DNA of 36,688 nt, from positions 1-36,688 of the forward strand of contig JASEGR010000025.1 in NCBI GenBank assembly GCA_030017955.1. The letters run 5' to 3'. The position numbers and the translations under genes are program-made. Source of the DNA: Candidatus Eisenbacteria bacterium. Its GTDB lineage: Bacteria; Eisenbacteria; RBG-16-71-46; JASEGR01. This document shows positions 1 through 36,688 of the stretch, piece by piece. The notes under the pieces are model-generated. The model was not told the origin of the DNA. It worked only from the letters and a program-made list of their open reading frames with translations, and searched no databases. Position 1 is the stretch's first letter. The number at the start of each line of letters is the position of its first letter.

Positions 1-128
1 CGAGGACGATGGCACTCTTTTTTCAGTAAACGCGTGCATAATTCAGGCTAGGGACCCCTTTGGGCAATCTGTTGAGTAGCTCAATGTGACGCTTTCACTG
101 TGGGGCTTTGACTGAACGGAGTGTGGCA
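1..128. other. Upstream non-coding stretch
   Basis: No gene is recognised before the first ORF. A small perfect hairpin (TTGAG, loop TAG, CTCAA) lies at 72-84 with no following T tract, so it is not a convincing terminator. A GGAG at 118-121 is the ribosome binding site of the next gene. The ferredoxin-like subunit that usually accompanies this oxidoreductase is not visible here and could lie just outside the window. Confidence 0.4.
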
Positions 129-1193
129 ATGGAAAAAGTGTTGATGAGGGGGAATGATGCGATTGCTGAGGCAGCCATAAGGGCAGGCTGCCGTTTCTAT
201 GCCGGATATCCCATAACACCACAGAACGAGATTCCTGAGTATATGGCGAGGAGGATGCCTGATGTGGGCGGAGTCTTCATCCAGGCAGAGAGCGAGATCG
301 CGGCGATAAGCATGGTGTATGGTGCTGCGTGTGCAGGGGCAAGGGCGATGACATCATCTTCAGGCCCCGGGATAAGTCTGAAGCAGGAGGGGATTTCGTA
401 TGCCAGCGGTGCGGAGCTTCCGCTGGTCTTCGTCAATATCACGAGGGGCGGACCGGGACTGGCCAATATAGCCCCGGCCCAATCTGACTACTTTCAGGCC
501 ACAAGAGGCGGCGGCCACGGCGACTACAGGGTAATTGTCCTTGCTCCCAGTTCCGTGCAGGAAGCTTACGACCTTACCGGGCTTGCTTTCCACCTGGCGG
601 ACAAATACAGGAATCCGGCAATGCTGCTTGGCGACGGAGTTATCGGGCAGATGATGGAACCCATGGTGCTCAATGAGTTCAAGTTCCCGGAGCTTCCGGA
701 AAAGAAGTGGAAGCTCGGAAACTCGTCCGGAAGGGCAAGAAATCTCATCACGTCGGTGTATCTGGCCGAGGGTACTCTGGAGGAGCACAATAATCGCCTG
801 GCAAAGAAATATGCTGAGATAGCAGCTCAAGATACGAGGTACGAAGAGGTTCTTACTTCGGATGCCGAGCTTGTCATCGTCGGGTTCGGAACTTGCGCAA
901 GGATCTCGAAAGCGGCTGTTCGCCTTGCAAGGGAGAAGGGTCTCAAGGTCGGCCTGTTGAGGCCAATAACACTGTGGCCCTTCCCGTACGATGCGCTCTC
1001 AAAAGTCGCCGGCAGATGCGCAGATATTCTCGTCGTGGAGATGAGCCTGGGACAGCTCATAGACGACGTGAAGATAGGAGTCCAAGGCAGGTCCAGGATT
1101 CATTTTATCGGGAGACCGGGTGGCGGTATCCCCACTGAATTCGAAATCCTTGATAAGGTGGAAAATGCCTTGAAGGTTCCTGCAGCAAGGTAG
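129..1193 (+). CDS. vorB: 2-oxoacid:ferredoxin oxidoreductase, alpha subunit (VorB/KorA-like)
   Basis: This is the alpha (pyrimidine/core) subunit of a CoA-dependent 2-oxoacid:ferredoxin oxidoreductase, which oxidatively decarboxylates branched-chain 2-oxoacids or 2-oxoglutarate and reduces ferredoxin. The family motif YPITP is at residues 27-31, followed by the QAESEIAA and SSGPGISLKQEG stretches typical of the VorB group. The length of 354 aa fits the family. I chose ATG 129 because GGAG at 118-121 is well spaced and the protein then begins MEKVLMRGN as in relatives; an in-frame TTG at 108 would add seven residues. The beta and gamma subunits follow. Sequence cannot settle the substrate; VOR is favoured over KOR from the overall motif wording. 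Confidence 0.9.
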   Translation: MEKVLMRGNDAIAEAAIRAGCRFYAGYPITPQNEIPEYMARRMPDVGGVFIQAESEIAAISMVYGAACAGARAMTSSSGPGISLKQEGISYASGAELPLVFVNITRGGPGLANIAPAQSDYFQATRGGGHGDYRVIVLAPSSVQEAYDLTGLAFHLADKYRNPAMLLGDGVIGQMMEPMVLNEFKFPELPEKKWKLGNSSGRARNLITSVYLAEGTLEEHNNRLAKKYAEIAAQDTRYEEVLTSDAELVIVGFGTCARISKAAVRLAREKGLKVGLLRPITLWPFPYDALSKVAGRCADILVVEMSLGQLIDDVKIGVQGRSRIHFIGRPGGGIPTEFEILDKVENALKVPAAR

Positions 1194-1275
1194 GAGCTAG
1201 AGTGCGGATGGAGAGGCCTGAATCTTGGAGTGGAGTCGGATTCGCGGCTTTCCCCCAGACTGTGGAGGAACTAAA

Positions 1276-2034
1276 GTGAGACAGGTTTTCAAGAAACCGG
1301 ACTCGATGACAGACGTCATGACGCAATACTGCCCGGGCTGCGGCCATGGGATAATTCACAGGATCGTTGGAGAAGTGATTGATGAACTGGGGCTGAGAGA
1401 AAAGACGATTGGGGTTTCATCAGTCGGGTGCTCGGTTTTTGCCGATGAGTATTACAACTTTGATTTTGTCCAATCCGCCCACGGGAGAGCCCCGGCAGTC
1501 GCGACGGGTTTGAAGAGAATACTCCCGGACTGCGCAATCTTCACCTACCAGGGAGACGGAGACCTGATATCCATAGGAACTGCTGAGATTGTGCATGCGG
1601 CAGCAAGAGGCGAAAAAATCACCGCAGTGTTCGTCAACAATGCAATCTACGGGATGACCGGCGGGCAAATGGCGCCGACCACTCTTCTTGGCATGAAGAC
1701 CACGACAAGCCCGCTTGGCAGGGATCCGGCCAGGGCCGGGTTTCCGATAAGGGTGTGCGAGCTCCTGAGCTCTCTGGAAGGTGCAGTATATCTCGCAAGA
1801 ACGGCGGTGAATGGTCCTCCAGGGATAACGAAGACAAAGAGGGCAATGAAGAAAGCATTCCAGGCCCAGCTCGACGGGAAGGGTTTCAGCCTCGTTGAAG
1901 TCCTATCGCAATGTCCTACGGACTGGGGCATGGTTCCGCTTGATGCGACGAAATGGGTTGATGAAACGATGGCAAAGTGCTTCCCGCTTGGCGAAGTTAA
2001 AGATACCACCGGCACTAAGAAAGAAGGAGGGTGA
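1276..2034 (+). CDS. 2-oxoacid:ferredoxin oxidoreductase, beta (thiamine-diphosphate) subunit
   Basis: This is the TPP-binding subunit of the same oxidoreductase. It shows YCPGCGHG with Cys19 and Cys22 near the N terminus, a GDGD motif at about residues 93-96 and NNAIYG from residue 121, which together form the classic Mg-TPP site. The length of 252 aa is normal. The start is GTG 1276, preceded by GGAGG at 1264-1268; the frame is open further upstream, but that sequence is not family-like. The gamma subunit begins two bases after its stop, so the two are probably translated together. The 82-base gap after the alpha gene is larger than usual in this cluster and holds nothing recognisable. Confidence 0.9.
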   Translation: MRQVFKKPDSMTDVMTQYCPGCGHGIIHRIVGEVIDELGLREKTIGVSSVGCSVFADEYYNFDFVQSAHGRAPAVATGLKRILPDCAIFTYQGDGDLISIGTAEIVHAAARGEKITAVFVNNAIYGMTGGQMAPTTLLGMKTTTSPLGRDPARAGFPIRVCELLSSLEGAVYLARTAVNGPPGITKTKRAMKKAFQAQLDGKGFSLVEVLSQCPTDWGMVPLDATKWVDETMAKCFPLGEVKDTTGTKKEGG

Positions 2035-2035
2035 G

Positions 2036-2566
2036 GTGGCGCACAAGGTAGTTATGTCCGGATTCGGAGGTCAGGGTATCGTCCTCATGGGGAAACTTCT
2101 TGCGCATGCCGCTATGATGGACGGAAAACATTCAACTTTTTTCCCGTCTTACGGGGCGGCTATGAGAGGTGGAACTGCGAACTGTTCTGTAGTCGTTTCT
2201 GATGAGGAGATTGCCTCTCCAGTGGTCCGGAGACCCGACAGCGTGATTGCCATGAATGAGCTCTCGCTGAAGAAGTTTGAGAAATCCATTAACTCAGGCG
2301 GCACGATCTTCATCAACAGTTCCCTGGTCAAGATGCTCCCGAGTCGGAAGGATATTTCCGCCGTGCCCGTGCCGGCAAATCAGATTGCCGAGAAACTGGG
2401 GGATGTCAGAGCTGCCAACATGGCATTGCTTGGGGCGTTCCTTAAGAAGACCCAGGCAGTGGCTCTTGAAACGGTCATGAACTCTCTGGGTAGCGTTATT
2501 TCAGAGAGAAGAAAAGGCCTCATCGGGATGAACTGTGATGCGCTCAAGAGCGGCTATTCACTCTGA
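2036..2566 (+). CDS. 2-oxoacid:ferredoxin oxidoreductase, gamma subunit
   Basis: This is the gamma subunit (pyruvate/ketoisovalerate oxidoreductase catalytic-domain family) of the same complex. The N-terminal GFGGQGI motif at residues 9-15 and the later SYGAAMRGGTANC stretch are family hallmarks. The protein has 176 aa, as expected. GTG 2036 is chosen because an AAGGAGGG ribosome binding site at 2024-2031, inside the end of the beta gene, is correctly placed and because the protein then starts AHKVVMSGFGGQG. The open frame extends back to 1895, but that part overlaps the beta gene out of frame. The three genes form one translationally coupled unit. Confidence 0.9.
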   Translation: MAHKVVMSGFGGQGIVLMGKLLAHAAMMDGKHSTFFPSYGAAMRGGTANCSVVVSDEEIASPVVRRPDSVIAMNELSLKKFEKSINSGGTIFINSSLVKMLPSRKDISAVPVPANQIAEKLGDVRAANMALLGAFLKKTQAVALETVMNSLGSVISERRKGLIGMNCDALKSGYSL

Positions 2567-2577
2567 CAAAACGCATC

Positions 2578-5304
2578 ATGAAGATAAGCCTCGCCATGCT
2601 CGAGGAAGCAATACTTCCTCTTGTTTCCAAACCCAACAGATATCTTGGAAACATAGAAAACGCCGCGAAAACATCCGATAAGAACGTAGCTCTCAAGGTC
2701 CTCCTCGCATTTCCCGACACCTATGAAATCGGAATGTCTCACCTCGGCATCAGAATTCTTCACCACATTCTGTCGCAGCGGGAAGACACGCTTTGTGAGA
2801 TGACTTTTGCCCCGTGGGTCGATATGGAAGAGGCACTCAGGGAGCATGATCTTCCGCTTTTCTCTCTCGAAAGCAGGAGGCCGGCTGATGAATTCGATCT
2901 GGTCGGTTTTTCGCTTCAGTACGAGCTTCACTTCACAAATGTTCTTAATATGCTCAGCATGGGCGGGATTCCGGTTCTTGCGTCCGATCGGTCTCAGGAT
3001 GACCCTGTCGTGATGGCCGGTGGGCCGTGTGCGTTCAATCCGGAGCCAATGAGTCCATTCATTGATTGCTTCGTGATTGGAGACGGAGAGGAAGTGATCA
3101 ACGAGGTCGCGGACACAATCATAGAGGGAAAGCGGGTGAAAGCGGGGAGGAAGGATATTCTCAGGCTTCTTGCCGGACTCGAAGGCGTGTATGTCCCGGC
3201 CTTTCACGAACAGCAGATCTCGACGGGCGGGTACGTAGTCAGGAGACCGCGGGAGCCAGGTATTCCAGCGAGAATCAAGTCAAGGTTTGTTGCCGGACTC
3301 CGTAGAGAATGCTATCCCGAAAAACCGCTCTTGCCGCTCACGGAGATCGCCCACGACCGGCTGACAATAGAAGTCATGAGGGGATGCACCAGGGGGTGCA
3401 GATTCTGCATGGCCGGCTACATTAACAGGCCTGTGCGGGAAAAGTCCGGACAAGATGTTCTCACGGAAGCAACGATGGGAATTGCCTCGACTGGATGGTC
3501 TGAGATATCCCTGTCATCGCTTTCCACTTCCGATTACAGTTTTCTGGGTGATGTGGTTCCGGCTTTAAGGAGGACCTTTCTGTCCAGAAATGTTTCTCTT
3601 TCGCTGCCTTCACTCAGACCGGGAACTCTCGACAGAGCCATTTTGGTCGAACTCAGCTCGGTGAGAAGGCCGGGTCTCACATTCGCCCCCGAGGCAGGCA
3701 CTGACCGGCTCAGAAGAAGAATCAACAAACCCATCTCCCTCGAAGACTTGATTGAAACAGTCCGGGCTGCAAAACAAGAAGGCTTCAGGTCGATCAAACT
3801 CTACTACATGATCGGGCTGCCTGGCGAAGAGGTTCAGGATTTGGAGGGGATTGCTGACATGGCGGCAGCGTGCGTGCGGGCAGGCAGGAAGGAGAAAGGC
3901 AGCCTGCGGATCAAGCTGAGTATCTCGCCATTTGTCCCTAAGCCGCACACCGCTTTTCAGTGGGAGAGTATGGACAATTTGGAGTGTCTCAAGATGAAGA
4001 TTCAGAGACTGCGAGGGCTTGTCAGGACTCTTCCGGTTGAATTCAAGTGGAGGAACCCTGAGAAGTCAATTATCGAGGCGTCATTCTCCAGAGGAGATGC
4101 CTCGCTTGGAAACGCAGTCCACTCTGCATGGACGAAGGGTGCGAAGTTTGACGGCTGGACGGACTACTTCAATTTCGAGCTTTGGCAGGAAGCTCTGAGA
4201 GAGAGTCGCGCGAATGTCAGAATGGTGTCTCATGGTTTTGGCGCTGAGGAAGAGCTTCCATGGGACCATGTGCAGGGACCGGTATCAAAAGAGTTCCTCG
4301 CCAGCGAGAGACTTGCCGCTGCGGAAGGCAGCATTACGGAGGACTGCAGGGCATCCGGTTGCACTAACTGCGGTGTCGAGGACTGCCCCATGCTCTTTGG
4401 CGGGCCTGGAATGGATGTCTCTCGGGCCGGCTCGCTCGATTTGAAGGCGGGTGGCGAGAAAGCCGATGCTCCTTGTGAGCCTAAAGAGATTGGTGATCAT
4501 ACGTCCTTGGATGTTTCGGGAAGCGGGGTTTTCGGCCGTTCGCCCAGAAAAGAGAAAAGGGAGCGTGAGACTAGCGAGCTTTTCAGGGTCAGGTTCTCCA
4601 AAGGGGAAAGACTTCGATTCCTCTCTCACCTCGATGTAATGAGAAGACTCGAAATGGCACTAAGGAGATCCGGGCTCAGGCCTAGCATCGGGGGAGGTGA
4701 AGTCAGCAGGTTTCAATTTTCCTTTGGGCCTCCGCTTCCCCTGGGCATGACCTCGCTCTGCGAATACTTTGACCTCTCTCTTCTAAAGACCAGCCAAGCA
4801 ACCGAGATCCTGCAGTTGAATACATTTCTTCCCGATGGATTGAGGGTTGAGGAAACCGCAAGTGTTGTGAGGACAGGTGAATCTCTGATGAGTTCCATAA
4901 CTCAGGCAGAGTACTCGGTATCTTTCACTCCTTTTGTCACAGGGCTGCTTGGCGAGAACGGGGCGGCTGAGCTTGCAAGCAGACTGACTTCCGGGTTAGC
5001 TTCTCTGGACGAGATGAAGGAGTTTAACGTGGACGGAAGGAACGGACTGGTTGACGTGAAGCCGTCGATTCTTTCGATTCGCCTGACCACCGGCAAAGGT
5101 GTTCCGTCCGTCACCCTGAGAGTGTTGCTTTCAGGAGTAAGCACCGCGAGACCGGAGAGAATCGTGAATGCACTGGCCGGCGGGAGCTTTGACTGGAGGC
5201 TTCTCAGTGCCCATAGGACCGGTCTCTGGATCAATAGGAATGGTGTGGCAGTCACTCCCATGGAGTTCATTGCCAAGAATGTGTCCAATAATGGAGTCAA
5301 ATAA
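2578..5304 (+). CDS. B12-binding-type radical SAM protein fused to DUF2344 domain
   Basis: This 908-aa protein joins two families often found together upstream of RNase G and L21: a radical SAM protein of the TIGR03960 type and a C-terminal DUF2344 (TIGR03936) domain. A cobalamin-binding-like region spans roughly residues 35-200. The radical SAM CxxxCxxC motif is Cys270, Cys274 and Cys277. A second cysteine cluster lies at residues 590, 595, 598 and 603 before a low-complexity linker. The DUF2344 part begins around residue 668 (FRVRFSKGERLRFLSHLD). The reaction is unknown; an RNA- or translation-linked modification role is inferred only from conserved neighbours. Its stop overlaps the rng start by one base. 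Confidence 0.88.
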   Translation: MKISLAMLEEAILPLVSKPNRYLGNIENAAKTSDKNVALKVLLAFPDTYEIGMSHLGIRILHHILSQREDTLCEMTFAPWVDMEEALREHDLPLFSLESRRPADEFDLVGFSLQYELHFTNVLNMLSMGGIPVLASDRSQDDPVVMAGGPCAFNPEPMSPFIDCFVIGDGEEVINEVADTIIEGKRVKAGRKDILRLLAGLEGVYVPAFHEQQISTGGYVVRRPREPGIPARIKSRFVAGLRRECYPEKPLLPLTEIAHDRLTIEVMRGCTRGCRFCMAGYINRPVREKSGQDVLTEATMGIASTGWSEISLSSLSTSDYSFLGDVVPALRRTFLSRNVSLSLPSLRPGTLDRAILVELSSVRRPGLTFAPEAGTDRLRRRINKPISLEDLIETVRAAKQEGFRSIKLYYMIGLPGEEVQDLEGIADMAAACVRAGRKEKGSLRIKLSISPFVPKPHTAFQWESMDNLECLKMKIQRLRGLVRTLPVEFKWRNPEKSIIEASFSRGDASLGNAVHSAWTKGAKFDGWTDYFNFELWQEALRESRANVRMVSHGFGAEEELPWDHVQGPVSKEFLASERLAAAEGSITEDCRASGCTNCGVEDCPMLFGGPGMDVSRAGSLDLKAGGEKADAPCEPKEIGDHTSLDVSGSGVFGRSPRKEKRERETSELFRVRFSKGERLRFLSHLDVMRRLEMALRRSGLRPSIGGGEVSRFQFSFGPPLPLGMTSLCEYFDLSLLKTSQATEILQLNTFLPDGLRVEETASVVRTGESLMSSITQAEYSVSFTPFVTGLLGENGAAELASRLTSGLASLDEMKEFNVDGRNGLVDVKPSILSIRLTTGKGVPSVTLRVLLSGVSTARPERIVNALAGGSFDWRLLSAHRTGLWINRNGVAVTPMEFIAKNVSNNGVK

Positions 5305-6821
5305 TGAAAAAGGAAATAGTTGTAAATTCTGACGTAGGTGAAACGAGAATAGCAATCCTTGAGGATGGAGAACTTGTCGAGCTTGTGGTCGAACGCATGG
5401 ACAGAAGAAGGAACGTCGGGGACATCTACAAAAGCAGGGTAAATGCCGTGCTGCCGGGTATGCAGGCGGCGTTCGTAAATCTCGGCCTTTCGAGAACGGC
5501 GTTTCTTCATGTCTCGGATCTTCGCTACAACGAAGAAGAATATGAGGAGTACGAGGAATTTGACGAAGACAAGCCCAAGGGGAAGGAGCAGCGAGGTGAA
5601 GCACCCACCAGGATTGAGGACCTCCTCGAGAAGGGGCAGGAAATCCTTGTTCAGGTGACCAAAGAGGCAATCGGTGCAAAAGGCCCCAGAGTGAGCGGAC
5701 AGATATCGCTTCCCGGGAGGTATATCGTTTTCATGCCCGGTCTGAACCATATAGGCGTGTCCAGAAGGATCGCTGAGAGGGATGAGAGGCGAAGGCTGAG
5801 GGCGCTCATTTCAGAAATAAGACCCAAGAGCGGAGGGATAATTGTAAGGACTGCGGGCGAGGGCAAGGGAAAAAGGGAGTTTCTTTCCGATGTGAAATTC
5901 CTGATGAGATTGTGGGAGCGGATTGAAAAGAAGGCTGCCCGTTCGAGAGCGCCTGCGCTTGTGAACAGAGAGATGGAGCTCACCAGCGGGTTGATAAGGG
6001 ATATCTTCACAGCAGACGTGAACCAGCTGGTGATTGACTCGAGAAAAGAATATCGCCAGATAATGGACTATCTGAGATCGTTCGCGCCCGAGCTGAGGCA
6101 GAGAGTGAAGCTTTACAAAGAGAATCTGCCGATATTCGACTACTACGACATCGAGTCCGAGATTGACAAGCTTGTCGAAGAGAAGGTGTGGCTGAAGAAG
6201 GGCGGCTACATAACTATCGACCCCACAGAGGCGCTCACCACCATTGACGTCAATACAGGAAGGTATACCGGCAGAAAAAGTCAGGAAGACACAATCTTCA
6301 AGACTAACCTCGAAGCGGCAAAAGAAATCGCACGGCAGCTGAGACTCAGGGACATCGGGGGAATAATCGTAATCGACTTCATCGACATGGAATCCGAGGG
6401 GAACAAGAGAGCAATCATGGATGAGCTCAGACAGTGTTTGAAGAAAGATCGAGCCAGAACGAAGACGTTCCAGGTTAGTGACCTTGGGCTTGTTGAAATG
6501 ACCAGGCAGAGGGAAGGCCCCAGCATCGTTCATTACTTCACAGAGGACTGTCCGACCTGTGAGGGCACCGGGAAGGTCCTTTCGATGGAGTCGGTCATGA
6601 TGAAGATGACGCGACTAGTAAGAGGCATTGTCGCAAAAGAGGCTCCGAAGAAGATTGAAGTAAGGGTTCATCCCGACGTAGCCGTGTACGTGGTCGAAGA
6701 GAATAGCTGGAGATTGGACAGACTGGAGAAGGAACTCAAGACTAGAATAGACGTAAGAGATGACCCCGGCCTGAGAAGGGAGGAGATGAAGGTTCTTCTC
6801 CCCGGAACGGCAAAGAAATGA
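5304..6821 (+). CDS. rng: Ribonuclease G/E family endoribonuclease
   Basis: This single-strand-specific endoribonuclease processes rRNA and decays mRNA. The N-terminal S1-like RNA-binding part (residues 1-130) contains an unusual acidic run (about residues 75-90, mostly Glu, Asp and Tyr). The catalytic region carries DVNTG at Asp315 and IDFIDM at Asp358/Asp361, matching the Mg-binding aspartates of RNase E. The zinc-link motif CPTC is Cys416/Cys419. At 505 aa with no long C-terminal scaffold it is RNase G-like. ATG 5304 shares its A with the TAA stop of the radical SAM gene. The radical SAM-rng-rplU-rpmA order is conserved in many anaerobes. Confidence 0.93.
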   Translation: MKKEIVVNSDVGETRIAILEDGELVELVVERMDRRRNVGDIYKSRVNAVLPGMQAAFVNLGLSRTAFLHVSDLRYNEEEYEEYEEFDEDKPKGKEQRGEAPTRIEDLLEKGQEILVQVTKEAIGAKGPRVSGQISLPGRYIVFMPGLNHIGVSRRIAERDERRRLRALISEIRPKSGGIIVRTAGEGKGKREFLSDVKFLMRLWERIEKKAARSRAPALVNREMELTSGLIRDIFTADVNQLVIDSRKEYRQIMDYLRSFAPELRQRVKLYKENLPIFDYYDIESEIDKLVEEKVWLKKGGYITIDPTEALTTIDVNTGRYTGRKSQEDTIFKTNLEAAKEIARQLRLRDIGGIIVIDFIDMESEGNKRAIMDELRQCLKKDRARTKTFQVSDLGLVEMTRQREGPSIVHYFTEDCPTCEGTGKVLSMESVMMKMTRLVRGIVAKEAPKKIEVRVHPDVAVYVVEENSWRLDRLEKELKTRIDVRDDPGLRREEMKVLLPGTAKK

Positions 6822-6955
6822 AGCCCGGCCGATGATTGAGTTACTGACGGGCGCTTCCTGCAGGCTCGACCGGCATCGGTGACACGGGGGATCGACATTT
6901 TCGGCGGGAGGGAAAGGACATCTCGAAGAGCGATCGACTGGCGCACAGTTCGCAG

Positions 6956-6983
6956 TTGACAGTGACCCTGGTTCTGGTGTAAC
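6956..6983 (+). promoter_or_regulatory. Candidate sigma-70 promoter for rplU-rpmA
   Basis: A perfect -35 box TTGACA (6956-6961) is followed after 16 bases by TGTAAC (6978-6983), which matches four of six -10 consensus positions. It sits in the only sizeable gap before ribosomal protein genes. The call rests on motif matching by eye. Confidence 0.4.
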
Positions 6984-7021
6984 TTTTCAAGCAAGAGGTA
7001 AGCTCTTATTCGTTCCATGGC

Positions 7022-7044
7022 TAAGGGCGGGCTGACCGCCCTTA
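7022..7044 (+). promoter_or_regulatory. Leader hairpin upstream of rplU
   Basis: TAAGGGCGG (7022-7030) pairs perfectly with CCGCCCTTA (7036-7044) around the loop GCTGA. It has no T tract, so a simple terminator is unlikely. Its place in the leader of L21-L27 suggests an autoregulatory ribosomal-protein leader, as is known for L21 in some Firmicutes; similarity to that RNA was not established here. Confidence 0.4.
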
Positions 7045-7111
7045 ACAGCGAAACGTTGATGTGAAAGAAGACAGCAAATCAATCAAGGGAGAAAGGAAGC
7101 GAGGAAGTCAG

Positions 7112-7426
7112 ATGCATGCAATAGTTGAGATCGGCGGCTTTCAGTTCAGGGTCACCGAGAACGATGTCCTGAAGGTGCCGAAGATGGAACTTGACCCGGG
7201 TGAGAAGACGAAGTTGGAGAAGATACTTTTCTTATCCGATGGAAAAGATACGGCAATAGGGAATCCTTTCGTCAAGAAGGCATACGCTATGGCCGAGATT
7301 ATCTCCCACGGAAGAGGAAAGAAGATAGTCGTCAGTACGTACAAGAGAAGAAAGGACGAGAGGAAAAAGAAAGGACACCGGCAGGACTACACCGAGCTGA
7401 AGATCCTTTCGCTATCGAAGGCATAG
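7112..7426 (+). CDS. rplU: 50S ribosomal protein L21
   Basis: This is a large-subunit ribosomal protein that binds 23S rRNA. The 104-aa product starts HAIVEIGGFQFRV after Met, the L21 N-terminal signature (usually YAIVEIGGKQYRV), and ends in a Lys/Arg-rich tail that includes HRQDYTELKI. ATG 7112 is chosen from this alignment, with a GAGG-type ribosome binding site at about 7101; the frame is open back to a GTG at 7061, but those residues are foreign to L21. L27 follows, as in almost all bacteria. Confidence 0.95.
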   Translation: MHAIVEIGGFQFRVTENDVLKVPKMELDPGEKTKLEKILFLSDGKDTAIGNPFVKKAYAMAEIISHGRGKKIVVSTYKRRKDERKKKGHRQDYTELKILSLSKA

Positions 7427-7494
7427 TCCGGGACTTTGGCTGGAAATCTTCGAGGAACCCTGGACTGAGAGTCGCAGCAAGGAGGTGAAAAGAG

Positions 7495-7743
7495 TTGGCA
7501 CACAAGAAGGGAGTAGGAAGCTCAAGAAATGGAAGGGACTCGGCCGGTCAGAGGCTTGGCGTGAAGTGCTCCGGCGGTCAGTTTGTGAGTGCCGGAAGCA
7601 TAATCGTGAGACAGAGAGGGACAAAATTCCATCCGGGAGTGAACGTCGGAAAGGGAAGAGATGACACACTGTTCGCCCTCAGGTCAGGGAAGGTCTCCTT
7701 TGAGAATTTCAGCAGCGACAGGAAACGTGTAAGCATCCATTAA
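7495..7743 (+). CDS. rpmA: 50S ribosomal protein L27
   Basis: This is an 82-aa ribosomal protein near the peptidyl-transferase centre. The N terminus [15 protein letters not shown] and the later [15 protein letters not shown] are unmistakable L27. The start is TTG 7495, supported by GGAGGTG immediately upstream. The N terminus begins directly with AHKKG, so it lacks the cleavable extension found in Firmicutes and Fusobacteria L27. The GTPase gene obgE, which commonly comes next, is replaced here by a fumarase subunit gene. Confidence 0.96.
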
Positions 7744-7757
7744 CGGAGCAAGATAAA

Positions 7758-8318
7758 ATGAACGAACGGTCTCCAGTTGCAGTCAGTCCTCCTCTTACTG
7801 ACTCAGATGTGATGTCCCTCAAGGCCGGGATGAAGGTTTTTCTTACCGGATTTGTCTATACGGCAAGAGATGCCGCCCACAAGAAGATGTTTGACCTCAT
7901 CCAGAAGAACGAGAAGCTTCCATTCGGGCTTGAAGGTCAAGTGATCTACTACACCGGTCCGACGCCGACCAGGCCGGGAGAGGTGATTGGCGCGGCAGGG
8001 CCTACCACAAGCTACAGAATGGACAGATTCGCGCCGACTCTCCTTGAGCACGGACTGAAGGGAATGATTGGGAAGGGCGAGCGCAGTTCAGAGGTTGTCG
8101 ATGCGATGAAGAAACATAAGGGAATCTACTTCGTTGCGGTCGGCGGAGCCGCTGCTCTTCTGAGGAAGAAGATAGAGTCCTGCGAGGTCATTGCCTACCC
8201 CGAACTTGGTACGGAAGCGGTAAGGAAACTTTTTGTGCGGGACTTTCCGCTTCTGGTCGGTCAGGATTGCTTTGGAGGAAATCTCTACAAGGAGGGAGTC
8301 GAGCGATACAGGAGATAG
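7758..8318 (+). CDS. Fumarate hydratase class I, beta subunit (C-terminal domain type)
   Basis: This is the beta subunit of the two-subunit iron-sulfur fumarase/tartrate dehydratase family, which interconverts fumarate and malate together with an alpha subunit carrying the 4Fe-4S cluster. Supporting motifs are VIYYTGPTPTRPGEVIGAAG, GPTTSYRMDRFAP and GMIGKGERS, followed by the VGGAAALL segment. The length of 186 aa matches the family. The alpha subunit is not in this window, so the gene is an orphan between rpmA and kdsB. L(+)-tartrate dehydratase beta is an alternative name for the same fold; sequence alone does not separate them. Confidence 0.88.
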   Translation: MNERSPVAVSPPLTDSDVMSLKAGMKVFLTGFVYTARDAAHKKMFDLIQKNEKLPFGLEGQVIYYTGPTPTRPGEVIGAAGPTTSYRMDRFAPTLLEHGLKGMIGKGERSSEVVDAMKKHKGIYFVAVGGAAALLRKKIESCEVIAYPELGTEAVRKLFVRDFPLLVGQDCFGGNLYKEGVERYRR

Positions 8319-8322
8319 AAAA

Positions 8323-10823
<2,501 letters not shown>

Positions 10824-10825
10824 AT

Positions 10826-11629
10826 ATGGGCCATGTTCCGATTGGGGACAGAATTATCGTAGGAGAAAGACTTGCTTTGATCGCCGGTCCCTGCGTGATT
10901 GAAGACGAGTCAATGGTCTTGAAGACAGCCGGCAGGCTGAGGACGATTTCCTCGAAGCTCGGCCTTCCGTTTGTTTTCAAATCTTCCTACAGCAAGGAAA
11001 ACAGGTCGTCAATATCATCATACTCCGGCCCCGGCATAGATGAAGGATTGAGGATTCTCAACAGGGTGAAAACTGAGGAGAACGTCCCGGTGCTGTCCGA
11101 TGTTCACTGCAGGGAAGAAGTCAAGAAGGCCGCGGAGGTGCTTGATGTGCTCCAGGTCCCGGCATTCCTGTCGAGACAGACTCCTCTTCTTCTTGCATGT
11201 GCGAGAACCGGGAAACCCGTGAATGTCAAAAAGGGTCAGTTCATTGCGCCGCAGGATATGGCACTGGTCGTTGAGAAGATCGAATCCGTTGGCGGAAAGA
11301 AGATCCTTCTGACTGAGCGCGGGACTTTCTTCGGGTACGGGAACCTGGTCGTTGACATGAGGTCTATTCCCATCATGAAACGTTTTGGCTACCCGGTTGT
11401 CTTTGATGTGACTCACAGTCTGCAGCTTCCTGGCGGGAAGGAGGCGGGCGGGAGCCCTTCATTTGCACTTCCACTCGCGAAGGCGGCCGTGGCTTGCGGG
11501 GCAGATGCGTTGTTCATCGAGACGCATCCGGACCCGCCGAACGCTCTTTCAGACCGGACAACCATGATACCGTTGGACAAGATGGAAGAATTCCTTGGCG
11601 ATGTGCTGAGGGTGAGGAATGCTTTGTGA
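10826..11629 (+). CDS. kdsA: 3-deoxy-8-phosphooctulonate (Kdo-8-phosphate) synthase
   Basis: KdsA condenses phosphoenolpyruvate with arabinose 5-phosphate to make Kdo-8-phosphate. The 267-aa sequence shows LIAGPCVIE, FKSSYSKENRSS, VNVKKGQF, LTERGTFFGYGNLVVDMRS and THSLQLPGG. Cys23 in GPCVIE aligns with the metal-binding Cys of the Aquifex enzyme, where the E. coli metal-independent form has Asn, so a metal-dependent enzyme is predicted. ATG 10826 is three bases after the pyrG stop. Its last codons overlap the kdsC start by four bases. Confidence 0.96.
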   Translation: MGHVPIGDRIIVGERLALIAGPCVIEDESMVLKTAGRLRTISSKLGLPFVFKSSYSKENRSSISSYSGPGIDEGLRILNRVKTEENVPVLSDVHCREEVKKAAEVLDVLQVPAFLSRQTPLLLACARTGKPVNVKKGQFIAPQDMALVVEKIESVGGKKILLTERGTFFGYGNLVVDMRSIPIMKRFGYPVVFDVTHSLQLPGGKEAGGSPSFALPLAKAAVACGADALFIETHPDPPNALSDRTTMIPLDKMEEFLGDVLRVRNAL

Positions 11630-12135
11630 CAAAACTTCTGTTTCTTGACGTGGACGGTGTCCTCACCGACGGAAAAGTGGTATTTGGGAGGCACGAAGAG
11701 TTCAGGAACTTCAACGTGCTGGATGGGGTGGGAATCTTCATGGCCAAAGGGGCAGGACTGAACGTTGTCCTGATCTCGGGCAAAACCTGCGACGCCGTGG
11801 ATAAGAGGGCGTCGGAGCTCGGGGTGGAGTGCCATCAGGGAGTGATTAGCAAGCTTGAACTTGTGAACGAAATACTGAAGAGGGATGGAATCTCCCTGCA
11901 TGAGGCTGCTTTCGTGGGTGATGACCTCCCTGACCTCGAGCCGATGAAAGCTGTCGGCTTTCCAATTGCGGTCCAGAATGCCGTGGCTGAGGTGAAACAG
12001 ATTTCGAAGGCTGTGACATCGATAAAGGGCGGGGAAGGCGCAGTCAGGGAAGCCATTGAGCTTATCCTAAAGAAGGAAGGAAAATGGGGTGAGGCACTCC
12101 TTTCGTATCAGCGGGCGTCAACCCGGACGAGATGA
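11626..12135 (+). CDS. kdsC: Kdo-8-phosphate phosphatase (HAD family)
   Basis: KdsC removes phosphate from Kdo-8-phosphate. The DVDGVLTDG motif gives the HAD nucleophile Asp8 and acid/base Asp10; ISGK is motif II and GDDLPDLEPM is motif IV. At 169 aa it is a cap-less C0 HAD enzyme, as expected. The start is GTG 11626, in a GTGA overlap with the kdsA stop; the frame is open back to 11494, but only as a shadow of kdsA. The stop is followed by a 75-base gap beginning AATGCCG, a string also found after kdsD. Confidence 0.93.
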   Translation: MTKLLFLDVDGVLTDGKVVFGRHEEFRNFNVLDGVGIFMAKGAGLNVVLISGKTCDAVDKRASELGVECHQGVISKLELVNEILKRDGISLHEAAFVGDDLPDLEPMKAVGFPIAVQNAVAEVKQISKAVTSIKGGEGAVREAIELILKKEGKWGEALLSYQRASTRTR

Positions 12136-12210
12136 AATGCCGTCTGTCCAGGGAAGCTGCCGTTGTTCTGCGGGAAAACCGGACGGAATACGGGAGAGAA
12201 CGATTCACTG

Positions 12211-13215
12211 ATGAAAGTGAAAGACGTTACATCGGCACTTGAGATTGCCAAAGAAGTGATCTCCAAGGAAGGGCTGGCACTTCTTTCACTTTCTGAGAAG
12301 CTTGGCCCCGGCTTCGCGGAAGCAGTTGACGGCATCCTGAAAACAAGAGGGCGAGTGATCGTTTCTGGAGTCGGAAAGTCCGGGATAGCTGCGAGCAAGA
12401 TTGCCGCCACGTTCACAAGCACCGGAACACCCTCCTTTTTTATTCATCCCGTGGAGGCCGTTCATGGAGACCTCGGACTGGTGACTTCCGAAGACAGTGT
12501 ACTCTTTGTCTCAAAGAGCGGCGAATCCGACGAGCTGTGCGAGCTTCTCCCCGTGGTAAAGAGACTCGGACCTCTCATAATCAGCATAACAGAGAGCCGG
12601 AAAAGCTCTCTTGGTCGCGAGTGCGATATCGTGATAGAGACAGGCCGGCTGGAAGAGGCATGCCCTTTTGACCTGGTTCCCACGACCAGCACGACTGCAG
12701 TTCTTGCGGTTGGCGATGCCCTCGCGATAGCTCTTCTTAGAAAAAGGGGACTGAAGAAAGAGGATTTTGCTTTCTTTCACCCTGGAGGGGCAATCGGAAG
12801 GACAATGAGGCTCAGGGTGGGGGACATAATGCGCAGGGGAGACGAGGTGCCCATTGTTTCAGAAGATGAGACGATGAAGGGTGCGATTCTTGAGATTATG
12901 AAGAAAAGGCTCGGAGTCACGACTGTTGTCAACCGGGAAGGAAAACTCACAGGCATTGTTACTGATGGCGACATAAAGAGGATCCTGGTCAGGAACGAAG
13001 ACATAATGAAGCTCAGGGTGGGGGATGTAAAGACGCCCGGACCCAGAACCATTCAGGAGGATGAGCTGGTTGCGACGGCGGTGCGGCTGATGGAGGAGAA
13101 TACTCCGGGGCCGATAACAAGCCTGGTCGTTGTGGATGAGCACATGGTTCCCGTGGGACTCCTTCACATGCACGACTGTTTAAGGGCAGGGCAGGCAGCT
13201 CGCCCCAACCGATGA
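12211..13215 (+). CDS. kdsD: Arabinose-5-phosphate isomerase (KdsD/KpsF)
   Basis: This enzyme converts ribulose 5-phosphate to arabinose 5-phosphate, the first committed Kdo precursor. An N-terminal SIS domain (about residues 30-180) contains SGVGKSG, SKSGESDE and VPTTSTTAVLAVGDALA; the FHPGGAIGR turn leads into two CBS domains (about 205-330). The 334-aa length matches E. coli KdsD (328). ATG 12211 is chosen by family length; a TTG at 12163 would add 16 residues. The kdsA-kdsC-kdsD order covers three consecutive steps of the pathway. Confidence 0.95.
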   Translation: MKVKDVTSALEIAKEVISKEGLALLSLSEKLGPGFAEAVDGILKTRGRVIVSGVGKSGIAASKIAATFTSTGTPSFFIHPVEAVHGDLGLVTSEDSVLFVSKSGESDELCELLPVVKRLGPLIISITESRKSSLGRECDIVIETGRLEEACPFDLVPTTSTTAVLAVGDALAIALLRKRGLKKEDFAFFHPGGAIGRTMRLRVGDIMRRGDEVPIVSEDETMKGAILEIMKKRLGVTTVVNREGKLTGIVTDGDIKRILVRNEDIMKLRVGDVKTPGPRTIQEDELVATAVRLMEENTPGPITSLVVVDEHMVPVGLLHMHDCLRAGQAARPNR

Positions 13216-13242
13216 AATGCCGGACAGTGTGCTTTTACCAGG

Positions 13243-13272
13243 GACCGCGAGCGGTCTTCTTCGCGTGAAGAA
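13243..13272 (+). promoter_or_regulatory. Two adjacent hairpins between kdsD and lpxL
   Basis: GACCG (13243-13247) pairs with CGGTC (13252-13256), and TTCTTC (13257-13262) pairs with GAAGAA (13267-13272) immediately after. Both are perfect with four-base loops and lie in a 90-base gap. Neither is followed by a T tract. They may modulate mRNA stability or translation of the acyltransferase gene; no known family is recognised. Confidence 0.3.
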
Positions 13273-13305
13273 TGGAGAGAACCGACGCTCCGGGTCCGCC
13301 TTGCC

Positions 13306-14208
13306 ATGAAGAAAAACCGTTTCCTCAAGAGAATAAGGAATTACCTTCTCTATTGGTTTGTTCTCCTGGTGACAATGGCTGCGAGAGTTCTCCCCAGGAG
13401 ACTCATGCTTTCGATAATGGGGCTGCTTGGAACCGGTGCCTACTATCTTCTTTCGAAGCCGAGGAAGAAGACAATAGAAAATCTTGAAATAGCATTTCCC
13501 GAGCTTCGTCACGAGGAGAGGCGGGCAATCGCCAAAGGTGTCTTCAGGGATATTGGACGCAATCTTGTGGACATACTGAGGCTGCCCTTTATGTCCGCCT
13601 CGGAACTTGATAAGATTGTCAGGGTAAGAGGAAAGGAAGTGCTGGATGATGTGCTCTCGAGGAGAAAGGGAGTCGTAGTTGTGACGGGACACATTGGTTC
13701 CTGGGAGCTTCTGGCCTCGTATTTCTCCAGGAAGGGGTATCGCGTCAACGCTCTGATGAGGACTCTCTACGATCCGAGACTGGACAGCCTGCTGGCACGA
13801 ATAAGAGAATCCGCCGGCATTGTGCAGATACCCAGAGATGGTGCTCTTGGAAAGATCTTCAGGGCGCTGAAGAGGGGCGAGATTGTCGGCTTCTTGCTTG
13901 ATCAAGATACAAAGGTTGAGGGGACGTTTGTTGAGTTCATGGGGAAGGAGGCCTACACCCCGGTGGGTGCAGTGAGGGTCGCCATGAGGTCCGGAGCTCC
14001 AATCATCCCGGCGGCAATCAGGCTGGATGCGGACGGCAAGCATGTCATAGAGATCGGCAGGGAACTCGATCTTACGTTTTCGGGAGACTATGCCGAAGAC
14101 ATCAAGATGAACACCCAGAAGTGCACAAGCAGTCTTGAGGCATTCATAAGAGCAACTCCAACTCAGTGGGTGTGGATGCATGAGAGATGGAAAACCAGGC
14201 CGGCCTGA
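13306..14208 (+). CDS. Lysophospholipid/lipid A acyltransferase (LpxL/HtrB family)
   Basis: This inner-membrane-associated enzyme adds a secondary acyl chain to Kdo-lipid A. The 300-aa protein has an N-terminal hydrophobic segment (about residues 13-48), the catalytic HxxxxE motif (His129 and Glu134 in GHIGSWE), and a QDTKVEGTFVEFMG block typical of the family. The C terminus has TQWVWMHERWKTRP, another hallmark. Sequence does not show whether it acts like LpxL, LpxM or LpxP. No strong ribosome binding site precedes ATG 13306. The end overlaps lptC by 29 bases. Confidence 0.9.
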   Translation: MKKNRFLKRIRNYLLYWFVLLVTMAARVLPRRLMLSIMGLLGTGAYYLLSKPRKKTIENLEIAFPELRHEERRAIAKGVFRDIGRNLVDILRLPFMSASELDKIVRVRGKEVLDDVLSRRKGVVVVTGHIGSWELLASYFSRKGYRVNALMRTLYDPRLDSLLARIRESAGIVQIPRDGALGKIFRALKRGEIVGFLLDQDTKVEGTFVEFMGKEAYTPVGAVRVAMRSGAPIIPAAIRLDADGKHVIEIGRELDLTFSGDYAEDIKMNTQKCTSSLEAFIRATPTQWVWMHERWKTRPA

Positions 14209-14773
14209 CCGGCGGATCGAACTAAGACTTCGATTCTTCTCTGTGTATCTGTTTATCCTGTTCTCCATTTTCTTTTCCTGCGAGAAGGGGAAGGAAGGAG
14301 TACCTTCGTCGGTATCCGGCGACATCCCGGATGAAGAGGTGATTGGCTTCTCGGTGACGGAGACGACCTCCGGCAGGAAGGAATGGATACTGCGGGCAAA
14401 ATGGGCGGGAGTCTACAATGATAAGGGCATCACTCTCTCAAAGAGTGTGGCGATAGAGTTCTTCGATGAGACGGGAAAGAAGTACTCGGACCTGACATCC
14501 CGAGAGGGCATCCTCGAACACGGATCGAGCAACATGAGGGCAAAAGGCGACGTCGTTGTCATAACCGATGAGGGCACGAAGCTTGAGACTGACGAGTTGG
14601 TATGGCTCAACGGCCCGGGCAAGATTGTATCCGATGGATTCGTGAAAATAACAAGGAAGAAAGATATCATTACGGGAATCGGATTTGAGAGTTACCCTGA
14701 TCTTAAGCAGTTTGAGATAAAGAAGGACATAAAAGGCGAGCTTATCGGGGAGAAGGCGCTAGAGAAGAAATAG
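14180..14773 (+). CDS. lptC: LPS export system protein LptC (lipoprotein-like)
   Basis: LptC is the bitopic periplasmic component that passes LPS from the LptBFG transporter to the LptA bridge. The 197-aa protein has a hydrophobic N terminus ending SIFFSC, with Cys34 possibly a lipidation site. A beta-strand-rich region follows (about residues 50-190) with GFSVTETTSGRKEWILRA and SREGILEHGSSNMRAKGDV, typical of the LptC/OstA fold. ATG 14180 lies inside the acyltransferase gene, and no clearly better start is visible. LptA, usually encoded between lptC and lptB, is absent here. Assignment rests on context as well as fold-like pattern. Confidence 0.8.
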   Translation: MRDGKPGRPDRRIELRLRFFSVYLFILFSIFFSCEKGKEGVPSSVSGDIPDEEVIGFSVTETTSGRKEWILRAKWAGVYNDKGITLSKSVAIEFFDETGKKYSDLTSREGILEHGSSNMRAKGDVVVITDEGTKLETDELVWLNGPGKIVSDGFVKITRKKDIITGIGFESYPDLKQFEIKKDIKGELIGEKALEKK

Positions 14774-14788
14774 GACTGAGAGGGTCGA

Positions 14789-15562
14789 TTGAAAGAGTCA
14801 CCCGCCAAAGACATCAGCATCCCGGACAAGAAGAAGCTGGATGGTTTTCTCAAGGCAGAAAACCTCGGCAAGCGCTATGGTAAGGTGAAAGTGGTGAATG
14901 ATGTCTGCATTGGAATCCGAAGGGGAGAGGTGGTCGGTCTTCTCGGGCCGAATGGAGCCGGAAAGACCACTACATTCTACATGATAGTTGGAATTCTCAG
15001 ACCGGATGAAGGAAAGATCTCTCTGGGCGACCGGGACATAACGGCTCTCCCGATGCATGAAAGAGCACGGCTTGGCATAGGGTATCTTTCGCAGGAATCA
15101 TCGATCTTCAGAAGGCTGACCGTGAGAGAAAACATCCTGGCAATTTTGGAGACTTTGCCGATCTCTAAGGGTGAAATAGGACGCAGGCTCGACTCATTGA
15201 TGGGGGAGCTGGACATCCGGGGCATTGCTGACCGGAAGGCTTTCAATCTTTCCGGCGGAGAGAGACGGCGGGTGGAGATTACACGGGCCCTTGCAACTGA
15301 ACCTTCATACATCCTTCTCGACGAACCGTTTGTCGGGATAGACCCGATTGCGGTCGCGGAGATACAGGAAATCGTTCTGAGGCTCAAGAAAAAAGGACTG
15401 GGAGTCCTGATAACCGACCACAGTGTCCGGGAAACCTTGACGACAACCGATAGAGCCTACATAATGTTCGAAGGCGAAATAGTCGTCTCCGGAACCGCAG
15501 ATGAGCTGACGCGGGACGAGAAAGCAAGGAAGTTCTATCTCGGAGAAAAATTCAGACTCTAG
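14789..15562 (+). CDS. lptB: LPS export ABC transporter ATP-binding protein
   Basis: LptB is the cytosolic ATPase that powers LPS extraction with LptF/LptG. The Walker A GPNGAGKTTT ends at about residue 62 (Lys59), the signature LSGGE is residues 154-158, Walker B ILLDEP has Asp178/Glu179, and the switch His is 211. It resembles LptB in the YLSQESSIFRRLTVRENI stretch. TTG 14789, after GAGAGGG, gives 257 aa with about 20 extra N-terminal residues relative to E. coli; a shorter start is possible. LptF and LptG are not in the window. Confidence 0.93.
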   Translation: MKESPAKDISIPDKKKLDGFLKAENLGKRYGKVKVVNDVCIGIRRGEVVGLLGPNGAGKTTTFYMIVGILRPDEGKISLGDRDITALPMHERARLGIGYLSQESSIFRRLTVRENILAILETLPISKGEIGRRLDSLMGELDIRGIADRKAFNLSGGERRRVEITRALATEPSYILLDEPFVGIDPIAVAEIQEIVLRLKKKGLGVLITDHSVRETLTTTDRAYIMFEGEIVVSGTADELTRDEKARKFYLGEKFRL

Positions 15563-15573
15563 GTCAAACCTCT

Positions 15574-17013
15574 ATGGAAATGAAACATCAGATATACCTG
15601 ACGCAGAAGCCCACGCTGGTGATGACGCAAAGGCTTCAGCAAGCCCTCAAGCTCCTTCAAGTTCCCACCTTAGAACTCCAGCAGATCCTTAAGCAGGAGC
15701 TCATGGCAAATCCTGTTCTTGAGGAGGTGGAAGAAACCGAGGTACAGCCGACCGAAAGGGCTGAAGAGGAAGAGGAGAAGGCAAAGGACGAGGACAAAAA
15801 CGAGGTGGACTGGTCGGAGTTCTGGCCTGATTCGAATGAATACGCTGCCCCGAGAAGCTATGAAGCCTCATCGGAGGAGTTCTACGAGCGGACACCGGTT
15901 ACCAAGCTCTCCCTGAGGGACCTTCTCTTGAGCCAGGCGAGGCTGACTCTCACGACGCCCGAGGACCAGGAGATCGCAGAAGAAATTCTTGGATCGATAG
16001 ACGAAGCCGGATATCTTGTCCTGCATGAACCGGACGAGAGCGGCAAATTGAGAAAGGTTGAAGATCCGGTCGCTGACATCGCCTCGCGGCTTGGAAAACC
16101 GGCTGAGAAAGTGCTGGAGGTGCTGCGCAGGATTCAGGAATTTGAGCCCGCAGGAGTCGGCGCTCGCGACCTTCAGGAGTGTCTTCTCATCCAGCTCAGG
16201 GCAAAGGGCGTGGAGGACGGCCTGCCGTCACGGATTCTGAATGAGTGTTTCGAGATGTTCAAGGCAAGGAAGGGCGCCGAGATTTCGAGGATCCTCAAGG
16301 AATCGCCTCAGAAGATCCAGGACGCCTTTGATGCCATTGCATCACTCGATCCAAAGCCGGGGATGACTGTTTCCGGAGACGAGGCAAGGTATGTTGTTCC
16401 TGATCTTGTTGTCGATAAGGTCGCCGATGAATATGTAATTTTTCTCAATGACAGAAACGTCCCGAGGTTAAGGATAAATCCTTCCTACAGGGAGCTTCTG
16501 AGCAAGGAGAACAAGAATTCCGAGGCGAAGAAGTTCATACAGGGGAAACTGAACTCGGCGAAGTGGTTTATCCAGACAATAGAGCAAAGAAGGAGGACTA
16601 TGGTCAAGGTCATGAAGACCATAGTGGAGGAGCAGAAGGAGTTTTTCGAAAAGGGTCCCGGATTTCTGAAGCCGCTCACGCTTCAGCAGATAGCAAATGA
16701 AATAAGCATGCACGAGTCAACCGTGAGCAGGGTGACAAACGGGAAGTACGTTCAGACTCCTCGTGGAGTGTTCGAGCTCAAGTATTTCTTCTCTAGCAGG
16801 CTTGAGACAGAGGACGGCGAAGGAGCATCCGCAAAGAGCGCACGAGGATCGATTTTGAAGATGGTCCAGGAGGAGGACAAGAAGGCCCCTCTCAGCGATC
16901 ACGAAATTGCCGCAAGATTGAGGGAAAGAGGTCTCAGGATAGCGAGGAGGACGGTAGCGAAGTACAGAGAACTCCTGGGAATTCTCCCTGCAAGGTACAG
17001 GAAACGCGTCTAG
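15574..17013 (+). CDS. rpoN: RNA polymerase sigma-54 factor
   Basis: Sigma-54 directs RNA polymerase to -24/-12 promoters that need an enhancer-binding ATPase. The 479-aa protein has the glutamine-rich region I (KPTLVMTQRLQQALKLLQ), an acidic region II (about residues 50-80), the core-binding region, and the C-terminal RpoN box ARRTVAKYR at 457-465. ATG 15574 is 11 bases after the lptB stop. The lptB-rpoN-hpf order is widely conserved, but here a dispersed repeat separates rpoN from hpf. No enhancer-binding regulator is encoded in the window. Confidence 0.97.
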   Translation: MEMKHQIYLTQKPTLVMTQRLQQALKLLQVPTLELQQILKQELMANPVLEEVEETEVQPTERAEEEEEKAKDEDKNEVDWSEFWPDSNEYAAPRSYEASSEEFYERTPVTKLSLRDLLLSQARLTLTTPEDQEIAEEILGSIDEAGYLVLHEPDESGKLRKVEDPVADIASRLGKPAEKVLEVLRRIQEFEPAGVGARDLQECLLIQLRAKGVEDGLPSRILNECFEMFKARKGAEISRILKESPQKIQDAFDAIASLDPKPGMTVSGDEARYVVPDLVVDKVADEYVIFLNDRNVPRLRINPSYRELLSKENKNSEAKKFIQGKLNSAKWFIQTIEQRRRTMVKVMKTIVEEQKEFFEKGPGFLKPLTLQQIANEISMHESTVSRVTNGKYVQTPRGVFELKYFFSSRLETEDGEGASAKSARGSILKMVQEEDKKAPLSDHEIAARLRERGLRIARRTVAKYRELLGILPARYRKRV

Positions 17014-17032
17014 CTCCATTTTGGGGCGGCCC

Positions 17033-17249
17033 CCAGTGTGCCGTCCCAGAAATAGCTTCACGAAATGCAGGGCGGTTTCATAAGGCACACTGCCAGGGGG
17101 TATGAGGGGGTCGCGGCCGACCCCCTTAAGGGGTTACAGTTGCGAAAGTTGCCGGTGGCAAGTTTCGAAATGTCATAGGGGCGATAGCCCCTGTGAAAGT
17201 GCTGGGGCACCGCATAATAAGTTCGCGAATTTATGTGACACAGCACTGG
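17033..17249 (+). repeat. Dispersed structured repeat, copy 1 (rpoN-hpf)
   Basis: This is a complete copy of a non-coding element also found after ahcY and nadD. Visible pairings in order: AGTGTGCC 17035-17042 with GGCACACT 17084-17091; GGGGGTCG 17106-17113 with CGACCCCC 17118-17125; CGAAA-TTGCC with GGCAA-TTTCG (one G-G mismatch) near 17144-17168; AGGGGC 17177-17182 with GCCCCT 17187-17192; AGTGCTG 17198-17204 with CAGCACT 17241-17247. The ends CCAG and CTGG are each one transition from CTAG. A further hairpin, TGGGG-CGGC-CCCCA, lies just left of it after the rpoN stop. The right end abuts the hpf ribosome binding site. Confidence 0.85.
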
Positions 17250-17266
17250 AAGGAGGAGAGCAGACA

Positions 17267-17599
17267 ATGGAGATAACCTTCAAGACGAGGCATTGTGAAC
17301 TCCCTGAAACCCTGAAAGAACAAACTGAAGCGAGACTTCACAAGCTTGAAAGGTTCTCTGGAAAGATTGTGGAAGCACATGTAATCGTGGGGGTTGAGAA
17401 ATACAGACACATTGCCGAGGTGACGCTCAGCGGCAATGGTTCCGAGATCGTGAGCAAGTGCGAGTCCGACGAGATGGGCCAGGCTTTGAAGAAGGTCATG
17501 GATGTTATCGAGAGAAGGGTACGGGAAAGAAAGGAGAAGCTTGTTTCCAGGAAAGGCAAGAGGGGTGCAAACCTGAAGTCGCTCCCTCTCTTGGAGTAG
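17267..17599 (+). CDS. hpf: Ribosome hibernation promoting factor, short form
   Basis: HPF/RaiA-type proteins bind the 30S decoding centre and promote inactive ribosome dimers in slow growth. The 110-aa product starts EITFKTRHCELPETLKEQTEARLHKLERF after Met and has the AHVIVGVEKYRHIAEVTL strand, typical of the family; it lacks the long C-terminal dimerisation domain. ATG 17267 follows AAGGAGGAG. The frame is open upstream to 17102, but that part lies within the repeat and is not HPF-like. hprK starts four bases after its stop. Confidence 0.93.
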   Translation: MEITFKTRHCELPETLKEQTEARLHKLERFSGKIVEAHVIVGVEKYRHIAEVTLSGNGSEIVSKCESDEMGQALKKVMDVIERRVRERKEKLVSRKGKRGANLKSLPLLE

Positions 17600-17602
17600 A
17601 AG

Positions 17603-18571
17603 TTGGAAAAAATAACGGCTGCCAAGCTCTACGAGGACATCAAAGAAGAGCTTCAACTCGAGCAACTCACAATTTCTCTTGAGTCAAAAGTCGCGGTAAC
17701 GGTGAGCGACACAAACAGGCCGGGCCTGTGCCTGGCCGGTTTCACCGATAACTTCCTCAACGAACGTATTCAGATCCTTGGTCAGACGGAAATAGCCTAC
17801 CTCGCAAGCCTGAACGACAGCCAGAGAAAGGCAGCAATCGATAACCTTTTCAAGTTTCCGGTCCCGTGCATAATCGTGACAAAGGGACTGGAGGTTCCCG
17901 AATACTGCGTGGCATGCGCAGAAAAATATACCGTCCCGCTGCTGCGCACGCCCCAATCCACCACGCCTTTCATACATGAGCTGACAGCCTACCTTGACTG
18001 GGCCTTTGCACCAGAGACCATTGTGCACGGCTCGCTTGTGGATGTTTATGGCATTGGTCTACTGTTTACGGGTAAGAGCGGAATCGGCAAGAGCGAATGT
18101 TCACTTGATCTTGTGGAGCGCGGGCACAGGCTTGTTGCCGATGACGTTGTGACGATCACGAAGCGGCACGGCGACGTGCTGGTCGGGACCGGAAGGAAGC
18201 TGATGAGACACCATATGGAGATAAGAGGCCTTGGCATAATCGATGTTCAAGGCATATTCGGGATCAGGTCTATCAGGCTTCAGAAGAGGATTGAGGTCGA
18301 GGTGAATCTGCAGGAATGGACAGACGGCAGAGACTATGAAAGAATCGGCCTCGATGACCAGACGACGACTATCCTGGATGTGAAAATACCATTTGTTACG
18401 ATACCCATAATTCCCGGAAAGAACATTACGGTGATTGCAGAAGTTGTGGCTCTCAATTACCTCGTGAAGGCCTATGGCTATCACCCTGCCCGGGAGCTGA
18501 ACAGGCAGCTCGTCGAGCTGATGAAGGAGAGGAGTCTCGCCAAGCGCTGGGTGAGAAATGATCTGGAGTAG
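17603..18571 (+). CDS. hprK: HPr kinase/phosphorylase
   Basis: HprK phosphorylates Ser46 of HPr with ATP or pyrophosphate and reverses the reaction, coupling carbon status to sugar uptake. The 322-aa protein has the catalytic His142 region (VHGSLVDVYG), a Walker A GKSGIGKSE at 157-165, and the family signature MEIRGLGIIDVQGIFG beginning at residue 205. The start is TTG 17603, supported by GGAG just upstream. Its likely substrate HPr, with Ser46 present, is encoded in the same run at 23165. In diderm bacteria HprK often sits in this rpoN-hpf neighbourhood. Confidence 0.96.
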   Translation: MEKITAAKLYEDIKEELQLEQLTISLESKVAVTVSDTNRPGLCLAGFTDNFLNERIQILGQTEIAYLASLNDSQRKAAIDNLFKFPVPCIIVTKGLEVPEYCVACAEKYTVPLLRTPQSTTPFIHELTAYLDWAFAPETIVHGSLVDVYGIGLLFTGKSGIGKSECSLDLVERGHRLVADDVVTITKRHGDVLVGTGRKLMRHHMEIRGLGIIDVQGIFGIRSIRLQKRIEVEVNLQEWTDGRDYERIGLDDQTTTILDVKIPFVTIPIIPGKNITVIAEVVALNYLVKAYGYHPARELNRQLVELMKERSLAKRWVRNDLE

Positions 18572-18607
18572 TAGTTCCCGGCCATGTTCGGACGAGCCTG
18601 ATTCGAT

Positions 18608-18988
18608 ATGGTGAACGGCCTCATTCTGACTCATGGACGCCTTGGGGACGAGCTAATCAGGACAGGTTCACTGATCGCAGGTGAGGACTGCGGGCTCAAG
18701 GCCATATCCAATGAGGGACTGTCGCCTCAGGGCATGGTCGAGATGCTCGACAGAGAACTAGATGGCATTGATGACGGGGACGGAGTAATTCTTTTTGTTG
18801 ATCTCGTCGGCGGAAGTTGTGAGGTTGCGAGCCAGGCGATTGCCCGTCTGAGAAAGAGTGCAAGAGTGTTGTGCGGAGTTAACCTCGCAATGATTGTGGC
18901 TTTCATTCAGTACCGGTCGAGATTGCCCATTTCAGAGCTTGTTGAGAAAGTAGAAGAGAGAGGAAGAAGATCAATTCGATCTGACTAG
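18608..18988 (+). CDS. PTS mannose/fructose-family EIIA component
   Basis: This cytosolic phosphocarrier accepts phosphate from HPr and passes it to EIIB. The 126-aa sequence begins MVNGLILTHGRLGDELI, placing the active His at position 9 as in EIIA-Man (His10 of E. coli ManX). The VDLVGGSCEVASQAIA segment is also typical of the fold. In E. coli, EIIA and EIIB are fused; here they are separate. A stand-alone EIIA-Man can be regulatory, but matching B, C and D genes follow, so a transport role is most likely. Confidence 0.92.
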   Translation: MVNGLILTHGRLGDELIRTGSLIAGEDCGLKAISNEGLSPQGMVEMLDRELDGIDDGDGVILFVDLVGGSCEVASQAIARLRKSARVLCGVNLAMIVAFIQYRSRLPISELVEKVEERGRRSIRSD

Positions 18989-19005
18989 GACCGTTGCCAC
19001 GGCCA

Positions 19006-19491
19006 ATGCCGCTCTGTCTTGTCAGGATAGATGACCGTCTCATTCACGGCCAGGTATCGGTCGGGTGGGTGAGGGTATTATCGCCTGACCGGATACTGAT
19101 TGCAGACGATGGCGTTGCCGGCACCGAGTGGCAAAAGGAAGCGTACGTAAATGCAACCCCGCAGGGTCTCAAGGTCACAATCCTCTCACTAGCGGACGCC
19201 CTCGATTTTCTCGGATCCAAAGTCCCTCATGACGAAAGGACGGTTCTTCTCGTCAGCTCTCCGGCCGACCTCCTGAAGCTGGTCGAGGGAGGGCTGAGCA
19301 TTAGCGAAGTCAATGTCGGCGGCGTGCATTTCAGGGAAGGGCGAAGGAAATTGCTGCCTTACCTTTATCTTGATTCCGAAGACGAAGACTCGTTGAGGAA
19401 GCTGGCCGCGAAAGGGATAAGGCTTGAAGCGAGAGATGTGCCCACGGCAAAGGGAATTGATGTAATATCCCTGATAGAGGAGCGTAAATGA
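19006..19491 (+). CDS. PTS mannose/fructose/sorbose-family EIIB component
   Basis: EIIB takes phosphate from EIIA onto a histidine and donates it to the incoming sugar. The IDDRLIHGQV motif gives the phosphorylated His14, and VNVGGVH later in the protein is also conserved. I chose ATG 19006 because the protein then begins PLCLVRIDDRLIHGQV like relatives (161 aa); a TTG at 18994, nearer a GGA-type site, would add four residues. The gene ends in an ATGA overlap with the GH57 gene, implying coupled translation. Confidence 0.92.
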   Translation: MPLCLVRIDDRLIHGQVSVGWVRVLSPDRILIADDGVAGTEWQKEAYVNATPQGLKVTILSLADALDFLGSKVPHDERTVLLVSSPADLLKLVEGGLSISEVNVGGVHFREGRRKLLPYLYLDSEDEDSLRKLAAKGIRLEARDVPTAKGIDVISLIEERK

Positions 19492-21638
19492 AGAAGATTC
19501 ATTTTCTCTTTGGAGTTCACAATCACCAGCCCGTTGGAAACTTCGAATGGGTGCTGGAGTCTGCCTGCGAGAAAGCATATTTGCCCTTTCTGAAAGCTCT
19601 GCAAAAGCATCCGGGCGTCAGAATAAGCCTGCACGTGAGTGGGAATCTGCTTGAGTGGCTGGCTGACAAAAAACCCGAATACGTGGAGATCCTCGGAAAA
19701 CTGATCGAAAACGGACAGGTGGAACCGATGACCGGGGGTTTCTACGAGCCGATACTCCCGGCGATCAGTGACCAGGACAAAATTGGGCAGATTGAGAAGC
19801 TCACCAAGCTGATTGAGAAACTGTTTGGAGTGACTCCGAAAGGGATGTGGCTTGCAGAGAGGGTCTGGGAGCCAAGTCTCGCAAAACCGATTGGGAAGGC
19901 GGGGGTCGAGTACACTCTTGTTGACGACTATCATTTTCTCTCAACCGGAATCGCGGAGGGTGAGCTTCACGGCTACTTTGTGACTGAAGAAGATGGCGAA
20001 ACGCTCAATGTTTTTCCGATAAGCAAAAGGCTGAGATACATGATTCCCTTCCATGAGCCCGAAGAGACTGTCCGCTATCTTTCGGAATGGAAGGAGAAGA
20101 TTCCGGGAGAGGCCGTGATAGTGGCAGATGATGGCGAGAAGTTCGGAGTATGGCCGGGGACCTACGAGCTGGTCTATGAGCAAGGATGGCTCGAGAAATT
20201 CTTTTCCCTTGTCGAATCGAATTCCGAGTGGCTCCTTTCCGTTCCCTTCGGAGAATACGCGGCTCGGGAGAAGCCGCTCGGCCGCATTTATCTTCCGACG
20301 GCATCATACCCCGAAATGATGGAATGGGCGCTGCCGCCGGCCGCTCAGTTGGCTTGCTCTTCATTTGTGGATCGGCTGAAAAAAGATGGACATTACGAGC
20401 AATGCGGCGGGTTTGTGCACGGCGCTTTCTGGAGGAACTTCCTCGTCCGGTATCCCGAGAGCAATAGGCTTCACAAACGCGTTCTCTTTGCGAGAGAGAG
20501 GCTTGAGGAGCTAAAGAATCACAAAAAGGTCTCGAAGGACACTTACGAGTCGGCTCTGGACTGGATCTGGAGGGCTCAAGTGAACTGCCCGTACTGGCAC
20601 GGGGTGTTCGGGGGACTTTATCTCCCGCACTTGAGGGGGAGCGCCTACTCGAATCTCATCGCTGCAGAGGGTCTTGTCGCGCGGGAAGCGCTGGACAGCG
20701 GGCTTGATGTTTCTACGCACGTGCTCGACATCAACAAGGACGGGTTTGAAGAGATTCTCGTGGAGACAAGAGAGCTTTCCATGCTGATCGAGCCCGAGAA
20801 AGGCGGCGGAGTATTTGAGCTTGGATGGAGAAAGCACGATTTCAATTTCGCCAACTGTCTCGCAAGAAGATTCGAGGCTTATCATGAGCGGCTGCGCGCC
20901 GGTACCGGGGATGAGGAAGCGGACACGGGAGAAGTAAGGACGATACACGACGAGATCAAATCCAAGGAGAAGGGACTTGAAAAAAAGCTCTTCTATGATT
21001 GGTACGAAAGGGGCTGCTTTCTTGACCACTTTCTTGGTAAGGAGGTTGCGCTGGAGGATTTCTCTGCGGCAAGATACCATGAAGCAGGCGATTTCGTTAA
21101 CAGTTCCTACTCGTTCTCTGTCAGAGGAACAAGGGATAGTTCTCTTGCGACACTTACACGAACCGGCAGCGTGGAGACCGGTGGGGAGAAGAGAAGGCTC
21201 GAAGTGATGAAGAGAATCTTTGTTGATGCGTCTCATCCATTCGTCAGAGCAGAATATGAGTTGCTGAATCGGTCACAAGAGGCTCTCAATCTCCGCTTCG
21301 GAATTGAGTTCAACTTCACTTTTCCGGAAGATTCTGCGGGAAAGAGAATTATCAAGATCTCCGGTGACAGGGAGACGACCTTTGATCTCCAAACCTCGGG
21401 CGTTTCCGCCATTGCTAATGGATTTGTCATTCAGCCGTCCTCTGGACATCCAGCCCTGGAGCTGGCACTTGAGATTCCCGCAGGGCTCTGGAGATTTCCG
21501 GTGGAGACGGTCTCGCTTTCCGAATCGGGACTCGAACGTGTTTTTCAATGCTCGTCGGTGATGCCGCTCTGGGAGATCGCCATCCCGCCCGGTGAAATCT
21601 GGCAAACGGAGCTCACCCTGCGCTTCAGGAACAGGTGA
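19488..21638 (+). CDS. GH57 4-alpha-glucanotransferase/alpha-amylase-like enzyme
   Basis: This glycoside hydrolase family 57 enzyme transfers or hydrolyses alpha-1,4-glucans. The 716-aa sequence follows the Thermococcus litoralis glucanotransferase pattern: FGVHNHQPVGNF at the N terminus, GFYEPILPAI, WLAERVWEP with nucleophile Glu124, DDYHFLSTG, and DDGEKFGVWPGTYE with the acid Asp at 214/215. A C-terminal beta-sandwich-type region (about residues 400-716) matches the usual extra domain. No signal peptide is seen, so it is probably cytosolic and acts on glycogen or maltodextrin. It lies between EIIB and EIIC, overlapping EIIB by four bases and ending four bases before EIIC, an uncommon place for such a gene. 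Confidence 0.92.
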   Translation: MKKIHFLFGVHNHQPVGNFEWVLESACEKAYLPFLKALQKHPGVRISLHVSGNLLEWLADKKPEYVEILGKLIENGQVEPMTGGFYEPILPAISDQDKIGQIEKLTKLIEKLFGVTPKGMWLAERVWEPSLAKPIGKAGVEYTLVDDYHFLSTGIAEGELHGYFVTEEDGETLNVFPISKRLRYMIPFHEPEETVRYLSEWKEKIPGEAVIVADDGEKFGVWPGTYELVYEQGWLEKFFSLVESNSEWLLSVPFGEYAAREKPLGRIYLPTASYPEMMEWALPPAAQLACSSFVDRLKKDGHYEQCGGFVHGAFWRNFLVRYPESNRLHKRVLFARERLEELKNHKKVSKDTYESALDWIWRAQVNCPYWHGVFGGLYLPHLRGSAYSNLIAAEGLVAREALDSGLDVSTHVLDINKDGFEEILVETRELSMLIEPEKGGGVFELGWRKHDFNFANCLARRFEAYHERLRAGTGDEEADTGEVRTIHDEIKSKEKGLEKKLFYDWYERGCFLDHFLGKEVALEDFSAARYHEAGDFVNSSYSFSVRGTRDSSLATLTRTGSVETGGEKRRLEVMKRIFVDASHPFVRAEYELLNRSQEALNLRFGIEFNFTFPEDSAGKRIIKISGDRETTFDLQTSGVSAIANGFVIQPSSGHPALELALEIPAGLWRFPVETVSLSESGLERVFQCSSVMPLWEIAIPPGEIWQTELTLRFRNR

Positions 21639-21642
21639 ACAC

Positions 21643-22341
21643 ATGGCGGAGATTCTCAAAATCATAATCGCGGGGGGAATCTCAAGCCTGGATTCAACCG
21701 CCGCGTGGCAGGTCATGATTAGCCAGCCGCTTGTCAACGCGGTCGTGACCGGGCTTATTCTTGGAGATGTGACCACCGGAGCGGTTCTGGGGACCCTCTT
21801 TCAGATAGTGTGGGGCGGTTCTCTTCCGGTTGGAGCGTCGGCGTTCCCGGACGGCGCCACCGCCGGCGTAATCGGAACCGGCGGCGCGATTCTTCTCAAG
21901 AAGAACCTGCCCGGGATCGACGGCAACGCTGTTCTTCTCTGGTCGCTTCTCATTTCGCTCGGTTTCGGGATTATCGGTGCAAGGACTGTAATATACATGC
22001 GAAGGATGAATGAATCGCTGATGCGGCGTGCGGACGAGTTTGCGAGGGAAGGAAAGGTCGCTTCTCTTGAGTTACTCCACCTGGTCGGGGTGGTTGTTTC
22101 GTTCGTACGAGGCATTCTGGTTACCGCCTCCGGTCTTCTGGTTCTTCTTATCTCGGGATTGGCGGTCCTCCCGAAGCTGGGCTCGACCCTCTCTCCCGCA
22201 TTTCAGCCCGTGCAGATTGTCATCTGGTCGATGGGTATCTCGATATTCTGTGCGATATTTGTTAGAAAGAAATCAAGGATTGTGCCCTTCGTTCTCGGCC
22301 TGGTTTTCGCGGCCTGTCTTGCCTGGGGACATTTGCTATGA
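21643..22341 (+). CDS. PTS mannose-family EIIC (membrane) component
   Basis: EIIC is one of two membrane subunits of a mannose-type PTS permease. The 232-aa product is hydrophobic with about six to seven membrane segments. The GDVTTGAVLGTLFQIVWGG and PVGASAFPDGATAGVIG stretches are typical of the family. ATG 21643 is chosen because the open frame upstream to 21592 is only a shadow of the GH57 end. The stop overlaps the EIID start in ATGA. Sugar specificity cannot be read from sequence; mannose, glucose or amino sugars are possible. Confidence 0.9.
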   Translation: MAEILKIIIAGGISSLDSTAAWQVMISQPLVNAVVTGLILGDVTTGAVLGTLFQIVWGGSLPVGASAFPDGATAGVIGTGGAILLKKNLPGIDGNAVLLWSLLISLGFGIIGARTVIYMRRMNESLMRRADEFAREGKVASLELLHLVGVVVSFVRGILVTASGLLVLLISGLAVLPKLGSTLSPAFQPVQIVIWSMGISIFCAIFVRKKSRIVPFVLGLVFAACLAWGHLL

Positions 22342-23168
22342 AAGGCGGGAGAAAAGTCAGGAGAACTGATTTGCTCCTTGCCGGATTGAGGGCATTCTAT
22401 CTTCAGGGATCGTGGAACTACGAAAGGATGCAGGCACTTGGATTCTGCTTCTCCCTTGTCCCGGTCGCCAGGCGTCTGTCCGGATCAAAAGCCGAGCTTG
22501 TTTCTTTCATGAGAAGACATCTTGGTTTTTTCAATACCAATCCCGTCATGGCATCTTATGCCATCGGGGCGACAGCCAGGCTGGAGGAAGACAGACTCTC
22601 AGGGAAGGGACTTAGCGACGAGGAGCTTGTCAGGTTCAAGGGCTCGATCTCAAGCTTCTTTGGTTCGGTCGGAGATGAACTGTTCTGGGGCACCTTAAGA
22701 CCCCTGTCAGCGCTCCTCGGCATCTTACTCGTCTCACGGGGAGATACCTTTGCTGGTGTTGTTTTTCTTCTTGTAAGCTATAATGTTCCTCATCTCTATT
22801 ACCGGCTGAGGGGAGTGTTCTCGGGGTACGACGCAGGCCTCGCGGTCACGAAAACAGGAGGAAGGATAAGCCCTTTGGCTCTTTCGAAGTGGCTCGGAAT
22901 CACCGGCGCGTTCCTCGGCGGAACCTACACCGCCGCCTTTTTCCTGATGGGCGCCGGTACGGGCAGCAAAGGCGCTATCTTGTTTCTTGGAGGCGCCCTG
23001 GTTTCCTACTACTTGCTGAGAAAGAGGATTCTTGGAGCGACTGCTGTCGCAATCATACTGACACTGGCCGTGACCCTTCTGGTTCTTTTTGCCTGCATTC
23101 TGACCGGCGGGGATGCACTGGGCCTGCTTCGGCATGGAATCGCGCCGCTCCTTCTGAGATGGGCATGA
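22338..23168 (+). CDS. PTS mannose-family EIID (membrane) component
   Basis: EIID pairs with EIIC to form the sugar channel. The 276-aa protein shows the cytosolic N-terminal region with FYLQGSWNYERMQALGFCFSLVP and FFNTNPVMASYAIGATARLEE, both family hallmarks, then DELFWGTLRPLSALLGILL and several hydrophobic segments toward the C terminus. ATG 22338 overlaps the EIIC stop by four bases, and its own stop overlaps the HPr start in ATGA, so EIIC, EIID and HPr form a tightly coupled series. Confidence 0.93.
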   Translation: MKGGRKVRRTDLLLAGLRAFYLQGSWNYERMQALGFCFSLVPVARRLSGSKAELVSFMRRHLGFFNTNPVMASYAIGATARLEEDRLSGKGLSDEELVRFKGSISSFFGSVGDELFWGTLRPLSALLGILLVSRGDTFAGVVFLLVSYNVPHLYYRLRGVFSGYDAGLAVTKTGGRISPLALSKWLGITGAFLGGTYTAAFFLMGAGTGSKGAILFLGGALVSYYLLRKRILGATAVAIILTLAVTLLVLFACILTGGDALGLLRHGIAPLLLRWA

Positions 23169-23431
23169 GCGAGGCGACTGTGGAGATAGACAATGAGCTT
23201 GGTCTTCACGCAAGGCCCGCTGCAGAGTTTGTCAAGGAGGCGTCCAAGTTCAGCTCTGAAATCTTTGTGGTGAAGAATGGGGTCCAGATCAACGGAAAGA
23301 GCATAATGGGAATCCTCACGCTGGCCGCAGAGCGGGGGAGCAGGATAACAATAAAAGCCAAAGGGACCGACGAGGACCTGGCGGTTCAAGCCTTGGTCTC
23401 GCTCGTGAAGTCAAGGTTTGGAGAAAAGTAG
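23165..23431 (+). CDS. ptsH: Phosphocarrier protein HPr
   Basis: HPr carries phosphate from Enzyme I to EIIA components. The 88-aa protein has the active-site motif ELGLHARPAA with His15, and the regulatory site NGKSIMG with Ser46, the residue HprK phosphorylates. Having both residues at canonical positions marks it as a true HPr that is a candidate HprK substrate. ATG 23165 lies in an ATGA overlap with EIID; an ATG six bases earlier is an equally open alternative. The frame upstream is a shadow of EIID. ptsI follows two bases after the stop. Confidence 0.96.
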   Translation: MSEATVEIDNELGLHARPAAEFVKEASKFSSEIFVVKNGVQINGKSIMGILTLAAERGSRITIKAKGTDEDLAVQALVSLVKSRFGEK

Positions 23432-23433
23432 GA

Positions 23434-25200
23434 ATGAGTGAGGAAAAGGAAATATCAGTTTCGGGGATAGGAGTTTCTCCCGGAGTGGCTATCGGAAAGG
23501 TATTCCTCCTTCCAAGAGAAGAGGTCGTCGTGGAAGAGAGGAAAATATCCAAGAGCCGCGTGGCATCCGAGGTAAAAAGGTTCCTTGCCGCCGTGGAGAA
23601 GACCAAGAAAGAGGTCGGACGAATAAGGTCGGCGCTCAAGGAGGAGATGGGCGAAGAGTACGCGAAAATTTTTGATGCCCACCTGATGATTCTGGAAGAT
23701 GAGCTTGCAATTGAAAATACGATAAAAGCGATAAGACAGAAAGGGAAAAACGCTGAATACGTGTTCAGGGCAATCGTTTCCAAAATAGCCGACAGCATGG
23801 AAACCTCTTCCAACGAATACCTCAGAGACAGGGCCCTGGACGTGAGGGACGTTAAGAAAAGAGTCTTGCGAAATTTGCTTGAAGAAAAGGGAGTCGGGCT
23901 TTCGAGGATCGGAGGCAAGGCTCTCCTCATTGCTCATGACCTGGCGCCCAGCGAGGCTGCCTTGATGGACAAAGCGAAGATACTTGGCTTTGCGACAGAC
24001 GTTGGCGGGCGGACCTCGCATGCTGCAATAATGGCGCGCGCACGGGGGATACCCGCGGTTGTCGGCTTGAAGAATGTGACCAAGATCGCAGGAATGGGGG
24101 AAACTGCAGTCATAGACGGCTCGACAGGCAAGGTCGTAATCAACCCTTCTCAAAAGACTCTCAGGTTCTATGAAAAGAAGCGTAAACAGATAATGGCCCA
24201 TGAGAAGGACCTTGGAGACATAAAGAGCCTCCCAAGCGTGACAGTTGATGGTCACGGTGTAGAGCTATCAGCCAACATGGAACTTCCGGAAGACATAGAA
24301 GGGGCGATCGGGAGCGGAGCCCAGGGAATCGGGCTCTATAGAACCGAGTTCTTCTATCTTGCCCAGTCGAGACTCCCGACGGAGGAAGAACAATACGAAA
24401 ACTATCGTAGCATCGCAGAAAGAGTCTATCCCAAGACGGTAATAATAAGAACAGTGGACGTAGGTGGAGACAAATTTGCCTCGTATCTTGGCACGAACAA
24501 GGAATCCAATCCGTTCCTGGGATGGAGGGGCATAAGATTCTCGCTCCAGAGGGAAGAGATATTCAGAACACAGTTGAGAGCGATTTTCAGGGCCGGAGCC
24601 AAGGGAAATGTGAAGGTGATGTTCCCGATGGTGTCGGCCCTCGAGGAGCTGAGAAGAGCCAATGCCATCTGTGGCGAGGTTAAGGAAGAGCTGATAAAAG
24701 AAGGGAAAGCTGTTAACGCAGACACCGAGATAGGGATAATGGTGGAAACGCCGTCTGCGGTCATCACATCCGAGTTGCTGGCAAAGGAAACTGATTTCTT
24801 CAGCATCGGAACGAACGATCTGATTCAATACACTCTTGCTGTGGACAGAGGAAACGAGAGGATTGCTCAACTCTACGAGCCCTTCCATCCCGCCATCTTG
24901 AGGGCTCTGAAGATGACAGTGGATGCAGCCCATGCAAACCACATATGGGTCGGGGTCTGTGGAGAGATGGGTGGTGACCCTCTCGGCGCTCTTCTGCTTG
25001 TCGGGATGGGGGTAGATGAGCTAAGCGTAAGTCCATTTGTTCTACCGGAGATAAAGACGGCGATCCGTTCGGCAAAGTACTCTGAGCTGAAGGAACTCGC
25101 CGAGCATGTTCTTCTACTTTCCACGGCAACCGAAGTCAAGGGTGCGATATTGGAGAGGGTAGGAGACAAGTTTCCACAGTTCTTGATCTGCAATATCTAG
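23434..25200 (+). CDS. ptsI: PTS Enzyme I (phosphoenolpyruvate-protein phosphotransferase)
   Basis: Enzyme I transfers phosphate from phosphoenolpyruvate to HPr, the first PTS step. The 588-aa sequence carries the phosphorylated His196 in GGRTSHAAIMARA, the PEP-binding LYRTEFFYL (Arg303), GTNDLIQYTLAVDR, and the C-terminal catalytic Cys509 in VCGEMGGDP. Length and domain order (N-terminal HPr-binding and His domain, C-terminal TIM barrel) are standard. There is no GAF or other extra domain that would mark the nitrogen-type PtsP. A gap of about 115 bases follows with no clear terminator. Confidence 0.97.
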   Translation: MSEEKEISVSGIGVSPGVAIGKVFLLPREEVVVEERKISKSRVASEVKRFLAAVEKTKKEVGRIRSALKEEMGEEYAKIFDAHLMILEDELAIENTIKAIRQKGKNAEYVFRAIVSKIADSMETSSNEYLRDRALDVRDVKKRVLRNLLEEKGVGLSRIGGKALLIAHDLAPSEAALMDKAKILGFATDVGGRTSHAAIMARARGIPAVVGLKNVTKIAGMGETAVIDGSTGKVVINPSQKTLRFYEKKRKQIMAHEKDLGDIKSLPSVTVDGHGVELSANMELPEDIEGAIGSGAQGIGLYRTEFFYLAQSRLPTEEEQYENYRSIAERVYPKTVIIRTVDVGGDKFASYLGTNKESNPFLGWRGIRFSLQREEIFRTQLRAIFRAGAKGNVKVMFPMVSALEELRRANAICGEVKEELIKEGKAVNADTEIGIMVETPSAVITSELLAKETDFFSIGTNDLIQYTLAVDRGNERIAQLYEPFHPAILRALKMTVDAAHANHIWVGVCGEMGGDPLGALLLVGMGVDELSVSPFVLPEIKTAIRSAKYSELKELAEHVLLLSTATEVKGAILERVGDKFPQFLICNI

Positions 25201-25314
25201 ACTTTTTCTCCAGGGTATTGCTCACTCGGAATCAAGGATAGGAACAATCACAAATCTGCTTATCTGCCGAGTTCGGCATAAGTGTAGAGGGCCAAGTTTT
25301 CCTTGGGGGTGCAA

Positions 25315-26403
25315 ATGGTTTCCTTAGATAATCTGCCTCGGCGTGCAGAAATCGATCCTGAAGGCATGCTGGACCTTGCATCATCAATGGCTGACCTCGC
25401 CGGGCGAGGGTTTGAAACCGGAAGGGCAGCCCTGAATGGCATCAGGTTCGGAGAGATTTCTTCAGTTGCGTTCTGTGGGATGGGCGGGTCTGCCATTGCA
25501 GGTGACTTGCTTTCATCGACGTTTGAGGACTCCGTCAAAATTCCGTTTTCCGTCCGTAGGGACTACTATCTCCCGGGGTTCGTAGAGAAGAACAGTCTGG
25601 TGATTTGCTCGAGCTACTCGGGCAACACGGAGGAGACCCTCTCTGTATTCAGGGAGGCGCTGGAGATTGAGGGAGTAAGGATCCTCACAGTCGCCTCGGG
25701 TGGGGAGCTGCTTGAGCAGTCAAAGAAGAAAGGCTTGCCGCACGTGGAGCTTCCTTCAGGCATGAGGCCTAGAGCGGCGCTTGGGTCGAGCCTCTTCTCT
25801 GTTCTTGGTGCTCTTTCCGGCGTCAAGGACGAGATTCCGGGGTTCAAGAAAGAGAGGGTCGAGGCTGAGGTGTCCGAAGCTCTTGAGGTTACGGGAAAGA
25901 AAGTGTTGGCCTGCAAGGAATCCTCCCCGGAAGAAAACAACCCGGCAAAACTCCTGGCGAAACGGCTGCACGGGAAGGCGCCCATCGTCTATAGTTCTGC
26001 ATCATTAACACACTGTGTTGGAATACGATGGAAGAATCAGTTCGAGGAAAATGCGAAGACTTTCTGCCATGCAAACAGGCTTCCCGAGCTCAATCACAAT
26101 GAGATTGAGGGCTACAAGTTTCCCGAATCACTCAGAAGGGACGCTCGCGTCCTTTTCCTGAGGGACCGGGATGAAGGGGAAAGAAACTCTCTCAGGGTCG
26201 AGGCGACCCGGGTGGTCCTCACGGAGGCAGGAATAGCCAGCGAGGAACTCTCAACTGAGGGTAAGGGACCTCTTTCCAGAACATTCTCTTTGATTTGCCT
26301 GGGTGACCATGCTAGTATCTATCTCGCCTTCTTGAATGGTGTTGACCCGGCGGCGACCCTTTCAATCGACAGGCTCAAGTTCATTCTGGCCAAGCGGCGC
26401 TGA
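25315..26403 (+). CDS. Bifunctional phosphoglucose/phosphomannose isomerase
   Basis: This SIS-fold enzyme interconverts glucose 6-phosphate, mannose 6-phosphate and fructose 6-phosphate (TIGR02128-like, best known from archaea). The 362-aa protein has CGMGGSAIAGD at residues 54-64, SSYSGNTEETL from 99, and the paired catalytic residues in QFEENAK (Glu244/245) and ELNHNEI (His261), the same spacing as in Pyrobaculum. ATG 25315 follows a GGGGGTG ribosome binding site; TTG 25303 would overlap that site. Its position after a mannose-type PTS fits a role in feeding hexose phosphates into glycolysis. Confidence 0.9.
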   Translation: MVSLDNLPRRAEIDPEGMLDLASSMADLAGRGFETGRAALNGIRFGEISSVAFCGMGGSAIAGDLLSSTFEDSVKIPFSVRRDYYLPGFVEKNSLVICSSYSGNTEETLSVFREALEIEGVRILTVASGGELLEQSKKKGLPHVELPSGMRPRAALGSSLFSVLGALSGVKDEIPGFKKERVEAEVSEALEVTGKKVLACKESSPEENNPAKLLAKRLHGKAPIVYSSASLTHCVGIRWKNQFEENAKTFCHANRLPELNHNEIEGYKFPESLRRDARVLFLRDRDEGERNSLRVEATRVVLTEAGIASEELSTEGKGPLSRTFSLICLGDHASIYLAFLNGVDPAATLSIDRLKFILAKRR

Positions 26404-26500
26404 CCTCAAGAAGACCGGCATACCTTGGCTCCTCGAGCGGACGGAACAGGGATATCCGGATGACTGGGGCAGGGATGTCGGCCAGGTGGAGAAGGAGGAG

Positions 26501-27481
26501 ATGAAAGCTAAAGCGGTGATTCCGGTAGCAGGTGTAGGCACAAGGTTGAGGCCTCACACACATACGGTCCCGAAAGCGCTGATCAACGTTGCAGGAAAGC
26601 CAATTGTAGCGCACATCCTTGATGAACTTGTGGGCCTGGGAATTACCGAAGTGGTGCTAATCATCGGCCACATGGGTCAGAGGATAAGGGAATTCGTCGA
26701 TAGCCATTACAAGATTCAGGTATCCTATGTGGAGCAGAGGGAAAGAAGAGGGCTCGGACATGCGATATTCCTGGCCCAGAAGCACATTGGGGATGCTCCG
26801 GTTTTGATAGTACTGGGGGACACTATATTCCAGGCTGATTTCTCAGGGATCGTTGACGGCCAGAGCAGTCTCATCGGAGTCAAAGCTGTTCCAGACCCAT
26901 CGAGGTACGGGGTTGTTGAGACATCAAATGGCGTGGTGCAACGGCTTGTCGAGAAGCCGGACAAACCGCGCAGCAATCTTGCCATTGTCGGCATATACTA
27001 CCTTGTCAATTCAAAGCTCCTGTTTGAATGTCTGGGCGAGCTCATAAGAAGCAAGGTGAGAACCAAGGGTGAGTATCAGCTTACGGATGCCCTTGAGCTC
27101 ATGATAGAGAAGGGAGAGAAGATAGGGGTCTTTCCGATCGAGAAATGGATGGATTGTGGGGAGACCGAAACGCTCCTTGAGGCCAACAGGGAGCTCCTCA
27201 ACATGAATTCAAAACCATGCAAGATAGATAGCGGAATCATAATCCCGCCTGTCGCAATCGATCCTTCGGCCAAAATTGAGAACTCCATCGTAGGCCCGCA
27301 CGTTTCGGTTGCCGCATTTGTTAGCTTGAAGAACTCAATCGTGAGAAACTCGATAATAAACGAGAGAGCTTCCGTTCAGGATATGCTCCTGGACGCATCG
27401 GTCGTCGGTGAGCGCTCGATCGTGGAGGGCGCATTCAAGAAGCTCAATGTTGGAGATTCATCCGAGATTCAATTGACCTAA
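26501..27481 (+). CDS. Sugar-1-phosphate nucleotidyltransferase with left-handed helix tail
   Basis: This protein of about 326 aa transfers a nucleotidyl group to a sugar 1-phosphate (RmlA/GlmU/Man-1-P class). The N-terminal Rossmann-like domain (1-230) has [21 protein letters not shown], the nucleotide-binding signature, plus [20 protein letters not shown] and [11 protein letters not shown]. The C-terminal part (about 245-326) has hexapeptide-like repeats ([30 protein letters not shown]). ATG 26501 is at the family N terminus, although the GGAGG is only a few bases away; GTG 26487 is an alternative start. The exact sugar and nucleotide are not determined. Confidence 0.85.
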
Positions 27482-27498
27482 CGAGGGAGGTACCTGGA

Positions 27499-28641
27499 AT
27501 GGCTGGTCGTCACCTGTTTACTTCTGAGTCAGTGACCGAGGGGCATCCGGACAAAGTAGCGGATCAGATCTCTGACGGAATACTTGATGCGGTAATGGAA
27601 AAGGATCCGACGGGAAGGGTTGCCTGCGAGGTACTTGTGACCACTGGGCTGGCCTTTGTCTCCGCAGAAATGGGGACAGACTGCTACGTGGAAATTCCGA
27701 AAATCGTGAGGGAAATCATAAGGGAGATCGGATACACGGATGCATCATATGGATTCGACTATGAAACCTGCGCAGTGATCACATCAATTGATGACCAGTC
27801 GCAGGACATAGCACTCGGCGTTGACAAGGCAGGTGCCGGCGACCAGGGAATGATGTTCGGTTACGCGACCAGAGAGACCGAGGAGTTTATGCCTCTTCCG
27901 ATAGTCCTTGCCCACAAGATAGTAAGGAGGCTCTCCGAACTGCGAAAGACCGGCGTGCTCCCTTATCTGAGACCTGACGGAAAGTCTCAGGTAACGGTGG
28001 AATACGAGGACGGAAAACCGGTCAGGGTGCCGACCGTGGTCGTCTCCACTCAGCATCACCAGGACGTGACTCACGAGAAAATCTACAAGGATGTCGTAGA
28101 AAAGGTTGTCACCCCGATCATTCCACCTCATCTGGGCAGCCCCAAAGACATAAGCTACCACGTGAATCCAACCGGGAGATTCGTTGAAGGCGGCCCAAAG
28201 GCCGACACCGGAGTCACAGGACGCAAGATAATTGTTGACACCTACGGAGGCGTCGGAAGCCATGGAGGAGGGTGTTTTTCAGGGAAGGATCCTACCAAAG
28301 TGGACAGGTCGGCGTCATATCAGGCGAGGCATATCGCCAAAAACATTGTTGGAGCCGGCCTTGCCGACAAGTGTGAAATCCAGCTCGCATATGCCATCGG
28401 CGAGCCCAATCCCGTGTCGATAATGGTTGACAGCTTCGGAACCGGAAAAGTTCCCGATGAGGTCATGGTCGGCATCGTGGAGAAGAATTTTCAACTTACG
28501 CCTCTCGGCATCATTGAGGAATTGAAACTAAGAAGGCCGATCTACAGAAAGACCGCCGTCTATGGACACTTCGGGAGGCAGGAGGAGGGCTTCACCTGGG
28601 AGCTTCTCGACAAAGTTGCTGAACTGATGAGGTCTGTCTAG
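27499..28641 (+). CDS. metK: S-adenosylmethionine synthetase
   Basis: MetK makes S-adenosylmethionine from methionine and ATP. The 380-aa sequence has [31 protein letters not shown] (about residues 112-123) and the P-loop-like [16 protein letters not shown] (Gly256-Gly258, Cys259, Lys263). The Cys replaces the usual Ala, a change seen in some family members. ATG 27499 follows GAGGGAGG. No SAM riboswitch is possible in the 17-base gap upstream. ahcY comes next, so synthesis of SAM and removal of its by-product are linked. Confidence 0.97.
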
Positions 28642-28679
28642 TTCTTGATTCGCATAGCGGTAGCGGGAAAGGAGAAGAG

Positions 28680-29945
28680 ATGAGGGATACGGCTTCAGAG
28701 GTTAAAGATCTTTCGCTTAGCACGAGCGGAAAGTTGAAGATTGAATGGGCATCAAGAAACATGAAAGTGCTCGACCTAATAAGCGAGAGATTTGAGAGAG
28801 AGAAACCACTTGAGAACGTTGTGATTGGTGCATGCCTCCATGTCACAAGTGAAACCGCAAATCTCATGGCTGCGTTGGTGCGTGGAGGCGCAAAGGTTTC
28901 CCTCTGCGGGTCCAATCCGCTGAGCACACAGGATGATGTGGCCGCTTCCCTTGCGAGCGATTTCGGTGTGTCGGTCTACGCTATCAAAGGCGAGGACAAC
29001 AAGACATACTATTCTCACATAGAGAGCGTGCTTGGGCAGGAGCCGGATGTGACGATGGACGATGGCGCCGACTTGGTATCGATGCTCCACTCGGAGAAAA
29101 AAGGGCTGATCAAGAAAATAATCGGTGGAACGGAGGAGACTTCAACCGGAGTCTTGAGACTGAGAAGTATGGAATCCAAAGGCGTGCTTGCCTACCCGAT
29201 CATTGCGGTGAACGACGCAGACACAAAGCATCTTTTCGATAACCGGTACGGCACCGGACAAAGCACCATAGACGGAATCTTGAGATGCACAAACATGCTT
29301 TATGCCGGTTCGACATTTGTGGTGTGCGGATATGGCTGGTGCGGCAGGGGAGTGGCGATCAGGGCAAAGGGAATGGGGGCTAAGGTGATTGTGTGCGAAG
29401 TTGATCCTCTGCGCGCCCTAGAAGCCCTGATGGACGGTTACGAAGTAACGTCTATGAGTGATGCGGCTCAAAAGGGAGACGTGTTTGTCACTGTTACCGG
29501 CAATGTGAACGTTCTCAGGAAAGAGCATTTCGAAAAAATGAAGGACGGCGCGGTGGTGGCGAACTCCGGGCACTTCAACGTCGAGATCGATATCAAGACA
29601 CTTGAGTCTCTCTCCAAAGGCAAACGTACGGTCAGGCCGTTCGTCGAGGAGTATCAGCTTCGCTCGGGCAAGAGGATAAATCTACTCGGCGAAGGGAGAC
29701 TGATCAATCTTGCCGCCGCTGAGGGACATCCGGCAACCGTAATGGACATGAGTTTCGCCAACCAGGCACTCTCTGTTGAGTATTTGATCAAAAATGGAAA
29801 GGGTCTCGGGAGCAAGGTGTACAAAGTCCCGCCTGAAATTGACAAAGAGGTGGCAAGGCTGAAACTCAAGTCGCTTGGCATAGCCATCGACGAGCTTACC
29901 GAAGAGCAAAAGAACTATCTTTCCGCCTGGGAGCTTGGGACCTAG
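28680..29945 (+). CDS. ahcY: S-adenosylhomocysteinase
   Basis: This NAD-dependent enzyme hydrolyses S-adenosylhomocysteine to adenosine and homocysteine. The 421-aa sequence shows SNPLSTQDDVAASL, GGTEETSTGVLRL, the NAD-binding GYGWCGRG at 217-224 and VTGNVNVL. It is the shorter bacterial/archaeal form, lacking the loop found in many plant and proteobacterial enzymes. ATG 28680 follows AAAGGAG. Its TAG stop (29943-29945) is inside the CTAG that borders repeat copy 2. Confidence 0.96.
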   Translation: MRDTASEVKDLSLSTSGKLKIEWASRNMKVLDLISERFEREKPLENVVIGACLHVTSETANLMAALVRGGAKVSLCGSNPLSTQDDVAASLASDFGVSVYAIKGEDNKTYYSHIESVLGQEPDVTMDDGADLVSMLHSEKKGLIKKIIGGTEETSTGVLRLRSMESKGVLAYPIIAVNDADTKHLFDNRYGTGQSTIDGILRCTNMLYAGSTFVVCGYGWCGRGVAIRAKGMGAKVIVCEVDPLRALEALMDGYEVTSMSDAAQKGDVFVTVTGNVNVLRKEHFEKMKDGAVVANSGHFNVEIDIKTLESLSKGKRTVRPFVEEYQLRSGKRINLLGEGRLINLAAAEGHPATVMDMSFANQALSVEYLIKNGKGLGSKVYKVPPEIDKEVARLKLKSLGIAIDELTEEQKNYLSAWELGT

Positions 29946-30165
29946 TGTGCCGTCCCAGAAATAGCTTTACTAAAGGCAGGGTGTTTGATAAGGCACACTG
30001 CCAGGGGGTATGAGGGGGTCGTGGCCGACCCCCTTAAGGGGTGACAGCGTAGGGATGCGACGAGTAGGAGCATCCTGAAGCGTCAGAGGGGCGAGAAGCC
30101 CCTATGAAAGTGTCGTGTCCGGGGGGCAAAGACATGGACAAGGAACTTACAGGACACGACACTAG
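29942..30165 (+). repeat. Dispersed structured repeat, copy 2 (ahcY-ftsK), flanked by CTAG
   Basis: This complete copy lies between CTAG at 29942-29945 and CTAG at 30162-30165. Pairings: AGTGTGCC 29944-29951 with GGCACACT 29992-29999; GGGGGTCG 30014-30021 with CGACCCCC 30026-30033; GGGATGC 30052-30058 with GCATCCT 30070-30076; AGGGGC 30087-30092 with GCCCCT 30098-30103; a perfect 12-base pair stem AGTGTCGTGTCC 30109-30120 with GGACACGACACT 30152-30163. It matches copy 1 closely over the first 100 bases, then mainly in structure. Its left end supplies the ahcY stop and its right end touches the ftsK ribosome binding site. Confidence 0.88.
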
Positions 30166-30174
30166 GGAGATCTT

Positions 30175-32385
30175 GTGCCTATCCTGAGCAACATGACCCT
30201 GAGGACAAAGAATAGGATTCTTGGGGTCCTTCTTGTTTCTCTTGCCCTTCTCACCGCACTGAGCCTTGCCAGCTTCAATCCTCAGGACCTCGGCAGGGAA
30301 AGAGGGGAGTCCCCGGGCAACTGGGGCGGAATAGTCGGTGCGCTCTTTTCCAGCTGGAGTTTCAAGTTCTTTGGGATCCCCCTCGCGGCACTCATTCCGG
30401 TTTTTCTTTTCCTCTGGGGCGTGAACAGGGTGCGGAGTGCCTCCCCGGGAGGCCTGGCATTCAAGAACGGCATTACCGTCGCCGGTTTCCTGATAGTCTC
30501 GTCGATTGCGGGAATATCCCAGAGGCTCAAGTCTGTTTCCGGCGACCTCGGCGCCTCTCTCGGCGGTTCTCTGGCTTCCCTGTTCGGAACTGCCGGTGCC
30601 TATGTCGTTCTGGCCGGCCTCTTGTTTGTCGTTCTACTTGCTGTGAGTGAATCCGCCCTTGGAAAGGCGTACGGCCTGCTCGGCTGGCTCCTGCGTGTGC
30701 CTGCCGCGAGGATCTCTCTCGCGATTCGGGAGTTCCTCGAGAAAAGGAGAGAGAAGAACAGGAAGCCCAAAGTGGTGAAGCGAGACGCTGTCGCGGCGGA
30801 CGGGCTTACCTCAGGTGAGTCAGGGAAGCTCCGTGCGGCAAGGCAAGAGAAGACTCCTCCCAGGATAGTTTCACACAAGGTGGATGTTCCGCCGAAGGCC
30901 GAACCGGGGCCGGTGAGGGTTGAGATTGAGAAGGCAGCGACTCCGGCTGAGAGCAGGGAGCAAAAGGAATTTCAGCTCCCACCGGTTTCTCTTCTTGACG
31001 AAATCCCTGCTTCTCAGGGATCTATCTCTGAGGGAGAGCTCATTGAGAGCTCGAAGATCCTTGAAGGGAAGCTTTCCGATTTTGGCGTGAACGGGAAGGT
31101 GACGGAGGTTCACCCGGGACCGGTGATTACGACATTTGAGTTTGAACCTGCGTCCGGGATCAAGGTAAACCAGGTCGTCAATCTCTCGGATGACCTCGCC
31201 CTGGCCCTGAAGGCCGAGAGAATCAGAATAGTTGCACCTATCCCCGGGAAGGGCACCATCGGTATCGAGATTCCGAACAAGGCGCCCTCACGTGTCTCTT
31301 TGAGAGAGACGCTCTCAGCCGAAGGTTACAGAAACTCACGGGGAAAGCTCTTGATCTCCCTCGGCAAGGACGTTTCCGGTGAGTGCTTTTATGCCGACCT
31401 GGAGAAAATGCCTCATCTCCTGATAGCCGGCGCAACCGGATCCGGGAAAAGTGTGTGCATAAATACGATAATCATGAGTTTTCTTTTCAGGCTCACGCCT
31501 CCGCAGCTAAGACTTCTCCTCATAGATCCAAAGATGCTTGAGCTGACGGCATACAACGGCATACCTCATCTGCTCATGCCGGTCGTGACCGATCCCCGGC
31601 AGACGTCGAGGGCGTTAAGATGGCTTGTTGGCGAGATGGAAAGAAGATACAAACTCCTTGCTCACATGGGTGTCAGAAATATCGAGAACTACAATGAGAG
31701 TGTGTCTGACTCCGAAGGAGAGGGTAAGCTTCCGTACATAGTTTCGATTATTGATGAGCTGGCAGATTTGATGCTGGTTCTTCCGATGGAGATTGAGGAG
31801 CCAGTCGGCCGGCTTGCCCAGATGTCGAGGGCGGTCGGGATTCACCTGATCGTCGCGACTCAGAGGCCGTCAGTTGATGTCATTACCGGCGTAATAAAGG
31901 CGAATTTCCCGTCCAGAATAGCATTCCAGGTTGCGAGCAAGACGGATTCCAGAACAATCCTTGACATGAATGGCGGTGAGACACTCCTCGGCTCCGGGGA
32001 CATGCTCTTCCTGCCGGCGGGCAAGGCAGAGCCGTACAGGGTGCACGGTTCCTTCGTCTCGGAGAAGGAGACTCAGAAGGTTGTGGAGTTTCTCAAGCAG
32101 CAGGGTGGGCCCGCGGATACGAAGGAGCTGACCGAAGCGGTCGCCGTGGATGACGGGGAATCCCTTGGAGACGATGAGCTTTTTCAGGAAGCGCTTAAAC
32201 TTGTGGTTTTCCATCAGCAGGGATCGATTTCGCTTCTTCAGAGAAGGCTGAAGGTCGGCTACTCGAGAGCAGCGAGGCTCATGGACATGCTCGAGGAAGC
32301 AGGAATCGTAGGACCTTTTGAAGGCAGCAAAGCAAGAGAGGTTCTCGTCAGCGAGGATTATCTGAAGGAGAAGAATCTCACCTAA
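30175..32385 (+). CDS. ftsK: DNA translocase FtsK/SpoIIIE
   Basis: FtsK couples division to chromosome segregation by pumping DNA at the septum and activating XerCD at dif. The 736-aa protein has an N-terminal membrane region (about residues 15-175 with four hydrophobic segments), a short linker, an alpha domain, the RecA-like motor with Walker A GATGSGKS (Lys425) and Walker B IVSIIDELADLMLV, and a C-terminal winged-helix gamma domain (from about 665). The linker is much shorter than in E. coli. GTG 30175 is preceded by GGGAGA; ATG 30193 is an alternative. Confidence 0.95.
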   Translation: MPILSNMTLRTKNRILGVLLVSLALLTALSLASFNPQDLGRERGESPGNWGGIVGALFSSWSFKFFGIPLAALIPVFLFLWGVNRVRSASPGGLAFKNGITVAGFLIVSSIAGISQRLKSVSGDLGASLGGSLASLFGTAGAYVVLAGLLFVVLLAVSESALGKAYGLLGWLLRVPAARISLAIREFLEKRREKNRKPKVVKRDAVAADGLTSGESGKLRAARQEKTPPRIVSHKVDVPPKAEPGPVRVEIEKAATPAESREQKEFQLPPVSLLDEIPASQGSISEGELIESSKILEGKLSDFGVNGKVTEVHPGPVITTFEFEPASGIKVNQVVNLSDDLALALKAERIRIVAPIPGKGTIGIEIPNKAPSRVSLRETLSAEGYRNSRGKLLISLGKDVSGECFYADLEKMPHLLIAGATGSGKSVCINTIIMSFLFRLTPPQLRLLLIDPKMLELTAYNGIPHLLMPVVTDPRQTSRALRWLVGEMERRYKLLAHMGVRNIENYNESVSDSEGEGKLPYIVSIIDELADLMLVLPMEIEEPVGRLAQMSRAVGIHLIVATQRPSVDVITGVIKANFPSRIAFQVASKTDSRTILDMNGGETLLGSGDMLFLPAGKAEPYRVHGSFVSEKETQKVVEFLKQQGGPADTKELTEAVAVDDGESLGDDELFQEALKLVVFHQQGSISLLQRRLKVGYSRAARLMDMLEEAGIVGPFEGSKAREVLVSEDYLKEKNLT

Positions 32386-32408
32386 ACACCTTTCGGAGAA
32401 AGATTGGC

Positions 32409-32435
32409 ACGTCCCGCAGACCGTGGGCGGGATGT
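32409..32435 (+). promoter_or_regulatory. Strong hairpin between ftsK and lolA
   Basis: ACGTCCCGC (32409-32417) pairs with GCGGGATGT (32427-32435), nine pairs including one G-T, around a nine-base loop. The stem can be extended outward by two G-C pairs with a bulged C. It has no T tract, so it is probably an mRNA-stability or translation element, or a weak terminator. Confidence 0.35.
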
Positions 32436-32448
32436 CCAGGACTAAACG

Positions 32449-33075
32449 ATGAAGCTCCAAGTTCACCCGTTGCGTTCAATCCCGCGCCTGTTTTTCTCGT
32501 TTGTGTTCTCCTTGCTTCTTCCTTCAGGGTGTTTCTGTCTCTCCAGCACCGAGATCGTGGGCAAGGTGCGAAGCACTTATGATGGTCTGAAGACCATCTC
32601 GTTTGCCTTTGTTGAGAAAGATGTATCGTCTGATGGGCGTGAGACGACCGTCTCAAAGGGAAAAGTCGCAGCGATGCTGCCAGGGAAATTCCGGGTTGAG
32701 TTTAGCATTCCGAAAGGTAAGGTTGTCGCTTCCGACGGCGAGAACCTCTTTGTGTCTGTTCCGGGCGAAGAACCTTTCAAGGTCTCCGGAGGAGAGAAAC
32801 TGGGATCCTCGCCTGGGATGTTCTTCGTCGAATTTCTCGAATCCGGAAAGTTTGAGGCTTCGGGCAGCGAGATGATCGGGAAGTTCGGCTGCGTCAAGCT
32901 GCTGGGAAGTGTGGAGGGAGAGGAGGGACCGGTCAGCGTCTCCCTCTGGATTGACAAAAAGCTCTGGGTCGTGAGACAGATTACGGTTGAAGAAGAAACC
33001 GGCACAAAGAAGTTCGTGCTCAGTGACATATCCTTGAATCCAAAGATGGCGCATGAGGTGTTCACGATTCCCTAG
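32449..33075 (+). CDS. lolA: LolA-like outer-membrane lipoprotein carrier
   Basis: LolA carries lipoproteins across the periplasm. The 208-aa protein has a hydrophobic signal region (about residues 13-27) followed by Cys residues, then LolA-style strands: TYDGLKTISFAFVEKDVSSDG, LPGKFRVEFSIPKGKVVASDG and SLWIDKKLWVVRQITVEE. The downstream ftsK-lolA order is seen in many Gram-negative genomes and supports the call. The C terminus AHEVFTIP is typical. Its TAG stop belongs to a CTAGTGTGCCGT string matching the left end of the dispersed repeat. Confidence 0.85.
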   Translation: MKLQVHPLRSIPRLFFSFVFSLLLPSGCFCLSSTEIVGKVRSTYDGLKTISFAFVEKDVSSDGRETTVSKGKVAAMLPGKFRVEFSIPKGKVVASDGENLFVSVPGEEPFKVSGGEKLGSSPGMFFVEFLESGKFEASGSEMIGKFGCVKLLGSVEGEEGPVSVSLWIDKKLWVVRQITVEEETGTKKFVLSDISLNPKMAHEVFTIP

Positions 33076-33086
33076 TGTGCCGTGCG
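33072..33086 (+). repeat. Possible remnant of the dispersed repeat's left end after lolA
   Basis: CTAGTGTGCCGT is identical to the left boundary of copy 2, and here too the TAG is the stop codon of the upstream gene. Similarity ends after about 13 bases; the remaining sequence up to rimO lacks the GGCACACT arm and the G-rich hairpin. It may be a decayed or partial copy, or chance. Confidence 0.4.
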
Positions 33087-33164
33087 GAATCGGAGAAGAG
33101 GGAGGAGCGCAGCTTCCGGACATAGTGTTGGAGCGCGATCAGACACGAGGCGGGAAACCGGCAG

Positions 33165-34502
33165 ATGAGCATGAAGAAGTGTTTTGTTCTTACCTTGGGA
33201 TGTCCAAAGAACGAGATTGACTCGGAGTCGATGTCATCCCTGCTTGTGAAAAAAGGCTTCATTTTGACTGATGACCCGGCCGAAGCCGATTTGGCTGTTG
33301 TGAATACGTGTGCCTTCATAGACCCCGCAAAAGAGGAATCCATAGAAGCAGCGTTTTCTCTTGCCGCCCTGAAGACAAAAGGGAATCTTGAGAAACTGAT
33401 TGTGTGCGGATGTCTTAGTCAGAGATACGGGGAAAGACTTCTCGCCGAGATCAACGGAATTGATGCCGTCATCGGAACGGGATCATGGTCTGAGATTGGC
33501 GATGTGATTGATGACCTTGAGAAAAATCCGAAGGGGATCGTGCGTGTCAAGGATCCAGGCGGAAGCTACGGAGGGGCGCTCAGAGACGAAAAGAACGGAA
33601 GAGTCTCATCCTACCTGAAAGTCTCGGAGGGCTGTGACAACGAATGCTCGTATTGCATGATACCTTCCCTCAGGGGACCGTTTCGAAGCCGGCCAATTGA
33701 TGAGATCCTACAGGAGGCAGGCAAACTTGCCGAGAATGGCGTAAAGGAGATCTCGATAATCTCGAACGACACTGGTTCGTACGGGACGGACCTCTATGGA
33801 GAGCCGGCTCTTCCTGACTTGATGTCCGGCCTCGAAGGAATTGAAGGATTTGAGTGGATCAGACTTCTCTACTTGCACCCGTCAACAGTGACGGAAGAGC
33901 TTCTCGATATGGTTGCCTCTTCCAGAAAAGTGTGCCGGTACCTTGACATGCCGATTCAGCATGTCTCGTCCAGGATACTCAGAAAAATGAAGAGGAGGAT
34001 GGACGCTGACGAGCTCATGTCCCGCCTGGAGGCCGTGAGAAAACGGCTGCCCGGCGCGGCAATCAGGACCTCATTGATAGCCGGATTCCCGGGGGAGAGC
34101 GGTGAAGAGTTCGAAGAACTCCTCTCGTTCGTTGAGAGATTCAGATTCGAGCACCTGGGCGTCTTTTCGTATTCCAGGGAGGAAGGAACCGAGGCCTCAT
34201 TGCTTCCCGGTCAAGTTAGAGACGAGGTGAAGCTGGAAAGAGTCAACAGGCTGATGGAAGTCCAGATGATGATTTCGTCTGAAATAAACGAATCGTACAA
34301 TGGCACAGAGGTCCGCGTTCTTATCGAACAGGAGAACGGAGACTGCTTCCTGGGGAGAATGAGTTCGCAGGCACCGGAGGTTGATGGAGCGGTCAGGGTC
34401 AGGAAAACAATCTCTATGAAACCTGGATTTGCAGATGTTAGAATAACGGGGACGGAAGCTTACGATCTCGAAGGAGAGTTCAGGTGCATCGAAGGCACCT
34501 GA
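33165..34502 (+). CDS. rimO: Ribosomal protein uS12 methylthiotransferase
   Basis: RimO is a radical SAM enzyme with two iron-sulfur clusters that methylthiolates an aspartate of ribosomal protein S12. The 445-aa protein begins with the MTTase domain (LGCPKNEIDSE, the wording that separates RimO from MiaB), has the radical SAM CxxxCxxC at Cys157, Cys161 and Cys164, YLDMPIQHVSSRILRKMKRR, and a C-terminal TRAM domain from about residue 370. ATG 33165 is used; ATG 33171 is equally open and slightly closer to the family start. Confidence 0.94.
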   Translation: MSMKKCFVLTLGCPKNEIDSESMSSLLVKKGFILTDDPAEADLAVVNTCAFIDPAKEESIEAAFSLAALKTKGNLEKLIVCGCLSQRYGERLLAEINGIDAVIGTGSWSEIGDVIDDLEKNPKGIVRVKDPGGSYGGALRDEKNGRVSSYLKVSEGCDNECSYCMIPSLRGPFRSRPIDEILQEAGKLAENGVKEISIISNDTGSYGTDLYGEPALPDLMSGLEGIEGFEWIRLLYLHPSTVTEELLDMVASSRKVCRYLDMPIQHVSSRILRKMKRRMDADELMSRLEAVRKRLPGAAIRTSLIAGFPGESGEEFEELLSFVERFRFEHLGVFSYSREEGTEASLLPGQVRDEVKLERVNRLMEVQMMISSEINESYNGTEVRVLIEQENGDCFLGRMSSQAPEVDGAVRVRKTISMKPGFADVRITGTEAYDLEGEFRCIEGT

Positions 34503-34519
34503 AGAAAGGAGAGAGGTAG

Positions 34520-35209
34520 TTGAGAGAGAAGATATCAGTCGTCAACTGTCTATGGATTTCGGCCCTGGTTTTTCTTCTTTCGCCTTGCCGGATTGCGCTC
34601 TCTTCGCCGCCTACGAACATGGCCATGATGGAAGAACTTGCGGCCAAGGTGGCCGGCAATCTCATTAGTGACATTCCTCTCCCGCGAGGTGCAACCGTCG
34701 AACTGGCCGGTCTTTCAGTGAGTGAAGGAAGTTGGCTTCTTGAAGAAGCGCTTGCGAGCTCATTGAAGAACTCGAAGAAGGATATCTGTGTTACGTTCAG
34801 TCATGGTGACTCGGGCGCCGTCAAAGAGACCGTGCGGGAGGATTCGACCCCACCGAATTCCTCGGATGTCGGATATAGACTGGAGTACAGGATTGCCGAG
34901 ATGAGCCTTGAATATGCCAGGTGCTGGAGGAAATATCTCGTAGCCGGCCTGATGGTTGAGAGAATCGCAAAGGCGAACGTGCATGCCCGGCTTATCCAGA
35001 TGCCATCCGGTGAGCTTGTCTGGACTGGAAGCGATGAGAAGCAGATGAAGGACGTGCTGCCTGCCAGTGCGCTTTCTTCCCTTGAGGGAAAATCGTTTCC
35101 GTTTTCGAAGCCCACTCTCCACAGAAAAGGTATCGGGAGGTTTCTCGAACCGCTGCTCGTGACCGGAATAGTCGTCGGCCTCATCTCCCTTTTCTATTCT
35201 GCCAAGTGA
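34520..35209 (+). CDS. Unknown exported/membrane-anchored protein
   Basis: I do not recognise this 229-aa protein. It starts at TTG 34520 after AAGGAGAGAGG. The N terminus has an export-type signal (ISALVFLLSPCRIALSS), the middle (about 35-200) looks like a soluble alpha/beta domain, and the C terminus ends in a hydrophobic segment (LLVTGIVVGLISLFY). The ALASSLKN and later GELVWTGSD pieces are loosely reminiscent of FlgO/LpoB-like envelope proteins that bind peptides, but this is weak. It is surrounded by rimO and a BamD-like lipoprotein, so an envelope role is plausible. Confidence 0.6.
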   Translation: MREKISVVNCLWISALVFLLSPCRIALSSPPTNMAMMEELAAKVAGNLISDIPLPRGATVELAGLSVSEGSWLLEEALASSLKNSKKDICVTFSHGDSGAVKETVREDSTPPNSSDVGYRLEYRIAEMSLEYARCWRKYLVAGLMVERIAKANVHARLIQMPSGELVWTGSDEKQMKDVLPASALSSLEGKSFPFSKPTLHRKGIGRFLEPLLVTGIVVGLISLFYSAK

Positions 35210-35240
35210 TGAATTTCCCTGGGATTCACCTCTTCCTGTG

Positions 35241-36017
35241 ATGAGAAAACTCGCCACTTTCTTCATGGTGGTCTTGATTGCGGGATGCGCTGCGACAGAG
35301 GCCCCTCTGCTGCGCGATCCGGCCGCCCGTTTGGAAGTGGCAAGAGAGGCATATGATCAGAAGAAATACGATTCTGCTATCGAGCTTCTGAAGCAATTTG
35401 TGTCGGATTTCCCGGGCACATCTCTCACCGGCGAGGCCATCTACTACCTGGGGAGCTCCTATCTCAAGACTAAGGAGTATGCGCTCGGGGTCGCCGAGTT
35501 CGAGAGGCTGGTTCAGGACTTTCCGAAAGGCGAATTCACCGCCCAGGCGGAGTACGAGCTCGGGCTCTGCTACTTCGGCCAATCCAGGCCTGCTCCTTTT
35601 GATCAGGAAATGACCCTTAGGGCGCTTGCTCAGTTTGAACATGCCGAATCAGAGTACGAAGGAACTCCGGCCGCTCTGGAAGCACAGAAAATGGCGGAAG
35701 TGTGCCGATCGAGACTGGCAGAGAAAGAGTACAGGGCGGGTCTGGTCTATCTGAAACTGGGGCATCCGGAGGTTGCAAGGAAGTACTTTGAGAACACTAT
35801 AGTAAGTTTCTCAGATACAGAATGGGCACTTCTCGCGATGTATGAGGAAGGGATTTCGTTCGAAAAGCAAGGACTCTGGAATGAAGCTATCGCTGCCTAC
35901 AACAAGGTCAAAGACGACAATCCGGACAGCCATCTGGGAAGAAAAGCCGACCAACGGATCCTGGCCGTTGAAAAGAAGCTCAAAGAAGGGAAACCCGGAG
36001 AAGCGCTGAACAAATAG
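35241..36017 (+). CDS. BamD-like tetratricopeptide outer-membrane lipoprotein
   Basis: BamD is the essential lipoprotein of the outer-membrane protein assembly machine. The 258-aa protein has a lipobox LIAGC (Cys16) and several TPR-like repeats: REAYDQKKYDSAIELLKQFV, GEAIYYLGSSYLKTKEYALG, KMAEVCRSRLAEKEYRAGLV and GISFEKQGLWNEAIAAYNKV. The length matches BamD (about 245). ATG 35241 is preceded directly by an in-frame GTG. It could instead be a YbgF/CpoB-type coordinator, but the lipobox and length favour BamD. Confidence 0.82.
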   Translation: MRKLATFFMVVLIAGCAATEAPLLRDPAARLEVAREAYDQKKYDSAIELLKQFVSDFPGTSLTGEAIYYLGSSYLKTKEYALGVAEFERLVQDFPKGEFTAQAEYELGLCYFGQSRPAPFDQEMTLRALAQFEHAESEYEGTPAALEAQKMAEVCRSRLAEKEYRAGLVYLKLGHPEVARKYFENTIVSFSDTEWALLAMYEEGISFEKQGLWNEAIAAYNKVKDDNPDSHLGRKADQRILAVEKKLKEGKPGEALNK

Positions 36018-36019
36018 AG

Positions 36020-36604
36020 ATGAAAATCGGACTCATGGGGGGCACATTTGACCCGATACACTTCGGGCATCTTTTTATCGCCGAGGAGGCGCGGACGAAG
36101 CTCGGGTTGTCCAAGGTGATTTTCGTGCCCAGCGGGCGTCCTCCGCACAAGGAGAGGAACTATCTGTCTCCCGCGAAAGACAGGATTGAAATGACTTCGC
36201 TTGCGATCCGCGGCAATCCTTTCTTCGAGCTGAGCGACATAGAGGTGAAATCGGATGAGATATCCTTCACGGTGAGGACCATCGTTTCGTTCAGGAACGT
36301 TGTCGGCAAGGAAGCGGCCCTCTATCTTATCATGGGTTCGGACAGCCTGGCGGAACTGGGGACTTGGAAAGACCCGGAAAAGATCCTGGATGAATGCACA
36401 GTGGTTGCGGTAAGAAGGCCCGGCTGCAAAACACCGGAACCGGAGGAATTGCGGAGACAGAAAGTGAGTGTCATTGATTCCCAGGGAGTCGAGATATCCT
36501 CCACTGAGATAAGAAGAAGGATAGGGAGGGGTGAATCCGTAAGATATCTGATGCCTGACGCCGTGTTGTCCTACATCGCATCTCACGGCCTGTACCGCTC
36601 CTAG
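36020..36604 (+). CDS. nadD: Nicotinate-nucleotide adenylyltransferase
   Basis: NadD adenylates nicotinate mononucleotide in NAD synthesis. The 194-aa sequence has GGTFDPIHFGHL (nucleotidyltransferase HxGH motif) at residues 7-18, the IFVPSGRPPHK region, and the C-terminal EISSTEIRRRIGRGES motif. ATG 36020 is three bases after the previous stop. The usual partner rsfS is not visible because a dispersed-repeat copy starts at its TAG stop (36602-36604). Confidence 0.96.
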   Translation: MKIGLMGGTFDPIHFGHLFIAEEARTKLGLSKVIFVPSGRPPHKERNYLSPAKDRIEMTSLAIRGNPFFELSDIEVKSDEISFTVRTIVSFRNVVGKEAALYLIMGSDSLAELGTWKDPEKILDECTVVAVRRPGCKTPEPEELRRQKVSVIDSQGVEISSTEIRRRIGRGESVRYLMPDAVLSYIASHGLYRS

Positions 36605-36688
36605 TGTGCTGTCCCACAAATAACTTTACGAAATGCACGACCTTTGATAAGGCACACTGCCAGGGGGTATGAGGGGGTCGTGGCCGAC
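36601..36688 (+). repeat. Dispersed structured repeat, copy 3 (after nadD), truncated by window end
   Basis: The first 84-88 bases of the element are present: CTAG at 36601-36604 (containing the nadD stop), AGTGTGCT 36603-36610 pairing with GGCACACT 36651-36658 (one T-G wobble), and GGGGGTCG at 36673-36680 followed by TGGC and the start of its complement. It is nearly identical to copies 1 and 2 in the conserved core. The remaining half lies outside the window. Confidence 0.85.

Follow-up and report, generated by a model that had tools for sequence, protein, structure and literature searches.

A Roughly 70-Copy Intergenic Repeat in a Krumholzibacteriota Genome Is Very Probably a Non-Autonomous IS630-Type Transposon Frequently Located on Stop Codons

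The Repeat and Its Genomic Setting

The stretch of DNA analyzed here (the window) coincides with the entire contig C25, 36,688 bp in length, from a genome of 3.1 Mb in 248 contigs that is 97% complete. Three copies of a short repeat lie between its genes, at 17033-17249, 29942-30165, and 36601-36688, all on the + strand, as are all features described below unless stated otherwise. Both these positions and the lengths of the left hairpins (57 bases in copy 1, 56 in copy 2, and 56 in copy 3) agree with an earlier note on this DNA. Full copies of the element are 213-222 bp in length, have no protein-coding capacity of their own, and consist of five consecutive hairpins, some of which occur in two alternative sequence versions, referred to as types A and B.

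Copy 1 (17033-17249) is of full length and is located between rpoN and hpf, with flanks of CC...GG that represent a decayed or non-CTAG site. It is chimeric, the left third being of type A and the variable hairpin and right end of type B. The left terminal hairpin, AGTGTGCC...GGCACACT (17035-17091), includes the type A left terminal inverted repeat and is followed by an invariant G+C-rich hairpin, GAGGGGGTCG-CGGC-CGACCCCCTT (17104-17127), the V2 version of the variable hairpin, CGAAAGTTGCC...GGCAAGTTTCG (17143-17167), an AGGGGC-GCCCCT hairpin (17177-17192), and a type B right terminal hairpin, AGTGCTG...CAGCACT (17198-17247), which includes the type B right terminal repeat. The adjacent rpoN is 51-53% identical to Krumholzibacteriia records, with other groups being more distant, which places the organism in the Krumholzibacteriota. 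One relative from the Krumholzibacteriia (L148) has, after rpoN and with no element in between, what was recognized by eye as hpf-like sequence, and copy 1 therefore seems to split a conserved rpoN-hpf pair.

Copy 2 (29942-30165), between the adenosylhomocysteinase gene and ftsK, is a full-length type A element with CTAG at both flanks, the left one of which forms the TAG stop codon (29943-29945) of adenosylhomocysteinase, a gene that ends at 29945. Its left terminal inverted repeat, GTGTGCCGTCCCAGAAATAGC, occupies 29945-29965 and its right one, a diverged form of GTGTCGTGTCCCGGAAATTCC, occupies 30142-30162 on the - strand. The five hairpins are the left terminal (29944-29999), the invariant G+C-rich (30012-30035), the V1 version of the variable hairpin, GGGATGC...GCATCC inside GACxGC...GCGTC (30043-30084), the AGGGGC-GCCCCT (30087-30103), and the right terminal, AGTGTCGTGTCC...GGACACGACACT (30109-30163). 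Copy 3 (36601-36688) is likewise of type A, and its CTAG at 36601-36604 is the source of the stop codon of a nadD-like nucleotidyltransferase gene (36020-36604). A left terminal hairpin was placed at 36603-36658 by eye through alignment to other copies. This copy stops after 88 bases because the contig ends there and does not represent a shorter form.

Copy Number and Distribution

Used as a blastn query, copy 2 found 41 places in the genome and copy 1 found 40, partly other than those of copy 2, and the type B form as query located further places. A covariance model derived from 28 full copies identified 31 full-length and 22 partial places, and a pattern for the terminal repeats matched 164 sites versus 19 for a backwards control pattern, excluding chance. 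Once duplicates had been removed by flank sequence, 69 distinct left ends and 60 distinct right ends remained, giving a family of roughly 70 copies, with a few of the left ends being solo fragments. Many copies are identical or nearly identical, and many contigs end about 55 or about 91 bases into an element, which is expected since near-identical repeats break short-read assembly.

The earlier note, working from three copies, had suggested a dispersed intergenic family with many genomic copies and a mobile or regulatory nature, and on the scale of the genome this was borne out by the blastn searches, the covariance model, and the counts of distinct ends. It had further proposed searching this genome and its relatives and building such a model; the searches returned dozens of copies here and none in relatives. 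The flanks of all copies differ from one another, which removes segmental duplication as an explanation, and Rfam provided no match to a known RNA family (the best chance match scored 14.3 bits against a gathering score of 60). No copy was found with the covariance model in 46 other Krumholzibacteriota genomes, or with blastn in 58 other genomes, none of them closer than class level. A core pattern had no match in 84,980 GTDB genomes, nor did a second core pattern in viral contigs or blastn in phage and plasmid collections. The literature searched holds no report of this MITE family.

Hairpin Structure and Subfamilies

The order of the five hairpins is left terminal, G+C-rich, variable, AGGGGC-GCCCCT, and right terminal. 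The two termini do not pair with one another; each instead pairs with an inner segment on its own side, as in the AGTGTGCC...GGCACACT and AGTGTCGTGTCC...GGACACGACACT hairpins, and the G+C-rich hairpin, GAGGGGGTCG-CGACCCCC, is nearly invariant. Two versions (A and B) exist for both ends and for the variable hairpin; they differ in sequence and retain pairing. Type A-A-A is the common form and type B-B-B is represented by L071-L074; there are three chimeric copies, namely copy 1 and L043, in which the left end is A and the rest B, and L048, in which the left end and variable hairpin are A and the right end is B. The separate-hairpin design covaries between the two subfamilies and in the three chimeras.

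The five-hairpin structure has a folding z-score of -5.9. Among 28 copies, helices 1, 2, 5, and 6 are 99-100% paired, these being the helices for which per-helix figures are valid, as helices 3 and 4 were shifted in the hand-written structure. Across the entire structure, 38 cells are changed on both sides versus 11.8 in shuffles; most of these double changes reflect the A/B split, so that independent covariation events are few. Within type A, a few compensatory cells are found in columns 73-96, 153-159, and 172-222. Paired positions change at half the rate of unpaired positions (0.038 versus 0.079). At one site (L156, G000:C45:20500-23800, about 1798-1819) a solo left hairpin module of 57 bp occurs and the remainder of the element is absent, which suggests that the left hairpin may end an element alone or that the copy was truncated.

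Terminal Repeats and Kinship With IS630 Elements

The outer 21 or so bases form inverted repeats at both ends, GTGTGCCGTCCCAGAAATAAC (left) and GTGTCGTGTCCCGGAAATTCC (right) in type A, and GTGCACCGTAACATAAATAAG (left) and GTGCTGTGTCACATAAATTCG (right) in type B. The end motif common to left and right is GTCCC-R-GAAAT in type A and GT-M-ACATAAAT in type B; the left and right motifs have changed together in each type, as would be expected if both ends follow one transposase. The best match to the type A left end (GTGTGCCGTCCCAGAAATAACT) is an end of an IS630 element of Cupriavidus pinatubonensis (GTGTTCTGTCCCGGAAATAACT), with 19 of 22 bases identical. When viral contigs were searched with the type A repeat, a single contig (L194) was found, in which the repeat bounds a complete element whose end, GTGTGCCGTCCCA, is identical to the type A left end over the 13 leading bases. 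This element has CTAG on both sides and a 370-aa open reading frame with the DDE_3 and HTH_32/HTH_29 domains of IS630 transposases. A match of the type B repeat pattern in another viral contig (L195) falls inside a terminase-like gene and was dismissed as chance.

All seven complete IS630 elements considered from outside the genome are flanked by CTAG, these being the viral element L194 and six annotated elements from plasmids (L200-L205), with the closest ends reading GTGTnCYGTCCCrnnAATAACT. They differ from the repeat in carrying a transposase of about 370 aa of the DDE_3 type, whereas the repeat is without a gene. Terminal repeats and a CTAG target held in common with IS630-family transposons settle the identity of the family: the roughly 70-copy repeat is a non-autonomous IS630/Tc1-mariner transposon (MITE), a reading to which we assign a probability of about 90%.

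The sole IS630 element found in the genome has the N-terminal part of its transposase on contig C19 and the C-terminal part on C3. About 13 of its right ends were located, and all 10 inspected sit in CTAG. Its repeat, GTGTAGTGCGTC, departs from that of the MITE after the first bases, and owing to this difference in the inner repeat the resident element is a relative of the partner and probably not the partner itself. A transposase with MITE-matching ends was not found in the genome bin, and contigs composed of repeats are probably missing from the assembly. Viral contigs searched with the resident IS630 contained no match to it, and a weak match on C23 was recognized by eye as the beginning of another transposase, an IS3-like one. 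At one locus (L108, G000:C76, 1-80) a copy of the resident IS630 has inserted into the CTAG at the end of a type A element. A second repeat, CCCTACCCTCTCCCC...GGGGAGAGGG, is present beside elements and IS630 ends at L031, L070, L156, and L170, and looks like another small interspersed family.

Target Site, Stop Codons, and Orientation

CT|AG flanks were found at 51 of the 69 left ends and 48 of the 60 right ends. Previous work (PMC2170065, citing Tenzen and Ohtsubo 1991) has established that IS630 targets the TA within CTAG, which it duplicates; because CTAG is palindromic, such a duplication is indistinguishable from longer repeats. Left CC and right GG flanks occur together in 5 of 28 full copies (p = 0.003), a linkage that is not obviously explained by simple decay of the TA and that counts against the MITE model. 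Either both duplicated TA sequences have decayed by T-to-C change in these copies, or some insertions took CCGG as their target and duplicated nothing. Divergence tends to be higher in copies whose flanks have decayed, although not significantly so (p = 0.12). The window contains 26 CTAG sites versus 42 expected from trinucleotides; 23 lie outside the elements, 14 of them in coding sequence, and seven of the remaining nine are stop codons. Of the 17 TAG stop codons in the window, nine are preceded by C. Left terminal repeats that stand alone, about 25 bases in length (CTAGTGTGCCGTCCCAGAAATAACTCTACTAG), occur at L154 (G000:C30, about 1788-1813) and L162 (G000:C32:25500-28400, about 1338-1363); both have CTAG on each side, both coincide with a gene's stop codon, and they may be relics of imprecise excision or of one-ended events.

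At 22 of the 69 left ends, the upstream gene terminates in frame at the CTAG, which provides its stop codon. The reverse arrangement, in which a gene terminates at the right-end CTAG and the element is thus antisense to it, was seen at 3 of the 60 right ends (p = 0.00016). Upstream genes are directed toward the element in a ratio of 49:19 and downstream genes away from it in a ratio of 44:14, according to gene calls made by a simple codon-usage method on short flanks, with both sides treated alike. Of the full copies flanked by co-directional genes, 18 have the sense and four the antisense orientation. The earlier note had placed all three copies in the orientation of the genes, which across the family stands as a strong bias (about 72-76%) and not as a rule. 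Insertion alone would lead to equal orientations, since CTAG is palindromic and TAG is restored either way. From this we infer selection against the antisense orientation after insertion; the skew may also stem from the replication strand or from an asymmetric preference for certain flanks. For one copy located between convergent genes (L009, G000:C85), the palindromic CTAG apparently provides a stop codon to each of the two genes, on opposite strands, and a single insertion appears to have recreated both stop codons.

Discussion

A mechanism consistent with the sequences is that an IS630-type transposase acting in trans would bind the repeats of about 21 bp at both ends, after which the element would be cut out and inserted at the TA within CTAG with duplication of the TA. 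Cut-and-paste movement, duplication of the TA, and a partner transposase as yet unseen are all inferred; an IS630 partner of this kind would be predicted to have ends of GTGTGCCGTCCC or GTGCACCGTAAC. Many copies lie on stop codons because CTAG is scarce and many non-coding CTAG sites are stops, and insertion at such a site would recreate the stop codon. Each end folds inward into a hairpin of its own, and copies strongly favor the sense orientation. The sense bias would most likely be due either to harm done to the transcript by antisense copies or to the sense RNA being harmless or mildly useful as a 3' untranslated stretch, and the sense RNA may play a role at the 3' ends of mRNAs. More doubtful is a reading in which selection acts on the sense RNA as a portable 3' end: the element would insert on the stop codon of a gene, recreate it, and in one orientation supply a 3' untranslated stretch of five hairpins; the ends would then be kept from pairing with each other, the transcript would fold as separate arms, and hairpins would be swapped between subfamilies with their pairing kept. 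Consensus sites for a terminator or promoter were not present beyond chance, and neither copy 1 nor copy 2 was found to have an intrinsic terminator (a stem and U-tract, SPRITE-like).

The orientation and stop-codon biases could instead be by-products of CTAG lying at stop codons, together with a replication-strand or transposase flank preference, with no selection at the level of the RNA or the gene. The scarcity of CTAG in the window and its placement on stop codons when outside coding sequence and elements agree with this, as does the finding that the pneumococcal BOX, RUP, and SPRITE repeats follow the leading strand at about 61-63% (PMC3049150). A palindromic target would nevertheless accept either orientation equally, and the observed ratio of 22:3 at stop codons far exceeds 61-63%; we consider this explanation a serious contender, though one we would not favor. 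Appreciably less probable is that the repeat is primarily a structured RNA under selection (an sRNA family, or a 3'-UTR element that regulates or protects the mRNA) for which transposition is only the means of spread. The folding score, the near-complete pairing, the excess of double changes, the slower change of paired positions, and the sense bias at stop codons are all as such an RNA would have them, and type B replaces entire hairpins with different sequence that still pairs. However, most of the double changes trace to the two subfamilies, Rfam and all relatives searched lack the repeat, and its many near-identical copies are too young to show constraint. When stem transitions that leave a sense-strand G-U pair were compared with those that break the pair, relative to loops, the ratios were 38:24 in stems and 56:38 in loops (p = 0.87), and no strand preference was seen.

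Single-strand transposition of the IS200/IS605 or REP/RAYT kind, in which hairpins would be recognized and no target duplicated at a YY|RR target that is mostly CTAG, is very improbable. It would account for the hairpins carried by both ends on one strand, for an orientation bias through a replication-strand preference, and for the CC|GG flanks as a mid-palindrome cut without duplication. The ends are nevertheless true inverted repeats over about 21 bp; they agree with IS630 ends at the level of individual bases, left and right repeats co-evolve, and CTAG is the target of IS630. IS605 elements are not known to have terminal inverted repeats.

The family is new, but of a kind already known, being most like the Repeat Unit of Pneumococcus (RUP), a short non-coding IS630-type repeat of about 100 copies with IS630-like ends, insertion at TA, and strong RNA folding, for which mobilization by IS630-Spn1 has been proposed (PMC3049150, PMC2229807). 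It is not a member of RUP, from which it differs in length, structure, and organism: RUP is 107 bp and thus half as long, whereas the present family is characterized by G+C-rich hairpins, by landing on stop codons, and by belonging to another phylum, and RUP has a proposed partner in IS630-Spn1. Furthermore, the terminal repeats of RUP and BOX pair with one another (PMC3049150), whereas here each end pairs inward. An RNA with two separate arms in place of an end-to-end stem is also described for the CIR repeats of Caulobacter and Brucella (PMC2229807); CIR has a conserved GANTC motif at a loop and no reported IS630 ends. BOX is similarly modular (PMC3049150), but varies in the number of boxB units, while the MITE family swaps entire hairpins. 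An effect on mRNA that depends on the orientation of the repeat has been described for ERIC (PMC2229807). Both BOX and ERIC have unrelated ends and an unrelated target.

The present analysis puts on record a family of IS630-type MITEs that has reached high copy number in a member of the Krumholzibacteriota, a phylum for which we know of no cultured model, and the repeat accounts for many of the contig breaks in the genome assembly. It also allows selection on the orientation of a transposon to be tested with unusual clarity, in that the target is palindromic and the stop codon is kept either way, with 22 of 25 copies nonetheless lying in the direction of the gene. The cause of this skew would show whether such repeats act via RNA.

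Follow-up and report, generated by a model that had tools for sequence, protein, structure and literature searches.

A predicted GH57 4-alpha-glucanotransferase gene housed in a mannose-type PTS operon of Candidatus Eisenbacteria, and its alternation with GH77

Introduction

In the proteobacterial locus around rpoN, the genes follow the order kdsD-lptC-lptA-lptB-rpoN-hpf-ptsN-rapZ-npr. For the 4-alpha-glucanotransferases, the usual account, as given in PMC9582752, assigns the GH77 enzyme to bacteria and the GH57 enzyme to hyperthermophiles, the two belonging to different families with different barrel folds. The closest described GH57 protein is the 4-alpha-glucanotransferase of Thermococcus litoralis (PDB 1k1w/1k1x/1k1y), and a lysine in the fourth conserved region of GH57 (logo position 23) is a near-invariant residue of the 4-alpha-glucanotransferases, according to section 10 of PMC6037648. 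In Escherichia coli, the PTS protein HPr interacts with glycogen phosphorylase, as stated in PMC11046441. A search of the open-licence literature returned work on the classification of GH57 and a study of a GH57 transferase, and nothing found there describes a GH57 gene located within a PTS operon. Here we describe such a gene in Candidatus Eisenbacteria and compare its locus with those of related genomes.

Results

The window, by which we mean the whole analysed stretch of 36,688 nucleotides (contig JASEGR010000025.1 of assembly GCA_030017955.1), contains one tight plus-strand row of genes, from an LptB-like ATPase to a nucleotidylyltransferase, that holds both the GH57 gene and a full mannose-family PTS:

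14789..15562, + strand: first gene of the conserved row, presumably an LptB-like ABC ATPase (ORF; upstream of rpoN in the compared loci)
15574..17013, + strand: RpoN, sigma-54 (Pfam and TIGR02395 above cut-off)
17267..17599, + strand, from an internal ATG of ORF 17102-17599: a gene that we take to encode an HPF-like ribosome hibernation factor (ORF; position conserved)
17603..18571, + strand: HprK, HPr(Ser) kinase/phosphorylase, Walker-A K163 (TIGR00679 above cut-off)
18608..18988, + strand: EIIA, mannose family, phospho-His H9 (Pfam EIIA-man above cut-off)
18994..19491, + strand: EIIB, mannose/sorbose family, phospho-His H18 (Pfam PTSIIB_sorb; PDB 1vsq, E 2e-28)
19488..21638, + strand: predicted GH57 4-alpha-glucanotransferase, E124, D215, K218, W222 (Pfam; PDB 1k1w, E 6.5e-150)
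21643..22341, + strand: EIIC, mannose/sorbose membrane subunit (Pfam EII-Sor, 80 bits; PDB 8hfs_Y, E 1.2e-5)
22338..23168, + strand: EIID, mannose-family membrane subunit (Pfam EIID-AGA; PDB 6k1h_Z, E 2.7e-35)
23165..23431, + strand: HPr, H15 and regulatory S46 (TIGR01003 above cut-off)
23434..25200, + strand: Enzyme I (EI) of the PTS, H196 (TIGR01417 above cut-off)
25303..26403, + strand: bifunctional phosphoglucose/phosphomannose isomerase (Pfam bact-PGI_C; TIGR02128 above cut-off)
26366..27481, + strand: sugar-1-phosphate nucleotidylyltransferase (Pfam NTP_transferase; best NCBIfam model rmlA_long, below cut-off)

The left part of this region (12163-18571) shares a KdsD-like SIS/CBS protein, LptC, the LptB-like ATPase, RpoN and the HPF-like protein with the proteobacterial kdsD-lpt-rpoN locus, whereas the ptsN-rapZ-npr genes found there are replaced here by HprK, a full mannose-type PTS and GH57. 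The gene order is conserved in the compared loci across the whole row from the LptB-like gene onward, and the isomerase follows EI in most of the fetched loci. When 16900-25400 was scanned for promoters and terminators, the counts did not clearly exceed those in shuffled sequences (5 against 3.7 and 8 against 9.6, respectively).

The GH57 gene starts with an ATG and encodes 716 amino acids. It overlaps the end of EIIB by four bases through a shared ATGA, and its stop codon lies four bases before the ATG of EIIC, so that the packing described in the earlier note, which had been made from the sequence alone, is borne out by the ORF coordinates, as is its placement of a GH57 gene in a mannose-type PTS operon by Pfam matches to GH57 and PTS domains above cut-off. 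The encoded protein shows the arrangement of a 4-alpha-glucanotransferase, with a catalytic domain (Glyco_hydro_57, PF03065) followed by the middle and C-terminal domains (AmyA-A_glucT_m, PF09094, and AmyA-gluTrfs_C, PF09095), all above cut-off, and its Pfam matches are limited to GH57-type models plus a weak GH38N match. In a sequence search of the PDB, the T. litoralis enzyme (1k1w) matched residues 1-697 and was the sole solved-structure relative reported. No second match to the GH57 protein was found in the own genome (G000; 3.1 Mb, 97% complete). As the earlier note had also remarked, no signal peptide is visible: judged by eye, the N-terminus MKKIHFLFGVHNHQP leads directly into the first GH57 motif and therefore leaves no space for one. 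The protein is predicted to be cytoplasmic.

The active site was assessed in an alignment of 57 full-length homologues from 66 extracted loci, the other nine being short, cut or interrupted. The nucleophile E124 and the acid/base D215, which correspond to E123 and D214 of 1k1w, are kept in all 57, as are E217, K218, W222, N366, W370 and H371, while E79 is kept in 55. K218 occupies logo position 23 in every one of these homologues. With the T. litoralis enzyme, the protein shares the catalytic Glu and Asp, the Lys and the Trp found in the transferase motifs of GH57, and the three Pfam domains, in addition to the 697-residue full-length match. An inactive "like" protein was rejected as a candidate, since both catalytic residues are present. 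The protein differs from the T. litoralis enzyme in its place in a bacterial PTS operon and in Cys367 (window 20586-20588), which replaces Asp354; this column holds Cys in 47 and Asp in 10 of the 57 homologues, two of the Asp rows being PTS-linked. The specificity could therefore differ from that of the T. litoralis enzyme.

The surrounding PTS was then considered. EIIA, EIIB, EIIC and EIID of the mannose/sorbose type are all present above the Pfam cut-off, and the active-site histidines are conserved in every row with data, namely H9 of EIIA (60/60), H18 of EIIB (65/65), H196 of EI (47/47) and H15 of HPr (47/47). The regulatory Ser46 of HPr is likewise found in 47/47 rows with data, and the Walker lysine of HprK in 62/63, the exception being an interrupted frame in G042. 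By sequence, the phosphorelay thus looks intact and equipped with the HprK/Ser46 switch. A degenerate PTS retained for regulation alone is not supported, since the operon has both EIIC and EIID and every one of the histidines is conserved. The four recognisable subunits and their phospho-histidines agree with the mannose-family (ManXYZ-type) PTS, from which this locus differs in that the glucanotransferase gene separates EIIB from EIIC; the window's EIIC is only weakly alike to the solved EIIC proteins (E 1.2e-5).

The EIIB-GH57-EIIC arrangement, which the earlier note had suggested seeking in other genomes, proved to be widespread. In a sample of 47 genomes of the class, the own genome included, HprK was matched in 46 and EIIB in 44. 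GH57 was matched in 25, of which 24 are PTS-linked; the match in G007 (E 1.6e-5, 618-aa frame) is remote, lies on a contig other than that of the EIIB match, and was left out of the counts. EIIB is directly upstream of GH57 in all of the remaining 24 genomes, and EIIC is downstream in 20 of these 24 loci, the other four being cut by contig ends. In a second phylum (centre G071), whose members NCBI lists as Candidatus Eiseniibacteriota, Candidatus Effluviviacota or "bacterium", GH57 was matched in 20/20 genomes, each with EIIB upstream. Together with L059 and L061, which lie outside both groups and also carry EIIB-GH57, the adjacency amounts to 46 genomes. As GH57 holds the same slot in such distant genomes, a recent insertion or an artefact is rejected, and the arrangement is not unique to this genome.

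In the relatives without GH57, the permease persists. EIIB is kept in 20 of the 23 GH57-less class genomes, and in 18 of the 20 fetched GH57-less loci EIIC is the next gene after EIIB, the two being separated by -4 to 37 bases; the remaining two loci, L110 and L116, gave no EIIC match. Another enzyme filling the slot was therefore rejected as a candidate. In addition, a comparison of 15 hand-picked genome pairs showed that permease identity falls no further at the boundaries between GH57-bearing and GH57-less genomes than does the identity of the remaining genes in the operon; the EIIC proteins of G008 (with GH57) and G034 (without) are 73% identical, versus 72% for G008 and G040, which both have GH57.

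These data bear on the possibility that GH57 acts on the sugar imported by the PTS, an alpha-glucoside or its phosphate, so that the enzyme and permease would form one catabolic pathway. The tight packing, the EIIB-GH57 order in 46 genomes and the fact that the window's EIIB is the sole EIIB match in the own genome would fit such a pathway. However, the same EIIA-EIIB-EIIC-EIID set is kept where GH57 is missing, the permease identity is about equal whether or not both members of a pair have GH57, and the alternation with GH77 described below indicates a general role. Furthermore, we know of no GH57 glucanotransferase that acts on sugar phosphates. Little supports a GH57 enzyme specific for the PTS sugar, and we regard this possibility as very unlikely; the suggestion in the earlier note that the permease handles an alpha-glucoside-derived sugar is not supported by the comparison with the GH57-less relatives.

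The origin of the slot was addressed with a GH57 tree. The free tree of 59 rows has a poorly supported backbone and six context changes, with the PTS-linked rows scattered. When all of the 40 EIIB-linked GH57s tested were forced onto one side of a branch, the log likelihood rose by 23.3 over the free tree found, and the AU test did not reject their single origin (p 0.745). GH57 need not have entered the slot several times independently, since the tree that keeps the 40 rows together is more likely; a single origin followed by several losses is thus the most economical interpretation of this unrooted GH57 tree.

A single origin would also suit a historical accident, in which an ancestral GH57 insertion was held in place by selection on the operon and has no functional link with the PTS. 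The operon includes the unrelated housekeeping genes for LptB, RpoN and HPF, its gene order is conserved across the whole row, and the permease is unaffected where GH57 is absent, all of which would agree with such an accident. The other contexts of GH57 speak against it. A homologue search gave 36 GH57 loci, in 20 of which EIIB adjoins GH57 and in 16 of which it does not; among the latter, HprK adjoins GH57 in L034 and L036. GH57 comes after HprK in L034, and L036 has the row HprK-GH57-HPr-EI in a stretch without an EII match. In another lineage, the HprK gene of L117 (G055) is followed by one for an MlaD-domain protein and then by GH57 (9398-13356), so that GH57 is one gene removed from HprK, and the 20-kb stretch of this locus has no match to the window's EII genes. 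The tie of GH57 to HprK and the PTS genes thus outlasts the permease or recurs, although the proximity to HprK in these three loci may again be partly inheritance. We consider a mere accident of history unlikely on balance.

A clear pattern emerged from the distribution of GH77 (MalQ, the amylomaltase; PF02446), which was matched in 22 of the 47 class genomes. Counting the PTS-linked GH57s, 22 genomes have GH57 only, 20 have GH77 only, two (G021 and G042) have both, and three (G026, G028 and G041; completeness 86, 78 and 82%) have neither, which gives a Fisher exact p of 3.7e-8 with kinship ignored. Kinship was taken into account with a quickly built maximum-likelihood tree based on RpoN, HprK, EIIB, EI and LptB, in which many rows are partly filled and which covers 44 of the 47 genomes, G018, G026 and G031 having been left out for lack of an EIIB match and a fetched locus. 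On this tree, GH57 changes state at least seven times. With six independent pairs on starred branches, GH77 changed in the same direction as GH57 in 0/200 pairings and in the opposite direction in four to six of the six pairs, and the kinship-aware sign test on the six pairs gave p 0.031-0.125 (median 0.0625). Among 36 genomes outside the class, not counting G095 and G096, GH77 occurs in 0/20 with EIIB-GH57 and in 4/16 with GH57 elsewhere.

Controls were distributed otherwise: GlgA (PF08323) is found in 22/24 GH57-bearing and 21/23 GH57-less class genomes, and the phosphorylase PF00343 in 17/24 and 21/23, many of the latter family's matches being partial; GH13 is found in 29 of the 47 overall. 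Of the families tried, GH77 alone shows strong mutual exclusion with GH57. GH57 and MalQ would share a reaction, in line with their near-exclusive distribution in the class, and differ in that GH77 lies outside the PTS row in the compared relatives. The four GH57-less genomes G006, G010, G014 and G017, all of family f3, have a phosphorylase match at a distance of 0.9-1.2 kb from GH77, as would suit a role in glucan breakdown. A 1968-aa frame in G021 (C31) contains both GH77 and GH13 matches and is perhaps a fusion of a debranching enzyme and a glucanotransferase.

The alternation by itself does not account for the place of GH57 in the PTS operon, and a regulatory tie might be imagined, in which the phosphorylation state of HPr, EIIA or EIIB controls GH57, by analogy with the control of E. 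coli glycogen phosphorylase by HPr. Besides this precedent (PMC11046441), the phosphorelay and HprK/Ser46 switch, complete by sequence, and the adjacency of GH57 to HprK even in a stretch without EII genes would be consistent with such control. In the GH77-bearing relatives with an EIIB match, however, the GH77 match is on a different contig from that of EIIB, so the glucanotransferase step does not need the PTS neighbourhood, and we judge direct control of GH57 by the PTS to be decidedly unlikely.

Finally, the other glucan enzymes were surveyed. The own genome has a glycogen synthase, GlgA, above cut-off (L137) and two GH13 proteins, the second of which combines neopullulanase/cyclomaltodextrinase-type domains with a glycogen-binding module; neither a GH77 (PF02446) match in the Pfam search nor a PF00343 phosphorylase match was found in this genome. 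The own GlgA and the alternation of GH57 with GH77 are consistent with the link to internal glucan turnover that the earlier note had drawn; the joint expression with sugar import that it added would follow from the operon position. Directly upstream of GlgA, at L137:7908-8918, lies a gene for a GalT/HIT-type nucleotidyltransferase, which may either synthesise or cleave the sugar nucleotide used for glycogen. At L173:5294-7447 (C36) the own genome encodes a GH13 amylase with PKD, FlgD-type Ig and Por secretion-type C-terminal sorting domains, which is likely exported by way of a type IX-like sorting signal of the host.

No PF00343 phosphorylase match was found in the GH57-bearing own genome, G024, G042 and the four genomes of genus g3 (G002, G020, G022 and G025). 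The genus g3 genomes, whose family mates are the above G006, G010, G014 and G017, have GlgA and lack matches to GH13, GH77 and PF00343, and GH57 therefore may substitute for more than GH77 alone in some genomes. For those without a detected phosphorylase, GH57, the mannose-type PTS and the isomerase could be conceived as a self-contained cassette from alpha-glucan to fructose-6-phosphate. GH57 would free glucose from internal glucan, the PTS would use PEP to phosphorylate this glucose, whether still inside the cell or taken back up after leaking out, and so act as the glucokinase of the cell, and the adjoining phosphoglucose/phosphomannose isomerase would then make fructose-6-phosphate. If true, the cassette would serve these seven genomes, but we hold it to be highly improbable.

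Discussion

We conclude that the GH57 protein is probably a cytoplasmic MalQ-like 4-alpha-glucanotransferase that has long resided in the PTS operon and was lost where GH77 serves. On the strength of its sequence and distribution, it most likely serves the cell as the general 4-alpha-glucanotransferase and is housed with the PTS. The enzyme would cut the alpha-1,4-glucan chains of glycogen or maltodextrins and transfer the pieces to other chains. Its gene, apparently long-standing in the rpoN-hprK-PTS operon, would be translated between EIIB and EIIC, and glucan remodelling and the PTS-driven supply of sugar phosphate would thereby be produced jointly. In lineages that acquired or kept GH77, GH57 would have been lost cleanly, with the remaining operon kept.

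Since PMC9582752 describes the GH57 enzyme as that of hyperthermophiles, its use by the bacteria studied here would lie outside the usual account. The repeated exchange of GH57 and GH77 would place two unrelated enzymes at one step of glycogen or maltodextrin metabolism in uncultured lineages, and it supports a function for a bacterial GH57 group in which we found no characterised member. Furthermore, the row around GH57 ties glucan remodelling, at the level of the genes, to a PTS with an HprK switch, by which an effect of the PTS state on carbon stores becomes testable in a simple operon.
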